IMG/VR virus record: IMGVR_UViG_3300027608_000044
Location: 1-52,022 of that record
Length of the DNA stretch: 52,022 nt
Reading direction: 5' to 3' (one strand)
Origin: a virus
Part shown: positions 1-52,022 of the stretch, piece by piece
Position numbering within the stretch: position 1 is the stretch's first letter
Layout of the letters: every line of letters begins with the position of its first letter
Made by a program: the position numbers and the translations under genes
The notes under the pieces: model-generated
What the model saw: the letters and a program-made list of their open reading frames with translations, nothing else
What the model was told of the DNA's origin: nothing
Databases searched by the model: none

Positions 1-1
1 A

Positions 2-76
2 GCGCCTGGTCTGGTTGTTTCAAGGATAGTCAAAACATTCCAGATTATTTCTGGCGCATGGGTATTTGTATCTTAA
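2..76 (+). CDS. C-terminal end of an upstream gene (partial)
   Basis: Reading from base 2, 24 codons run open to a TAA at 74-76; the encoded tail ends in SGAWVFVS. The gene begins outside the window. It lies on the same strand directly before two tail-fibre-like genes, so it may be another virion gene, but that is inferred only from position. The frame starting at base 1 is also open for a while and would run into the next start, so the frame choice is uncertain. Confidence 0.4.
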   Translation, partial: APGLVVSRIVKTFQIISGAWVFVS

Positions 77-102
77 TAGTTAAATATGTAACGGAGCGAT
101 AA

Positions 103-1923
103 ATGGCATATATCATAAACAGATTTAGCGGTCAGCAATTAGTGGTGCTAGAAGATGGCACACTAGATACCTCAACCAGTCTAGGATTGCTTGGCAGAAA
201 CTATACTGGCTATGGTGAAGTACAGAATGAGAATTTTTTGTTTCTGCTTGAAAATTTTGCCAATGAAAATCCGCCGTCTAGACCAATCACAGGACAAACA
301 TGGTATAACACCGATGTTGGCTCACTGAATGTTTATAGTGGTACAGCCTGGACTCCTGTAGGATCTGCTGTTATCAGTGACACTGAACCCGAAGGATTCG
401 ACGGTGGTATTTGGTACAAAGATATCACAGATCAGCTGTTTGTATATGATTCTGGATTTTGGAAATTAATAGGACCAGAAGCCATTGAAGGATTTGGCAC
501 AACCAAAGTTCTAGCCGAAACAATTATAGATAGCAATGGCACTACCCATGCAGCTATCAAGGTGGTGGTAGATGGCACAGTGTTAGCAGTGTGTGTTGAT
601 GATGCTTTTACCATAGATGACACCAACGCTATACCTGGATTTTCAATTCTGCAGGCAGGCACCAATATTTCAACAGCTAGACCAGTCATAGGCTCGCTTG
701 TGGGAAATGCAGAATCTGCTAGTAAATTGAATCCTGGTAGAACCATAAATGGTGTGTATTTCGACGGCCAAACAGACATAACCATAACATCCAACACCAC
801 AAATACATTATCAAAAGGTACCTATCTCACTGGTGCAAATTTTAATGGATCAACAGCTACTACTTGGAGTGTGGATGCCACCTCCAATAATGTCATAGGC
901 AAAATTGTGGCCAGAGACAGTGCTGGCGATTTTTCAGCAGGAACCATCACTGCTAATTTAAATGGTACTGTCTTTGGAAACGTGATCGCCGGATTTGGCG
1001 GAATCAGTACTTTTAACATAGTAGAAGCCAACGAATTCATAGGGGCCACTTTATCCGGCAACGCATTTACAGCTACTAAATTACAAACAGCAAGAACAAT
1101 TAATACAGTACTATTTGATGGCAGCGCAAATATCACAGTACCTGCAGACGGCAACACCTTGACTGGCACACAATTGGCAACCAACATAGTAGATTCCAAT
1201 CTTACAAATGTAGGAACTCTATCTGCTCTAGATGTTGCCGGCACAACTGGCATCACACTCGGAGGACCCAGCACCAGCGTGGCGCCTTTGAGAATATATT
1301 TAGACGCATCTACAATACCAACATTACATTCACGTAATTCTGGAATACGTTTCACAATTCTTGATCCAACGCAACCGTCAAGTACGGCTGCAATTTCTAT
1401 GGTAAATGCAGCCACAGCATTAGCATTAGGGGGGCTCAATGCGCCAGCTATGATTCCAGTAAACACCAATACTACTGATCTAGGAATATCTACTGCAAAA
1501 TGGAACAACGTACACGCTAACTTTTTTGTAGGCACGGCTACTGCTGCAAAATACGCAGATCTTGCAGAAAAATACGTGGCAGATCAAGAATATGAGCCTG
1601 GAACTGTACTTGAATTTGGTGGTGAATTTGAAGTAACTCTAGCAGAAGACGGATCGAATAAGTTAGCTGGTATTGTATCAACAGATCCAGCATATTTAAT
1701 GAACAGCGAATGTAGTGGTAACTATATAGTTGCTATTGCATTGCAAGGTAGAGCACCTTGTAAAGTTAGAGGCAACATACATAAAGGTGACATGCTGATG
1801 AGTGCAGGCGGAGGATATGCTAGAAAAGCAACCAATCCTCAAATAGGTACAATTATAGGCAAAGCACTAACAGATTTTGATGGTACAAGTGGTGTTATAG
1901 AAGTAGCAGTGGGTAGAGTTTAA
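103..1923 (+). CDS. Tail-fibre-like virion protein, paralogue 1
   Basis: A 606-residue structural protein, probably a tail fibre or fibre-associated protein. The N-terminal part has a GYGEVQNENF segment around residues 36-45 and a TGQTWYNT segment followed by GTAWTPVG, the short Trp/Tyr/Gly repeats common in phage fibre shafts. The middle is Thr/Asn/Gly-rich, as in beta-helical fibres. The last ~125 residues (from ATAAKYADLAEKY, then LAGIVSTDP, then GRAPCKVRGNIHKGD) form a separate domain resembling the peptidase-G2-like end domains of other phage fibres. Both terminal regions recur in the next gene (1968-3722), so the two are paralogues. An ACGGAG Shine-Dalgarno lies before the ATG. Whether the end domain self-cleaves cannot be told. 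Confidence 0.75.
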   Translation: MAYIINRFSGQQLVVLEDGTLDTSTSLGLLGRNYTGYGEVQNENFLFLLENFANENPPSRPITGQTWYNTDVGSLNVYSGTAWTPVGSAVISDTEPEGFDGGIWYKDITDQLFVYDSGFWKLIGPEAIEGFGTTKVLAETIIDSNGTTHAAIKVVVDGTVLAVCVDDAFTIDDTNAIPGFSILQAGTNISTARPVIGSLVGNAESASKLNPGRTINGVYFDGQTDITITSNTTNTLSKGTYLTGANFNGSTATTWSVDATSNNVIGKIVARDSAGDFSAGTITANLNGTVFGNVIAGFGGISTFNIVEANEFIGATLSGNAFTATKLQTARTINTVLFDGSANITVPADGNTLTGTQLATNIVDSNLTNVGTLSALDVAGTTGITLGGPSTSVAPLRIYLDASTIPTLHSRNSGIRFTILDPTQPSSTAAISMVNAATALALGGLNAPAMIPVNTNTTDLGISTAKWNNVHANFFVGTATAAKYADLAEKYVADQEYEPGTVLEFGGEFEVTLAEDGSNKLAGIVSTDPAYLMNSECSGNYIVAIALQGRAPCKVRGNIHKGDMLMSAGGGYARKATNPQIGTIIGKALTDFDGTSGVIEVAVGRV

Positions 1924-1937
1924 ATGGGTGTATTTAC

Positions 1938-1945
1938 GATAAATA
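1938..1945 (+). promoter_or_regulatory. T4-late-like promoter box (GATAAATA)
   Basis: GATAAATA matches the T4 late consensus TATAAATA at seven of eight positions. It lies 22 bases before the ATG of the second fibre gene, with an ACGGAG ribosome binding site between. The same octamer recurs before other genes in the window. Confidence 0.5.
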
Positions 1946-1967
1946 ATAGTTACAACGGAGTTGATCA

Positions 1968-3722
1968 ATGGCATATCAAGTAGACAAATTTAATGGAACG
2001 TTCTTAGTCTCTGTCGACGACGGTACCATTGATACCACCACTGATTTGCGTTTTGTAGGTAAGAATTACGCTGGCTACGGCGAAGTACAGAACGAGAATT
2101 TCCTACATTTGCTGGAAAACTTTGCCAATACATCAGCACCTCCAAAAAAAGTAACTGGCCAAATTTGGTATGATAGCGGCCTAAAAAAACTACGATTCTA
2201 TGACGGCACAAAATTTAGAACAGCCAGTGGCGCAGAGATAGGACCTACTCCTCCCAGCGGATTACAGGCTGGAGATTTTTGGTTTGATACCGGAGCAGAA
2301 CAACTGTATGCCTATACTGGCACTGAATTTGTATTAATCGGTCCCGAAACTCTGCCAGATCTGGGTGCATCAGCAGTACAGGCACAGGTAGTCAAAGACA
2401 CTCTCAACAACAATCATTCCATAGTGAAATTTCAATCTGGCGGTGATGTAATATCAATTGTCAGCAAAGATGCATTTACCCTAAACAGCGTCTTAAATCC
2501 TATAACAGGATTTTCAGTGATCAAGAAAGGTGTCAATCTAGTTAACACTAATGGTACAACTGGAGTAACAACCACAGATCATTATTTTTGGGGATCAGCA
2601 AGCAATGCATTAAGACTGGGTGGTTATGCTGCCAGTGAATATGTTAGACTAGGTGAGATATCTTTTACCAATGCAATTGCTTTTGCCGATGCCGGTCTCA
2701 CAGTAGGCGATCAAAATGATTTAAGAATCCGTGTTGAAAACGGTGATGAACCTATTATTGAAAACAGATTAGGCAACACCATAACTTTGAGAATAAGAGT
2801 ATCGGATAGTGATCTTCGAAATGTTGGCATAATAACTCCAACTGGCATGATTCCGGGCTCAGATAATTTCTTCACTTTAGGGTCCACGGTCTCTAAATGG
2901 TCCAACGTGTATTCCACCACATTCACCGGAGCATTAACTGGTAATGTAACCGGAAATACCACAGGTGTACACAAAGGCAACATACTTGCCGACGACAATT
3001 CTGTGGCCTATGCCGCAGTTACAAAAATATTCTCAGGCAGCTTCTCGGGAACACTCACTGGCAACGTGATAGGTTCAGTCACAGGTACATCTACCAATGC
3101 TTTGACTTTGAACAGTCTAGTCGGAGAACTTGGTGCAGTGGCAACTTCTGTGGCTCTGCGAGATAGCAGTGGTAACATCACTGCTACTAGATTTGTTGGA
3201 GTCGTAGATAAATCGGATAGAACTAGAATAAATGATTCAGCAGTAGATACAGATCCCAATTATAGATCAGCCAAGACCACAAAAACAGCCAACACAATTG
3301 CAGCTAGAGATGGTTCGGGAAATCTATTAGCTAATACCTTCGATGGTACTGCAACAGCAGCGCAATATGCAGATCTTGCTGAAAAATATCTAGCAGATAA
3401 AGAATATGAAGTGGGCACAGTAGTCGCGGTAGGCGGAGACAAAGAAGTCACTGCCGCACAGCACGGCGACCGAGCTGTGGGAGTAGTATCAGCCAATCCA
3501 GGATTTATGATGAACAAGGATCTTGAAGGCGGAACGTATATTGCTCTTAAAGGGCGTGTGCCGGTGTATGTCACTGGAGCTGTGAAAAAAGGTCAACGTC
3601 TTGTAGCTGCAAACAACGGCAGTGCTGTAGCAGCCGAATCGCAGGCAACCGATGTGTTTGCTATTGCATTGGAATCAAACACAGACCTAGATCGCAAACT
3701 AGTTGAAGCATTGGTATTATAA
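1968..3722 (+). CDS. Tail-fibre-like virion protein, paralogue 2
   Basis: A 584-residue paralogue of the preceding protein. Shared parts are the N-terminal GYGEVQNENFLHLLENFAN segment, the TGQIWYDS and GDFWFDT repeats with GTEFVLIGPE, and the C-terminal domain starting ATAAQYADLAEKY and continuing VVSANPGFM and LKGRVPVYVTG. The centre is a Gly/Thr/Asn-rich repeat zone containing TGNVTGNTTG and TGNVIGSVTG, typical of a fibrous trimer. Sequence divergence is largest in the centre, consistent with different surface specificities. It is transcribed with the upstream fibre but also has its own late-like box. Confidence 0.75.
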   Translation: MAYQVDKFNGTFLVSVDDGTIDTTTDLRFVGKNYAGYGEVQNENFLHLLENFANTSAPPKKVTGQIWYDSGLKKLRFYDGTKFRTASGAEIGPTPPSGLQAGDFWFDTGAEQLYAYTGTEFVLIGPETLPDLGASAVQAQVVKDTLNNNHSIVKFQSGGDVISIVSKDAFTLNSVLNPITGFSVIKKGVNLVNTNGTTGVTTTDHYFWGSASNALRLGGYAASEYVRLGEISFTNAIAFADAGLTVGDQNDLRIRVENGDEPIIENRLGNTITLRIRVSDSDLRNVGIITPTGMIPGSDNFFTLGSTVSKWSNVYSTTFTGALTGNVTGNTTGVHKGNILADDNSVAYAAVTKIFSGSFSGTLTGNVIGSVTGTSTNALTLNSLVGELGAVATSVALRDSSGNITATRFVGVVDKSDRTRINDSAVDTDPNYRSAKTTKTANTIAARDGSGNLLANTFDGTATAAQYADLAEKYLADKEYEVGTVVAVGGDKEVTAAQHGDRAVGVVSANPGFMMNKDLEGGTYIALKGRVPVYVTGAVKKGQRLVAANNGSAVAAESQATDVFAIALESNTDLDRKLVEALVL

Positions 3723-3731
3723 GGAAAATTT

Positions 3732-4640
3732 ATGGCAATCGGTGATTTTATTTCTGCAACTGATTATAATACAATCAGAACAAAAATATTCAATGTAATG
3801 GCTACAGGAGCTGGTAATTTTGGTTACGGACAAACCACATTCAGTTCTTTGGTGGCAGAAGGAAATTCAGTAACAAAGGCTCAATGGGACGCTTTGAGAT
3901 ATGATATCTACAATGCATTGTTACATCAAACAGGTTCAGCCGCAGCATTGACTACAGTGGCTGTGGGTGATGTGATAAGATATGGAGCCAGTCAACCTAA
4001 TTTTCAATACAACACCTTTGCAGATACAGCAACTACAAATAGATTTGATCTAGGTACCGGCCAATTTGTCACAGAGGCCATTGACAGCAAAACATTCACA
4101 TCTTCTTGGGCAAATTCTTTAACTGCTACTGCCACTATTACATTCTCCACAGCTGAACAGGCAAGATTTTTCTTTAACGCTGGCGGAAAGATTCGATTCG
4201 CTAGTTCAAGAACCGGCGGCAACGGTGAAGCACAAAACACATCTTGGAGCAATCTTCTCAGCGGCGCAGGTACACAGGCATTCGCTGGTGGATTAGTCGG
4301 TATTAATTTCTTTTCACTCACCAACTCTTATCAAACATTTTATACTACAATCGGTAGTGCGGCTTATTCTGCCAATCAGTGGAGACTTGAGGCTTTATGC
4401 AATGTCAGTAATAATACCACAGGAACGGCCAATTCAATAACATTTCGAGTAACTTGGACAGATAACTACACAGATTCAGGAGCAGGCGGTTCACCAAATC
4501 CTCCTCCAGGCGACCTAGTGGATGGCACACTTACACTTACTGTTGACCAGGTGCGTCCGTCTGGATTCCTGCAACCCAGCGGCACCTTTACTATCATCGC
4601 ACCGAGCACCACATCAGTCAGCGCAATTTCCGGTTCATAA
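3732..4640 (+). CDS. Putative virion structural protein downstream of the fibres
   Basis: A 302-residue protein starting nine bases after the second fibre gene, with AAGGAA before the ATG. The N-terminal ~70 residues (ISATDYNTIRTKI, TKAQWDALRYDIYNAL) look alpha-helical. The rest is Thr/Ser/Asn-rich beta, including GGKIRFASSRTGG, and a Pro/Gly stretch (GGSPNPPPGD) precedes the last ~40 residues, which resemble an Ig-like or fibre-tip strand pattern. Position and composition suggest a tail-fibre or decoration protein; no catalytic motif was seen. I do not recognise a named T4 counterpart. Confidence 0.6.
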   Translation: MAIGDFISATDYNTIRTKIFNVMATGAGNFGYGQTTFSSLVAEGNSVTKAQWDALRYDIYNALLHQTGSAAALTTVAVGDVIRYGASQPNFQYNTFADTATTNRFDLGTGQFVTEAIDSKTFTSSWANSLTATATITFSTAEQARFFFNAGGKIRFASSRTGGNGEAQNTSWSNLLSGAGTQAFAGGLVGINFFSLTNSYQTFYTTIGSAAYSANQWRLEALCNVSNNTTGTANSITFRVTWTDNYTDSGAGGSPNPPPGDLVDGTLTLTVDQVRPSGFLQPSGTFTIIAPSTTSVSAISGS

Positions 4641-4664
4641 TTTTTAATCTCCTTTAAACCATCA

Positions 4665-4672
4665 CATAAATA
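4665..4672 (+). promoter_or_regulatory. T4-late-like promoter box (CATAAATA)
   Basis: CATAAATA lies 26 bases before the ATG at 4698, with TAGGAG between as ribosome binding site. It sits in the only noncoding gap (4641-4697) of the plus-strand cluster and would start a unit containing the glycosyltransferase-like genes. Confidence 0.5.
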
Positions 4673-4697
4673 ATGTGCGTGTTTAATAGGAGATACC

Positions 4698-5048
4698 ATG
4701 GACGAACGTCTAAAAGCTGCTCTTGATTTTTCTAATTATAGACAAACCCTAGCAATCCAACGAAAAACTCTTAGAGAGAAAATCGAAGGTAAATTAACCT
4801 ACGGCCATTCCGGCGGAATTTTTAAAATTGACAGGTCTCTGTTGGTATTTGTTCAAATGCTAATTGATCAAGGTCGAACAGAAAATGTTCCTTTAATTGA
4901 TCAAAATGAAAATCCAATACTCATAGCTAACTTAGAAGAATTTCGAGATGAAATTTTAGATAGATATTTTTCCTCAACCTATGAGTATCATGAAGAATAT
5001 CAAAAAATAAAATCCAGTAGAACTGTAGAAAAATTGCTAAGCCTATGA
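4698..5048 (+). CDS. Conserved-looking protein of unknown function
   Basis: A 116-residue mostly helical soluble protein, not recognised. Visible features are a charged N-terminus, a central hydrophobic segment (LLVFVQMLIDQG) and an Asp/Glu/Tyr-rich C-terminus. It has a clear AGGAG ribosome binding site and its stop overlaps the start of the next glycosyltransferase-like gene (ATGA), so it heads a translationally coupled run. It may serve the glycosyltransferases or the fibres; this is position-based inference. Confidence 0.6.
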   Translation: MDERLKAALDFSNYRQTLAIQRKTLREKIEGKLTYGHSGGIFKIDRSLLVFVQMLIDQGRTENVPLIDQNENPILIANLEEFRDEILDRYFSSTYEYHEEYQKIKSSRTVEKLLSL

Positions 5049-5905
5049 CTAGAGGAATATTGATTTTTGCTCATAATGGTCCTGAAGTTGACTACGGTAC
5101 TATGAGTATAATTGCGGGAGGCCTAGCAAAGAAACATCTAGGTCTACCTGTAAGTTTGATCACAGACAAGTGGACAGTTGGCTGGCTTAAAGAATCTAAT
5201 ATGTATGAGACGGCCGTAACAGTTTTTGATAAAATTATTGAAATTGAAAAGCCTCGAACAAAAAATACAAGAAAACTACATGACGGATTTTACAGCCAAA
5301 CTGTACCCTTTGTTAACTCAAATAGATTTTCAGTTTGGGATATTAGTCCGTATGATCAAACCCTGTTAATTGACAGCGACTATTTGATTTTTTCTAATCG
5401 ATTAAATGAATATTGGAGTGTAGATAGTAGTGTAATGTTGGGACATTCTATGAATGATATTACTGGCGATCGTAGCGGTGTACTAGATCAGCGAGTAAGC
5501 GAAACAGGAGTACATATGTTTTGGGCAACCACAGTGATGTTTACCAAGAATGAAGAAAGCCGTTTCTTTTTTAAACTAGTGGATTTTATCAAAGATAACT
5601 ATGTCTATTACGCTGATTTGTTTAGATTCAATTCTAAACAATACCGGAATGATATTGCATTTAGTATTGCCAAACATATTATGAATGGGTTTGAAACTGA
5701 ATTTGTTTACACATTGCCTCCTATATTAACTGTGTTTGATAAAGATATCTTACAATCAGTAAACAATACAACACTAACTTTCTTAATTGATAAACCTCTT
5801 AATTGCGGCGAGTTCTTAGCCGCTACCACAACCGGTCTAGATGTGCATGTTATGAATAAACAAAGTATTATGAGACATAAAGAAAAATTACTGGAGTTAA
5901 TATGA
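5045..5905 (+). CDS. Glycosyltransferase-like protein (GT-A type, DxD motif)
   Basis: A 286-residue protein resembling nucleotide-diphospho-sugar transferases. The N-terminus (GILIFAHNGPEVDYG) is the first beta strand of a GT-A fold, and LLIDSDYLIF near residue 110 holds a DSD motif of the type that binds a metal and the sugar nucleotide. It shares its general plan with the next gene, which has DAD in the same place. Its start overlaps the upstream stop as ATGA, as does its own stop with the next start. Glycosylation of fibres, host surface or DNA are all possible; the fibre genes next door favour a virion or surface substrate. Confidence 0.6.
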   Translation: MTRGILIFAHNGPEVDYGTMSIIAGGLAKKHLGLPVSLITDKWTVGWLKESNMYETAVTVFDKIIEIEKPRTKNTRKLHDGFYSQTVPFVNSNRFSVWDISPYDQTLLIDSDYLIFSNRLNEYWSVDSSVMLGHSMNDITGDRSGVLDQRVSETGVHMFWATTVMFTKNEESRFFFKLVDFIKDNYVYYADLFRFNSKQYRNDIAFSIAKHIMNGFETEFVYTLPPILTVFDKDILQSVNNTTLTFLIDKPLNCGEFLAATTTGLDVHVMNKQSIMRHKEKLLELI

Positions 5906-6744
5906 ACTTTGGTTATTTGATTGTAGTTTCAACAAATGCAGAAATAGATTATCTTAAGTTGGCATATGCACTGGCACTGAGTATCAAAAATACACAACAA
6001 CCTGGATACGATCAAGTAGCATTAGTAATTGATGATTTAGAATCAGTTAACAGCTTAAAAAGTCCTTGGGTATTTGATCATGTTATTCATTGGGATAAAG
6101 AAACACATTGGGACGGTCGAAGCTATATGGATCAGTTAAGTCCGTTTGACAGCACTGTCTGCCTTGATGCAGATATGTTATTTTTAAGAGATCATAGTCA
6201 TTGGATTGATTACTTCGTTGAAAATTGTGAATTATATATTCCTTCAAAGGCATTTACCTATAGAGGAGAAGTGATTACCAACGACTATTATCGTAAAACA
6301 TTTACAAAAAATAATCTTCCTAATTTGTATTCTATGTTTACATTTTTTAAGAAAGATTCTGCACTTGCAGAAGAATTTTTTAATCTAGGTAGATATATTA
6401 TAAAAAATCCTATAGAATTTAGCAATTTATATTTGAATAAATTAAAACCAAAAGTCGTTGGCACCGATGAGGCCTTTGCGTTAAGTGCTAAAATTTTAGA
6501 TATTGATAGCGAAATCAGTTACGACTTAGAGTTCCCAAATATTGTACATATGAAACCTATGGTACAAAATTGGCCGTGGAGTGCAGACAAAGTAACTGAA
6601 CATGCAGGCTTTTATTTTACCACCTCCGGAAATTTAAAAATTGGAAATTATCAACAGCATAGTATAGTACATTATGTTGAGAAAGATTTAATGAACGACG
6701 AAATTGTCAGCATGTTAGAGGAGATTGCATGGGACAAGAACTAA
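5902..6744 (+). CDS. Glycosyltransferase-like protein (GT8-like, DAD motif)
   Basis: A 280-residue putative GT-A glycosyltransferase. ALALSIKNTQQ near residue 25 is like the family 8 nucleotide-binding start, and VCLDADMLFL around residue 90 carries the DxD metal site. Later segments (VGTDEAFALSAKIL, IVHMKPM) resemble the acceptor-side helices and a His-containing end motif. It is probably a paralogue of the preceding gene and is coupled to it by ATGA. The sugar and acceptor cannot be read from sequence. Confidence 0.6.
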   Translation: MNFGYLIVVSTNAEIDYLKLAYALALSIKNTQQPGYDQVALVIDDLESVNSLKSPWVFDHVIHWDKETHWDGRSYMDQLSPFDSTVCLDADMLFLRDHSHWIDYFVENCELYIPSKAFTYRGEVITNDYYRKTFTKNNLPNLYSMFTFFKKDSALAEEFFNLGRYIIKNPIEFSNLYLNKLKPKVVGTDEAFALSAKILDIDSEISYDLEFPNIVHMKPMVQNWPWSADKVTEHAGFYFTTSGNLKIGNYQQHSIVHYVEKDLMNDEIVSMLEEIAWDKN

Positions 6745-7322
6745 TGGACTTTGATGAATGGATTAATTTACCGGCCAATCAAACAATCGAATATTATGCG
6801 ACATTTAAAGAAGATGGCTCTTTATTAGGAGTCTATCCTTCTCATGCTATCGGTGATGTTCAAAATAAAATAAAAATTGATGAAGATATAGCAATAGCAA
6901 TTTCTAACGGAGTTGAAAATTTATTTTCTTATAAAGTTGACATTCCAACTCAAAAACTTCTTAAGATAAACAGATTTGCAATGCACAATTTAATAAAAAT
7001 TGATGATGTGCTACACAGAATTATAGATAAAAAATGGTCAAATATTAATGATCCTGATATCATTGTGAATTACAGCAGGGATGATAATTTATTAAATTTT
7101 TCTATGAGTTCACAATATTCCAAAAATATTATATGGGATGGTGATACTGCAATGATTTTTTTAATAACAGAATACAACGATCCTAATGCATTAATCGAAA
7201 TGATTAGCATCAGAGTAGGTGACATTACAGAAAATACAAAATCTTTTCAGCTAACACTACCTAACAAATTTAGTGTTTATACACGAAGAATTTTTGACAA
7301 ATATGTATTTGAGACAAAATGA
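6729..7322 (+). CDS. Unknown protein between glycosyltransferase-like genes
   Basis: A 197-residue acidic, beta-rich protein with no recognised motif. Two starts are possible: 6729, which has AGAGGAG at good spacing but overlaps the previous gene by 16 bases, and 6744, which overlaps the previous stop as TAATG but has a weak ribosome binding site. The first is preferred. The stop overlaps the next start (ATGA). The first residues (DFDEWINLPANQTIEYYATFKEDGSLLGVYP) suggest a small phage accessory domain; function unknown. Confidence 0.6.
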   Translation: MGQELMDFDEWINLPANQTIEYYATFKEDGSLLGVYPSHAIGDVQNKIKIDEDIAIAISNGVENLFSYKVDIPTQKLLKINRFAMHNLIKIDDVLHRIIDKKWSNINDPDIIVNYSRDDNLLNFSMSSQYSKNIIWDGDTAMIFLITEYNDPNALIEMISIRVGDITENTKSFQLTLPNKFSVYTRRIFDKYVFETK

Positions 7323-8212
7323 AAACAGTAGAATTTGATATTATCTTTTTAAGCTATGATGAGCCCAATGCAGAAGAACACTATGCAGACCTATGCAATA
7401 AGGCACCGTGGGCAAAACGGGTACACGGAGTTAAAGGTAGTGACGCTGCACACAAAGCCGCCGCAGAATTAAGTGAAACAGAATGGTTTGTTACAGTAGA
7501 CGCTGACAACATAGTCAACATTAAATTTTTTGATTACGAGGTTGACACTACACAGTCTAAAATAAAAACATTTAGTTGGGTTGGAAGAAATAAACTTAAT
7601 GGATTAAAATATGGCAACGGCGGATTGAAGCTTTGGAGAAAAGACTTTGTGCTAGACATGAAAAGTCATGAAGCCAGCGATAATGATCGTGCTCAGGTAG
7701 ATTTTTGCTGGGAAGACGGTTACCAGCAATTTCCTGAATGCTTCAGTGATACTGTTATCACAGGCAGTCCCTTTCAAGCATGGCGAGCAGGGTTCCGTGA
7801 AGGTGTTAAAATGACCCTGCATGACGGAGTTCGAGTGCCGCCTTTAGAAATTAAAGAGAGAGTATGGTGGCATAATATTCATAGACTGCGTATGTGGTCA
7901 ACTGTTGGTACACATGAAGAAAACGGAATCTATGCTGTTCTTGGTGCCCGCATGGGAACATGGATGACTAACTGTACTGATTGGAATTATGTAGATGTTC
8001 GAGACTTTGAATTATTAAAAGCTATCTACGAAGAAAAAGTCAATCATACATTTGTAGAACAAGATGCACAGGATTACGGAACAAAAATTAATCAGCAACT
8101 AGGATTAGACTGGCCTTGGTTAGATGCTCGCCACAGTAAATACACACTAGACCTATACGAAGAAACTGTTAACCTTGGATTAACCTATTATCGGAATATT
8201 GTGCATGTATGA
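7319..8212 (+). CDS. Glycosyltransferase-like protein with DAD motif, tandem copy A
   Basis: A 297-residue protein. FDIIFLSYDEPNAEEHY opens the fold, RVHGVKG follows near residue 35 and WFVTVDADN near residue 60 gives a DxD-type metal site. NGLKYGNGGLKLW and SPFQAWRAGFRE are shared with the next gene. This looks like a phage family of GT-A-like enzymes, but no biochemical role is known to me. The DxD site is retained, so activity is plausible. Both ends overlap neighbouring genes. Confidence 0.6.
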   Translation: MKTVEFDIIFLSYDEPNAEEHYADLCNKAPWAKRVHGVKGSDAAHKAAAELSETEWFVTVDADNIVNIKFFDYEVDTTQSKIKTFSWVGRNKLNGLKYGNGGLKLWRKDFVLDMKSHEASDNDRAQVDFCWEDGYQQFPECFSDTVITGSPFQAWRAGFREGVKMTLHDGVRVPPLEIKERVWWHNIHRLRMWSTVGTHEENGIYAVLGARMGTWMTNCTDWNYVDVRDFELLKAIYEEKVNHTFVEQDAQDYGTKINQQLGLDWPWLDARHSKYTLDLYEETVNLGLTYYRNIVHV

Positions 8213-9254
8213 CATTATTTTTTTAGGAGATGACGATGCCAAATGGGATAAATTCAAAAAAGAATATCCTGCATCTCATCGTGTGCGTAAGATAACAACA
8301 TGGACTGATTTAAAAAAAATAGCATTTACCAATCATTTTTGGATTATATGGGATAATATAGAATTTATATCCGGATACAATCTAAATGATTATCGTGTAT
8401 CAAAATGGGAAGAACAATACACTCATATTTTTCGCAACGGAAAATATTATGATGGTGTAGCATTAGTTTCTAAAAAACATTTTCCGTCTAATAGAGAATT
8501 TAATCATAGATTCTTTGTGCATAAGAAAGAGATAGATGTTACACTATCTAATCCTAAACCGTTTGATATTATCTTTATTAGCTATCAAGAACCTACAGCT
8601 GATGAAAACTATCAAACACTGTTAGAAAGATTTCCTAGAGCAAAACGTGTACACGGAGTTAAAGGAATTCATCAAGCACACATCGAAGCAGCAAAACTAT
8701 CAACCACTGATATGTTTTGGGTAGTTGATGCTGATGCTGTTGTAGAACCTACATTTAATTTCGAAGTAGATCAATTTCCTGAGCATGACACATATACTAA
8801 ATCAATTGTGCGAGTATGGCGGAGTCGAAACCCTATTAACGGATTAAGATACGGCTATGGCGGTATCAAACTATTACCTAAGAACTTAACTATCAATATG
8901 GATCTATCGAAGCCGGATATGACTACATCTATAAGTCCGTCCTTTACCGCTATGCAAGAAGTAAGTAATATTACCTGTATCAACACGGATCCATTTACTG
9001 CTTGGAAATCAGCATTTAGAGAATGTGTAAAATTATCAAGTAAAACAATTACAGGCCAGGTTGATAGAGAAACAGAATATCGATTATCAGTGTGGTGCTC
9101 TACAGGTGCAGATAAGCAATACGGTGAATATGCAATTAAAGGGGCGATTGCCGGAAAAGAATTTGGGACAATTAATAAAGATAATGTTGATCAACTACAA
9201 TTAATTAATGATTTTGATTGGCTGCTAACACAATTTCAATCTTCTTTGCCGTAA
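8205..9254 (+). CDS. Glycosyltransferase-like protein, tandem copy B with extra N-terminal domain
   Basis: A 349-residue protein. Residues ~115-349 are paralogous to the preceding gene: FDIIFISYQEPTADENY, RVHGVKG, WVVDADAVV (DAD), NGLRYGYGGIKL and DPFTAWKSAFRE. The first ~110 residues (YDIIFLGDDDAKWDKF, FWIIWDNIEF) look like a second, degenerate half-copy of the same fold, with the DxD site changed to WDN. I chose the ATG at 8205; an upstream in-frame TTG at 8199 is less likely. The 3' end overlaps the convergent radical SAM gene by 19 bases. Confidence 0.6.
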   Translation: MYDIIFLGDDDAKWDKFKKEYPASHRVRKITTWTDLKKIAFTNHFWIIWDNIEFISGYNLNDYRVSKWEEQYTHIFRNGKYYDGVALVSKKHFPSNREFNHRFFVHKKEIDVTLSNPKPFDIIFISYQEPTADENYQTLLERFPRAKRVHGVKGIHQAHIEAAKLSTTDMFWVVDADAVVEPTFNFEVDQFPEHDTYTKSIVRVWRSRNPINGLRYGYGGIKLLPKNLTINMDLSKPDMTTSISPSFTAMQEVSNITCINTDPFTAWKSAFRECVKLSSKTITGQVDRETEYRLSVWCSTGADKQYGEYAIKGAIAGKEFGTINKDNVDQLQLINDFDWLLTQFQSSLP

Positions 9255-10492
9255 AATTTTCTCCAGTTTCTTTTATTGGGCCTAGTATTTCCTTTATGCG
9301 TCCATATACGATCAATTTGACTATCTTCTCCGCAGGTACTAGAGCAATACATAATTTTATTATTGTCTTTTTCACTCCACGAATCTGCAAATACTCTATT
9401 TAAATGTCCAGCATCGAGTATTTCTTCTAATGTGTGGTTGTGTAAATTAAACTTATCGTGTCCGTAGTCTTTTACTTTTCTTTTTAATTGAACAATTTCA
9501 GGAGTTGAATGTGTGGTTTCTATAGTAGTGCCAACATAGCAGCATGGTCTAACTATGCCTGACGAGCTAACATATATTTCTTTACCACCACCCCAGGTCT
9601 TAGATTTACATTTTATATTTTTTTTATTGTAATCATCGAAGTCAATTACAGCTTCTTTAAATGTTTTTCCGTCATAGTTTTCTATTAATTCTTCATGGGG
9701 ATCAACAACTTCTCGTTTGTAAAATTTAACAATAGTTGAATTTACATCTATTTGCCATTCTATAATATCGGAACTGTTGGTTGAATTTCTATTGGCCAAT
9801 TCAACTGGTGGTTCTAACCAGTACAGTAAATTTCCTTCGCCGTCTAATACAGTACGCTTCACTAACGACCCGTCAACGTCAAACCCAAGAGCTTTCTTTG
9901 GCGCAAAGTTATAAAACCCAATATCTTTTGAAAACTGTGTTGCTTCGGCAATTTGATGTTCGTTGTGTTTAAAAATTAAATAGTCCCATTCGGCTCTTCC
10001 ACCATGGTCTATATAAGCCTTTACATTTCTAATCAACGTGGTCCAATTAACGTTTCTTCTGTACAAATGATTAGTATCTTCTAACCCGTCAATGGAAAAA
10101 ATAATTCGTAGTCTATGATCGTGAGCCTTAGAAATTTCACCTAATCGACTCCAGTCCTTAACTCCTCTCATCCCGCCGTTGGTGTTAACAGTTACATTTA
10201 ATTTTGGGTTGATGTTAAAAAGATAATCAACGATCGACACAAAATCCTTTGCCATACCAGGATCTCCCACAGTACCACAAAATAACCAGTGATTGGTTCT
10301 ATTAATAATGGCAGGAGAAAACCATTTTTTAAATTGTTCAAGAGAAATTTGCGCTAGTTCGAGATCAGGCCTTACAATTTCCGATCCTTCGTAGTACCTT
10401 GGGCATAGTGGACAGGCAGCATTGCAATAACTTGACAATTCACAATGTATTTGAAATAGTTCCTCTTTAACCCAAAAATTATTTGTTGTCAT
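9236..10492 (-). CDS. Radical SAM protein with SPASM-like C-terminus
   Basis: A 418-residue radical SAM enzyme. Cys23, Cys27 and Cys30 (CNAACPLC) form the CxxxCxxC site for the 4Fe-4S cluster that cleaves S-adenosylmethionine. GTVGDPGM takes the place of the usual GGEP motif, and VTVNTNGG follows as in the family barrel. A C-terminal Cys group (KCKSKTWGGG, GIVRPCCYVG, MYCSSTCG) is SPASM-like and would bind auxiliary clusters, as in peptide- or protein-modifying members. It is the last gene of a four-gene radical SAM run, overlapping the previous gene by 14 bases. Substrate unknown. Confidence 0.85.
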   Translation of the reverse strand: MTTNNFWVKEELFQIHCELSSYCNAACPLCPRYYEGSEIVRPDLELAQISLEQFKKWFSPAIINRTNHWLFCGTVGDPGMAKDFVSIVDYLFNINPKLNVTVNTNGGMRGVKDWSRLGEISKAHDHRLRIIFSIDGLEDTNHLYRRNVNWTTLIRNVKAYIDHGGRAEWDYLIFKHNEHQIAEATQFSKDIGFYNFAPKKALGFDVDGSLVKRTVLDGEGNLLYWLEPPVELANRNSTNSSDIIEWQIDVNSTIVKFYKREVVDPHEELIENYDGKTFKEAVIDFDDYNKKNIKCKSKTWGGGKEIYVSSSGIVRPCCYVGTTIETTHSTPEIVQLKRKVKDYGHDKFNLHNHTLEEILDAGHLNRVFADSWSEKDNNKIMYCSSTCGEDSQIDRIWTHKGNTRPNKRNWRKFYGKED

Positions 10493-11663
10493 AATTCTTT
10501 ATTAAATCTCCAAACTCTTTAAATGTTGTATAGTAGTCTTCTTTTCTATAGGCATCGTGTACGGCAATTTCTTTTGTAAAGTTGTCCCAACGCCATTGTT
10601 CGAATGTGCCGTCCTTTACAAATTGTATGATTCCTGGCAGTTGATGCCATATTGATTCATAAGACTTATCGATTGTTTCCAATTTTTTGCAAATTTCTTT
10701 TTTGATAGAATCTGGAAATATTTGACTACAGTAATAATCTGGATAGTGAACTAGATTCAAATACACATTCCAATCCTTCTGGAAAAAGTCAACTACTTCG
10801 GGAATATAATAAACATTCAACGCACTTATAGTATGGCATACATCAAAGTATAGATTGGGCCGATCTTTAGACCATTCCTTGGCCTTGAGCATGTTGGCAT
10901 AGACTTCGTCCCATTTTGCAGGGTGCCTCATAAACTCAAATCTTTCGCCTAGTCCGTCAATGCTAAATCCTATGTTAACAAACTTAAAATTTTCTAACAA
11001 CGGTAATAATTCTTCTGGCCATTGTGTTCCGTTAGTGTTATAGTGTAGGCTCATATTCTTGGCCCAACCATTCTTAACACATGTTCTTATAAATTCCCAT
11101 TGTTGTTTAATCAACCATGGTTCACCGCCGTAGAAATCTACCACAATGATTCCTTCGGCAATCTTTTCTAAATTGGCCCATAGCGGACTTTCTTTTTCCC
11201 AGCTATTGTTATACCCTTTTGAATCTATCAAGAACTGTTTATAGGTAGTTTTTTCTTTGTCAACTTTGGTGTCATAGTATTCTTTAACCCATTGACTACT
11301 GCTGTAGGGATGACAAGTGCGACACTTGATATTGCAAGTATTGCCCATGTTAAGCTCTAAGGTCTTAATACCGTCGCCTTCCTTAAAATCAAACTTTCGA
11401 TTGTCTCGAATACGTTTGCTATCTCTCCCGGCATCTTCTTCGTTCCAACATTTAGAACAAGCAGGATGTCTTTTGCCCTGTCGAAAATATTCACGCACTT
11501 CTTGCATCCACGGTTCTACCCACAAATCTTCTAGATTGTTATCTAAAACTCTACCCTTACTACTGCCGTTGATCATACAGCAGTGTTTTATAGTTCCTGT
11601 AGAATTAACACTTAAATTATGAGATGCATTTACGCAATAAAACTCATTTTCCATAATTCTCAT
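10479..11663 (-). CDS. Radical SAM protein with twitch-like N-terminus (short form)
   Basis: A 394-residue enzyme. The cluster motif is CNIKCRTC at Cys110, Cys114 and Cys117, followed by FYGGEPW (GGEP motif) and YNTNGT. Ahead of the core lies a Cys-containing region (Cys10, Cys28-Cys29, Cys69 and Cys72 in the pattern CSKCWN) that resembles half a SPASM domain, i.e. a twitch domain, but placed N-terminally. FSIDGLG is the usual late barrel strand. Overlapping starts exist at 11663 and 11654; the second lacks the overlap with a close ribosome site. Probably the same family as the next two genes upstream; substrate unknown. Confidence 0.82.
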   Translation of the reverse strand: MRIMENEFYCVNASHNLSVNSTGTIKHCCMINGSSKGRVLDNNLEDLWVEPWMQEVREYFRQGKRHPACSKCWNEEDAGRDSKRIRDNRKFDFKEGDGIKTLELNMGNTCNIKCRTCHPYSSSQWVKEYYDTKVDKEKTTYKQFLIDSKGYNNSWEKESPLWANLEKIAEGIIVVDFYGGEPWLIKQQWEFIRTCVKNGWAKNMSLHYNTNGTQWPEELLPLLENFKFVNIGFSIDGLGERFEFMRHPAKWDEVYANMLKAKEWSKDRPNLYFDVCHTISALNVYYIPEVVDFFQKDWNVYLNLVHYPDYYCSQIFPDSIKKEICKKLETIDKSYESIWHQLPGIIQFVKDGTFEQWRWDNFTKEIAVHDAYRKEDYYTTFKEFGDLIKNYDNK

Positions 11664-13035
11664 ATTCCTGTTTGCATAGTGCCATGAATTCTAAATACTC
11701 CGGGAATAAAGAATAAAAGTCAGTATTGTTTCTTTTATCGGTTTCGTTAAAAAATACATAAAAATCTCTGCGACCTTTTTTAATTTTTTCTGGATCGACT
11801 GGATTTTGTTTCATGTAGTCAACTACTCGTTTAAACACTTCGTATTCAATTTCATTGAAACCTATTTGACTATCTGGAGTAATGAAATTATCCTTGATAA
11901 ATTGCAAGTTGTCGTCCATGTACTTGTTAAATTCGTTGGTTAAAATGTTTATCATCCAATGCGCAGGCTCTTTCAAATAAGGAGTATCAAATTGAACACG
12001 CTGATGCCACGGTTTGCCAGGGTAGTCTTTTCTCAGCTGTAATATTTTATCTAACAAAGTTTTAAAATTAGCAACTGTTAGTACATTAAATGTAATCATA
12101 AAACTAATATCTTGCCCTGGCAAATTATCTAGATAATATCGTAAATTCTTTTCCCACAATACAACATCTAACCCAGTTCTAATGTACTCAGCTTGAGGAC
12201 CCCACGTATCAATACTGGTGTATAATTTAAATCCTTTAATTGCTTTCTTATCAAGTAATCGCTGCACATACTCGACCATTTTTTGGACCAGTCTATGTGT
12301 AATACCTAGATTGCTGTTAACATGAATTTGTAATTCCGGTTCTGGCTCGTTCTCTAACATCTCTAGTAGTTTAAATGTGTTAGGGTTCATTAATGGTTCG
12401 CCACCAGTGATACGGAATACTTTTAGATCTTTCTTAAGTGTAGGCCACCATTCCCAAAATGCATCAACATAGGGGTTGGGATCATCTTTGTTAAAGAAGT
12501 CGCTATTATCTAAGAAGTCTATGCCGTATTGATTGTAGGTTAAATCATAATTGCCATGACGCTTAATTTCTTCCATCCAACTACTTGATGCCTGTGGGCA
12601 GCAATACCCACATCTAAAATTACAGCCATTTCCAAAGCTGACTTCTAGATGCCGCGGATTCCAATCAGCTTCCCATCCTGCCTCTACAATAGTATCAAGA
12701 GTACCCGGGTGATTAGAACTATGTTTCATGCGATCACTAATATGATTGCCTTCTAGGTCTTCGATATTCCAGCAGTAATAACATTCTTCGGGCCGCTTGC
12801 CCTCAAGCATCTGCTTGCGTACTTCTTTCTTCCACGGTGTATTATGCAATGCACTAGGATTGGCTTTTAATAATGTCTTATCCACTTTGTGTGGACGAGG
12901 GTGATAGCAACTATGATTGTCTCCCATGTGGAGATATAATGTTTCCATATTCCATTTTGCTAAACAAAATCCTTTGCCTACGGTGTTTAATTTATCGCGA
13001 GTTTCGTGAATAATTTCTATGTATTTTTTTGTCAT
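11644..13035 (-). CDS. Radical SAM protein with twitch-like N-terminus (middle form)
   Basis: A 463-residue radical SAM enzyme. CNFRCGYC (Cys138, Cys142, Cys145) is the SAM cluster motif, RITGGEPLMNP the GGEP motif, and LYTSIDTWG a later barrel strand. The N-terminal region has Cys24, Cys43, Cys85 and Cys88, the last two in ECYYCWNIED, a candidate auxiliary-cluster site. ALHNTPWKKEVRKQMLEGKR is nearly shared with the 546-residue paralogue upstream, so the pair arose by duplication. It is coupled to both neighbours by short overlaps (4 bases upstream). Not queuosine-like; a protein or peptide substrate is the family precedent. Confidence 0.85.
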   Translation of the reverse strand: MTKKYIEIIHETRDKLNTVGKGFCLAKWNMETLYLHMGDNHSCYHPRPHKVDKTLLKANPSALHNTPWKKEVRKQMLEGKRPEECYYCWNIEDLEGNHISDRMKHSSNHPGTLDTIVEAGWEADWNPRHLEVSFGNGCNFRCGYCCPQASSSWMEEIKRHGNYDLTYNQYGIDFLDNSDFFNKDDPNPYVDAFWEWWPTLKKDLKVFRITGGEPLMNPNTFKLLEMLENEPEPELQIHVNSNLGITHRLVQKMVEYVQRLLDKKAIKGFKLYTSIDTWGPQAEYIRTGLDVVLWEKNLRYYLDNLPGQDISFMITFNVLTVANFKTLLDKILQLRKDYPGKPWHQRVQFDTPYLKEPAHWMINILTNEFNKYMDDNLQFIKDNFITPDSQIGFNEIEYEVFKRVVDYMKQNPVDPEKIKKGRRDFYVFFNETDKRNNTDFYSLFPEYLEFMALCKQEYENYGK

Positions 13036-14672
13036 TTTATGTTCTCGTACCAGTATTTAAGTTCAGGAAAAGTAGAAACAAAATCAGTTCCTCGTCTGCG
13101 ATCATGCTCTTGAAAAAACTGTTTAAAATCTTTTGCATTTTTTAACAGGTCTGCGCTATTGCATTTATTATTTTCTATTACGTCTATATTTCTTTCTAAT
13201 TTTTCTACTTCGTAAGATTTAAATCCCTGCGAAGTATTGTTATATGATTCTCGGCTATTGTTATTCTTCATCCAATCAAGAGTGTGTTTGAGTATATCAA
13301 GTTGTTCCTCTGAACAATTAAACACACTCATCCAATCGGGTTTTCTTAATAGAGGAATGTCAAACCATATACGTTGAAACGATGCTTTACCTTTAATTTT
13401 TTGAGAATATTTTTTTCGAAGATCTAAAATCATTTCAAGGTATTCTTTTAATTGGTATATGCTGAGAACATTGAACGTATTAATAAAACTAACACTGGTA
13501 TTTTCTGTTTCGGATAAGAATCTTTCTACGTTGTTTTGCAATTTTTTAAAATCTAATCCATTTCTGATATATTCAGCCTGTGCACCAACGCTGTCTAAAC
13601 TAACATATAAACTGAAATGCTTACATGCATGATCTTGATATTTGTACAAATAGGTAAAACTTCCATTCTCATTTGCTGGTCCAATGCCGTTAAATGTTTC
13701 TGGTATATCCTCTCTTTCAATGCTAGGCAGATCTGTTTTATGGTAAAGTTTATTTTGTTTGCCTATTACAAAGTGAGGCCAACTTTGCCATTCTGATCCG
13801 TCTTTGGGATCAGGAGTATAACACTCTACAACATGGTCTACCTTATCTAAGGTTTTAATTTTTTCTAAAAATTTATCGAACAAGTCTCCTGGAGGACACA
13901 TGTTGCTGGTTACACTTAATTCTAAATTTTTATTAGGATGTTCTTTTACATAATCCAAAATCTTAAAAGTATTTGCATCCATTAACGGCTCGCCACCGGT
14001 CATCCTAAAAACTTTCAATGTGGTATACAACGATGGCCACCATTGCCAAAATGCTTGAACGTATGGATTATCTTTGCTTGACGCAACCAACGGCATTAGT
14101 CTAGCATCTCTTAATGTTTTTATTTGATTATGCTCGTAATCATCGATAACATATGGACCATGTGTTTCTATTTCTTTTTCCCACTCACTGCTAAGATGAG
14201 GACTGCAATAACTACATTTAAAATTGCAAGTTTGATTAAAATTAACCTCTACATAAGTGGGATCTATATTTGAATCTGATGGCAGATCTTGTATAGATGA
14301 TAGTTTATCTATTGCCCAATGCTCGCTGCTGCGATAATATCGATCACTAATATGTCCAGAGTCTTCAATTTTCCAACAATATTCGCAGCCAGCAGGTCTC
14401 TTACCGTCCAGCATCAATTGCCTTTCGTGAAATTTTTGTTTAGTATTATGGAGGGCAGAAGGATTAGTTAATAACTCTTCTGCATTTATATCGTGTGTTG
14501 GGGGATGATAACAACTATGAGTCTTTCCATTAGTTAAATGTAAACTAACCTGCAACCATTTAGCAGCACAGAATGTGGGACTGATATCGTCTATTGTTTG
14601 TTTAGACGAGTCAAAGCCTTTAACATAAAAATTAATTGCTTTAGTTTCCACATTCTTATTTAAAAAAGTCAT
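13032..14672 (-). CDS. Radical SAM protein with twitch-like N-terminus (long form)
   Basis: A 546-residue paralogue of the 463-residue enzyme. Cys149, Cys153 and Cys156 (CNFKCSYC) form the SAM cluster site; FRMTGGEPLMD is the GGEP motif; LYVSLDSVG is a late barrel strand. N-terminal Cys35, Cys54, Cys96 and Cys99 (GCEYCWKIED) match the paralogue. About 80 extra residues lie between the GGEP motif and the late strand, around residues 265-350, and may be a substrate-specific insert. Its start lies inside the end of the 102-residue gene upstream. Function unknown. Confidence 0.85.
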   Translation of the reverse strand: MTFLNKNVETKAINFYVKGFDSSKQTIDDISPTFCAAKWLQVSLHLTNGKTHSCYHPPTHDINAEELLTNPSALHNTKQKFHERQLMLDGKRPAGCEYCWKIEDSGHISDRYYRSSEHWAIDKLSSIQDLPSDSNIDPTYVEVNFNQTCNFKCSYCSPHLSSEWEKEIETHGPYVIDDYEHNQIKTLRDARLMPLVASSKDNPYVQAFWQWWPSLYTTLKVFRMTGGEPLMDANTFKILDYVKEHPNKNLELSVTSNMCPPGDLFDKFLEKIKTLDKVDHVVECYTPDPKDGSEWQSWPHFVIGKQNKLYHKTDLPSIEREDIPETFNGIGPANENGSFTYLYKYQDHACKHFSLYVSLDSVGAQAEYIRNGLDFKKLQNNVERFLSETENTSVSFINTFNVLSIYQLKEYLEMILDLRKKYSQKIKGKASFQRIWFDIPLLRKPDWMSVFNCSEEQLDILKHTLDWMKNNNSRESYNNTSQGFKSYEVEKLERNIDVIENNKCNSADLLKNAKDFKQFFQEHDRRRGTDFVSTFPELKYWYENIK

Positions 14673-14964
14673 TAGATTGATTTTGTATGTCTTTTTTTAA
14701 TTTTTCAACATCAATTTTAAAATCAATCTTTTTAATATCTTCTTTGTATTCAGCAAATGTTTCTACTAATCTATTAGCAATTATATCGCTGTGACTGTTA
14801 GACAACTGTTCAGCAATATTGATCTCCCATATTCTACCATTGCCGAATTCCAACCTAATTGATTCTAGGTAGTGAACCGGCATGGTATTCATATAAAGAT
14901 CTTCAAAGACTTCTGGCCATTCCTGTACAAGATGCTTTGGCGGTTTAAACAACGGTTTAGGCAC
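14656..14964 (-). CDS. Small conserved-looking protein ahead of the radical SAM genes
   Basis: A 102-residue protein with a Pro/Lys-rich start (PKPLFKPPKHLVQEWPEVFEDL), a beta segment (LEFGNGRIWEINI) and a charged helical end rich in Lys, Asp and Ile. It overlaps the long radical SAM gene by 17 bases and the upstream gene by 8, so all are co-translated. It might be a structural phage protein or an accessory to the radical SAM enzymes; there is no direct evidence for either. Confidence 0.6.
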   Translation of the reverse strand: MPKPLFKPPKHLVQEWPEVFEDLYMNTMPVHYLESIRLEFGNGRIWEINIAEQLSNSHSDIIANRLVETFAEYKEDIKKIDFKIDVEKLKKDIQNQSNDFFK

Positions 14965-15598
14965 TTTCGGCTTCTTTGGCCTTTGCCGCTTTCTTTGCTG
15001 GTGGATCTAAATCGTCTGCTTCTTTACGTAGACGGGCAGCTTCTTTGTACATCGAATCAGCCTGACTGCGATAACTCTTGGCAATGTCTTTATCAGATAA
15101 AACTTCATTAGCAGCTGCCTTGAGAGGTGCTACTGCAGGTGTCGGCGGAGGAGCAAGGTCTTTGACCGTTACAAGTTCTTGGACTTCCGGAGTATTTTTC
15201 TTAGCACCGGAAACAAACGTACATAAGTCATCTACTGCACAGTTTTTTTGTTCAGCGATAAGTGTATTAAGTTGATGCAGAGCAATTTCGCTGCCAGGCG
15301 ACGGCATCATTAAAACATCGTCTGTAGGAACCTTGGCCATTCTGTTATCAGCTTTTAGAGCCTGCAACATTGGACGGCCGTCGGAAAATGATCTTGTAAA
15401 TAATACTTCACCAAATTCAAATGCTGCCTGTGCTTCGGTGGTTTCGACCAACTTCATGATATCGTCATGATAGTTATCTGACAGGCTGGATACCGGAATA
15501 ACCAATGCCTGATTGGATTCGCCAGGTAGTGTTCTAAAAGCTACTAGCACCTTAGAACCTGCTTTTTTCATTTTTCCTACATGTTTTAATGATTTCAT
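14957..15598 (-). CDS. Unknown phage protein with Ala/Lys-rich coiled-coil tail
   Basis: A 213-residue protein. Residues 1-110 look globular (KVLVAFRTLPGESNQALVIP, FEFGEVLFTRSFSDGRPML); a Pro-rich linker (APPPTPAVAPL) leads to a helical Lys/Ala-rich tail likely to form a coiled coil. I recognise it as a type seen in T4-like marine phages but not its function. The ATG at 15598 overlaps the previous stop as TGATG, which is preferred over the GTG three bases upstream. Confidence 0.65.
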   Translation of the reverse strand: MKSLKHVGKMKKAGSKVLVAFRTLPGESNQALVIPVSSLSDNYHDDIMKLVETTEAQAAFEFGEVLFTRSFSDGRPMLQALKADNRMAKVPTDDVLMMPSPGSEIALHQLNTLIAEQKNCAVDDLCTFVSGAKKNTPEVQELVTVKDLAPPPTPAVAPLKAAANEVLSDKDIAKSYRSQADSMYKEAARLRKEADDLDPPAKKAAKAKEAESA

Positions 15599-15816
15599 CA
15601 CTGATCCTTTTTAGTAACAGCTTCCAAGAATGAGTTAAGTTTATTATAAATCTTACCAACTGCTTCTAATTCGGCTGCTTTGAACGCTCCGCGTTGACTG
15701 GCCACATCTAATATGCTTCGTAGTGCGGACAAGTCGTTGATATTTAAATCGGGTGCTGCTGATTGCTGTGCTTCTGCAGCTGGTTGTGCTTCTGGTGTTT
15801 TAACTTCTTCGGTCAT
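15598..15816 (-). CDS. Small acidic phage protein of unknown function
   Basis: A 72-residue protein: a Gln/Ala/Glu-rich disordered start (TEEVKTPEAQPAAEAQQ) then one helical segment (LSALRSILDVASQRGAFKAAEL). The ATG at 15816 has AAGGAG six bases upstream and overlaps the previous stop as ATGA; a further in-frame ATG at 15840 lacks this and is rejected. A small structural or adaptor role is possible. Confidence 0.6.
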   Translation of the reverse strand: MTEEVKTPEAQPAAEAQQSAAPDLNINDLSALRSILDVASQRGAFKAAELEAVGKIYNKLNSFLEAVTKKDQ

Positions 15817-16088
15817 GTGTTTCTCCTTATATGTGGACATGCTAGCATAAAATAAGTCAGCTCTTTATGATCCTCGAATCCTACATAAGTGGCAGTCTTA
15901 AGTTTTCCATCTTGTGAAATACCAGGCTGTCTTTTTATGTAGAATCTTCCTACCAACTTGGATCTAATCCAAGTTTCAACATCTGATCCAAACAGGTCTA
16001 CATCAGCCAGTTTCATTTTAGCAAAATGTGGAGCTACCGAATCAATCTGTCTGTGATTCAAAATGTCAAGAGCGTTTAGTTTTAACAT
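15813..16088 (-). CDS. Unknown small basic protein
   Basis: A 91-residue protein with helical N-terminus (LKLNALDILNHRQIDSVAPHF) and a beta-rich centre (GRFYIKRQPGIS, KTATYVGFED). No family recognised. The start is preceded by TTAAATATCACT with no Shine-Dalgarno, a late-box-like variant abutting the ATG. It is coupled by ATGA to the following gene. Confidence 0.6.
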   Translation of the reverse strand: MLKLNALDILNHRQIDSVAPHFAKMKLADVDLFGSDVETWIRSKLVGRFYIKRQPGISQDGKLKTATYVGFEDHKELTYFMLACPHIRRNT

Positions 16089-16112
16089 AGTGATATTTAA
16101 TTCAAAGATAAT

Positions 16113-16511
16113 TTATTGAGAAGATTCTTGGCTTAATCTTTTATTCAAGGCTTTTGCAGAACCCATTTTTCTAACATCGCCGGCAAATAAGTACAGTTCA
16201 AAAGCGGCTTTTTCGGACAATACCTTGATATACCGTTTTTGTAAATGGAACGGTGAATCCAGATATTGATCCATCCAAATTAACACCTGCGGCCCTATTG
16301 TTAGATCTTTTGGAAGTTCTATTTTGTAAGTTTTGATTTCTGATTTGGTTTCTACAAACTCTAGGCATTGATCGGTCATTCGCAGTCCACCGACATCTTT
16401 ACCTCGAGTACTATACCACCAAACAGCACGAAATTTTTTAACGTATTCTGCATCATGCGGTTGTCCCGCAGCTTTGAGGAATACCGAAGTATAGGTATCC
16501 TTGCGGTCCAT
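16113..16511 (-). CDS. Unknown protein in a run of small phage genes
   Basis: A 132-residue basic protein. AVWWYSTRGKDVGGLRMTDQCLEFVE is a beta-hairpin-like core; QVLIWMDQYLDSPFHLQKRYIKVLSEKAAFELYLFAGDV gives two helices. No recognisable catalytic motif. It lies three bases after the next upstream gene on the same strand. Similar small proteins occur in cyanophage-type genomes, but no role is assigned. Confidence 0.6.
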   Translation of the reverse strand: MDRKDTYTSVFLKAAGQPHDAEYVKKFRAVWWYSTRGKDVGGLRMTDQCLEFVETKSEIKTYKIELPKDLTIGPQVLIWMDQYLDSPFHLQKRYIKVLSEKAAFELYLFAGDVRKMGSAKALNKRLSQESSQ

Positions 16512-16514
16512 AGC

Positions 16515-16799
16515 TTACTCTATCTTTTCACCTTGACTGAGTTTATAAACTGCAAAGTCTTGAGTCTTGAAAAGTTTGTTAAGTTTTTTTGCAAGATTGT
16601 GTGCATGACCGGGATTGCTAAATGAAACCTTTTTGTATTTAGGACCGGGGTAACTGGCTACTAGACTACCACTCTTTAGATTGAATGGCTCACCTTTATA
16701 AAACACAGCCCAGATGGCATCGCTTTCAAGAATTTGTTCGATCTTAAAAGTGTCCTTATTGGCATGTTCAAGTATAACTTTGGGTTTTGGTCTGCTCAT
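16515..16799 (-). CDS. Unknown small basic protein
   Basis: A 94-residue lysine-rich protein with alternating strands (ILEHANKDTFKIEQIL, AIWAVFYKGEPFNL) followed by a helix around HAHNLAKKLNKLFKT. Function not recognised; DNA or RNA binding is possible from its charge. It has its own late-like box at 16830-16837 and an AGGAAA site further upstream of the ATG. Confidence 0.55.
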   Translation of the reverse strand: MSRPKPKVILEHANKDTFKIEQILESDAIWAVFYKGEPFNLKSGSLVASYPGPKYKKVSFSNPGHAHNLAKKLNKLFKTQDFAVYKLSQGEKIE

Positions 16800-16829
16800 T
16801 AATACGTGTTTCCTAATTAACCACGTATA

Positions 16830-16837
16830 TATTTATC
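16830..16837 (-). promoter_or_regulatory. T4-late-like promoter box (GATAAATA)
   Basis: On the minus strand GATAAATA followed by TATACG lies 31 bases before the ATG at 16799, partly overlapping the stop of the upstream gene. It matches the octamer found at several other places in this window. Confidence 0.45.
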
Positions 16838-17090
16838 AAGAACTGAAGCCGCCCCCGTCGAACTTTACGTCGATTTTAGTGGTTGATTCTCGTATTTCAG
16901 CCAGCATAGCATGTATTTCTTGAACGGTACGACCTAACTTGGATGTTAATACTGCTAATTCAGCAGTTAAGTCTTTGGCTTCTTGTATTGATATTCTAAT
17001 GTCTTTTTGTTGACTACGTTCAGCGGCCGCAACTCTGGCTAGCAATTTTTCTACGCTAGGTAGATTTGTGGGCAAATTATTTTGAGACAT
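16836..17090 (-). CDS. Small helical protein of unknown function
   Basis: An 84-residue, mostly helical protein rich in Ala, Glu and Leu (VEKLLARVAAAERSQQ, AKDLTAELAVLTSKLGRTV), likely a coiled coil, ending in a Gly/Phe/Ser tail (FDGGGFSS). It overlaps the preceding gene by 15 bases. A structural, scaffold or baseplate-adaptor role would fit but is unproven. Confidence 0.6.
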   Translation of the reverse strand: MSQNNLPTNLPSVEKLLARVAAAERSQQKDIRISIQEAKDLTAELAVLTSKLGRTVQEIHAMLAEIRESTTKIDVKFDGGGFSS

Positions 17091-17553
17091 TTGCCAGCAC
17101 CTGCCGCATTTCTAGTTCAGTTCTAAAGGGACCTTGATAACCGTATCTTTGAAGAGTAATCAACTTGGGGCAAAATGATTTAACCCAACCCTTGTCAAAT
17201 TTAATTACATAGTAGCCTGCACAATACAAACTTTTTGAATCACTGCTTTTTGTAAACAGGGGTAATTTACGTTTAATGTCAAACATGGCGTTGTGTGGTT
17301 CGGTACTTGTTGAGTAGCCGTGAACTTCATTTGGCAGTGCATTGTCTGCTTCTTTAATAATCTTTGCCACAAAGAAATCTTTGCCAAATTGTCGAGTAAG
17401 ACTTTCTTTAGTGTCATAAATTTTAGTGCCCAGTTCGTTGCTGAGAATAAAACGATTGTCTTCGTTTTTTCTCAAAGTGGCAAATTTTGTACCATCCTTT
17501 TCAACGATCCAGAATTTGTTTTCAATAATTGGTTTTGCGTGTAGGTCTGTCAT
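17077..17553 (-). CDS. Unknown phage protein downstream of RNase H
   Basis: A 158-residue soluble protein with alternating strands (KFWIVEKDGTKFATLRK) and a C-terminal GYQGPFRTELEMRQVL. No motif recognised. The start is coupled by ATGA to the nuclease gene immediately upstream, so it may belong to DNA metabolism. The Trp/Tyr-rich domain (YVIKFDKGWVKSFCP) might bind nucleic acid, but this is a guess. Confidence 0.55.
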   Translation of the reverse strand: MTDLHAKPIIENKFWIVEKDGTKFATLRKNEDNRFILSNELGTKIYDTKESLTRQFGKDFFVAKIIKEADNALPNEVHGYSTSTEPHNAMFDIKRKLPLFTKSSDSKSLYCAGYYVIKFDKGWVKSFCPKLITLQRYGYQGPFRTELEMRQVLANVSK

Positions 17554-18536
17554 AGCGTGTATCTCGCATTAAGTGGTTCGGCATAGGCCTGTGCCTGATC
17601 AGCAATCTTTTTAAGATCATAAAGATTGCAAAATTTCATCAATCTAATACCAACCTGGCTGACATTTTTATTTGCCTGAGTTGCTGTTGTAATAGTTTCA
17701 GACATGATCTGCCTAATGTCGTCGGGCTGTGCTGTAAGATCGATCAGCTGTCGATTACGTTCATAATCGTCTAAAACACGATGTTCTTCACCGTTATGGT
17801 CGGTCCAACGCTGAAGCATCATGTTGTTCCAATTGTACCCTTTTGAGTCACGGTCACCGTAGGCTTCACGGAGACCAACCTTATTCTTTGTGCCTTTTTC
17901 CCGTACTCCCGGATATGCAGAGAATACATTGTCTGAGGTATCGCCTCGCATACACTTCTCAAAGAGTAACCATTTTGGATCCGGCGCAACTTTTGCTTCG
18001 TTAGTCTTTTTATCAATAATGGATAAACCTTTTTTATCGAAATAGCCTTCGTGTGTGATTGTTGTTTCTGTAACGCCATTATACTGTTTCACATTAGGTG
18101 CGATTAGTTGTACAAAATCTGTATCTGTTGAAATGATCACATGATTGTCGCTAGGATGACTCTGTATCCAACCTGCAATTAAATCATCAGCTTCAAGTCT
18201 AGGATGTTGTAATACTGTGCAGTTAGTCTTTTCTGTGACAAAATCTTTAAATGTATCGAACGCTTCCCAAAACACACGTTCTTCTTCTGCTTCTCGCTCT
18301 GTATGCGCTGCTCGAGCTGCTGTACGTTGTGCCTTGTAGGGCTTGTAAAAATCCTTACGCCACGAGCGACCTTCTAAGAAAAATACCACATGACTACCTT
18401 CAAAGTCTTGCCACGCTTTCTTAATACTGTTGAGTGTAATGTGAAACGCCATGCCCAACTTGATGTCAGCATCACCGTTAATAACGTGACGGGCACGAAA
18501 GAAAGTGTTTGCAGTATCAACTAAAATATATGTCAT
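17550..18536 (-). CDS. rnh: T4 RNase H-like 5'-3' nuclease (FEN family)
   Basis: A 328-residue flap-endonuclease-type enzyme, which in T4 removes RNA primers and short adjoining DNA behind the fork. Acidic metal-binding motifs are visible in order: ILVDTAN (residue ~7), LEADDLIAGW, STDTDFVQL and GDTSDNVFSAYPGV. The length is close to T4 RNase H (305 residues). The start overlaps the upstream stop as ATGA. It sits among unknown genes rather than next to the polymerase, which is about 12 kb away. Gene symbol is by analogy with T4. Confidence 0.85.
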   Translation of the reverse strand: MTYILVDTANTFFRARHVINGDADIKLGMAFHITLNSIKKAWQDFEGSHVVFFLEGRSWRKDFYKPYKAQRTAARAAHTEREAEEERVFWEAFDTFKDFVTEKTNCTVLQHPRLEADDLIAGWIQSHPSDNHVIISTDTDFVQLIAPNVKQYNGVTETTITHEGYFDKKGLSIIDKKTNEAKVAPDPKWLLFEKCMRGDTSDNVFSAYPGVREKGTKNKVGLREAYGDRDSKGYNWNNMMLQRWTDHNGEEHRVLDDYERNRQLIDLTAQPDDIRQIMSETITTATQANKNVSQVGIRLMKFCNLYDLKKIADQAQAYAEPLNARYTL

Positions 18537-18973
18537 AGGTTATTTTTTCTAACAGAATTAATATCAATAACGCCAGTGTTAACAGCGCCGCCAAAGTCGC
18601 CATCGACTACTACATTAGCACAAAGTTCACGGAACCAGCGATCGACAATTTCTTCATCTTTGTCGCCATCAAATCCGTATCCTTCTTGTTTTAATTTTAA
18701 CACAAACTGCTCGTTCCAGTCAAGCTCAAAAAAGCCGTTGCGAATATTATCTTTATTGACATGAGTGTTAAGTACACCTACCCAAGGTTCCTTTAGTTTA
18801 GTTGCACGATCTTTTGGTGATAGTTTAGCAGTTTCTTCTGCTTCTATAGCACGTTCTGCAGACGCAACGGCGTCTTTGGCAATTTTTGTGGATTCTTCAG
18901 CTAATTTTACTGCGGCCTCAGTTTCTGCTTTGAGCTTATCAATACCAAATAATTTTTCTATAAAACGCTTCAT
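18533..18973 (-). CDS. Coiled-coil protein of unknown function
   Basis: A 146-residue protein starting at ATG 18973, which overlaps the queE stop as TAATG; an upstream ATG at 18985 would extend into queE. Residues 1-60 are Ala/Glu/Lys-rich coiled coil (FGIDKLKAETEAAVKLAEES), then PWVGVLNTHVNKDNIRNGFFELDWNEQFV and a C-terminal domain ending NTGVIDINSVRKNNL. Small T4-like phage proteins of this shape are common; no role is known to me. Confidence 0.6.
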   Translation of the reverse strand: MKRFIEKLFGIDKLKAETEAAVKLAEESTKIAKDAVASAERAIEAEETAKLSPKDRATKLKEPWVGVLNTHVNKDNIRNGFFELDWNEQFVLKLKQEGYGFDGDKDEEIVDRWFRELCANVVVDGDFGGAVNTGVIDINSVRKNNL

Positions 18974-19827
18974 TAGGTCCCCCATTCATTCTTAAACAAC
19001 GGCACCTGCAATCGATCACTATATCGTAGACCTGCGTTCATTGCCATAATAGCTACTGCTCTGTTATTTAGAGCGTAGACACTTTCAACGCCGCCTACTG
19101 GCATTAGATAAACGTGTCCTTTAAATCCTGCCTTACGATATGCAGCAATAGCACACTCGGCATCAGCAAAGTCTTGTTCAGTAGCAATAACAAATTTTAA
19201 ATAGGCTGTGCCAACTTCTTCATACTCACAAACTACCTCTGGAAGAATAGCTTCTTCCCACTTCTCACCACTGCATGGCAGTTTAGCACTTACTGAAAAT
19301 GTAAGTTCTTTGCCTACTTCGCTATTCCACTTTCTCAAATATTCTTTAAATTCAGGTGTTAACTTTTGAGTACCATTGGTCTCGAATGTGATTTCCTTCA
19401 ACGCTTTCATTTTAGAATTATTCAGTAAGTCTGGATAAGCACGTTGCCACCCTAACAACGGTTCACCGCCTGTAATTACTAGATGCTCATCCTGCCATTC
19501 ATTGTGCGGAATAATTTCCATAATACGATCTGTAATTGCTTCACTTGTAAGCATAGGCGACAAATCTTTAAAGTCTGGATGCCAACTTGCATAGCTATCA
19601 CAACCTGTGCTAACTAACGGCAAGTCTTCATACTTTGTAAAAGGCGTAATCATTTTATGTGTAGCCGCAATGTCAGTTGCTTCGTGACTCATTTCGCCAC
19701 GAGGCATGCCAAAGCCTGCACACTTAAAGTTACAACCAAATGTACGTAAGAACACAGAAGGCACACCCATATAGCGTCCTTCACCTTGTATGCTGTAAAA
19801 CAGCTCTGCGATTTTAATTTTACTCAT
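18973..19827 (-). CDS. queE: QueE-like 7-carboxy-7-deazaguanine synthase
   Basis: A 284-residue radical SAM enzyme that converts 6-carboxy-tetrahydropterin to 7-carboxy-7-deazaguanine on the way to preQ0. FYSIQGEGRYMGVPSVFLRTFGCNFKC is the QueE opening; VITGGEPLLGW is the GGEP motif. The cluster cysteines are spread unusually: Cys32 and Cys36 in GCNFKCAGFG, and a third candidate Cys76 in STGCDSYASW, about 40 residues on. That spread differs from the classical compact motif. The start has no Shine-Dalgarno but a strong promoter five bases upstream. It works with FolE, the QueD-like protein and the DpdA-like enzyme in this window. Confidence 0.88.
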   Translation of the reverse strand: MSKIKIAELFYSIQGEGRYMGVPSVFLRTFGCNFKCAGFGMPRGEMSHEATDIAATHKMITPFTKYEDLPLVSTGCDSYASWHPDFKDLSPMLTSEAITDRIMEIIPHNEWQDEHLVITGGEPLLGWQRAYPDLLNNSKMKALKEITFETNGTQKLTPEFKEYLRKWNSEVGKELTFSVSAKLPCSGEKWEEAILPEVVCEYEEVGTAYLKFVIATEQDFADAECAIAAYRKAGFKGHVYLMPVGGVESVYALNNRAVAIMAMNAGLRYSDRLQVPLFKNEWGT

Positions 19828-19832
19828 AGTAT

Positions 19833-19862
19833 ATTATACACTCTTTTCACTAGTTGTGTCAA
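19833..19862 (-). promoter_or_regulatory. Sigma70-type promoter abutting queE
   Basis: Minus-strand TTGACA at 19862-19857 and TATAAT at 19838-19833, separated by 18 bases: both hexamers are perfect, with spacing one base over the optimum. The -10 box lies five bases before the ATG, so the predicted start of transcription falls at or next to the start codon. It overlaps the end of the AbrB-like gene upstream. Confidence 0.7.
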
Positions 19863-20025
19863 CTTTTTTGAGTAGCCAACTACCATCTTTTTGATCTATC
19901 CATTTTAATGTATCGCCTTCTTTCCAGCCTGCTTGTTCCAATAGGTCTGGTGGAAAAGTCAATATGGCATCGCCACTATCATCGTTGGCTTCTTCTACAC
20001 TAAGTATCCAGCTTTTCAATTTCAA
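19834..20025 (-). CDS. AbrB/MazE-like swapped-hairpin DNA-binding protein
   Basis: A 63-residue protein. LTFPPDLLEQAGWKEGDTLKW and SWLLKK form the beta-hairpin core of the SpoVT/AbrB/MazE fold (usual pattern: L-P-x-x-L-hydrophobic, then G-L-x-x-G-D). A dimeric regulator or antitoxin-like protein is likely. No toxin gene is adjacent, so a transcription regulator or an orphan antitoxin against host toxins are the alternatives. The queE promoter overlaps its 3' end, so it might regulate it; speculative. Confidence 0.65.
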   Translation of the reverse strand: MKLKSWILSVEEANDDSGDAILTFPPDLLEQAGWKEGDTLKWIDQKDGSWLLKKVDTTSEKSV

Positions 20026-20032
20026 CTCCTAA

Positions 20033-20224
20033 TTAAATCGTATTCTCATGTTTCCGATCCAAATATCTACGCTTGCGACATTCTTCTCTTACATCAGTGG
20101 GAATATCAGGATGCCATTCGGACATGCTACAATTGTAGACTCGATACTCTGGCATGTCTACTTGAGAAAGTACAACTACCCAAAGGATACAGGCAACAAC
20201 AAATCCAACAATGTATTTGATCAT
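20033..20224 (-). CDS. Small membrane-anchored protein
   Basis: A 63-residue protein with one N-terminal membrane segment (YIVGFVVACILWVVVLSQ) and a charged C-terminus (SEWHPDIPTDVREECRKRRYLDRK) containing two Cys. It resembles small membrane proteins of other T4-like phages but has no known role. Coupled by ATGA to the next upstream gene. Confidence 0.6.
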   Translation of the reverse strand: MIKYIVGFVVACILWVVVLSQVDMPEYRVYNCSMSEWHPDIPTDVREECRKRRYLDRKHENTI

Positions 20225-20418
20225 ATTCTGTCACTCAACAATATTTTACACATCATGGCATCGTGTTCATTATGAAATTTAAATGTCATCTGATTTGTTT
20301 CTGGATGACTGGTGTATCGATTGCCCGGCAGGCCAAAGTGTTCTAATACCATAGCACAGGTTTCATTCCACCAAAAACCAGTTTGTTCTTTTTTCCAAGG
20401 AACTAACACTTCATTCAC
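20221..20418 (-). CDS. Unknown small protein
   Basis: A 65-residue protein with tryptophan-rich N-terminus (VPWKKEQTGFWWNETCAMVLEHFGLPGNR) and an alpha/beta end (MTFKFHNEHDAMMCKILL). It overlaps the SGNH gene by eight bases and the next gene by ATGA. No family recognised. Confidence 0.55.
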   Translation of the reverse strand: MNEVLVPWKKEQTGFWWNETCAMVLEHFGLPGNRYTSHPETNQMTFKFHNEHDAMMCKILLSDRI

Positions 20419-20986
20419 TGATGATGTCCTTTAATGTTTCAAATATTTTAGAATTGCCTTCAATGGTATAATGATTTATACTTCCTCTTTCTTTAGACCA
20501 AAGTCCACTAAAATCGATATGATTGTTTTCTACTGCAAGTTGATTAACAATATCAATATGACTCATGCTGATATATGGCACAGTGATCAATAGTTTGATC
20601 TGTTTTCTAATTAAATTGTAAATGTCTATTTGATATTGATCATCATAATGATATTTGAAATATTCTTGTGCAGCCTTGAGACTGGGATTTCTAAATGAAG
20701 ACTTATCAAGTAGATCATTTAAAATCAAATCACAGTCTTTGTGCAACCCGTGTTTATGTATGGGATGTTGTGGAGTATGCAGTCGACTGGGACTGGTATG
20801 ACTCACAATTACCATGTCAAAACTTGCAACATGCTGAGATTCAATTTGTTTTAGAATCTTGTATTCTCCTATGCCCGCCTGTGCTAGATTAACCACATTG
20901 TATTTTGCAGAGAGCAGTGTAGGCCAACCTAACTCGGCATTTGGCCATACAGTAGCGAAACTGTCTCCTGCAATCAATATTTTCAT
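20411..20986 (-). CDS. SGNH-like hydrolase or related fold, copy 1
   Basis: A 191-residue protein resembling SGNH/GDSL esterases. KILIAGDSFATVW supplies the block I serine (GDS), NLAQAGIGEYK the Gly of block II, and FDMVIVSHTSPSR the next strand; HYTIEGNSK near the end could hold the catalytic His. The block III Asn is not clearly preserved. It is coupled to the next gene (20983-21801) by ATGA. Deacetylase or deacylase activity on a surface glycan is possible, but the enzyme could also be inactive. Confidence 0.55.
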   Translation of the reverse strand: MKILIAGDSFATVWPNAELGWPTLLSAKYNVVNLAQAGIGEYKILKQIESQHVASFDMVIVSHTSPSRLHTPQHPIHKHGLHKDCDLILNDLLDKSSFRNPSLKAAQEYFKYHYDDQYQIDIYNLIRKQIKLLITVPYISMSHIDIVNQLAVENNHIDFSGLWSKERGSINHYTIEGNSKIFETLKDIISE

Positions 20987-21801
20987 TGTGTCTTTAACCA
21001 GGGCAAATATTTATCTGAGATGTATTTGTGATATTCACGATTATAATGTTCGTTGTCTTCTAGATAGAATTTTGTATGATCTATCAGTTTGTCAGCAAAA
21101 TAGGCCTCAACGGTTTTAGAAGCAATCACAGTATTGTTTAATTTTCCATAATATTCAAAATTACTAGGAAATTTTAATCGTTCTGTAAAATTAAAAAGAT
21201 AAAGTTTAGCACCATGTTCTGCACACATACGATCCCATACATAGACATCTAGTAAAAAATCACGTTTTTCTAAAAATGTGTTAAGTTCAAAAAATAACTT
21301 AACTTCCATATAGGTGTTTTTACGAAGATTTGGCGAGGCCAGTCCTTTGCCCATGTCAATATCTAGTCCGGGAAAATTGCTATAGTCTTTATCCCGTGAT
21401 TTCTGAAATAATTGTATTTTTTCATTTTGTATAGTTTGATCACAATACCTATCAACAACACTGTCAGACGCACTCATCTTTTCAGTAAAATAGTCAATGG
21501 GTATAACTTCGTCAGACAGCTCGCCGTCAAACGCCAGTCTAAATCTATTGAATGGTGCTAGACATATAAACACTTCGTCTATGTCATTATATTTTTCAAA
21601 CATACTAGCTAGCCAATCTGTGTAGACTCGATTGCAAACACCTGCCATTGCATATATAGCTACAGGTTTGTTGTTATCTTCCCCGTAAATTTCTGCATAG
21701 TTGTTGTCGTTCCAATAGGTGTAACTACCTGGACCTACTTTAGTAGGATGGCTCCAATAGCCGCAAGTTTGACTATCTCCTATAAACAATGCTCTACTCA
21801 T
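20983..21801 (-). CDS. SGNH-like hydrolase, copy 2
   Basis: A 272-residue protein beginning RALFIGDSQTCGYW, with the GDS serine of SGNH hydrolases, AIYAMAGVCNRVY as Gly block, EVFICLAPFNRFR as the third strand and a C-terminal DNEHYNREYHKYI that may hold the Asp/His pair. It probably arose together with the shorter neighbour. Phage members of this family are often linked to polysaccharide or fibre modification. Substrate unknown. Confidence 0.6.
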   Translation of the reverse strand: MSRALFIGDSQTCGYWSHPTKVGPGSYTYWNDNNYAEIYGEDNNKPVAIYAMAGVCNRVYTDWLASMFEKYNDIDEVFICLAPFNRFRLAFDGELSDEVIPIDYFTEKMSASDSVVDRYCDQTIQNEKIQLFQKSRDKDYSNFPGLDIDMGKGLASPNLRKNTYMEVKLFFELNTFLEKRDFLLDVYVWDRMCAEHGAKLYLFNFTERLKFPSNFEYYGKLNNTVIASKTVEAYFADKLIDHTKFYLEDNEHYNREYHKYISDKYLPWLKTQ

Positions 21802-22178
21802 TTTTTGTAATTGCCTTTTTCTGGGATAACATGTCTCACTCCACCACGTGGATCTTCCATGTCTCCTTTGCGTCTTGGAATTAAATGTATGTGCGGATAC
21901 ATGACAGTTTGCCCTGCAGCCTCACCCCAATTAATTCCAATATTAAATCCGTCCCACTCGCCTTTTTCTACCATCTCTTTGCCATGTGTTAATGCATCAC
22001 TGAAACAATCAACAATCACTCCGTCAGCCGCATATTGCGGCACAAATAACAAATGACCTTCTGATACAGGGTACTTATCTTTAAACACCTTGACATGGAA
22101 GTCTTCCCGGACCAAGTCCTTCCACGGAGCAATACCTTCCTTCTCCGCATCTTCTAGTATGTAATCTTCTTTTCTCAT
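21798..22178 (-). CDS. HIT-family nucleotide-binding protein
   Basis: A 126-residue HIT-type protein. DFHVKVFKDKYPVSEGHLLFVP matches the first half, FNIGINWGEAAGQTVMYPHIHLIPRRKGD the active-site half. The usual HxHxH triad retains the last two His (PHIHLIPR), but a Tyr replaces the first. The nucleophile position is therefore kept. Hydrolysis of nucleoside phosphoramidates or dinucleoside polyphosphates is typical. The start is ATG 22178 with AAGGTG upstream; a GTG at 22187 is less likely. Confidence 0.75.
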   Translation of the reverse strand: MRKEDYILEDAEKEGIAPWKDLVREDFHVKVFKDKYPVSEGHLLFVPQYAADGVIVDCFSDALTHGKEMVEKGEWDGFNIGINWGEAAGQTVMYPHIHLIPRRKGDMEDPRGGVRHVIPEKGNYKK

Positions 22179-22193
22179 TTTGTTCACCTTACT

Positions 22194-22652
22194 TTACGCT
22201 TTTTCATGACGTTCCTTGAGATACTGTTCGTGTTGAATCCATTTGTTGTTGACTAGGAATCCCCAATCACGTTTGTGTGGACCAGGCATGAACAGAGTCC
22301 AAGCAGTGACTCCGTGTTTTAATTCGATACGATGATAACTGTTTGAACCACATATTCGAAAGTGTCCAGGACCTCGCCAATGTTTAGTTTCTCCGACCAG
22401 TTTACCGTATTCAAAATTAGGAGTGTACTCGTAGTAACCACCTTTTAAAATCAATGTTGCATAGGGCCACGGATGATCATGTACATCATCTGGATCGCCT
22501 TTTAGAAACTTGTGTAAGAATACGTTAAACGGAAAGTGTGTTCTATCTTTTAAAAACACATAGTAGCGTTCTAGGTAAGGTTCGTTGCAAACACGATCCA
22601 TGATAATACGCTTACGTCCAATGCGTTCTAAAAAATTAAGTAATGCCTTCAT
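22194..22652 (-). CDS. Cupin-like protein
   Basis: A 152-residue protein with a beta-barrel pattern: DPDDVHDHPWPYATLILKGGYYEY near residue 55 offers the HxH metal pair (HDHPW) and a Gly-rich turn; SNSYHRIEL adds a third His about 45 residues later; TLFMPGPHKRDWGF closes. This is the cupin metal-site layout. No substrate can be inferred; similar small cupins occur in many T4-like phages. It is preceded by an independent promoter at 22698-22725. Confidence 0.55.
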   Translation of the reverse strand: MKALLNFLERIGRKRIIMDRVCNEPYLERYYVFLKDRTHFPFNVFLHKFLKGDPDDVHDHPWPYATLILKGGYYEYTPNFEYGKLVGETKHWRGPGHFRICGSNSYHRIELKHGVTAWTLFMPGPHKRDWGFLVNNKWIQHEQYLKERHEKA

Positions 22653-22654
22653 TC

Positions 22655-22954
22655 TTAATACTCTTTCAAAAGTTGTTTAATGTCTGTATGTTTGACTATT
22701 ATAGTTGATTTAAACTCTTTGTCAATCTTCATTGGCAGATCTAAATGTATAGTGATTTCCGAATCATCGGTGTAATCAATTGAGCTATCATTACCTATAG
22801 TTCCAACAAACGGAATCTCGTTCCATCTACCAAATACACGACTACCTATGACATAGGTTTGATTTCTTATTTTTTCATCCTGATACATGTCCCATAACAC
22901 TATTCCTATTACGGTTAACATAAGTGCTATAAAAAGAATTGTATTACCTGTCAT
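22655..22954 (-). CDS. Membrane-anchored protein of unknown function
   Basis: A 99-residue protein with one N-terminal membrane helix (TILFIALMLTVIGIVLWDMY) and a soluble beta-rich domain (VGTIGNDSSIDYTDDSEITIHLDLPM). No motif recognised. It overlaps the upstream gene by 11 bases. Confidence 0.55.
   Translation of the reverse strand: MTGNTILFIALMLTVIGIVLWDMYQDEKIRNQTYVIGSRVFGRWNEIPFVGTIGNDSSIDYTDDSEITIHLDLPMKIDKEFKSTIIVKHTDIKQLLKEY
22698..22725 (-). promoter_or_regulatory. Sigma70-type promoter inside the 3' end of the upstream gene
   Basis: Minus-strand TTGACA at 22725-22720 and TATAAT at 22703-22698 with a 16-base spacer. It lies in the last 40 codons of 22655-22954 and about 45 bases before the cupin ATG at 22652. 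Both hexamers are perfect; spacing is one base short. Confidence 0.55.
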
Positions 22955-23438
22955 TTTGTGTAAACGGCCAAGAGTTGCTTGGCTTTGGTCGAGTTTTTAA
23001 TTTCACATTCTCTTCAATAACGTCGCCTGTTATTTCATCACATAGATCAACCTGATACGGTGCAATAATATGTACTGCGGCATCTTCTTCTAACCAATCG
23101 TGTTCACCGTCATAGAGCCATCCAGCTCCACCTTCGTAGTATAATTCTTTTAATTCTTGTTGTTCCAGTTCAGAGATGTCATCACTGAATTCCCATTCAA
23201 CGCTACAGCTATCATCAAACTCACAGCCCCAGCCACAATCAGTTCGAGCATAGGCAACTGTATCACCTTCCCATGGGAGATTGCAATCTAGATCACCTTC
23301 TACAAATCCCTGCCCCCATCGATAGGTTTCATCTATGTTAAACCAACTAATACTGCCATCAGGATTCTCACGAAACATTTCTACATGGTAGACAATGCTT
23401 TTCTTTTCCAAGGGTTTGATTACGTATATTTGACTCAT
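22944..23438 (-). CDS. Acidic protein of unknown function
   Basis: A 164-residue acidic protein with many Trp, Asp and Glu (DGSISWFNIDETYRWGQGF, TDCGWGCEFDDSCSVEWEF). Three Cys cluster in a Gly-rich stretch and could bind metal. The Asp/Glu/Trp character recalls DNA-mimic or charged regulatory proteins, but this is not supported further. No family recognised. Confidence 0.5.
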   Translation of the reverse strand: MSQIYVIKPLEKKSIVYHVEMFRENPDGSISWFNIDETYRWGQGFVEGDLDCNLPWEGDTVAYARTDCGWGCEFDDSCSVEWEFSDDISELEQQELKELYYEGGAGWLYDGEHDWLEEDAAVHIIAPYQVDLCDEITGDVIEENVKLKTRPKPSNSWPFTQNDR

Positions 23439-23615
23439 TTAAATCCCCTTGTAAGCATCAAGAATAAGAACCCCACCAATTGTAAATCCTACGATAGCAA
23501 GTCCGTAGTTACCGTTGACTAAAGCACTTAATCCAGATAGTAAGTTTAGCCCGCCAATAGTAAGGCTGATTTCTTTTCTATTGCGACCAACCCATATGAA
23601 AAATTTATCTAACAT
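23439..23615 (-). CDS. Small hydrophobic membrane protein
   Basis: A 58-residue ORF with ATG at 23615, overlapping the upstream stop as TAATG, and TAA at 23441-23439, adjacent to the next gene. The product is a charged head (MLDKFFIWVGRNRKE) then two hydrophobic stretches (ISLTIGGLNLLSGLSALV and GLAIVGFTIGGVLILD), so probably a two-helix membrane hairpin. It was too short for automatic calling. Possible role: membrane-acting early protein; unproven. Confidence 0.6.
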   Translation of the reverse strand: MLDKFFIWVGRNRKEISLTIGGLNLLSGLSALVNGNYGLAIVGFTIGGVLILDAYKGI

Positions 23616-23845
23616 TATTCTTCCTTTACAAAATTGTAAGTGCGTTCAAAGATCGGACCATCACAGATATACAACTCACCGTCGATACCTTTCATTAGAT
23701 AGTCGCCTGGCTTACCTTGTTTGTAATTTCCTTCTAGTGTATTGACTCTAAATTCTTCATCAATCTTTTTGGCATGTACTACAATAGGTCGCTTCATGCA
23801 AGCGTCCATGTCTTCTACTTGTTCAAATGTATCAAATGTTTTCAT
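23615..23845 (-). CDS. Small protein with PGDYL motif
   Basis: A 76-residue protein (PIVVHAKKIDEEFRVNTLEG, KPGDYLMKGIDGELYICDGPIFERTY). The PGDY-x-x-x-G-x-x-G-E motif followed by a phenylalanine recurs in small conserved phage proteins of unknown role. It has AAGGA upstream of ATG and is coupled to the small membrane gene after it. Confidence 0.55.
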   Translation of the reverse strand: MKTFDTFEQVEDMDACMKRPIVVHAKKIDEEFRVNTLEGNYKQGKPGDYLMKGIDGELYICDGPIFERTYNFVKEE

Positions 23846-23853
23846 ATTATTCC

Positions 23854-24597
23854 TTATCGTGGTGCAAACTCTTGTTGTAGTTTGATGTTATCAAAAAACT
23901 CTTTCTTTGTGTGAGGATCATCTTTAAACGAACCTTTAAGTACTGTAGTCTGTGTTAGACTAGAATGTGCCATGATGCCACGATTCTCACAGCAACCATG
24001 TGTGGCCTGTATATAGACTGCTACATTGTTGCTATCAGTTGCCTTGCTAATTTCTCTAGCTATGTCATTACACAACTCTTCCTGCAATGTACCACGACGA
24101 GCACACCATTGTGCTATTCTTGTGTACTTTGACAGGCCGATGAGTTTTTGTGCGGCAATGATACCGATATACGCGACGCCAGCCACAGGCTGGTGATGGT
24201 GACTGCACATGCTACGAAGCTCACTACGCACAACCAACATACCCTCATATCTATCCTCGCTATCATTAGGGAAAGCAGTACAATCTGGAGCAGCTTGATA
24301 TCTACCTTCCATGATTTCGTTAAAGTACATTTTAGCCAGTCGTCTTGCAGTGCCTTTACTATTAGGATCGGTTTCACGATCAATAAGCAAACTGTCTAAC
24401 ACAAGTTCAAATGCTTCTGTTGCTTCGTTGATAAGATGTTCTTTATCACTGTCGTGTAAGTAATCACTGATATTATCTCCGGCCCAAAAACGTTTTCCTT
24501 CACGTCTCATCCTCATGCGGATTGCACCTGCCAAGGTTCCTTCTTGGTATCCGCCATCGCCTGCCATTGCGTCCAAGCCTGTTTCTTTACTTGTCAA
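23854..24597 (-). CDS. folE: GTP cyclohydrolase I (FolE type)
   Basis: A 247-residue GTP cyclohydrolase I making 7,8-dihydroneopterin triphosphate, the first step toward 7-deazaguanines (and folate). The catalytic zinc site is visible: Cys131 with His133/His134 in SMCSHHHQPVAGVAYIG, and His200-Gly-Cys202 in QATHGCCENRG. GLSKYTRIAQWCARRG with the following QEEL matches the substrate-binding helix. The start codon is TTG at 24597 with CGGAG eight bases upstream; an internal ATG at 24567 is possible. The QueD-like, QueE and DpdA-like genes in this window indicate preQ0 rather than folate synthesis as the likely purpose. Confidence 0.85.
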   Translation of the reverse strand: MTSKETGLDAMAGDGGYQEGTLAGAIRMRMRREGKRFWAGDNISDYLHDSDKEHLINEATEAFELVLDSLLIDRETDPNSKGTARRLAKMYFNEIMEGRYQAAPDCTAFPNDSEDRYEGMLVVRSELRSMCSHHHQPVAGVAYIGIIAAQKLIGLSKYTRIAQWCARRGTLQEELCNDIAREISKATDSNNVAVYIQATHGCCENRGIMAHSSLTQTTVLKGSFKDDPHTKKEFFDNIKLQQEFAPR

Positions 24598-24639
24598 TTT
24601 TATTTCTCCGAGTTAATGTCGTGGATGACATTTATTATA

Positions 24640-25743
24640 TTATTTTAACATCTCTAATAGTTTATTGCAACTAAAAAAGTTTTCTTTTAGTATATCTACC
24701 TGTTTATTTAGGCTGGGTATACGAGTTCTGTAATTTTCCATATGTTCTATAATTGTTTTACAGATGTCTGGACGATACACAGTATATGCATCATAGCTTT
24801 CAGTCCATTCGCTAGGATACTTGAATGTATCTAAGGCCATTTCGCTATAGCTTAGGCGATCCGGCACCATTGGGATAGCATCTACAATAGCACCTTCATA
24901 CCAACTGATGCCCAGTGTTTCTTGCAAGTTAGCACTAAACACTAATTTGGCTTCACCTAACAAATTATGATATTCATTCTTGGTCAACTGTTGATCTTGA
25001 CAAACAACAAACTCGTATTGCGGCAACTGATGTTTTAGATCACGGAATATTTCAACCTGTTTCTCTGGAGCAACACGATGCGGGAATAGAATAAGATCAC
25101 GCTTCTTCATGTTCTTATACATTAGCAAAGTGTCCTGCATATACTCCATAGGCCAACCTGTGCGTACAAACTTAGGATACTCGCCTGCAAGTATTTCTTT
25201 AAGTTCTTCCTCGTACCAAGGATTTTCTACAGTATGTCCATTGTTCAGTAATTCTCTATTAAACAATTCAATATGAAAGTCAGTGGCAAAGTAGTTGTGA
25301 TCAAAGGCAGAAAAGAACGATTTCTCTGCATTACGCACCCAAGGCTTGTTACCAACCAGTCTGCCTAGGAAGTCTTGCGGATCATATGAACCAGCATGCC
25401 ATAAGCCATGTGTTGTTATTGGAATACCCAACAACTCACTCATGTACTTTAGGTTTATGATACCAGGATGCCAAGCGTCAGTAAACAAAAAATGATCGCC
25501 AGGCTTAACTGCTCCGGAGCAAAATAAACGACCCATCTGCTCAACTTGGCTAGCCTTGTATATATTAGTGCCGCCAAAGTTGAGAAATGCGCCAGGAGTG
25601 GTAGCACTAGGAATGTCCGTAGGACCTGATATAATGTTGACATTGTGTCCTGCCTTTTTAAGTAAAGCAGGTACATGAGTCTTCCATTGACCCGTGTACC
25701 TTGTCTCAACTGCTTCTAGATCAACGAGAAAAATTCTGCTCAT
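24640..25743 (-). CDS. GT-B family glycosyltransferase (GT4-like)
   Basis: A 367-residue protein with a GT-B plan: N-terminal Rossmann domain (RIFLVDLEAVETRYTGQW), a hinge and a C-terminal nucleotide-sugar domain. LFPHRVAPEKQVEIF is the strand before the donor site and LVFSANLQETLGISWYEGAIVDAIPMVPDRLSY matches the conserved E-x7-E-type region of GT4 enzymes. It lies between folE and the queD-like gene, suggesting a role in base modification such as glycosylation of a hypermodified base; alternatives are surface or virion glycans. No clear T4 alpha- or beta-glucosyltransferase identity. Confidence 0.6.
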   Translation of the reverse strand: MSRIFLVDLEAVETRYTGQWKTHVPALLKKAGHNVNIISGPTDIPSATTPGAFLNFGGTNIYKASQVEQMGRLFCSGAVKPGDHFLFTDAWHPGIINLKYMSELLGIPITTHGLWHAGSYDPQDFLGRLVGNKPWVRNAEKSFFSAFDHNYFATDFHIELFNRELLNNGHTVENPWYEEELKEILAGEYPKFVRTGWPMEYMQDTLLMYKNMKKRDLILFPHRVAPEKQVEIFRDLKHQLPQYEFVVCQDQQLTKNEYHNLLGEAKLVFSANLQETLGISWYEGAIVDAIPMVPDRLSYSEMALDTFKYPSEWTESYDAYTVYRPDICKTIIEHMENYRTRIPSLNKQVDILKENFFSCNKLLEMLK

Positions 25744-25978
25744 TGCGGCGACCGTTATTGTCCCAACGAGGCTTGTTGCCTAAATATGGACGTCTTGCTG
25801 GACGACGACTTGCCAGGTAAGACTGATAAGTCACAGAATCTCTCTTATAGAGATCTGCAGGATTAAATGGTTGCAGTTCTAATCTGCACCAATCTAGATA
25901 TGCATCCAAGTCATCAAAGATCCGAACAACGTCGGGGCGATTTTCAAAATAGGAATAATCCTTGTAATTCTTAGCCAT
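25721..25978 (-). CDS. Small basic protein of unknown function
   Basis: An 85-residue protein: acidic helical half (RIFDDLDAYLDWCRLELQPFN) then an Arg/Pro-rich tail (SYLASRRPARRPYLGNKPRW, then GRRNEQNF). The basic tail suggests nucleic-acid contact. It overlaps the glycosyltransferase start by 23 bases and is probably co-translated. Not recognised. Confidence 0.5.
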   Translation of the reverse strand: MAKNYKDYSYFENRPDVVRIFDDLDAYLDWCRLELQPFNPADLYKRDSVTYQSYLASRRPARRPYLGNKPRWDNNGRRNEQNFSR

Positions 25979-25989
25979 AATAGCCTCTT

Positions 25990-26385
25990 TTAATATTTGA
26001 TAAATGAACCATTTTCTCCGTCTTCGGAGACTTCAATCCAAACCTCACGGCCCGGATACTTATTGGAAATCATGTCATACAATTCGTCTGACATCATTTC
26101 GCAACTCTTGTGATCTAGCGACAAAATATTTTGTGTGCTAGAATACAGTTGTTCAAGCCACCGCTTGAATTGTATAAATTCCACATCTCTGTCATTGTGG
26201 GTGACACTAAGCCATACCCTAAAATGAAAAATATGGCGATGAGGATTAGCCAAAAACGAAACATCATATTGATCTCCTGTTGCTAGGTTAGGGTCTGTAG
26301 CGGCTGCAGGATAGCAATGAATGCCTTCCTTTTGAAATGTAACCCAAATCATTTTAAGCGGTCGAATGTCTTGTTTGATAATCAT
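25990..26385 (-). CDS. QueD-like protein with altered catalytic residue
   Basis: A 131-residue protein of the 6-pyruvoyl/6-carboxy-tetrahydropterin synthase family. His23, His49 and His51 (LANPHRHIFHF) match the three zinc ligands; DVEFIQFKRWLEQLY matches the conserved core; Asp91-His92 (SLDHKSCEM) and Glu121 (EVSEDGENGSF) match the catalytic Asp/His and pterin-binding Glu. The usual catalytic Cys four residues before the first His of the HxH pair is Leu45 here. It may have lost or altered activity, or use another residue. Coupled by ATGA to the next gene; genome position supports the preQ0 pathway. Confidence 0.7.
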   Translation of the reverse strand: MIIKQDIRPLKMIWVTFQKEGIHCYPAAATDPNLATGDQYDVSFLANPHRHIFHFRVWLSVTHNDRDVEFIQFKRWLEQLYSSTQNILSLDHKSCEMMSDELYDMISNKYPGREVWIEVSEDGENGSFIKY

Positions 26386-26609
26386 AATGACAACAGTCCT
26401 TCACACAGCGTTTTAATTTCTTCTCTAGTCATGTGAAAATTGTAGGCACTGGATTCAGTGATATTTTTCTTGGTGTCTAAACATTCTTGAATGATATCTA
26501 CTGCAAACAGTCCTTGTGGACTTATGCTTTCCCAACTTTCAACACGAACTCTGTATGCATCAGTTTCTTTTATCGTGATTTTTTTTACATCTAGATTAGG
26601 ATGTTTCAT
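26382..26609 (-). CDS. Small protein of unknown function
   Basis: A 75-residue alpha/beta protein (KKITIKETDAYRVRVESWESIS, then AYNFHMTREEIKTLCEGLL). It is coupled by ATGA on both sides within the queD-like run, so it may work with these enzymes. No family recognised. Confidence 0.5.
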   Translation of the reverse strand: MKHPNLDVKKITIKETDAYRVRVESWESISPQGLFAVDIIQECLDTKKNITESSAYNFHMTREEIKTLCEGLLSL

Positions 26610-27004
26610 CGTAGTTGCTCCATAGTTATAATTTTTGCTAGTTCTTCGCCGAGATCTTTGTCTTCTGTAACTACGTGTAGACTATGGCGATGTTCATCGC
26701 TCTTTCGATCATACTTGGTAGTTTCTACAATAGTACCGCCGCTAGCACCATAAACATTTAATCGAAATCCTTGAGATTGAATCTCTGGTCCGTCACTGTC
26801 TTCTGCGTATACTGGTTCGGCATCGTCGATGTCATTCATTAGCCAGTTTCGAATTCGTTCTTTAAATGTTAATTTCATAGGTTTTTCTTTTGCATACTGT
26901 TTTGATCCAATTCTTTGTCTAAAACCCGCTGAGGATTTATTCAGCGAACGTTGTAATCGATGAATAGACTTTGCAGTTGATGCATATGGTCCAATATTAC
27001 TCAT
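26606..27004 (-). CDS. Small protein conserved in T4-like phages
   Basis: 132 residues from ATG 27004, which overlaps the previous stop as ATGA. A second candidate start at 26878 (MKLTFKERIRNWL) would remove a basic 42-residue N-terminus; that internal start lacks a ribosome binding site. The core segment GFRLNVYGASGGTIVETTKYDRKSD and the end (DLGEELAKIITMEQLR) look like a beta-alpha domain of the kind seen in other T4-like phages. Role unknown. Confidence 0.55.
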   Translation of the reverse strand: MSNIGPYASTAKSIHRLQRSLNKSSAGFRQRIGSKQYAKEKPMKLTFKERIRNWLMNDIDDAEPVYAEDSDGPEIQSQGFRLNVYGASGGTIVETTKYDRKSDEHRHSLHVVTEDKDLGEELAKIITMEQLR

Positions 27005-27534
27005 TTGATAATCTCATCTTTGCCATATTGATCCCAACTTGTAAACTGATCTCTACCAAGCAGGTCGTGGAGATTATGACACCATACTCCGGGATTGGTT
27101 GCTTTAAAATCTTTGTCGTCAATCTTTATTGTAGCATTATACCCCAGCTGTTGTAAATAGGGCAGTTTTACCGAAATCTGTGGAATGAATTGACGTTTCT
27201 CAACAAGACCGCTTTCGAGAAGGCCTTCAACTTGTGTTAGATCTAGATCTAGTGTACACCAAAAGTCATCGTCGGCATCTAGGCAGACGTAGATCATATC
27301 TTCCCATAGACGCCACGGCTCTGCATCGTTAACTTCTAATTTAGGAAAACTTTGGTTAGCACCAAAATAAATGTGTTGGCATTTGTGTTCGCGAGCAAGA
27401 TCCATAATAAAGTATGAATCTTGAACACCTGTAACAAACAGTGTCTTCATTCCATATGCAGGAGTCTTTTCGATCTCTACACCTGTGAAGAATGTAATAC
27501 TGTCTGCAACACCCGAGTCGTAATTTCTTTTCAT
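27001..27534 (-). CDS. Unknown protein upstream of the queD-like run
   Basis: A 177-residue alpha/beta protein. MKTLFVTGVQDSYFIMDLAREHKCQHIYFGANQSFP is a Rossmann-like strand/helix pattern; EPWRLWEDMIYVCLDADDDFWCTLDLDLTQ is an acidic segment. I checked it for QueC-like features and found no SGGxDS loop. It may be a regulatory or accessory protein for the nearby 7-deazaguanine genes. Coupled by ATGA on both sides. Confidence 0.5.
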   Translation of the reverse strand: MKRNYDSGVADSITFFTGVEIEKTPAYGMKTLFVTGVQDSYFIMDLAREHKCQHIYFGANQSFPKLEVNDAEPWRLWEDMIYVCLDADDDFWCTLDLDLTQVEGLLESGLVEKRQFIPQISVKLPYLQQLGYNATIKIDDKDFKATNPGVWCHNLHDLLGRDQFTSWDQYGKDEIIK

Positions 27535-27935
27535 TCTGCCAACCTTTTTTCTCTTTCTGCTTCGTGAGTATCACATAGTGTGCGAATCCACCCACCGTCT
27601 CGGCGCTTTCCAGGAGCACCGCAAGTTTCACAACTATGATCTGCCCACACTTCTGCCATCTGTACCATGCCACGGATTTGCTCATCTCCGCCATCGTAAT
27701 AAAAACGTAGGCCTCCAAACTTTTCTTTAATCTGCGCTACAGTTACTTGCGGCACAACTTCTGACTGCTTGTTCTTCCAATCAATGTGACGTTGAATGTT
27801 AGAGCATAATTTTTCTAGAATCGGCCACCAACCTTCGCTACATGCAAATCCGCCGTACTTACCGGCAAACATCTTTGGAAAACGTTCTTCCATTTGTTTA
27901 GCAAAGACATCGTACTTTGCATATTCGTCATTCAT
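27531..27935 (-). CDS. Zinc-ribbon-containing protein
   Basis: A 134-residue protein starting at ATG 27935 (GGAG upstream, TAATG overlap with the previous stop) rather than a GTG at 27941. The N-terminal part contains SEGWWPILEKLCSNIQRH and KFGGLRFYYDGGDEQI. The C-terminal part is a metal site: SCETCGAPGKRRDGGWIRTLCDTH, i.e. CxxC followed by Cys and His. This domain recurs in phage proteins of unknown role; a nucleic-acid or protein-binding zinc ribbon is likely. Confidence 0.6.
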   Translation of the reverse strand: MNDEYAKYDVFAKQMEERFPKMFAGKYGGFACSEGWWPILEKLCSNIQRHIDWKNKQSEVVPQVTVAQIKEKFGGLRFYYDGGDEQIRGMVQMAEVWADHSCETCGAPGKRRDGGWIRTLCDTHEAEREKRLAE

Positions 27936-28126
27936 TACCACGTCTCCACGCCAGATACTTCGATACGAACACTAGCAGGATAGTCTGCTATCTCAGTTTC
28001 ATAAGTCATTGTTAATACTCTACCAATGCCTGAACTATTTGTTTGCTCAAGAGTAAAATACTCTGTGCCAACGGCTTCGCAGATAGTTTTAATCTTGTTC
28101 AATTCAAATATGTTTAGTTGGACCAT
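27935..28126 (-). CDS. Small protein of unknown function
   Basis: A 63-residue beta-rich protein (LTMTYETEIADYPASVRIEVSG). No motif recognised. It is coupled as TAATG to the zinc-ribbon gene after it and separated by one base from the upstream gene. Confidence 0.5.
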   Translation of the reverse strand: MVQLNIFELNKIKTICEAVGTEYFTLEQTNSSGIGRVLTMTYETEIADYPASVRIEVSGVETW

Positions 28127-28127
28127 G

Positions 28128-28313
28128 TTATACCTGTGTGTGAAGTTGTTGCTTATGCTTTAGTATAGCAATTTTATCCTTTAAGAGCAACCGTTGCTTC
28201 TTCAATTCTTCAAGTTTTAGGTCTTCAAACAGGCCTGTTCTTTCCAAAGTGTCAACTTGTTTGTCCAAAGCATGGTGTGCTTCTTCTAAATGTTTAATTC
28301 TCTGTTCGTACAT
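28128..28313 (-). CDS. YdcH/DUF465-like coiled-coil protein
   Basis: A 61-residue helical protein matching the small YdcH/DUF465 type: RIKHLEEAHHALDKQVDTLE then LKLEELKKQRLLLKDKIAILK. It is expected to form a helical hairpin dimer. Bacterial homologues have no known role. An AAGGAG site lies upstream, overlapping a TATAAT sequence. Its position directly after the DpdA-like gene may simply reflect the operon. Confidence 0.65.
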   Translation of the reverse strand: MYEQRIKHLEEAHHALDKQVDTLERTGLFEDLKLEELKKQRLLLKDKIAILKHKQQLHTQV

Positions 28314-28316
28314 AAA

Positions 28317-29861
28317 TTATACTCCTTGAACAATTTCTTCCAATGCACGTAGCTCATCATCATCTTGTTGATCGAATTCTTCTTCTTTGACTTTCTTGGC
28401 ATCCCCCCAATCAAACAGATCTTTGTTACCATAGGCAACAGGACCGCCTTGTAGTCGAGCGCCTTCTAGACTGGTCAAGAATTGATTAGCATCGTCGATT
28501 AATGTAAATGCTTCATCTTTTGTTTTGGTATTGAATAGTTCTTCAATGAATGTGGCAAAGTAAAGAATCTTGCGTGGAACCCATTCGCTGAATTCAATTT
28601 CTTTCTTGCCCTCAACACCCCACATACGCCAGTCTGGCTTGTGTTTGGCACATTCAATATCCATGAATTGTTGAGCACGTTGTACAGCCTTGATATGACA
28701 TTCGACATTATGCCCCATCATGAGTGCATAGCTGAAACTATCCCAACTAGTTTTACCTTCTTTTTTAATTTTATTGAGCATTCCGGGCTTGTACCAACAG
28801 ATATCACCTATTGATAATCTACTTCCGACTTCACTTTCGAATGGAAAGGGGATGTTAAAATTCTGGCTAAGGGTTTTTGTATCTGGGGCTTTGTCCATAA
28901 TAACACTCCAACGCTTGTTGGTGTGTTGGGCGTTGGTATAGACAAGTCCGTGTGCGGTTGCAATGAACGGTGAGGCGCAATCAAAAGAGATGGTAAAGTT
29001 TTCATTTATGTGCTTTTTAATTTCACGTTGAATTAATGTAAGATAACATGACCAGTCAAGTTGTGCTGTGCCCAAGAAGTGCATCCAGTCCTTGCCTTCT
29101 AAGAGACCTTCGTCTCTCAATGTTATCAATCGTTTTAGTGTAATGGGCATCTTGCACATGTTAGCGCCACCCATTGCCCAACCTTCTGCTTCCTTGCCAG
29201 CATATGGACCTTTAGGATCACTAAACTCTTTTACACCGTTGTACCACTTTTCAGCAGTATCCCAGTCACCACCTTGTAACACGTTGAGCCATTTAGTTTG
29301 ACCTAGACGATTTTGCAAGAAGTAATCATTATTGAATCGTGTCTTTTCTAGACAATCTTCAAATGTTTTCAATCCAGTCTTGGGTGAATGAATATGATCA
29401 CATGCCCATGTTGGAACGTCCAGCATCATAGACCAATCAGCAGTTAGTTCCAGCCACTCTAAAATATTTTGTCGTGTCTTGTTTGCAGCGGGGCCTTCGA
29501 AGTTGAGCCAATCAAATTTAAGAACACCCTTACCAATTTGGTATCCACCGGAGTCGCCCAAGATCATTGTGTTAGCACGATCTCTCTGTTGAATCATTGA
29601 CTCCTGTGTCATGCTCTTATTCAAATCCAATTGTGCATGACCCGCTGAATACAGGGCATACTTGTAAGTAAAATAGCCTTGTTCGGGATTTAGAAAATTC
29701 ATACCTTCAATGCCGCGATCAAATCCTGCAGGAATACGATCGTTGGGTACAAATTCTTCTAATCGTTGTTTTGCAACATAGGTACTATAAAAACTACTAA
29801 TAGCAGGCAAGTAGACTGCATAGTCTTTTTGTAGTGGAGTTAAATTGACTGGTTCTTTCAT
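28317..29861 (-). CDS. dpdA: TGT/DpdA-like base-exchange enzyme
   Basis: A 514-residue protein of the tRNA-guanine transglycosylase superfamily, most likely a phage DpdA-type enzyme that swaps guanine in DNA for a 7-deazaguanine. GDSGGYQ (residues ~102-108) is the TGT DSGGFQ motif, FDC (residues ~293-295 in SFDCASPF) carries the nucleophilic Asp, and MGGAN and LGTAQ match the barrel loops. It is longer than bacterial TGT and lacks an obvious zinc site. The start is ATG 29861, two bases after the clamp stop; an upstream TTG at 29903 is rejected. A tRNA-acting TGT is the alternative, but FolE, the QueD-like protein and QueE nearby favour DpdA. Confidence 0.8.
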   Translation of the reverse strand: MKEPVNLTPLQKDYAVYLPAISSFYSTYVAKQRLEEFVPNDRIPAGFDRGIEGMNFLNPEQGYFTYKYALYSAGHAQLDLNKSMTQESMIQQRDRANTMILGDSGGYQIGKGVLKFDWLNFEGPAANKTRQNILEWLELTADWSMMLDVPTWACDHIHSPKTGLKTFEDCLEKTRFNNDYFLQNRLGQTKWLNVLQGGDWDTAEKWYNGVKEFSDPKGPYAGKEAEGWAMGGANMCKMPITLKRLITLRDEGLLEGKDWMHFLGTAQLDWSCYLTLIQREIKKHINENFTISFDCASPFIATAHGLVYTNAQHTNKRWSVIMDKAPDTKTLSQNFNIPFPFESEVGSRLSIGDICWYKPGMLNKIKKEGKTSWDSFSYALMMGHNVECHIKAVQRAQQFMDIECAKHKPDWRMWGVEGKKEIEFSEWVPRKILYFATFIEELFNTKTKDEAFTLIDDANQFLTSLEGARLQGGPVAYGNKDLFDWGDAKKVKEEEFDQQDDDELRALEEIVQGV

Positions 29862-29862
29862 A

Positions 29863-30600
29863 TTAAGCAGCTTGTGCTGGAATGATATATTTGTAAGTGG
29901 CAAGTCCGCTGTCTAGAGTGATTTGAATAGCGCCTTCATTTGACAACGACATCTTGGTGTTGTTAACATCTGCAATCTTAAGAATGCTCAAGATTGGCAT
30001 AACAGGCCAAGTCCAACCGCGATCAAGTTTGCCTACAACGTTTTGTGCAAATATAAACTCACCTGCGTGTGTTGATGCATCACCAAAGATAAACTTTAGA
30101 TTACCACCATCTGTTTTTGCTAAGAATGTTGGATGTTCGTTATGCGCACCTGCTTGAAAGTTGAAACGAGTCACAGAAGCCACAGTTGGCTCTAGTTCTA
30201 CATCCCACTTAACCCCACGGAATTTCACAGTCTTCATTTTTTCGTTGATGATTTCTGCATTCATAAAGCGATAATCGTTTTTGAAGTCACCATCTTTATT
30301 TTCAAAGTGTAAGCCTGTGGGGATTGTTTCACCATTGCGTTCTGCAGTGGTAATACTAATCTTGGCATTTTCTTTGTACTCAGCACCGTCTAACAAATAT
30401 TTCAACTTGTTTAGTTGCGGCATACCGAATACACCAATCATGTCTGAATAGGGTGCAGCAGCTTCTGCCTCCATGATAACTGAACGGTCATCAGCCATTG
30501 AGTTAATGGTTGTGCCTTTGTCTGTGCCTGTGACTTTGACTGTGGTCAAGAAGCCGAGGTTCTGTGTGTGGCTAACGATGTCTTGTAGTATATCTTTCAT
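29863..30600 (-). CDS. gp45: Sliding clamp (gp45-like)
   Basis: A 245-residue sliding clamp subunit; in T4 the trimer holds the polymerase on DNA and also helps late transcription. The T4 gp45 length is 228. DGAEYKENAKISITTAERNGETIPTG and LDRGWTWPVMPILSILKIADV are characteristic clamp segments, followed by SLSNEGAIQITLDS. It sits immediately after the polymerase gene in transcription order, with its own promoter and a CAGGAG ribosome site. gp44 lies far away, unlike the T4 order 45-44-62. Confidence 0.88.
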   Translation of the reverse strand: MKDILQDIVSHTQNLGFLTTVKVTGTDKGTTINSMADDRSVIMEAEAAAPYSDMIGVFGMPQLNKLKYLLDGAEYKENAKISITTAERNGETIPTGLHFENKDGDFKNDYRFMNAEIINEKMKTVKFRGVKWDVELEPTVASVTRFNFQAGAHNEHPTFLAKTDGGNLKFIFGDASTHAGEFIFAQNVVGKLDRGWTWPVMPILSILKIADVNNTKMSLSNEGAIQITLDSGLATYKYIIPAQAA

Positions 30601-30623
30601 TAAGAATTCTCCTGTATATTAAG

Positions 30624-30652
30624 ATTATATTTAGATCTAGAGTAAAAAGCAA
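30624..30652 (-). promoter_or_regulatory. Candidate promoter for the sliding clamp gene
   Basis: In the 59-base gap before the clamp gene: TTGCTT at 30652-30647, a 17-base spacer and TATAAT at 30629-30624 on the minus strand. The -10 is perfect, the -35 only half matches. The predicted start is about 15-20 bases before the ATG with CAGGAG between. Confidence 0.5.
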
Positions 30653-30659
30653 CCGCAAT

Positions 30660-33329
30660 TTACTCAAAGTCAAAAAGTTTTGCGAATGTGTTGTCACTGC
30701 GAGTTGAACTGATGTCCCATTCTAAGACTCCAATTAAATTTTCTAGCTTTTCATCGATGACCGCATTTTCCATCTCAGCATCGTTAAACGGAAGATCCTT
30801 GAACCATTGAGGTAATCTCAGTTCATCAACGGGGTAGGCTACCGATGTATAGCCCATTGGATTATCTTTGACCTTACAAACGATCACCTTAGCACCGTCT
30901 GTGATAGCTACAGAGTATTTGTCATCCATCATACGCTTCAAAGTATTCCAATTCAAACTAGCACGAACATGCCCGGGCATGTTGGTCTTGCCAGCTTTCT
31001 TTTCTTTGTCGCGATATTGAGAAATATTATTTGCACGTTTTGGTGAACCTTTTTCCCAACCCGGCCTAGTTTTAAATTCAGTGCGGAAGTTGGTAATGTA
31101 CTCTAGAACATCTTCTTTGGTACCGTTATTTAGGACCTTGGTGAGTACCTCATTTAAAAAGTCTTGGATGATTACAGGTGTATCTGAACGCTTGAGGTCT
31201 AGTCCCATGGCCTTGATCTTGCCGGGCTTGCCGTCTATGTCTGCTCGCTTGCCTTCTTTGTCATAATAAAGAACAGCATAGCGTTTCTTTGTGATGAACA
31301 AGCCGCGGCTGGCAACTATCTCTCGACCTGCTTTGATAACTTCGCCACGAGTCTTTGGACAGTGAAAAGCATCCTGCATGAACTTGGGAAATGTTGAGTT
31401 TACTTCTTCCCCAATTGTGTCATATAGTTCAACGACACTTTCTTTAGTCCACGGCAGAGCTCCTCGATCTATTTCTTTCTTAAGTGTAGCGTAAGCCGAA
31501 AAATAACACGAGTCAGTATCACCATAGATAATTGCTTTACCTGTGTGATTGTTTTCGCCTGTGATGATCTCATTGACTTTGCCAGCCATATGACGAGCAA
31601 TGGCTCGACCTGTAAGTGTAGTTGATTGACCAATACGATTGTCAAAGAATCTGCAACCAGGATTCAAAATAGCACCATACAGGCTGTTCAAGTTAATCTT
31701 CTTGACCAACTGACGCTTGTCCCAGTATTCTTCTTCAATTTTATTACCAGCCGCAATACAGTCCTTCAGTTTGGCCTGCATGTCTTTACGTTCAGCATAC
31801 CAACGCTTGAGCAAGCCCGGAATGATACCTTCTTTTTCGTAAGTGAAAATAGTACCGTTGGCACTAACCATCCACGGCTGATTACTTTCAAAGATTAGAT
31901 CATAGGCTTGTGCAGCACTTAAGGTATCAACCCCACCGTCTTCCCAGTCAATGACGATTTCACGACCAACATTTCTTTCCAGTACGGCTGCATATTCCAA
32001 TGAACCGAAGATGCCTTCCCATGCTGATGCAAAACTTTTGCCTTTGGCAATCTCACCGTCAATGAATGCCTTGGTACCATCTTGCCGCAACTGTCCAACA
32101 ATAGTTTCTGGTCCCATGTTAAGCGCACGAATCGCTGATGGATAAAGACTGTTAATATCTAACGAGCCAATCCATTCGTGAATACCTTTCTTAGGGTAAG
32201 CAACATAAGCACCGGCAGCCTGATTACTAAAACCTTCTTCTCGAGATATTCTATTAGGAACAATCATTCCACGCTTGTGAGCTTCATTGATAATGGCCTG
32301 CTCAGTAACAGCTACCGCACCCATTGTGGTCTGTAGCAATACCGTACATTCATGTGCCAGTGTATTAGCAAGATCAAGAAACTTTAGTTTCTTGTCTAGC
32401 TTTTCCAACAGCATACAGTCTTGTCTGTTGTATTCGATAAACCTACGGAAGTCGTTGTTGTACAGTTGATCAAGTGTGCCTTCGTAGACGGTCTTGTTCT
32501 CCCCAATCTCCATCTCGCCAATAGCGTCCAACCGATAGGTATGGCGTTCTTCATAGGTGTACTTGCGATACAGTTCAAGACTGTCTAGATGTACACGACC
32601 AATTAGATCGTATGTGACAGCAGCCTTGCCGTACTTTTCGTACTCACGCTTCTTGGGGAATTGATTCCACAAACAAAAACGTCTTGTATCTTCTTTACTG
32701 AGAACTTTGGTAACACGATTAACTGTGTAAGGAATATCAAAGCCTTCTGAGTTCCAACCACTTAGTACATCTGACTCTTGTATTAGGTCTAAGAACATAT
32801 CTAACATATCTGCTTCGTTATCAAACAAATAGGTGTTAGGAAATTCTTCAACCTGACGTTTAGCTTCTTCCATACTCAACGTTTTAGGTGGAATAGCCAA
32901 ACAGATCATGGTCTGCATCCATTGCAAATACACAGCAATTGCAGTAATGGGCATGAATGGATCATCGGGTGATGCATAGCCACGTTCAGGATCGAAGTCT
33001 ACTTCAATGTCGAAAAATGCTACATTTAGTTTAGGAGCATCTTGATTTAGATAGTTGTCTTCTAGACAACGATATATGGGATTGATATCACTTTCAAACA
33101 ATTTTTTGTTTGAATGGATTGCAAGTTCTTTACGATGTTCTTTGACATTTTTAGAACTTACTCTGGACAATGGCTGTCCAAAAATACTTGTAAATTTACC
33201 CTTGGCATCCGGGTAATAAAATATATGACGGGCAGGATATTCTTTATAATGTCGTTCGCCTTTATCATTGCGTTCAACAACATTGATCATATCCTGCTCT
33301 CTATTATAGAAAGCGTCTACGTAACTCAA
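30660..33329 (-). CDS. gp43: Family B DNA polymerase (gp43-like)
   Basis: An 889-residue replicative polymerase (T4 gp43: 898). Exonuclease motifs: DIE at 107-109 (AFFDIEVDFD), NSEGFD at 193-198, YNRQD at 300-304. Polymerase motifs: A, DINSLYPS (391-398); B, KKINLNSLYGA (543-553); C, YGDTDS (602-607). The C-terminus (FAKLFDFE) resembles the clamp-binding peptide of T4-type polymerases. The start codon is TTG at 33329 with AGGAG seven bases upstream; no ATG is available as early. It is followed by the clamp gene with a 59-base gap, so both are co-directional. Confidence 0.95.
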   Translation of the reverse strand: MSYVDAFYNREQDMINVVERNDKGERHYKEYPARHIFYYPDAKGKFTSIFGQPLSRVSSKNVKEHRKELAIHSNKKLFESDINPIYRCLEDNYLNQDAPKLNVAFFDIEVDFDPERGYASPDDPFMPITAIAVYLQWMQTMICLAIPPKTLSMEEAKRQVEEFPNTYLFDNEADMLDMFLDLIQESDVLSGWNSEGFDIPYTVNRVTKVLSKEDTRRFCLWNQFPKKREYEKYGKAAVTYDLIGRVHLDSLELYRKYTYEERHTYRLDAIGEMEIGENKTVYEGTLDQLYNNDFRRFIEYNRQDCMLLEKLDKKLKFLDLANTLAHECTVLLQTTMGAVAVTEQAIINEAHKRGMIVPNRISREEGFSNQAAGAYVAYPKKGIHEWIGSLDINSLYPSAIRALNMGPETIVGQLRQDGTKAFIDGEIAKGKSFASAWEGIFGSLEYAAVLERNVGREIVIDWEDGGVDTLSAAQAYDLIFESNQPWMVSANGTIFTYEKEGIIPGLLKRWYAERKDMQAKLKDCIAAGNKIEEEYWDKRQLVKKINLNSLYGAILNPGCRFFDNRIGQSTTLTGRAIARHMAGKVNEIITGENNHTGKAIIYGDTDSCYFSAYATLKKEIDRGALPWTKESVVELYDTIGEEVNSTFPKFMQDAFHCPKTRGEVIKAGREIVASRGLFITKKRYAVLYYDKEGKRADIDGKPGKIKAMGLDLKRSDTPVIIQDFLNEVLTKVLNNGTKEDVLEYITNFRTEFKTRPGWEKGSPKRANNISQYRDKEKKAGKTNMPGHVRASLNWNTLKRMMDDKYSVAITDGAKVIVCKVKDNPMGYTSVAYPVDELRLPQWFKDLPFNDAEMENAVIDEKLENLIGVLEWDISSTRSDNTFAKLFDFE

Positions 33330-33404
33330 ATTTTTCTCCTATGTCTTTTGTGGCAGACAAATACCAGTGTGCGGTTTATGGCCCAGCCTACCTTCTTACT
33401 TTAT

Positions 33405-33698
33405 TTAATTAATTAGCATTCTTGCTAGACCAACACTGTCTATTGTGGTAAGCAAGATGTAGTTAGCCAACATGCCAAAAGATTTCCTAGTCCAACTAGC
33501 CCAAGCATACATAGCACAACCAAGGATCCATATGGGATAAAGAGTAAGTAGCGGAGGTGTAGGGACTGTAAGCGCCATAGTAATGGAGCAGCCAATACTA
33601 ATAGCCCAAGCAAGCAACTCAATAACAAAGCGAATTCTGTTAGACTTAAAGTCATCTTTTATCCACTGTATTGTCGGTGCAAAAATTGTGTCTATCAT
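33405..33698 (-). CDS. Small multi-spanning membrane protein
   Basis: A 97-residue protein with about three membrane segments: FVIELLAWAISIGCSITMALTV, PIWILGCAMYAWASWT and LANYILLTTIDSVGLARML. The soluble N-terminus (MIDTIFAPTIQWIKDDFKSNRIR) is charged. It is similar to small membrane proteins seen next to replication genes of marine T4-like phages. Coupled by ATGA to the dsbA-like gene. Function unknown. Confidence 0.65.
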   Translation of the reverse strand: MIDTIFAPTIQWIKDDFKSNRIRFVIELLAWAISIGCSITMALTVPTPPLLTLYPIWILGCAMYAWASWTRKSFGMLANYILLTTIDSVGLARMLIN

Positions 33699-33958
33699 TC
33701 AGGCAGACGTTTAGTTACGCCAAGAATCATTTCAATGTCATTCCATTCTTGTTCGTGATCTTTCCAATTGTCTTTGTGTGCAATGGTAATTGCTTTGTTA
33801 ATAACTGATGGTTTGATTTGCAATTCTTCTGCAACAGCTTTAACAGTTTCCTTAAGACCTTCTTTGAGATCTTCTACTTCACGTAACACATTGCCACCTT
33901 CGTTGATAAGACGTTCTAGTTTGGCTTTTTCTTCGGGACCGTACATTCTCGTTGACAT
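33695..33958 (-). CDS. dsbA: DsbA-like double-stranded DNA-binding protein
   Basis: An 87-residue helical protein like T4 DsbA (89 residues), which binds DNA near late promoters. ERLINEGGNVLREVEDLKEGLKE and ELQIKPSVINKAITIAHKDNWKDHEQEWND match the T4-like cyanophage pattern, with a helical charged profile. It has an AGGAG ribosome site and its own strong promoter at 33979-34007. It is transcribed away from the following charged virion-like genes. T4 DsbA is not the thiol oxidoreductase of the same name. Confidence 0.7.
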   Translation of the reverse strand: MSTRMYGPEEKAKLERLINEGGNVLREVEDLKEGLKETVKAVAEELQIKPSVINKAITIAHKDNWKDHEQEWNDIEMILGVTKRLPE

Positions 33959-33978
33959 AATTGTTCTCCTATAGAACT

Positions 33979-34007
33979 ATTATACAGCCAACAAAAAAGC
34001 CGGTCAA
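33979..34007 (-). promoter_or_regulatory. Sigma70-type promoter upstream of the DsbA gene, overlapping a terminator
   Basis: Minus-strand TTGACC at 34007-34002, 17-base spacer, TATAAT at 33984-33979. The -35 box lies in the loop and 3' arm of the terminator hairpin 33993-34024. The predicted start is about 15-20 bases before the ATG at 33958. This is the same layout as at 44281-44318. Confidence 0.7.
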
Positions 34008-34024
34008 CTAAATTGCCGGCTTTT
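33993..34024 (-). terminator. Rho-independent terminator
   Basis: Minus strand: AAAAGCCGG and CCGGCTTTT form a perfect 9-bp stem (34024-34016 with 34003-33995) around a 12-base loop, followed by further T residues. It lies 18 bases after the stop of the gene ending at 34042. The A/T-flanked stem may also act weakly on the other strand. Confidence 0.8.
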
Positions 34025-34041
34025 GAGTGTAATTGGTTAAA

Positions 34042-35004
34042 TTACTTTTGGTCTTCACTTAATACATCGTACATTTCAAATACACCACCCATGCGCTCGT
34101 ATACCATGCCTGCATATACATCGGCTTTCAAGCCTTCGCCAATCTTTTGTTTGGCAACACGTTGAGCCCAAGAAAATAATTCTTGATCAACTGCATCAAT
34201 TTGTTGTTGACCACCACTTTCTTGCACAAGTTTGATCATGTCTTTGAATGATAGAATATTTTCAACTGATTCTTTAACAGGACGTTTTTTGCCTTTTGGC
34301 ATCATCTTTGATTCATTTTTCTTACCAAAGTATTTTGCTTGTGCAGCACTCATGCCTTTCTTACCGCTATCTTTTTTAGGACCTGCTTTCTTGTCAGCAG
34401 CCGCATCCTTCATAGTCTCTTTTTCGTCGCCGTCATCATCGATATCGGCATAGTCAGGTCTAGCACCTTCGTCCATGATCTTGGCTATTTTCTTTTTCTT
34501 ATCTTCTTTCTCTTGCTCTTTCTTTCTCTTGGCCTCTGCTTTTTCAGCTTCGCTTTGTTCTTTGGCTGCTTCGACCATCTTCATGAACTTAGATTTAAAT
34601 TCTGGCTCAATACTTTCTTTCTTGGTGTTATCGAATTTCTTACCACCTTCCATACCCCATGTACCAGTCTTAGATTTTTTCTGTTCTGGAGCATCTTTTT
34701 TCTCAGCAGCAGATTTAGACTTAGCACCTGACTTTGGTTCAGCATGTGGTTCATCACTGAAACGATCTGGATTTTCTTTGTGTTTGGTAACACCTTTCTT
34801 AGAACGATCGATTTCACCACCAGTTGAAGATTTTTCCTCGTCAACTTGCTTTTTAGCTTCTTCGATGTAGCTGGTTCTGCCACTCAACACACGTAATTGT
34901 GCATCTTCGTTAAGCTGTACTGCCTTGGCAATTGTTGGAGCAGCAGGAGTTTGTGGAGGTGCTTCCATGCTGTCTAGTTTGCTGATGAGTGATTTGAAAT
35001 CCAT
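34042..35004 (-). CDS. Highly charged, probably virion-internal or scaffold protein
   Basis: A 320-residue Lys/Glu/Asp/Ala-rich protein, mostly disordered or coiled-coil. The middle has AKEQSEAEKAEAKRKKEQEK and RPDYADIDDDGDEKETMKDA; the C-terminal ~75 residues (AVDQELFSWAQRVAKQKIGEG, YAGMVYERMGGVFEMYDVLS) are a folded, conserved-looking domain. ATG 35004 has AAGGAA upstream and is preferred over a start at 35046. It begins MDFKSLISKLDS, similar in spirit to the capsid-targeting leaders nearby but without a clear (I/L)xE site. A prohead core or internal-head role is inferred from charge and position. Confidence 0.55.
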   Translation of the reverse strand: MDFKSLISKLDSMEAPPQTPAAPTIAKAVQLNEDAQLRVLSGRTSYIEEAKKQVDEEKSSTGGEIDRSKKGVTKHKENPDRFSDEPHAEPKSGAKSKSAAEKKDAPEQKKSKTGTWGMEGGKKFDNTKKESIEPEFKSKFMKMVEAAKEQSEAEKAEAKRKKEQEKEDKKKKIAKIMDEGARPDYADIDDDGDEKETMKDAAADKKAGPKKDSGKKGMSAAQAKYFGKKNESKMMPKGKKRPVKESVENILSFKDMIKLVQESGGQQQIDAVDQELFSWAQRVAKQKIGEGLKADVYAGMVYERMGGVFEMYDVLSEDQK

Positions 35005-35006
35005 TT

Positions 35007-35309
35007 TTATCTTCCTTGATATTTTTTCGCTAGCCACTGTTCGCACAGATTGCTTTTAATTTCGTACTGCATTGATTCTTCAAATTCTCTAGGACCCTGA
35101 TTAACGGCTCCTTGTGCTTGAGATTCGTAATCCATCTTTTCATGAACAGAATTTAAATGATCATTGGCCACAGAGATATAACTGCTAATCCAGCCATCTA
35201 ACTCGTCACCTTCTTTGATCATACGATAAACAGCCATAGCATTTTTGGCTATTTGAGCTAGCTCTGCTTTGGCCATACTTGCTTCGTGATCGTGTTTTTT
35301 AAAGTCCAT
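35007..35309 (-). CDS. Small conserved-looking helical protein
   Basis: A 100-residue helical protein: DHEASMAKAELAQIAKNAMAVYRMIKEGDELDGWISSYISVANDHLNSVHEKMDYE. It has no recognised enzyme motif and lies next to virion-like genes. GATAAATA at 35314-35321 abuts the ATG with no Shine-Dalgarno. Probably a structural or assembly protein, function unknown. Confidence 0.6.
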   Translation of the reverse strand: MDFKKHDHEASMAKAELAQIAKNAMAVYRMIKEGDELDGWISSYISVANDHLNSVHEKMDYESQAQGAVNQGPREFEESMQYEIKSNLCEQWLAKKYQGR

Positions 35310-35313
35310 ACTA

Positions 35314-35321
35314 TATTTATC
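35314..35321 (-). promoter_or_regulatory. T4-late-like box abutting an ATG
   Basis: Minus-strand GATAAATA followed by TAGT and the ATG at 35309, with the stop of the small gene 35317-35493 inside the box. The box ends four bases before the start codon, so a late transcript starting here would be leaderless. Confidence 0.5.
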
Positions 35322-35493
35322 TTCTTAATATACTTTCGCGAGGCTTCTTAGCCTTGGGTTTTTTGGCAGATTTCTGTTGATAACTGCCCCCAAATAGGGT
35401 ACCTACACCTGCTCCAGACCCGCTCTTAATAACGGTAGCAACATCTCCTGCACCCATACCTGACGCTGTTTCGAACAATTCTTTTAGTTTCAT
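35317..35493 (-). CDS. 58-residue protein with capsid-targeting-like N-terminus
   Basis: The product begins MKLKELFETASG, similar to T4 internal-protein leaders (MKTYQEFIAE) with an (I/L)xE site LFE after residue 8. The rest is Gly/Ser-rich (GMGAGDVATVIKSGSGAGVGTLFGGS) with a Lys-rich basic tail (KSAKKPKAKKPRESILRR), fitting a DNA-contacting internal head protein. TATAAATA at 35501-35508 precedes the ATG by seven bases. The gene was too short for automatic calling. Confidence 0.6.
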   Translation of the reverse strand: MKLKELFETASGMGAGDVATVIKSGSGAGVGTLFGGSYQQKSAKKPKAKKPRESILRR

Positions 35494-35500
35494 ACTATGT

Positions 35501-35508
35501 TATTTATA
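35501..35508 (-). promoter_or_regulatory. T4-late promoter box (perfect TATAAATA)
   Basis: Perfect TATAAATA on the minus strand, seven bases before the ATG at 35493 and just downstream of the stop at 35510. No Shine-Dalgarno is visible between. Late-type transcription would start within a few bases of the ATG. Confidence 0.6.
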
Positions 35509-35509
35509 G

Positions 35510-35668
35510 TTAAGCAGCGCCACCACCAACTAGGTCGCCCTGTTTAGCAGGCCTATTTGCCTTGGATCCCTTGTTGCTCCACTGACCAGCAGGACCTTGT
35601 TTATGCCCAACTTTTGCTCCAGCAAAAGGAATCTTGCGTTTTTCTGAAATAAACTCATGGGCTCTCAT
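35510..35668 (-). CDS. 52-residue protein with capsid-targeting-like N-terminus
   Basis: The product begins MRAHEFISEKRK, strongly like the T4 internal-protein leader MKTYQEFIAE, with ISE as an (I/L)xE cleavage-type site at residues 7-9. The remaining ~40 residues are basic and Gly/Asn-rich (KRKIPFAGAKVGHKQGPAGQ, SNKGSKANRPAKQGD). It overlaps the upstream gene as ATGA. A capsid-packaged DNA-associated protein is likely by motif. Confidence 0.6.
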   Translation of the reverse strand: MRAHEFISEKRKIPFAGAKVGHKQGPAGQWSNKGSKANRPAKQGDLVGGGAA

Positions 35669-36003
35669 TTTTTCTTAGCCCTTCCAGCCTTCATGTTAGC
35701 TAACCAGTGCGCTAGTTGTCCTTTGCGCCCGCCCTGTTTGGCAGTCTTGCGTAGACTACTTACTGATGCTTTAGTATTAATGCCGTGACGTTTTGAATCG
35801 CCTTTGTCCTGAGGACGCTTGCCGTCAGCAAAGTTTTCATGCTCAACACTCTCACCACCACCTCCACCATCGCCACCTTCACCCGAGTCTCCACTGTAGC
35901 CAGCATAGTATCCATAGCCGCCGTAAGGCCCTGGCCCGTAAGCAGCCCAACGCGGTCTACGCTTTCTTTTTTTCTTTTCGACTACAAATTCACTTGCTTT
36001 CAT
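35665..36003 (-). CDS. Gly/Lys-rich protein with capsid-targeting-like N-terminus
   Basis: A 112-residue protein starting at ATG 36003, two bases after the upstream stop; an upstream in-frame start at 36060 would lie inside the next gene and is rejected. It begins MKASEFVVEKKKRKRRPRW, a leader-like motif with VVE in place of (I/L)xE, then a Tyr/Gly-rich stretch (YGPGPYGGYGYYAGYSGDSG) and a basic tail (GGRKGQLAHWLANMKAGRAKKK). Composition fits a DNA-binding internal head protein. Confidence 0.6.
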   Translation of the reverse strand: MKASEFVVEKKKRKRRPRWAAYGPGPYGGYGYYAGYSGDSGEGGDGGGGGESVEHENFADGKRPQDKGDSKRHGINTKASVSSLRKTAKQGGRKGQLAHWLANMKAGRAKKK

Positions 36004-36004
36004 A

Positions 36005-36937
36005 TCAGCAGTTCCAACGACGCCTTGCTTTACATATGGCCTTGTCTGGAGTCTTGGCACAACTAATGCTGTGCATTTTCATTTGTCCACGGCTACGTGA
36101 ACAATAGCTCTTTCTACGCTTTGACGCCTTACCGCCTTTCTTCAACTTGCTGGGTTTGGTAGTCACAGCGGTCTTTAACTTTGAACCTGGATTTTCTCTA
36201 CGATAGGCCTTAACAGCTTTTCGACTCATACCATCAGTCTTGTCTCGCTTGTTGGCCTTTTGCCAGTCTTCGTTAACAGGTTGAGTGACAGCAAACACAT
36301 ACAACTCGTCATCTGTAAGAGTTGATAGATCTTCCCATACAAGTTCGGCGTCAACAGCATGTTGATCTGCAATGTACTCAATCACTTCTTCAATCATATC
36401 AAATTCTTGTTCTAGCTCTAGATCTTCTTTCTTGGCAGTCTTGGCCGCATCTTTCCAGGCTTGTGCTGTAGGTGCTTTAGGATGACTGGCATCTCTACTA
36501 GTGCCTGCCTTCTTACGCTTGTTCACATAGTAGTAAAGACCTTTCTTCTCAGCCTCTGCCATGCCTTGTGTTGTGGCATCTTGTGGCTGACCGGTCATTG
36601 GCGCGACTACAACATAATTTCCAATAGTGGTATAATTTTGATGTGCTAATTGTTTCTTTATATCTTGCGGATCGCCTAGTTTATATTTTTGTGCAGCTAC
36701 AGATAAGTTTACTTTATCTAAAATTTTGCCTTTTAGATCTTGTATTACTACAACTGGGTTGGGTGTGTTTGCTTCTAAACCACCTTCTTCCACTTCGTCT
36801 TCTTTGATCTTTTCGCAGTCGTTGACACGTTTGCCGGCATTCTTACCTGTGCCAGGCTGTGTGCCTACTTTTCTATGATTAGGCCAACACTTTTTTGGAC
36901 CTGCTACGCCTTCTGTTAAAATTTCTGTTATCTTCAT
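36005..36937 (-). CDS. Large basic protein with capsid-targeting-like N-terminus
   Basis: A 310-residue protein beginning MKITEILTEGVAG, with LTE as a possible prohead-protease site. The middle is a beta/helix mix (NPVVVIQDLKGKILDKVNLSVAAQKYKLGDPQ). The C-terminal ~90 residues are Lys/Arg/Cys-rich: SKRRKSYCSRSRGQMKMHSIS and CKARRRWNC with several Cys, suggesting a Cys-containing DNA- or RNA-binding end. Cys-rich basic ends of this kind occur in phage virion proteins. Role as internal head or scaffold-associated protein is inferred. Confidence 0.6.
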   Translation of the reverse strand: MKITEILTEGVAGPKKCWPNHRKVGTQPGTGKNAGKRVNDCEKIKEDEVEEGGLEANTPNPVVVIQDLKGKILDKVNLSVAAQKYKLGDPQDIKKQLAHQNYTTIGNYVVVAPMTGQPQDATTQGMAEAEKKGLYYYVNKRKKAGTSRDASHPKAPTAQAWKDAAKTAKKEDLELEQEFDMIEEVIEYIADQHAVDAELVWEDLSTLTDDELYVFAVTQPVNEDWQKANKRDKTDGMSRKAVKAYRRENPGSKLKTAVTTKPSKLKKGGKASKRRKSYCSRSRGQMKMHSISCAKTPDKAICKARRRWNC

Positions 36938-36946
36938 AATACAATC

Positions 36947-37024
36947 TCACACTGGTGAATAGGGATTTCTATAACGGTCGTAGCCATCGTCTTCTGGGTA
37001 CACTGGATACTGATTAGGGTTCAT
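36947..37024 (-). CDS. Possible 25-residue peptide coupled to iscA
   Basis: ATG at 37024 overlaps the iscA stop as ATGA and TGA lies at 36949-36947. The peptide is Asn/Pro/Tyr/Asp-rich ([19 protein letters not shown]). It fills the only gap here. Such a short reading frame could be chance, but the ATGA overlap follows the rule of its neighbours. Confidence 0.4.
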
Positions 37025-37347
37025 ACTGAAAAACTGCTCCCGCAGCCGCATGTTGATTGTGCATTGGGATTAGTGATAACAAACTGACTGCCCATTACTT
37101 CTTCTTTGTAATCAATAACAGCACCTTGTAGGTATTGCATACTCATTGCATCCACTAACACATTATATTGTTCGTTGATAGGAAATTCAAAATCATCTTC
37201 ATTCTTTTCCTCGTCAAAGGTAAAGCCATAGCTAAAGCCACTGCATCCGCCACCTTGTACAAAGGTACGTAGTGCCAGTTTTGGATTATTTTCTTCTAGC
37301 AGCAAATCCATAATCTTTGATTTCGCTGATTCTGTTATCTCAACCAT
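37021..37347 (-). CDS. iscA: A-type iron-sulfur carrier (IscA/HesB-like)
   Basis: A 108-residue HesB/IscA protein which binds Fe-S clusters and passes them to apo-proteins. The three Cys ligands are visible: [11 protein letters not shown] near residue 35 and [11 protein letters not shown] at the C-terminus (two Cys). The N-terminus [19 protein letters not shown] is standard. An AGGAAA site precedes the ATG. It may support the many phage Fe-S enzymes here (five radical SAM proteins). A few cyanophage-like genomes carry such a gene. Confidence 0.85.
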
Positions 37348-37557
37348 TTATTTTCCTACCTTTTTTTCGCCTGTTAGGTACGGTTTACTAAACCATAACT
37401 GAAACCATTCTGGTGTACCCGGTCTTATTTTATGCTTGCGTTCAAGTTCTTGATTGGTCATTCCTGTAATACTGATATTGCTACCGCCGTAAGGTTGTAG
37501 TCCTTTAAACTCGGTAATGCCTGCTAGGCGTTTGATATCAGCAAGTTCGTCTATCAT
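37348..37557 (-). CDS. Small conserved-looking protein
   Basis: A 69-residue protein: MIDELADIKRLAGIT, then QPYGGSNISITGMTNQELERKHKIRPGTPEWFQLWFSKPYLTGEK. The strongly patterned middle (PGTPEWFQLWFSKPYL) suggests a specific interaction module. Its start overlaps the previous stop as ATGA and its own stop is one base from iscA. No function known to me. Confidence 0.55.
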   Translation of the reverse strand: MIDELADIKRLAGITEFKGLQPYGGSNISITGMTNQELERKHKIRPGTPEWFQLWFSKPYLTGEKKVGK

Positions 37558-38258
37558 CGTGTTGCCGGCTCACCGGTAATAGAAACTTCCCACTTCTTGC
37601 CAGTCTCTGCTGATTTCTTACGAGCCCAACCTTTTAGTTGTTCATGGTGTGCTTGTTCACGCTGATCATCTGCATATCGTCCTCGACCTTGGAATACCGC
37701 AATCTTTTTACCGTTAACATAAACAGCAAAATTGTTTGGAGGTTCAGTATTGCCTTCATCCCAGTCTTCGGGATCTCTTACTCTTTCTACCACTCCTTCG
37801 GACATATTCTTTAACAGCTCTTGCGCTTTTTCAACACTGACCATAGGTCTTGGATGTTTGCCGTCTATTACAGACTGTAGATATTCTTTGCTAAAACCTT
37901 TTGGTGCTTGTGCTTTTGCAGGAGCATTATCCGTTGCCTGTTGTGCAGCAATAGGTTTGCCTGTTAGTCGATTGATACTAGGATCATCTCCTGGAGTTAC
38001 TCGAGCATTTGCACCAGCGGCACCAAATGCCATTGCACCTGCTAGTCCAGCAGCAGCCGCACCTTTCTTAATACCGTCCCAACTAACTTCATCTAAACTT
38101 TCTGCGTATTCTTTATTCTTGTGTTTGACATTGCCTTGCTTTACAGCTTTCTTTTCATTCTTGTGTGGACCAGCACCACCCATCTTGGCGTTCTTGGCCA
38201 CAAAGTTTCTAGGCTTTGATTGTTTTTTAAGTTCTATAATAAATTCTTTTGCTTTCAT
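37554..38258 (-). CDS. Basic protein with capsid-targeting-like N-terminus
   Basis: A 234-residue protein beginning MKAKEFIIELKKQSKPRN, with FIIE giving an (I/L)xE site. Segment AKNAKMGGAGPHKNEKKAVKQGNVKHKNKEYAESL is a Lys-rich repeat seen in phage internal proteins. A hydrophobic Ala/Gly helix (GIKKGAAAAGLAGAMAFGAAGANA) follows, perhaps membrane-active. The C-terminal part has a beta domain (NNFAVYVNGKKIAVFQGRGRY). An AAGGA site lies upstream. Probably packaged and possibly delivered into the host. Confidence 0.6.
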   Translation of the reverse strand: MKAKEFIIELKKQSKPRNFVAKNAKMGGAGPHKNEKKAVKQGNVKHKNKEYAESLDEVSWDGIKKGAAAAGLAGAMAFGAAGANARVTPGDDPSINRLTGKPIAAQQATDNAPAKAQAPKGFSKEYLQSVIDGKHPRPMVSVEKAQELLKNMSEGVVERVRDPEDWDEGNTEPPNNFAVYVNGKKIAVFQGRGRYADDQREQAHHEQLKGWARKKSAETGKKWEVSITGEPATR

Positions 38259-38268
38259 ACTTGATCCT

Positions 38269-39195
38269 TTAGTCTAACCCAAATCCATCACGAATCTCGT
38301 TCATTAGTTCGCTTACACTGGCTTCTGTATTAGGCAGTCGTCCTTTAAACGCATCATCAATATGCGGATCACCTTCTTCTACTGTACCTAATGCGTATGT
38401 AAAAAATCCATCCCCAGCATTATCAATAATAGCAATGTACCACTGATCCTCAACTTCTGCACCTCTAGTGGTAAACATAAATGCATCATCGTTCATACGT
38501 TTGCCTTTCCATCCGGTAGCCTTCATTGCGCTACTAACTTTGTTTACAACTTCTGGCCACGGTAATACATTACCTAACGAAGCTTCTTTTACTTCTTCTT
38601 GACCTAACCAAGGTTCTAATCCTTGACGAACAGCAGCAAATACTTCTTCGGCATCGCCACTCAGTCCTGATGGCAGTCCGGTCTTAAATGATTCAAAGTC
38701 ATTGGCAATAGCAGCGGCTCGCATTTTGCTTGCACTCATACCTTCAGCACCTTCAGCATCAGGATCTCTAGCACCACTAGACACAACTTTAATTGATTTT
38801 AAATTGTAATCAACACCGTTCTGATTGTTAAACAATTCTGTGAATGCCGCTACACGATCCGAACCGCCTACAAAGATAACGTTGTCAAATCCCTGTTTTT
38901 CTAAAAATTGCAGTAGACCGATAGCAGTACTCACTGAAGTATCACCAATATCAATATCGGGAAATGCCTTTTCTATAAATCCCAGTTTAACATCAAACGG
39001 CAATGGGTTTTCATATCTTGTTTTGTTCTTGCCAGTTGGTTTGTGAGTTTGCGACACAAATAGAAAATGAGCATCTGCTTTTTGTTTTAAGATAGCTTCA
39101 ACTACCTTCTGGTGACCAATTGTAGGCGGGTTCATTCTGCCGAATGCAACAGCGGCAGTCTTACCTGATTGTTCAAATAATTCTAGAAGCCTCAT
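38269..39195 (-). CDS. Nucleotidyltransferase-like enzyme with capsid-targeting-like N-terminus
   Basis: A 308-residue protein. It begins MRLLELFEQSGKTAAV: a leader resembling T4 internal and Alt proteins (LFE at residues 6-8), then VAFGRMNPPTIGHQKVV, the HxGH-like nucleotide-binding motif of the cytidylyltransferase/NMN-adenylyltransferase superfamily, with DNVIFVGGSDRVAAF and MSASKMRAAA (the ISxxxxR-type motif). The C-terminal ~110 residues (DQWYIAIIDNAGDGFFTYALG) are an added domain. Adenylyl- or cytidylyl-transfer to a small molecule is expected. It is coupled to the upstream gene by ATGA. If cleaved and injected, it could act on host NAD or another cofactor. Confidence 0.7.
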   Translation of the reverse strand: MRLLELFEQSGKTAAVAFGRMNPPTIGHQKVVEAILKQKADAHFLFVSQTHKPTGKNKTRYENPLPFDVKLGFIEKAFPDIDIGDTSVSTAIGLLQFLEKQGFDNVIFVGGSDRVAAFTELFNNQNGVDYNLKSIKVVSSGARDPDAEGAEGMSASKMRAAAIANDFESFKTGLPSGLSGDAEEVFAAVRQGLEPWLGQEEVKEASLGNVLPWPEVVNKVSSAMKATGWKGKRMNDDAFMFTTRGAEVEDQWYIAIIDNAGDGFFTYALGTVEEGDPHIDDAFKGRLPNTEASVSELMNEIRDGFGLD

Positions 39196-39530
39196 TTATC
39201 GTAGTCGCCTTTTTCCATAAACTTTTCTTGTTGAGTGGCTATTTGCTTTGCTAGCTCTTCAAGTTTTTCTTTAGGGAACTTTTCTTCACGATCTTCAACT
39301 TCGTACTTTTCGCAATAGCTTTCTAAGCAGCCTTCTAAGGTGCGAATATAAATTTTATATGCGTTAGGGTTACCGCGGTGTTCTTTATGTCGTTTAACCG
39401 CAGGGAAGAAATGCTTGTTTAGCATTTGATCGTTATTATCCATATAGAATTTGAGATCACCGATCCAATCTATGTCGGATTGGTCGTCTTTGGGTGCGCC
39501 AACTGGGCTAAACATTTCTTTCAATAGCAT
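39192..39530 (-). CDS. Small conserved-looking protein
   Basis: A 112-residue protein. MLLKEMFSPVGAPKDDQSDIDWIGDLKFYMDN begins it, then HFFPAVKRHKEHRGNPNAYKIYIRTLEGCLESYCEKYEV and an acidic/lysine helical tail. Conserved patterning is apparent but no enzyme motif. A late-like box lies at 39558-39565. It is coupled to the nucleotidyltransferase by ATGA. The start resembles the capsid leaders loosely, with no (I/L)xE site. Confidence 0.6.
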   Translation of the reverse strand: MLLKEMFSPVGAPKDDQSDIDWIGDLKFYMDNNDQMLNKHFFPAVKRHKEHRGNPNAYKIYIRTLEGCLESYCEKYEVEDREEKFPKEKLEELAKQIATQQEKFMEKGDYDK

Positions 39531-39557
39531 ATAATATGATTCCGTAAGGTCATACTA

Positions 39558-39565
39558 TATTTATC
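39558..39565 (-). promoter_or_regulatory. T4-late-like promoter box
   Basis: Minus-strand GATAAATATAGTATG: the octamer GATAAATA sits four bases before an ATG at 39553 that opens only a ten-codon peptide, and 27 bases before the ATG at 39530. The same 15-base string is found at the start of the gene at 35309. Confidence 0.5.
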
Positions 39566-39577
39566 GAATGTTAGGAG

Positions 39578-39934
39578 TTAATAATTATATCGGATTTCTG
39601 TAATAGTACCGTTCTGTAGATTGTATGCAGCACGTAGCCATACAAAATTCCCGGTAAAATTAATAGAATTTGTGGTAGTCCATGCAGAACTGTCAGACCC
39701 TAGTCCTATATCTGTGCCATCTATGTCAAACCAATCAGAGTCTGCTGGATACAATGCCAATGTGGCCTGAAGTTTGATTGCTCCGACAAATGAATTCACT
39801 GAATATGTGGCGGTATGCATGCTATCACTGCGTTTGTGATAACCCGCTCCTGGCTGTTTAGAGCCATACACATAGGTGGAGTCAGCTGCTTCAGCAGTGA
39901 TATTTGATAGTAATACTTGATTTTCGGTGGACAT
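39578..39934 (-). CDS. Putative virion structural protein
   Basis: A 118-residue beta-rich protein: QVLLSNITAEAADSTYVYGSKQ, KLQATLALYPADSDWFDIDGTDIGLGSDSS and NFVWLRAAYNLQNGTITEIRYNY. This is the signature of a small decoration or tail protein with a single compact beta domain. GATAAATA at 39939-39946 lies four bases before the ATG, without a Shine-Dalgarno. No enzyme features. Confidence 0.6.
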   Translation of the reverse strand: MSTENQVLLSNITAEAADSTYVYGSKQPGAGYHKRSDSMHTATYSVNSFVGAIKLQATLALYPADSDWFDIDGTDIGLGSDSSAWTTTNSINFTGNFVWLRAAYNLQNGTITEIRYNY

Positions 39935-39937
39935 CAG

Positions 39938-40615
39938 TTATTTATCGACTACTACGTATTCATAAACCTTGCCGATTGCGTCTCCACTGCGCATCTGTAA
40001 CATCAAAAGTGTTTGATCGTCTTCTATCAATAGGTATCTACGATCCCAATTCCAGTCAGTTTTAATAAACCACTCTTTGACTCTCTTACTTAGACGCACT
40101 TTATCACCTTGCAGCTCAATCCACTCTATGTATTTCTGTTTGGCATCTAGATCACCTTTCATTTTGTGTGGTCTAAGAAATGCTCTGTATCTATACTTGT
40201 TGTGTGGCAATTTTTTAGTTATAATTGTATATTGATTATTAAGTAATTCTAGATCATCAGCTGCAGGTTCAAATTTTTGCGTAAGAATCAAACTAAATTT
40301 TTTACAGAAATCATTGTATATCGATTGGTCGTTGGTATAGAAATCCAATTGATTGGTTTCGATACGTTTTGTCCATAGTTGAATTTCAAGTGGTTTCAAA
40401 AATTTGCATAATTTAGTCAAGTATGTAGCATTGGTATGTGCTTTGACATTGAGGCTATGCCTATAATTTGTGGCCTGTGGCAAGGGTTTCGCCAAAAAGT
40501 CAACGATATCATCTAAGGATTTTGAACGTAGAATTGCAACACCCGGAATATAGATAGATGCCTTGTATAACCATTTGCCGTAGAATTTTCTACTAGTTGT
40601 CTTGCTTTTCAACAT
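39938..40615 (-). CDS. Unknown protein downstream of clpA
   Basis: A 225-residue basic soluble protein with alpha/beta pattern (YGKWLYKASIYIPGVAILRSKSLDDIVDFL, RYLLIEDDQTLLMLQMRSG). It overlaps the clpA end by 23 bases and is likely translated with it. The Trp-rich region VKEWFIKTDWNWDRRYLLI is distinctive. No family recognised; it could be a substrate adaptor or structural protein. Confidence 0.5.
   Translation of the reverse strand: MLKSKTTSRKFYGKWLYKASIYIPGVAILRSKSLDDIVDFLAKPLPQATNYRHSLNVKAHTNATYLTKLCKFLKPLEIQLWTKRIETNQLDFYTNDQSIYNDFCKKFSLILTQKFEPAADDLELLNNQYTIITKKLPHNKYRYRAFLRPHKMKGDLDAKQKYIEWIELQGDKVRLSKRVKEWFIKTDWNWDRRYLLIEDDQTLLMLQMRSGDAIGKVYEYVVVDK
39939..39946 (-). promoter_or_regulatory. 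T4-late-like box abutting an ATG
   Basis: Minus-strand GATAAATA then ACTG and the ATG at 39934. It overlaps the stop of the preceding gene (39938). No Shine-Dalgarno is visible, so the transcript would be leaderless or nearly so. Confidence 0.5.
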
Positions 40616-42926
40616 CTTTGATGACCTCTACCGCTGGCTGCGTTCTTTTGAGAGCTCTTCTTTCTTCTTTAGACAGCGGCTTGGGCAGTTCTGTGATGTC
40701 AAATATCAAATCTGAATCTTGTAACTGTACATTTACTCTACCACCGTTCTGAAGATCACCAAATAATACCTTGCGACTCAAGGGTGATTTCAACTTGTTG
40801 TCGATCAAACGAGCCAACGGCCTTGCACCCATTTTAGAATCAAATCCTTGATCTGCCAGCCACTTCACAGATTCATTGTTCAACACTATCTCAATGTTTT
40901 TGTCTTTTAGCTGATCATTGAGTTCTGCCACAAACTTTTTAACAATCTGTATGACCACAGTCTGCGACAATTTGGAGAACTTTATTACAGCATCTAGTCT
41001 ATTACGGAATTCCGGCGCAAAGAATTTTTTTACTGCTTTGTCATCTTCACCGTCTTTTTCCAGTTCCCCAAATCCTATGGTATTGTTTTCATTATCTCTG
41101 GCACCAAGATTTGATGTCATAATTAGAATACAATTTCTACCATCGGCTACTTTGCCATTTGATCCTGTGACAAAGCCATTGTCCATAAATGCCAACAAGA
41201 TATTTGTGACATCGGGATGAGCTTTTTCAATTTCATCCAATAACAGTATGCAGTTGGGCGTTTCTTGTAGTTTTGTAATCAATTGTCCAGCATTGTCTTC
41301 ATAGCCCACATAGCCTGGAGGTGCACCTATCAATCGAGCCACAGAATGTTTTTCTTGATACTCGCCCATGTCAAATCTTACCAAGGTCATTGACATTTTA
41401 TCAGCCAACTGCTTGGCAGTTTCTGTTTTACCACAGCCTGTGGGTCCCAAGAATAAAAAACTTCCTATGGGCTTGTTTGGTGATTTCATTCCTGCCTGTG
41501 CCACAAATATTTTGTCTAACAGTGTATCAACGGCAGTGTCCTGTCCGTAGACACTAGTCTTCATTCCGCCTTCTAGATCTGCAAGATTTTTACTTTCTTT
41601 TTGTGCCACACTTTCTAACGGCATATTGATCATTTTACTGAGTTCGTATACCACCTGTTCAACATCTACAAGTTGTTCAACACCATCCATGGTTTCATCA
41701 TCTTTGAGTTTGTACCTTGCAGCCGCACAGTCTATGATGTCTATGGCTTTGTCGGGCAACTTCTTGTCTGCCATATACTTGATGCTGAGTTTAACAGCCT
41801 GTTCCACAGCGGCATCTGTGATCTTGACGTTGTGATGTTTTTCATAGTATTTGCGAATGCCCTTGAGAATCTTCACTGACATTTCCGGTGACGGCTCATC
41901 AATGGTCACACGTTGGAATCTGCGCATCAGCGCACGATCCTTTTCAAAGTGCTTGCGATACTCTTCCCATGTGGTTGATGCTATCAGCTTGAGAACACCT
42001 TTTGTAAGTATAGGCTTCAGCATGTTCGCCATATCGTTGGAACTTTGATTAGCAGCACCAGCACCCTGCATCATGTGTGCTTCATCGATGAAAAGAATAA
42101 TCTTGCCTTTCTTTTCTAGAGCAGATAACACAGCCTTGATTCTTTCTTCAAAGTCACCGCGATACTTTGATCCAGCAAGTAGGGCACTGATATCAAGAGT
42201 ATATACCTGATGATCCTGTATGAACTTGGGAACTTTCTTTTCAAAGATCTTGCGAGCCAGTCCTTCAGCTATGGCAGTCTTGCCAACGCCCGGATCACCT
42301 ACCATTAAGACATTAGATTTGCTGCGGCGAGCCAGTATCAATTGTATTTTTTCTAATTCTTCATCGCGACCAATAACAGGATCGATCTTGCGTTGTTTGG
42401 CATGTAGACTGAGATTAGTACAGAATTGATTGAGAATTCTCTCCACTTGATTATTATTCACTATCTGCATGGGCTGATCTTCTTCTTCTACAACAATGTT
42501 TTCTTGAAAGTATTTGACAAATTTGTCTTTGGTTAACCCACCTTTGGTCAGGAAGTAAAAACTAAAACTATTTTTCTCACTGAGCACACTGATTATGATG
42601 TCGGCCACTTCCATGCGTTGGCGTCCACTAAACAGCACTTGGGTAAAACAACGATTTAACACACGCTCAACTGAGCTGGTCTTTTTGGGCTTGTACTCTG
42701 TTTCTGCAACAACTATTTCTTTGAGATTATTTTTGATATAATGATCTAGATTGCTTTTGATAAAGTTGGCATCGGCGCCGTAGTTTTCTACTATCTTAAA
42801 TGACTCCTCGTCACATATGATACTGTAGACCAAATGTTCTATGGTGATATATTCATGTTGCAATTGTTTAGCAACTTGCACAGCATTATCAAATATGCGC
42901 TGTAAGTTCTGACTTGGCTCGATCAT
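40593..42926 (-). CDS. clpA: ClpA-type AAA+ unfoldase
   Basis: A 777-residue Hsp100 protein with the ClpA plan: N-domain (residues 1-150), D1 with Walker A VGDPGVGKTAIAEG (~209-222) and Walker B ILFIDEAHMM, D2 with GPTGCGKTETAKQ (~494-506) and LLLDEIEKAH. There is no ClpB middle domain. NTIGFGELE (~616-623) carries an IGF tripeptide where ClpA has its ClpP-binding IGL loop, so it may dock host ClpP. Its role may be to redirect host proteolysis or unfold proteins in head assembly. It is the third gene of an operon led by dnaJ. Confidence 0.88.
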   Translation of the reverse strand: MIEPSQNLQRIFDNAVQVAKQLQHEYITIEHLVYSIICDEESFKIVENYGADANFIKSNLDHYIKNNLKEIVVAETEYKPKKTSSVERVLNRCFTQVLFSGRQRMEVADIIISVLSEKNSFSFYFLTKGGLTKDKFVKYFQENIVVEEEDQPMQIVNNNQVERILNQFCTNLSLHAKQRKIDPVIGRDEELEKIQLILARRSKSNVLMVGDPGVGKTAIAEGLARKIFEKKVPKFIQDHQVYTLDISALLAGSKYRGDFEERIKAVLSALEKKGKIILFIDEAHMMQGAGAANQSSNDMANMLKPILTKGVLKLIASTTWEEYRKHFEKDRALMRRFQRVTIDEPSPEMSVKILKGIRKYYEKHHNVKITDAAVEQAVKLSIKYMADKKLPDKAIDIIDCAAARYKLKDDETMDGVEQLVDVEQVVYELSKMINMPLESVAQKESKNLADLEGGMKTSVYGQDTAVDTLLDKIFVAQAGMKSPNKPIGSFLFLGPTGCGKTETAKQLADKMSMTLVRFDMGEYQEKHSVARLIGAPPGYVGYEDNAGQLITKLQETPNCILLLDEIEKAHPDVTNILLAFMDNGFVTGSNGKVADGRNCILIMTSNLGARDNENNTIGFGELEKDGEDDKAVKKFFAPEFRNRLDAVIKFSKLSQTVVIQIVKKFVAELNDQLKDKNIEIVLNNESVKWLADQGFDSKMGARPLARLIDNKLKSPLSRKVLFGDLQNGGRVNVQLQDSDLIFDITELPKPLSKEERRALKRTQPAVEVIKDVEKQDN

Positions 42927-43430
42927 TTATTTCCTTTTCCTAAGTTTCTTCATAGCTAATTGTAGTCTCATAGGAGAGACTTTGTCAACAAAACATACAC
43001 CGTTCAAGTGATCTAATTCGTGTTGAAAGCATCTTGCAATAAGCCCAGACATTTCCACAGTATGAGTGTTGCTGTCGCAGTCTTGATATTCTGCTACAAT
43101 ACTGCAAGGTCGAGTAACTTTCAACCACAAATCGGGATAACTTAAACATCCTTCTTCTGCAAGTTCTTGTGTGTTACTTGTACTTATAATCTTGGGATTA
43201 AACACAGCAAAAGGAATGGGAAATCCCTCAATGTTGTAACTGCCCATGGTAAACACACGTTGTGCAATACCGATTTGATTGGCAGCTAGCCCTATTCCTT
43301 TTTGAGCAGTCATAAATTCAATCATGGCATCGGCTAAATGCTTGGCATGCATTTTAGAATCTTGGGCGGTAAAATCCCAAGGCTCACTTACCTGCATCAA
43401 GCTCTCATGAGCATCTAGTTTAAAATCCAT
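42927..43430 (-). CDS. def: Peptide deformylase
   Basis: A 167-residue peptide deformylase, which removes the formyl group from nascent chains. The three family motifs are visible: [13 protein letters not shown] (zinc Cys) and QHELDHL (zinc His pair and catalytic Glu). The length is typical of bacterial enzymes. The start is ATG 43430, which overlaps the end of dnaJ by 11 bases; a further upstream non-ATG start would enter dnaJ. Phage deformylases are known in cyanophages. Its place between dnaJ and clpA suggests co-expression in protein quality control. Confidence 0.92.
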
Positions 43431-44274
43431 TTTTACAATTTTCAACAGCAGCAATTTGTGCAGCAGTTAAATTTCTAGGTATAACCACTTTGATGTTTAT
43501 CAACAGATTTCCTCTTTGTCTATTTCGCATATTTGGCAAGCCCTCATTGCGACAGCTCAATACAGTTTCTGGCTGTGTGCCTGGCGGCACTGTGATAGTT
43601 AATTTTTTTCCGTCTAAGGTTTGTAGGTCTAGGGTACAACCTAGAATGGCTTCCCACACTGAAATATTTTTCTCGATGATTAGTGCATCGCCTTCTCTCC
43701 TGAATATGGGATGTGGTGCCACACGTATGTTAACGATTAGATCGCCCGGCGGTAGGCCTTGAATGCTGGCATCTCCCATGCCTTGATATCTGATCTGCTG
43801 ACCACCCTCAATCCCAGAAGGAATACTTATATTAATTATTTTTTTTCTACCCCCGGGCACGGCAAGTTCTGCATCTAGATCTTTGCCTTTCAAAACGTCT
43901 TCCAACGAAAGATCCACAGTGATGTTTATGGTTTTATTTCTTTGCGGTTGCCTTCCGCCAAATCCAAACCCACCTCCACCACCAAATCCAAAGTTGCTAA
44001 ACACATCTTCAAAATTTCCTGTGTTGAAGTGGAACTCGAATGGCCCTTGTTGTCGCGGTCCTCCGGCTTGTTGAGCCTTGGGATCAACGCCCATATCCAC
44101 CATTTGTTTTTTCTGAGGATCGCTGAGTATTTCGTAGGCTTCGGAAATCTGTTTGAATTGTTTTTCATCACCTCCGCGATCGGGGTGATGTTTCATAGCC
44201 ATTTTGCGATATGCTTTTTTGATATCGTCTTCAGAGGCGTTTCTTTGTAAACCGAGAGTTGAATAGTAGTCCAT
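43420..44274 (-). CDS. dnaJ: DnaJ/CbpA-type Hsp40 cochaperone
   Basis: A 284-residue class II J-protein without the zinc-finger domain. The J domain (1-65) has HPD in [11 protein letters not shown]; then a Gly/Phe-rich linker ([13 protein letters not shown]), and the two C-terminal beta domains ([48 protein letters not shown]). It stimulates DnaK ATPase and would use host DnaK, as none is seen here. It heads the operon dnaJ-def-clpA. It has no Shine-Dalgarno; the promoter -10 ends six bases before ATG. Confidence 0.9.
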
Positions 44275-44280
44275 GTTTAT

Positions 44281-44309
44281 ATTATATACGAAAAGTAAGG
44301 CTGCGTCAA
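44281..44309 (-). promoter_or_regulatory. Sigma70-type promoter of the dnaJ-def-clpA operon
   Basis: Minus-strand TTGACG at 44309-44304, 17-base spacer, perfect TATAAT at 44286-44281, then six bases to the ATG at 44274. The transcript should start at or beside the start codon. The -35 overlaps the loop and 3' arm of the terminator hairpin 44296-44318. Confidence 0.75.
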
Positions 44310-44318
44310 GCAGCCTTA
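44291..44318 (-). terminator. Rho-independent terminator
   Basis: Minus strand: TAAGGCTGC and GCAGCCTTA form a perfect 9-bp stem (44318-44310 with 44304-44296) around the loop TTGAC, followed by CTTTT. It ends the 44345-44569 gene, 26 bases downstream of its stop. The loop TTGAC is also the -35 of the next promoter. Confidence 0.75.
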
Positions 44319-44344
44319 TATTTAATACCTAAACTAGATTGCTA

Positions 44345-44569
44345 TTATTTTTTCTTAACATCCTCGGGCTTAGTGCCTTCGTGTTTCTTGTGTACTTTAA
44401 CTTCTTTGCACTCTTGCTTGGGCTTTTTGGTTTTTGGATCAATAACAGGCTTGCCGTCTTTGCCCTGTGCATCAACACAAACCTTTTTAGTTGCAGGAGC
44501 CTTTTCTTCAGCAGCCGCAGGAGCCATGGTAAATGCTGAAACTAATAATAATGCTAATAAATTTTTCAT
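44345..44569 (-). CDS. Small secreted periplasmic protein
   Basis: A 74-residue protein with a Sec signal peptide (MKNLLALLLVSAFTMAPAAAEE; cleavage likely after AAA). The mature part is Lys-rich with two Cys (TKKVCVDAQGKDGKP and KQECKEVKVHKKHE), possibly a disulfide. The start is ATG 44569 with AAGGA upstream; a start at 44626 would lie inside the holin gene. It closes the lysis-region run. Periplasmic or envelope interaction is inferred. Confidence 0.65.
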   Translation of the reverse strand: MKNLLALLLVSAFTMAPAAAEEKAPATKKVCVDAQGKDGKPVIDPKTKKPKQECKEVKVHKKHEGTKPEDVKKK

Positions 44570-44579
44570 GATCATTCCT

Positions 44580-45131
44580 TTAAATTTGTGGTTGCTCTGG
44601 TTGCATAGGTGCTGGCTTGCCGCCAAACCCTGCTACTACTGGTGCTGCTGATACTGGTGTTGTCCCCCAACTTGGTGCTGAATTAAACCCGCCACTCGCT
44701 GGCGCTCCAAATCCTGAACTGCTACCAAAGCTGCTCGGTGCGGGTGCTGGTGAATTAAAACCGCCGGATGAGCCGAAGCCTCCTGCTTGAGGTTGGCCAA
44801 ATGCTGGAGCCCCGCCCGCAAATCCTGTTCCTGGTGTTTGTAGTCCGCCATTGTTGGCTCCTCCTAGTTTTTCTTGTGTGCGACCGAATGCCGCAATACC
44901 TAACACTGCACCCATTGCAATGTGGAATAGACCAGCACCTTGTAGCGTTAACGGATTCCATTGTGTGAGACCTGTGCCCACAGTAGTCTGCAACAGACTC
45001 CATAGGATTGGAAATACAACCATGTCCATGGTACAGACCAGCATGTACATCCAACCCATCATTGGACGCCATTTTGAATTCATCCAATCTTCTTTCTTTT
45101 GTTCGCTTGCGCTCTTTACTGCTTCTGACAT
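44580..45131 (-). CDS. Holin of the 3TM type
   Basis: A 183-residue protein of the holin-of-3TMs type: SKWRPMMGWMYMLVCTMDMVVFPILWSLLQ and LTLQGAGLFHIAMGAVLGIAAFGRTQEK provide the membrane segments and the W-R-P-M motif. The C-terminal ~90 residues are Gly/Ser/Pro/Phe-rich and disordered (PAPAPSSFGSSSGFGAP). It would form pores to release the endolysin. It is a lysis gene, in the same run as the endolysin and spanin candidates. TTAAATAGGAG precedes the ATG. Confidence 0.75.
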   Translation of the reverse strand: MSEAVKSASEQKKEDWMNSKWRPMMGWMYMLVCTMDMVVFPILWSLLQTTVGTGLTQWNPLTLQGAGLFHIAMGAVLGIAAFGRTQEKLGGANNGGLQTPGTGFAGGAPAFGQPQAGGFGSSGGFNSPAPAPSSFGSSSGFGAPASGGFNSAPSWGTTPVSAAPVVAGFGGKPAPMQPEQPQI

Positions 45132-45152
45132 GGTTGTCGCTCCTATTTAATT

Positions 45153-45875
45153 TTATAGACCTAACTTTTCTAACTTAGCAATGTAGTTTGCCATCATGTG
45201 ATCAAACACACCAATAAACTTTTGTCCTTTGGCTCTGGCTTTCATTCTACTGCGAGCCATATCTTTTACTCGCTGCCAAGGAGTTAGGTCTCTAAACTCT
45301 CCGTAGAAGTTTAGGTACTTGTGTGTGCCGTGGTGAGCAAAGCCCATTAATAAGAAAGGAACCTTGGTTACATCATCGCAGTTGTTCTGTACTCTATAGT
45401 GTTCAACAGTCAAACTCTTAACAAACTCTGCATTGCCAACTCTTGGTGAACCAAATGTTATCAGTGCTGTTACACGATCTTGCATACGACTAGCAGCGAT
45501 AGTGGCCATGGCAGCACCGAGGCTGTGTCCGGTTACATATACATTGCCTGGATTGGCTTCTAGTGCGGCAGTAATACTAGGCCATAACTTGTTGATCTCT
45601 TCTTTAAATCCAACGTGTACCTTGCCACCACAGGCTTCGATATTCTTGCCAGCTTTTAAGTCTGCCAATACATCTGACTTTTCAGTCACTTCGGTTCCTC
45701 TAAACGATAACACAGTAATAGTATCATTGGTCAATAGGTATGCCTGTGCTCCGTTGATGTCAAAGAATTGAATAATTTTATATCCCAGGGCCTTGAACTT
45801 GGCAGTGGATGTTTTAGGATTGTCATATGTAGTTTGCGCTATGTTGGCAAACTCTAATAGTAATTGTGTTTTCAT
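45153..45875 (-). CDS. Class 3 lipase
   Basis: A 240-residue lipase of the fungal-type class 3 family. The catalytic triad can be placed: Ser118 in VYVTGHSLGAAMA, Asp168 (NNCDDVTKVP) and His185 (HHGTHKYLNF). VLSFRGTE near residue 58 gives the oxyanion segment. No signal peptide; cytosolic action until lysis is likely. The start is ATG 45875; a TTG further upstream is rejected. Embedded in the lysis region, it may hydrolyse membrane lipids to speed host disruption. Confidence 0.85.
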   Translation of the reverse strand: MKTQLLLEFANIAQTTYDNPKTSTAKFKALGYKIIQFFDINGAQAYLLTNDTITVLSFRGTEVTEKSDVLADLKAGKNIEACGGKVHVGFKEEINKLWPSITAALEANPGNVYVTGHSLGAAMATIAASRMQDRVTALITFGSPRVGNAEFVKSLTVEHYRVQNNCDDVTKVPFLLMGFAHHGTHKYLNFYGEFRDLTPWQRVKDMARSRMKARAKGQKFIGVFDHMMANYIAKLEKLGL

Positions 45876-45877
45876 TT

Positions 45878-46441
45878 TTAGAACCAAAGGTATAGGCCAT
45901 TTAGGCTTAATAGTATTCCAACGCCAGCTACAACAAAGCTACCCCAGAACATGGCCACGCTAACTGCAAGAATACTTGCCGACAGCACAACAATGGCCAG
46001 TTGATAGGCTGTTGATGCATAACCAATCCAAGGGCTGGATTTTTTAGCTTCTTCACGGACAGCTTCCATTTCTCTTGCTTTGACAGCAATTTCTTTCTTG
46101 TCAGCATCCATACGTTCTTTCTCAGCTTGGAATTCTGCACGTAGTTTTGGATCAGTTGTGGTCTTAGCGGCGATTTCGTATGTGACACCGCGACCTGCTT
46201 TGGCTTGATACTGTGCCCAAGTGTTGTTAGCACCCAGTGTATTATTAAGAACTGTTGAACTTAATTTACCACCATACCATGCGTTGACTGCTAGGAAAAG
46301 TGCAAATACGGAAATAACCATACCTGCTTTGTCTTTGATTTTTGCTTCACGCTCTGATCTTGATCCTACTGGAGGCTTTGGTGCGTCCGGATTTTTTGGT
46401 TGTTTGTTTACTAAATTTAATACTGAATCTATTAGTGCCAT
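45878..46441 (-). CDS. DUF4337-like membrane protein
   Basis: A 187-residue protein with three membrane segments: AGMVISVFALFLAVNAWYG, then IGYASTAYQLAIVVLSASILAVSVAMFW and AGVGILLSLNGLYLW. Between them lies NNTWAQYQAKAGRGVTYEIA and a charged coiled coil (EFQAEKERMDADKKEIAVKAREME). This is the DUF4337 pattern; function unknown. It lies between the lipase and lipoprotein genes and may help lysis or superinfection control. Confidence 0.7.
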   Translation of the reverse strand: MALIDSVLNLVNKQPKNPDAPKPPVGSRSEREAKIKDKAGMVISVFALFLAVNAWYGGKLSSTVLNNTLGANNTWAQYQAKAGRGVTYEIAAKTTTDPKLRAEFQAEKERMDADKKEIAVKAREMEAVREEAKKSSPWIGYASTAYQLAIVVLSASILAVSVAMFWGSFVVAGVGILLSLNGLYLWF

Positions 46442-46473
46442 TACTCGCTCCTGCTTAATGTACTACTATTTAA

Positions 46474-46701
46474 TCAAAATCCAAATAAGTTTTGTTTAGG
46501 TTTTGTTAAAAAATTCTCTGCAATAGCAGCACCCTTTGCTCGTATATGGGGATCGGGACTGTGTAACATGTCGTTGATCAGGGCTGCTTTAGCCATTTGT
46601 TCCATGGTTTTATCTCTCGATACAGACTTTTGAACCTCTGGATTAGACATAACAGCACAACCTGATAGCATTACAGCTAGAATAATAACGGCGAATTTCA
46701 T
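46474..46701 (-). CDS. Small lipoprotein 1
   Basis: A 75-residue protein with a lipoprotein signal (KFAVIILAVMLSGCAVMSNPE; lipobox LSGC). The mature part is helical (DKTMEQMAKAALINDMLHSPD). ATG 46701 overlaps the previous stop as ATGA. In the lysis cassette it could be a second outer-membrane component or a superinfection-exclusion lipoprotein; function unknown. Confidence 0.65.
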   Translation of the reverse strand: MKFAVIILAVMLSGCAVMSNPEVQKSVSRDKTMEQMAKAALINDMLHSPDPHIRAKGAAIAENFLTKPKQNLFGF

Positions 46702-46964
46702 TTTACACTCTCGTAAATACGTTTTTGTTCGAGGTACCAATCATTCCAACCGTCTACCTTTGCCGCACACTCGTAGTACATGCCGTAGTTTTGAACAACT
46801 ACTTTTAGCATTTCTGTGATAGCAACCTTGTCGCCTTCTATTTTTTTAAGACTTTCGCATCGTTCAACTAATGCTTTAGGAACATCGGGGAATTTTTGAC
46901 TAACCGGAACAGGCGTAGAACAAGCTGTAAGAAATACTGCTAGAATTAATAAAGCATACTTCAT
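46698..46964 (-). CDS. Small lipoprotein 2, candidate outer-membrane spanin
   Basis: An 88-residue lipoprotein (MKYALLILAVFLTACSTPVPVSQ; lipobox LTAC) followed by a helical mature part (ALVERCESLKKIEGDKVAITEMLKVVVQNYGMYYECAAKVDGW). Size, lipobox, Pro-rich start and position just after the inner-spanin candidate fit an o-spanin. It is coupled to that gene by ATGA. It would fuse inner and outer membranes during lysis. Confidence 0.65.
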   Translation of the reverse strand: MKYALLILAVFLTACSTPVPVSQKFPDVPKALVERCESLKKIEGDKVAITEMLKVVVQNYGMYYECAAKVDGWNDWYLEQKRIYESVK

Positions 46965-47449
46965 TTCTTGCCCTCCGCTGCCTTGTTTAAGTCTGCGGCT
47001 TGATTGTGTATGTCGATGATCTCTTTAGGTACAGGACATTGTTCTATATACTTGATGATTTCTTCTTTCTTGACAACTTCTCTATCAAGATATTGTGTAA
47101 TGTATTCAGTCTTGCCTTTGATAACTTTAGTTTTTTCAACTATCTGTTTTTCGATAACGGTATTTGTTTCTTGTGATTTCTGTTCAGCAACTGCAACTCT
47201 TGCTTCAGCTTCAGCAACCTTTACCCGCCAAGCCATTTCTGTGTCATATCCGCCACGCAGCCAAACACCCAGTACCAATAACACAATGCCCACAGGCTGT
47301 AGGATCTTTACATAGTTTCCGTAGAATGGAATCCATTTGCCTAACCATCCAGCAAGTACTCCGGTAATACCAGCTACGATTATAGCCCAATAAAACCAAT
47401 TTAAAAAAGCATCAGGTAATAGGTCAAATATCCATCCTAGTTGACTCAT
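46961..47449 (-). CDS. Candidate inner-membrane spanin
   Basis: A 162-residue protein. Two membrane segments (NWFYWAIIVAGITGVLAGWLG and ILQPVGIVLLVLGVWLRGG) are followed by a long coiled coil (VAEAEARVAVAEQKSQETNTV, IEKQIVEKTKVIKGKTEYIT) and a Cys near the end (IEQCPVPKEIIDIHNQAADL). The layout fits an i-spanin, with the gene before the lipoprotein. The stop overlaps the start of the lipoprotein gene. Confidence 0.65.
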   Translation of the reverse strand: MSQLGWIFDLLPDAFLNWFYWAIIVAGITGVLAGWLGKWIPFYGNYVKILQPVGIVLLVLGVWLRGGYDTEMAWRVKVAEAEARVAVAEQKSQETNTVIEKQIVEKTKVIKGKTEYITQYLDREVVKKEEIIKYIEQCPVPKEIIDIHNQAADLNKAAEGKK

Positions 47450-48078
47450 CAGTGTGCTCCGAATATGTGTAGTGCGTGTTCGTAGTGCTTGATGCGATCT
47501 TCTAGACCAATAGTTCCGCCATTGATGCGTTTAGTCAATGTTAGTATGTCACCAGCGTCTGCCCACTGGTTTAGTTTGTTTTGTTCCCAGAAGAAGCAGG
47601 CTGATTGAACAGCACCTTCAAATGTCTGTAGGTATTCGCTGGCTTCTTCTACAGGAATGTCTAGAGATCCTGCAAAGAATGTATAGTTGTTCTTGCCAGT
47701 CAATTGAATAAGACCACGACCGCAGTAACGGAATCCATCACCTGACGCTTCATCACCATTGCCCATACGATTAGCGTAAACTCGGTTGGCAATCATTTCG
47801 CCCTTGCCTGCATACTGAGCAGCAATAGCATCATCTGGAAAGTACTTGGGAAACACTCTGCGTAGGCTAGCTGCCTTGTAGTTTAGGTTTTCTTTTAGGA
47901 AAACAAAGCCACCGCTTTCGTGAGCACACTGTGCTAGGAAAGCAGCCACACGCTGAGGAGTTGTAATTTCATACTCAGGAAGTATTTCAGAAATTGCTTC
48001 AAACCATTGATCCACATAGGGATTCTTGGGAATCATTTCTTTTAGTTGTTGTTTGGTAAAATCAAATGTAAAGCTCAT
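47449..48078 (-). CDS. Endolysin of the GH19 chitinase-like family
   Basis: A 209-residue peptidoglycan hydrolase. Catalytic acids: Glu54 in AHESGGFVF and Glu63 in KENLNY; GRGLIQLTGKNNY (~118-130) and GGTIGLEDRIKHYEHALHIFG are family signatures. No signal peptide, so it needs the holin for release. It cleaves the beta-1,4 link between N-acetylmuramate and N-acetylglucosamine. Both ends overlap neighbours as TGATG or TAATG. Confidence 0.88.
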   Translation of the reverse strand: MSFTFDFTKQQLKEMIPKNPYVDQWFEAISEILPEYEITTPQRVAAFLAQCAHESGGFVFLKENLNYKAASLRRVFPKYFPDDAIAAQYAGKGEMIANRVYANRMGNGDEASGDGFRYCGRGLIQLTGKNNYTFFAGSLDIPVEEASEYLQTFEGAVQSACFFWEQNKLNQWADAGDILTLTKRINGGTIGLEDRIKHYEHALHIFGAH

Positions 48079-48824
48079 TATTCCATCCTTTGTAATAGCA
48101 TTGCTTGACCATCATTGTCAAACATAAAACTGTTGCCGACCTTGTTGATATTGTAGTTGCCTAGTACTTTAGTTAGCCAAAACACTTCACTAGTAGAAAC
48201 ATCATCCATTGTGATAGGATCTACCACACCTTCTAGAATAGAATCAGTGGCAGCTTCTTTGACCATACGAAGTTTAACCTGTCGATTAAAAGGTTTATGT
48301 ATGGTGATAACGTCACCGTCTAGTGTTAGATCGTCCATTAGAGTTTTGCTGAAGAACCGTTTGATTCCTTCGACACGCATTTTGCTCATTAGTCCGTCAT
48401 AGGCTCCAGGCGTTGGAGGAATAACTGACTTAAGAGTTTCTTCAGATACTTGAAACTTCTTGCCGTCTTTGTGATAACGAAATTCCCAATCACTAATACC
48501 TGTGAGTTTTTTAATACCATAGGTTAATTCTTTAATCTGTTCAGCAAGGTCTTTGGTTCTTGACAGTTCAACAAATACACTATACTCGCCGTTGGTATTT
48601 TCGCCACTGCTGACATCAGCGTCTAGCACAAAGTCGTAGCCCTTTTCAATAAACTCCATTAGATCCTTTGCAGGATTTCTATCAAGGACAGTAAATGTTA
48701 ACACGCATACATCACGATCCTCGCCCATCTTTGATCGAAAGGTATCAACTTCAAATGTATCATTGACCATCTCTGCTAGGTCCATTGGACGCAGTCCTTC
48801 GTTAAGCTGTTGGTTGTGCGGCAT
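48078..48824 (-). CDS. Conserved-looking T4-like phage protein
   Basis: A 248-residue protein. LAEMVNDTFEVDTFRSKMGEDRDVCVLTFTVLDRNPAKDLMEFIEKGYDFVLDADVSSGENTNGEYSVFVELSR is a well-patterned alpha/beta domain. ATG 48824 is preceded by GAGGGAG and overlaps the upstream gene by 23 bases; a second ATG at 48785, preceded by AAGGA, avoids the overlap. I recognise it as common among T4-like phages but not what it does. Confidence 0.6.
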   Translation of the reverse strand: MPHNQQLNEGLRPMDLAEMVNDTFEVDTFRSKMGEDRDVCVLTFTVLDRNPAKDLMEFIEKGYDFVLDADVSSGENTNGEYSVFVELSRTKDLAEQIKELTYGIKKLTGISDWEFRYHKDGKKFQVSEETLKSVIPPTPGAYDGLMSKMRVEGIKRFFSKTLMDDLTLDGDVITIHKPFNRQVKLRMVKEAATDSILEGVVDPITMDDVSTSEVFWLTKVLGNYNINKVGNSFMFDNDGQAMLLQRME

Positions 48825-49332
48825 CTGCGGCTCCCTCTGCTGGTGCAGCATCTTCTGGTTGAGATGCCACTACTCCGTTTTGATTTAGTATATCTTCTAC
48901 TTTATTTGCATCAAGATTTTTATAACCACGATTGATGTCGTTCATTAATTTTTTAGGCATAACAATTTTAACCATCCACACAGGCTCATGATCAATTTTG
49001 CCTTTCTTTGTACCCGGACGAACATCGTCTACAGTTTTAATTTTACGTACTTTAGAAATGCTGCTTTCAGCGTACTGAACTTTGCAACCGTAGTCTAGCA
49101 AACGTTTGCCGCCTTTAGGCTCCGGCATCTTTTCTTCAGGCCACATAAACGTACACTCTACAAAGTATCGTGATTCTTTAGGACCGGCAACTAGTTCACC
49201 GTCAATCCAGTTTTCATAAACATAGACATCTAACTCGTCTACAACACGCTCAAAATCTTTGAGCATGCTCAGGCTGCTATTCGAGCCGTAAAGCTGTTCT
49301 ATGTTTGTAATGATGTCTTTAATATCGGCCAT
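48802..49332 (-). CDS. Conserved-looking protein of unknown function
   Basis: A 176-residue protein. LKDFERVVDELDVYVYENWIDGELVAGPKESRYFVECTFMWPEEKMPEPKG begins it; MVKIVMPKKLMNDINRGYKNLDANKVEDILNQN is a helical domain; the C-terminus is Ala/Glu/Pro-rich (EDAAPAEGAADAAQP). Paired with the next gene, possibly a structural or assembly pair. GATAAATA lies at 49348-49355, with AGGAG before the ATG. Confidence 0.6.
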   Translation of the reverse strand: MADIKDIITNIEQLYGSNSSLSMLKDFERVVDELDVYVYENWIDGELVAGPKESRYFVECTFMWPEEKMPEPKGGKRLLDYGCKVQYAESSISKVRKIKTVDDVRPGTKKGKIDHEPVWMVKIVMPKKLMNDINRGYKNLDANKVEDILNQNGVVASQPEDAAPAEGAADAAQPTA

Positions 49333-49347
49333 GATTTCTCCTAATTG

Positions 49348-49355
49348 TATTTATC
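49348..49355 (-). promoter_or_regulatory. T4-late-like promoter box (GATAAATA)
   Basis: Minus-strand GATAAATA followed by CAATTAGGAGAAATC and the ATG at 49332. It lies in the divergent region between this gene and phoH and would drive the lysis and structural genes on the minus strand. Confidence 0.55.
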
Positions 49356-49417
49356 GTCAAAACATAATCATTACACATTACTTTTTTGAGTTATCGTTAA
49401 ATACTTTTGTGTTCGGC

Positions 49418-49445
49418 CACGGACACAAACGGTTTGAGGTCCGTG
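49418..49445 (+). other. Hairpin in the phoH leader
   Basis: CACGGAC (49418-49424) and GTCCGTG (49439-49445) form a 7-bp stem with a 14-base loop, about 30 bases before the phoH ATG. AAAAGGAGGG follows downstream as a strong ribosome binding site. It could stabilise the mRNA or act as a regulatory element; no riboswitch class recognised. The rest of the 49333-49474 gap holds the late-box variant GTTAAATAC and nothing else I can name. Confidence 0.45.
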
Positions 49446-49474
49446 CCTACACGTAAAAGGAGGGCTAACCTTAT

Positions 49475-50209
49475 ATGAAGCGAAAAAGAGCAGCAGTACT
49501 GAACGCTAACCAGCACTATCAAGCGTCTAACGTAATCAAACTAGTAGATAAATCTTATCAAAAACGTCCTAGAGTCCAACTATATCCCAAAAATCTAAAC
49601 CAAGAAGACTACCTGTTAAAGCTAAACGATCCTAAAAAAATGATTGTATTTGCTACAGGTCCAGCCGGCACGGGTAAAACCATGCTAGCGGTTCAATGGG
49701 CTGTGGATCAACTCAAGTACGGTGATGCTAGCAAAATTATAATTACTAGACCAGCGGTTTCAGTGGACGAAGAGCATGGGTTTTTGCCCGGAGACCTCAA
49801 TGAAAAGATGGCTCCATGGACAAGACCTATTTTTGACGTAATCGCAGAAAATTACACAGCCAAAGAGATTGAACACATGGTTGCGGAGGGAATCATCGAA
49901 ACCAGTCCATTGGCCTACATGCGAGGTAGAACATTTAAAAATGCTGTGGTTATAGCCGACGAAATGCAAAACACAACACCCAGTCAGATGAAAATGCTGC
50001 TGACTAGGCTGGGTCAGGGATCCAAAATGGTTGTGACTGGAGATCTACAGCAGGCCGATCGTCCAAGCAATAATGGGTTGCTTGAATTCCTAAAGTTATA
50101 TAATAACTTTGAAAATCACAGATATGTAGACATCTGTCACTTCACTGTGAGTGACGTCGAACGACACGAAGCTGTCAAGGAGATACTGGCAATTTACGGA
50201 GACTCTTGA
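49475..50209 (+). CDS. phoH: PhoH-like ATPase
   Basis: A 244-residue PhoH-type P-loop protein, common in T4-like marine phages; its role (RNA or phosphate-stress related) is unsettled. Walker A GPAGTGKT (~62-69) is followed by IITRPAVSVDEEHGFLPGDL, DEMQNTTPSQMKMLLTRLG (Walker B) and VTGDLQQADRP. The strong AAGGAGG lies 11 bases before the ATG, a long spacing. It is the only plus-strand gene of this end and overlaps the convergent gene by 16 bases. Confidence 0.92.
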   Translation: MKRKRAAVLNANQHYQASNVIKLVDKSYQKRPRVQLYPKNLNQEDYLLKLNDPKKMIVFATGPAGTGKTMLAVQWAVDQLKYGDASKIIITRPAVSVDEEHGFLPGDLNEKMAPWTRPIFDVIAENYTAKEIEHMVAEGIIETSPLAYMRGRTFKNAVVIADEMQNTTPSQMKMLLTRLGQGSKMVVTGDLQQADRPSNNGLLEFLKLYNNFENHRYVDICHFTVSDVERHEAVKEILAIYGDS

Positions 50210-50442
50210 GGAAGGTAGGGGGTCAACTGATCCCCTAGCTGTCTTTTATAAAATTCCAACATGTCGTCATAGCCAGCTTCTTTATTGAGGCTGTTTATGA
50301 CGCATTTCTTTTCTTTAAAGTCTAGGATAACCTTGGCCGTCTGCATGTGTTTCTGTTTGAGACTGTTTTTAAATTCTGTTAATTCGTCCCATTTACCGTT
50401 GGGCTTTTTAACATAGGTCACAATCATATATCTGTTATTCAT
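50194..50442 (-). CDS. Small protein of unknown function
   Basis: An 82-residue Lys-rich alpha/beta protein (RYMIVTYVKKPNGKWDELTEFKNSLKQKH, KKCVINSLNKEAGYDDMLEFYKRQLG). The N-terminal ferredoxin-like pattern is weakly suggestive. It is convergent with phoH and overlaps it by 16 bases. No function recognised. Confidence 0.55.
   Translation of the reverse strand: MNNRYMIVTYVKKPNGKWDELTEFKNSLKQKHMQTAKVILDFKEKKCVINSLNKEAGYDDMLEFYKRQLGDQLTPYLPQESP
50217..50236 (+). terminator. Candidate phoH terminator hairpin
   Basis: AGGGGGTC and GATCCCCT (50217-50236) pair over 8 bp with one G:T, four-base loop, eight bases after the phoH stop; TCTTTT starts seven bases later. It lies inside the 3' coding end of the convergent gene, so it is constrained. 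Termination efficiency is uncertain because no long T run follows. Confidence 0.5.
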
Positions 50443-50911
50443 TTATTTCCATCCAGGTGTGATCACCCATATACTTTACCTGGGCCTTGTACTCGTAATC
50501 TTCCGGAGCACTAGATGACCAATCATCGGGACCATGCTGTGTTAGCAAGATATGTTCTTTTCTTTTATCCCACACTAACCAATAGACGTTGCCCATGACA
50601 GGTTGGAATTGGTATACCGCTGCATGAACAGAATCAGTTATTTCTAATCTACGTTTAATGGCTTGAGCTTGACCTTCTAGTACAGCAACTAATTCCATTA
50701 TACGATCGTATTCTTGCTGGGCATATATCCTAGCATGATTGATCATGAGATCTTTTTGTTTGGTTACAGGAACAAGATCAAACTTAACTCCGCCTGCTTC
50801 CGTGGGATACTCTGACACATTCCTATTAAAGAACGGTATTAAAGAACCAGTTGACGTGGAGTCGTAGCTTGTACGACCCTTGGCAGAATTGGGTGTATTG
50901 TCATCTGACAT
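50435..50911 (-). CDS. DUF2452-like protein
   Basis: A 158-residue protein: YPTEAGGVKFDLVPVTKQKDLMINHARIYAQQEYDRIMELV matches the DUF2452 pattern (proline-tyrosine start, AGGxKF, helical region). QPVMGNVYWLVWDKRKEHILLTQHGPDDW and the end (YKAQVKYMGDHTWMEINE) follow. It overlaps the clamp-loader gene by one base and the next gene by eight. No known function. Confidence 0.6.
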   Translation of the reverse strand: MSDDNTPNSAKGRTSYDSTSTGSLIPFFNRNVSEYPTEAGGVKFDLVPVTKQKDLMINHARIYAQQEYDRIMELVAVLEGQAQAIKRRLEITDSVHAAVYQFQPVMGNVYWLVWDKRKEHILLTQHGPDDWSSSAPEDYEYKAQVKYMGDHTWMEINE

Positions 50912-51825
50912 TAGAGTCTTGCTAGTTTCACCAATGTGGCTGCTAAATTTATCTCAACGTCTGCCACTAGAGTGTGATCAGCCAGTCCTTGTTTGATAAT
51001 GATAATAGCAGAATCCTGTTTTTGATCATCGCCAAATATTTCTAGATTGTCGTAGAGCCATCGATAGACCTCTTCCATTTCTTCAGCACGTATTTTGCCA
51101 CACAGCAGTTTGCGGGCTTCTGTGATTTTACCTGCTTTGAAAAGAGTCACCATGTCAAATTTCCACTCAACTCCCCCGGCGTCACCTGTGTTAGGTTGAG
51201 ATAACTTGCCTTCAGTAGAATTCTGCTGCACCAACTGTATGCATTTACGTAAATCTGGATAGGCCACTTTGACATATAGATCCAAGGTATCGAGATCAAA
51301 CTCGATATTTTCTTCTACGAGTATTGTGGCCACACGAGCAATGTATTCAGTTTGATCAGTTTTCTCAACGTGGAATCCTTGACAACGACTATGTAATGCT
51401 GGAATTACCTTGTTGGGATAATTGCAGGTTAGAATAAATCTACTGGTACTAGCATAGGTCTCCATCAAGCCACGAAGTATGGCCTGTGCGTTTAATGTGA
51501 GATAATCTGCTTCATCTAACAACACAACTTTGAATGGTCCAAAAGGAATCATCTGCACAAAGTTTGTGATCTTGTCTCTAATCACATCCACACTGTTTTC
51601 ACGTGACGCATTTATTTCCAACACATCATAGTCTTCAATGCCTATTTCATTGATCAACATCTTGGCCAAGGTGGTTTTACCTATGCCTGCAGATCCACTA
51701 AACAGCAGATGGGGAATAGATTTTTCTTTGATCCATGTGGAAATTTGTCTGCGCTGATGATCATCTCTGAACACATATCCGTCAACAGTCTTGGGACGAT
51801 ATTTTTCTACCCACAATTCTTTCAT
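50911..51825 (-). CDS. gp44: Clamp loader ATPase subunit (gp44-like)
   Basis: A 304-residue AAA+ clamp loader (T4 gp44: 319). WVEKYRPKTVDGYVF starts it, GSAGIGKTTLAKM is Walker A (~44-56), LLDEADYL is Walker B and LHSRCQGF the SRC motif with the Arg finger. It loads gp45 onto primed DNA together with gp62, which was not seen in the window. TTAAGGAGTTGGT precedes the ATG and a perfect consensus promoter lies 29 bases upstream. It is about 20 kb from gp45 and gp43. Confidence 0.9.
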   Translation of the reverse strand: MKELWVEKYRPKTVDGYVFRDDHQRRQISTWIKEKSIPHLLFSGSAGIGKTTLAKMLINEIGIEDYDVLEINASRENSVDVIRDKITNFVQMIPFGPFKVVLLDEADYLTLNAQAILRGLMETYASTSRFILTCNYPNKVIPALHSRCQGFHVEKTDQTEYIARVATILVEENIEFDLDTLDLYVKVAYPDLRKCIQLVQQNSTEGKLSQPNTGDAGGVEWKFDMVTLFKAGKITEARKLLCGKIRAEEMEEVYRWLYDNLEIFGDDQKQDSAIIIIKQGLADHTLVADVEINLAATLVKLARL

Positions 51826-51834
51826 ACCAACTCC

Positions 51835-52022
51835 TTAAGATTTTAATATCTTAATTATACGCTGTTGTTCCTGTGCTGTCAACCACTCTTGTTCGCCATA
51901 AAAAGTGGGACTGCGAGAGATAGCTGTATCTAGTATTTCTTTGATTTGGTACAGATCTTTTTTGAGTTCAAATGCAGTGAACCCATCATTGTAGGGACTA
52001 GAACATTCCCTAGCAATGGCAT
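51835..52022 (-). CDS. Partial gene upstream of gp44
   Basis: The last 62 complete-looking codons of a gene that starts beyond the window edge: open from 52022 to a TAA at 51837-51835. The end is helical and charged (FELKKDLYQIKEILDTAISRSP, EEQ-like QEWLTAQEQQRIIKIL). The TTGACA-17-TATAAT promoter of gp44 lies within it. Frame is set by the long open stretch; product unknown. Confidence 0.6.
   Translation of the reverse strand, partial: AIARECSSPYNDGFTAFELKKDLYQIKEILDTAISRSPTFYGEQEWLTAQEQQRIIKILKS
51854..51882 (-). promoter_or_regulatory. Perfect sigma70 consensus promoter for gp44
   Basis: Minus strand: TTGACA at 51882-51877, 17-base spacer, TATAAT at 51859-51854. All twelve consensus bases match and spacing is optimal. 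It is embedded in the last ~16 codons of the upstream partial gene. The predicted transcript start lies ~22 bases before the gp44 ATG, including AAGGAG. Confidence 0.8.

Follow-up and report, generated by a model that had tools for sequence, protein, structure and literature searches.

T4-like phages from the environment have been reported to carry an A-type carrier together with up to 12 radical-SAM genes (PMC5332604). In Pelagimyophages, a hypervariable host-recognition cluster combines tail fibres, GT8 glycosyltransferases and radical-SAM cassettes (PMC7029224). The viral DNA analysed here (IMG/VR record IMGVR_UViG_3300027608_000044, positions 1 to 52,022, referred to as the window) comes from an uncultivated T4-like phage, with a DNA polymerase matching phrog_262 (E 3e-197) and a clamp loader matching phrog_168 (E 4e-78). 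It contains four overlapping radical-SAM genes of a type that, in environmental phages, closes a conserved cassette of tail-fibre and glycosyltransferase genes on its downstream side. A probable role of this unit is the decoration of the tail fibres, or else of the sugar coat with which they come into contact.

The four genes lie on the minus strand, R1 at 9236..10492, R2 at 10479..11663, R3 at 11644..13035 and R4, assigned by the tree to the class of array position 1, at 13032..14672, with overlaps of 14 bp (R1/R2), 20 bp (R2/R3) and 4 bp (R3/R4). All of them match PF04055 (33 bits for R1) and carry the CxxxCxxC core motif, in agreement with an earlier note on this DNA, which had recognized four coupled radical-SAM genes. 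The same note had separated one member with a SPASM-like C-terminus from three paralogues with a twitch domain ahead of the core, and this division holds. R2, R3 and R4 match the NCBIfam family NF033640 (N_Twi_rSAM, twitch domain-containing radical SAM protein) over their full length with 300, 307 and 319 bits, far over the curated cut-off of 170 bits, so the layout that had been described as unusual is already catalogued. R1 stands outside this family (41 bits, with the core region alone matched) and consists of a radical-SAM core followed by a five-cysteine SPASM/twitch-like region, which scores 18.1 bits against PF13186, under the cut-off of 21.5 bits. The cysteines, whose conservation in homologues had been named as decisive, hardly vary across hundreds of relatives. 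In R1, the core C23, C27 and C30 and the C-terminal C295, C317, C318, C383 and C387 are kept in 45/45 relatives; in the twitch set, C24, C43, C85 and C88 of the twitch and C138, C142 and C145 of the core (R3 numbering) are retained in 345–348 of 349 homologues, the core residues in 348. With a dN/dS of approximately 0.03–0.06 for each gene, measured against a 97% identical relative, R1–R4 are intact and under purifying selection, which rules out decaying genes. Shared motifs are more restricted than first described: a CxxCW...ED region is common to R2, R3 and R4, but (K/N)IED and ALHNT are limited to R3 and R4, R2 having CSKCWNEED and lacking ALHNT.

Fold comparison of the R3 model (AF2, pLDDT 94) gave SuiB and CteB as the best structural matches, with TM-scores below 0.5, and the fold is as close to MoaA, viperin and QueE as to peptide maturases. 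The sugar-acting enzymes BlsE and AprD4 are among the ten best matches, at 12–13% identity and TM-scores below 0.5. Because the BlsE, AprD4 and MoaA folds act on sugars or nucleotides, and because the neighbouring genes encode glycan enzymes, the earlier expectation that such enzymes usually modify peptides or proteins tells only half the story.

The other genes of the cassette are on the plus strand. Two tail fibre proteins of one family, FIB1 (103..1923; PHROG tail-fibre families, best named match E 7e-16) and FIB2 (1968..3722; PHROG tail fibre, E 4e-17), are directly followed by the conserved p302 (3732..4640), by its composition a Ser/Thr-rich fibre-like protein and a candidate substrate. 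The p302 family has a median of 28% serine plus threonine and 10% charged residues, and sequence searches of Pfam and the PDB returned no match. The small protein s116 (4698..5048) is modelled with a DUF4376-like fold (AF2 pLDDT 90) and may be a fibre chaperone; its top Foldseek match in BFVD is an uncharacterised phage protein (E 1.5e-6), DUF4376 entries appear at E 8e-3 and weaker, and a sequence search of the PDB yielded nothing usable. GTb1 (5045..5905) and GTb2 (5902..6744), members of the same family, are glycogenin-like (GT8-type) glycosyltransferases, with glycogenin as the closest solved relative (family profile match, E 7e-6) and a DxD motif whose D89 and D91 are each kept by 90% or more of the aligned sequences. 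A conserved linker gene, u197 (6729..7322), holds this position in 24 loci, and another small family, c9, occupies the slot in 30 others. GTa1 (7319..8212) and GTa2 (8199..9254; 351 aa, many sisters being of ~560–760 aa) are putative glycosyltransferases, as suggested by the DxDN motif (D61, D63 and N64 invariant in the alignment); PDB and Pfam sequence searches with GTa1 found no match. No membrane segments are predicted in the conserved glycosyltransferase or fibre families.

The order FIB, p302, s116, GTb, GTb, u197 or c9, GTa and radical-SAM array is observed in most of 80 related loci, and the cassette recurs in IMG/VR phage contigs, with at least ~600 stretches matched in each of two scans. 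Among the 50 R4-centred loci with enough upstream flank, s116, GTa and GTb are present in 48 and FIB and p302 in 47, and reciprocally a radical-SAM gene is present in 23/23 GTa-centred and 33/34 s116-centred loci, all of these being non-independent counts from mutually related loci chosen by similarity. The sole true exception (L030) has a split array and still carries one radical-SAM gene in its fibre cassette elsewhere; R1 occurs without the fibre cassette in two loci (L355 and L360). The s116 and GTb genes overlap or sit no more than 10 bp apart in 61/61 cases, and the enzyme genes are therefore coupled to the fibre genes. Arrays comprise up to 12 contiguous radical-SAM genes, and in the tree positions 1, 3, 4 and last each separate as a supported clade, as does one of the two position-2 groups. 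Since most positions are thus orthologous across phages, the array members are old and distinct, and an origin by recent tandem duplication is ruled out. Genes for SAM synthetase, UDP-glucose or GDP-mannose dehydrogenase, phosphomannomutase and carbamoyltransferase lie within or next to the array of some relatives, and SGNH-like genes are also found in related arrays. Searches of 50,697 phage records gave no match to R3, GTa or s116, and these proteins are absent from the cultured phages searched. The earlier note would have counted it against itself if these genes stood by themselves in unrelated settings where the substrate is known and is not a protein; solitary radical-SAM relatives do occur in Bdellovibrionota genomes, with no fibre neighbour, but come without a known substrate. 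Their bacterial neighbourhoods share no partner except one block in two related bacteria, which does not point to a substrate.

In the window, the radical-SAM block is inverted relative to sister phages and lies on the strand opposite to the fibre genes, so that the two do not form one transcript. A search for an inverted repeat framing 9236–14672 found none, an invertible, phase-variable block was rejected on this ground, and the orientation is read as a lineage-specific inversion. The relevant context is given by the tail-fibre and glycosyltransferase genes of the plus strand rather than by the minus-strand operon upstream, which adjoins R4 only through the inversion. Two of its genes, u102 and u214, were rejected as partners, being part of another conserved block, and where sisters have the array the other way round, u102 lies on the opposite strand, facing away. 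The T4 late promoter TATAAATA was discarded as a guide to expression timing, since the window has 1 match where chance alone would give 4.2. As previously remarked, the phage has an A-type (IscA/ErpA) Fe–S carrier (37021..37347, minus strand; PF01521, E 2e-18), which lies outside the module and could supply clusters. The QueE counted as a fifth radical-SAM gene exists as a QueE-like gene (18973..19827, minus strand), but it scores under the NCBIfam QueE cut-offs and belongs to a conserved block other than the cassette. The impression that no precursor peptide is obvious proved right: only 57 bases are uncovered in the 12.4 kb between 3732 and 16088, which leaves no room for a separate precursor, and among the conserved small genes none is peculiar to the array. 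In the two cassette proteins inspected for an RRE, the s116 model consists of two long helices and a small sheet, DUF4376-like, and the R3 model shows no sign of one.

The reading that we favour, at a probability of roughly 45%, is a module working in the cytoplasm to glycosylate a tail fibre or adhesin and to modify it by radical chemistry. The phage would make the FIB protein or proteins and p302, with s116 as a small helper, and soluble glycosyltransferases, two glycogenin-like and one or two GTa, would add sugars to the fibre or p302 in the cytoplasm. The ordered radical-SAM set would then oxidize, epimerize, deoxygenate or cross-link the sugar or the protein backbone, each enzyme using a 5′-deoxyadenosyl radical together with the auxiliary cluster of its twitch or SPASM domain, and the A-type carrier may help to load these clusters. 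We infer the identity of the substrate (FIB or p302), the precedence of glycosylation over radical chemistry and a benefit to the phage, whose likely gain would be an adhesin with an unusual surface chemistry, open to diversification, that determines host binding or withstands enzymes of the host. Counted in favour are the conserved order, the reciprocal linkage, the coupling of s116 to GTb, the absence of membrane segments, the Ser/Thr content of p302, the lack of room for a precursor, the sugar and SAM genes in or beside some relatives' arrays and the kinship of GTb with glycogenin, an enzyme that glycosylates a protein, namely itself. Against it, tail fibres are commonly rich in Ser/Thr without being glycosylated, and a surface polysaccharide would account just as well for carbamoyltransferase, GDP-mannose dehydrogenase and GT8-type enzymes. 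The solitary Bdellovibrionota relatives, the occurrence of R1 without the cassette, the opposite strand in the window and the absence of R3, GTa and s116 from the cultured phages searched also speak against it. More tentatively, the unit could be an assembly line in which 4 to 12 old, distinct radical-SAM enzymes and three glycosyltransferases act in order on the phage's own tail fibre; this version is possible but doubtful.

The main rival, which we regard as unlikely, is a remodelling of host-surface glycans, in which the module would work in the cytoplasm of infected cells, altering LPS core or capsule precursors so as to shut out other phages or keep released virions off debris, and would sit beside fibre genes since both belong to the host-recognition region. 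The GT8 genes and radical-SAM cassettes of the Pelagimyophage cluster, for which O-chain modification was proposed (PMC7029224), are in line with it, as are the carbamoyltransferase, GDP-mannose dehydrogenase, phosphomannomutase and SGNH-like genes of related arrays and the sugar-acting BlsE and AprD4 near R3. However, the cassette has no conserved flippase, polymerase, lipid-carrier transferase or other membrane protein, and its glycosyltransferase genes are coupled to fibre genes, normally expected late. Small-molecule or nucleotide chemistry, yielding a cofactor, a hypermodified DNA base or a nucleotide sugar, with the fibre proximity as an accident of genome architecture, would suit the closeness of R3 to MoaA, viperin and QueE, the nearby QueE-like gene and the solitary bacterial copies; it is improbable, since near-obligate linkage to FIB, p302, s116 and glycosyltransferases is unexpected for a DNA-modification or cofactor pathway and the QueE-like gene lies in a different conserved block. 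A RiPP-like pathway maturing a small ribosomal peptide, secreted or virion-borne, is very improbable, for although the peptide cyclases SuiB and CteB (SPASM enzymes) are the best fold match and weak NCBIfam similarity extends to several peptide maturases, no space for a precursor was found, s116, with its long helices around a small sheet, is not an RRE, and u102, the neighbour of R4, faces away in sisters.

The cassette points to a common, unstudied step in building or deploying the host-recognition proteins of environmental phages. Radical-SAM paralogues in ordered sets of up to 12 would offer a wealth of new enzyme chemistry, and a concrete candidate substrate is provided by the fibre genes linked to them. 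If the assembly line were true, an adhesin with a radical-made modification of glycan or backbone would represent a new class of virion protein modification.

Among known systems, NF033640 includes R2–R4 and not R1; its description, as displayed, names no function and contains no tandem arrays, ordered classes or fibre/glycosyltransferase cassette. SuiB and CteB share with R3 a radical-SAM core and auxiliary clusters, but the auxiliary domain precedes the core in R2–R4, the structural match is distant, and the 12.4 kb stretch yielded no precursor peptide and the s116 and R3 models no RRE. BlsE and AprD4 are enzymes of sugar-containing substrates whose likeness to R3 is low and whose domain order differs. 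The phages of PMC5332604 resemble the window in combining a T4-like genome, an A-type carrier and multiple radical-SAM genes; in its available portion, that report counts Fe–S genes, proposes Fe–S metabolism and does not describe a tail-fibre/glycosyltransferase cassette or array order. The Pelagimyophage cluster is described as hypervariable (PMC7029224), in contrast to the fixed gene order and reciprocal linkage found here in many phages. T4-like phages with multiple radical-SAM genes have therefore already been reported, whereas the conserved unit of fibre genes, glycosyltransferases and radical-SAM array appears to be new.

The fibre and glycosyltransferase genes of this phage and its relatives stand in a fixed order, as gene clustering across 80 loci shows: tail fibre (FIB), the Ser/Thr-rich, weakly charged fibre-like protein p302, the small protein s116, two copies of a glycosyltransferase (GTb) whose profile matches glycogenin, one of two alternative small families (u197 or c9), a glycosyltransferase-like protein (GTa) and then a tandem array of radical SAM genes. 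The same cassette families, FIB to GTa, occupy 103-9254 of the window on the plus strand, and both FIB proteins there match PHROG tail-fibre families. GTa carries an invariant DxDN motif and finds no named relative by Pfam or PDB sequence search. The predicted structure of s116 resembles phage DUF4376 proteins, with weak E-values except for one uncharacterised homologue, and s116 may be a fibre-related helper. It overlaps GTb or lies within 10 bp of it in 61/61 cases, so the enzyme genes are coupled to the fibre genes. In the window, only 57 bases of 3732-16088 fall outside predicted ORFs, which leaves no space for a separate precursor-peptide gene. A crude hydropathy test detected no membrane segment in any FIB, p302, s116, glycosyltransferase, u197 or c9 member, in keeping with a cytoplasmic module.

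The array comprises four minus-strand genes, R1 (9236-10492), R2 (10479-11663), R3 (11644-13035) and R4 (13032-14672), found where the earlier note had placed them and overlapping by 14, 20 and 4 bp. All four match PF04055 (Pfam), as does, weakly, a QueE-like gene. The NCBIfam model NF033640, 'twitch domain-containing radical SAM protein' (cut-off 170 bits), spans R2, R3 and R4 at full length with 300-319 bits; R1 reaches 41 bits, over the core only, and has a weak SPASM match at its C-terminus. R1 shows no variation at its core Cys 23/27/30 or C-terminal Cys 295/317/318/383/387 among 45 non-redundant sequences; of 349 R2-R4 family members, 345-348 keep the four N-terminal Cys and 348 keep the three of the core. 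ALHNT and (K/N)IED, previously taken as common to all three twitch members, are present in R3 and R4 and absent from R2. Compared with a 97% identical relative (L007), each gene shows dN of 0.009-0.013 against dS of 0.23-0.31, which indicates purifying selection on all four.

Across the 80 loci and the window, one to nine radical SAM genes occur per locus, with some arrays truncated where the locus stops. Contig G017 (174 kb) has twelve NF033640 genes above cut-off in a row (54497-70076), followed by an R1-like match; 0/14 control genomes have any above cut-off. In a tree of 214 radical SAM proteins, grouping follows array position: two clades for position 1 (support 83, including R4 of the window, and 100), two for position 2 (99 and 47) and single clades for position 3 (97), position 4 (98) and the last position (100). 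The arrays are made up of distinct paralogues of long standing whose order has been preserved, a pattern to be expected were every enzyme to have a separate role. Variable genes in or beside relatives' arrays encode SAM synthetase, UDP-glucose/GDP-mannose dehydrogenase, phosphomannomutase, a 2OG-Fe(II) oxygenase-like protein and, by sequence inspection, SGNH-like proteins. The S-adenosylmethionine synthetase inside the array of L010 (12371-13519, plus strand) has all three Pfam domains and suggests high SAM demand. A carbamoyltransferase family has a fixed place after the array in 32 loci (L076, 18638-20119, plus strand, and 31 others), as has the unknown family c12 in 24.

In four sister loci (L159, L184, L310, L318), GTa, R4, R3, R2 and R1 continue on one strand, and the three on long enough contigs (L159, L310, L318) have u102 and u214, genes that in the window lie beside R4 and belong to another conserved block, beyond R1 on the opposite strand. 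R4-R1 are inverted as a block in the window, and likewise in its closest relatives (L006, L007, L008, L015); this inversion renders the fibre cassette and the array convergent and explains why the array had appeared to form part of a u102/u214 operon. No inverted repeats were found around the block. GTa2 (8199-9254, plus strand) is 351 aa long, whereas many sister phages have a version of about 560-760 aa; since its end overlaps that of the inverted R1, a C-terminal portion may have been lost at the inversion.

Linkage of cassette and array was counted in those R4-centred loci, 50 in all, that extend 9 kb or more upstream: s116, GTa and GTb are present in 48/50, and FIB and p302 in 47/50. The two exceptions to the first count are L048, whose contig is truncated and shares the inverted arrangement of the window, and L030, a 184 kb record with the array separate and s116 elsewhere, whose fibre cassette has its own radical SAM gene directly after GTa. 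Conversely, among loci of at least 15 kb, radical SAM genes accompany 23/23 GTa-centred and 33/34 s116-centred loci. All these loci are related, so the counts are not independent trials, but the linkage persists among relatives that share as little as about 35-40% identity with R4. R1-type genes also occur in L360 (244 kb) and L355, with s116 nowhere on either record, which means that R1 can function independently of the fibre cassette.

With this anatomy, linkage and conservation, we tentatively read the module as one of fibre maturation (probability roughly 0.45), in which, for the substrate and order we infer, the glycosyltransferases and radical SAM enzymes would act on FIB or p302, or on sugar carried by them. 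The nearest rival, a change of host-surface glycans, is the one preferred in the pelagimyophage study for the GT8 genes described there (PMC7029224) and seems to us less likely here. The confident R3 model (pLDDT 94) does not choose among substrate types, since its nearest solved structures, SuiB, CteB, BlsE, MoaA, QueE, viperin, NifB and AprD4, mix peptide, sugar and nucleotide enzymes, and no TM exceeds 0.55, whichever length is used.

Cassette and array were seen together only on phage-like contigs. IMG/VR holds at least 598 confirmed R4 relatives; in 50,697 phage records, R3, GTa and s116 have 0 matches and R1 a single weak one, to Pelagibacter phage Mosig. When 84,980 species genomes were scanned, cellular relatives with 32-48% identity came chiefly from bins of Bdellovibrionales and Bacteriovoracales, so the radical SAM family is not restricted to phages. 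Most cellular N_Twi radical SAM genes are solitary or few and lack fibre genes; L088 has eight. Bdellovibrionota bins with such genes and no fibre genes are L088, L089 (an integrase nearby), L090, L093 and L095. One contig binned as Neomarinimicrobiota (L092) carries p302, s116, GTb, GTb, GTa and radical SAM genes, and probably represents a misbinned phage contig.

Two replication genes of the window, for the clamp loader (phrog_168, E 4e-78) and the DNA polymerase (phrog_262, E 3e-197), identify the phage as T4-like, and the contig also encodes an A-type Fe-S carrier (37021-37347). The QueE-like gene (18973-19827, minus strand) has matches in 169 phage records, and its product has a split cluster motif, in which C32-x3-C36 is separated by 39 residues from the third Cys (C76, within GCDSYASW); the split is kept in L008, L048, L060 and L310. 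In the openly accessible literature we found no description of a fixed fibre, glycosyltransferase and radical SAM unit, or of ordered paralogues, which does not prove absence. A T4-like genome that encodes 12 radical SAM enzymes alongside an A-type carrier was reported earlier (PMC5332604), and the host-recognition clusters of pelagimyophages hold GT8s together with radical SAM cassettes (PMC7029224).
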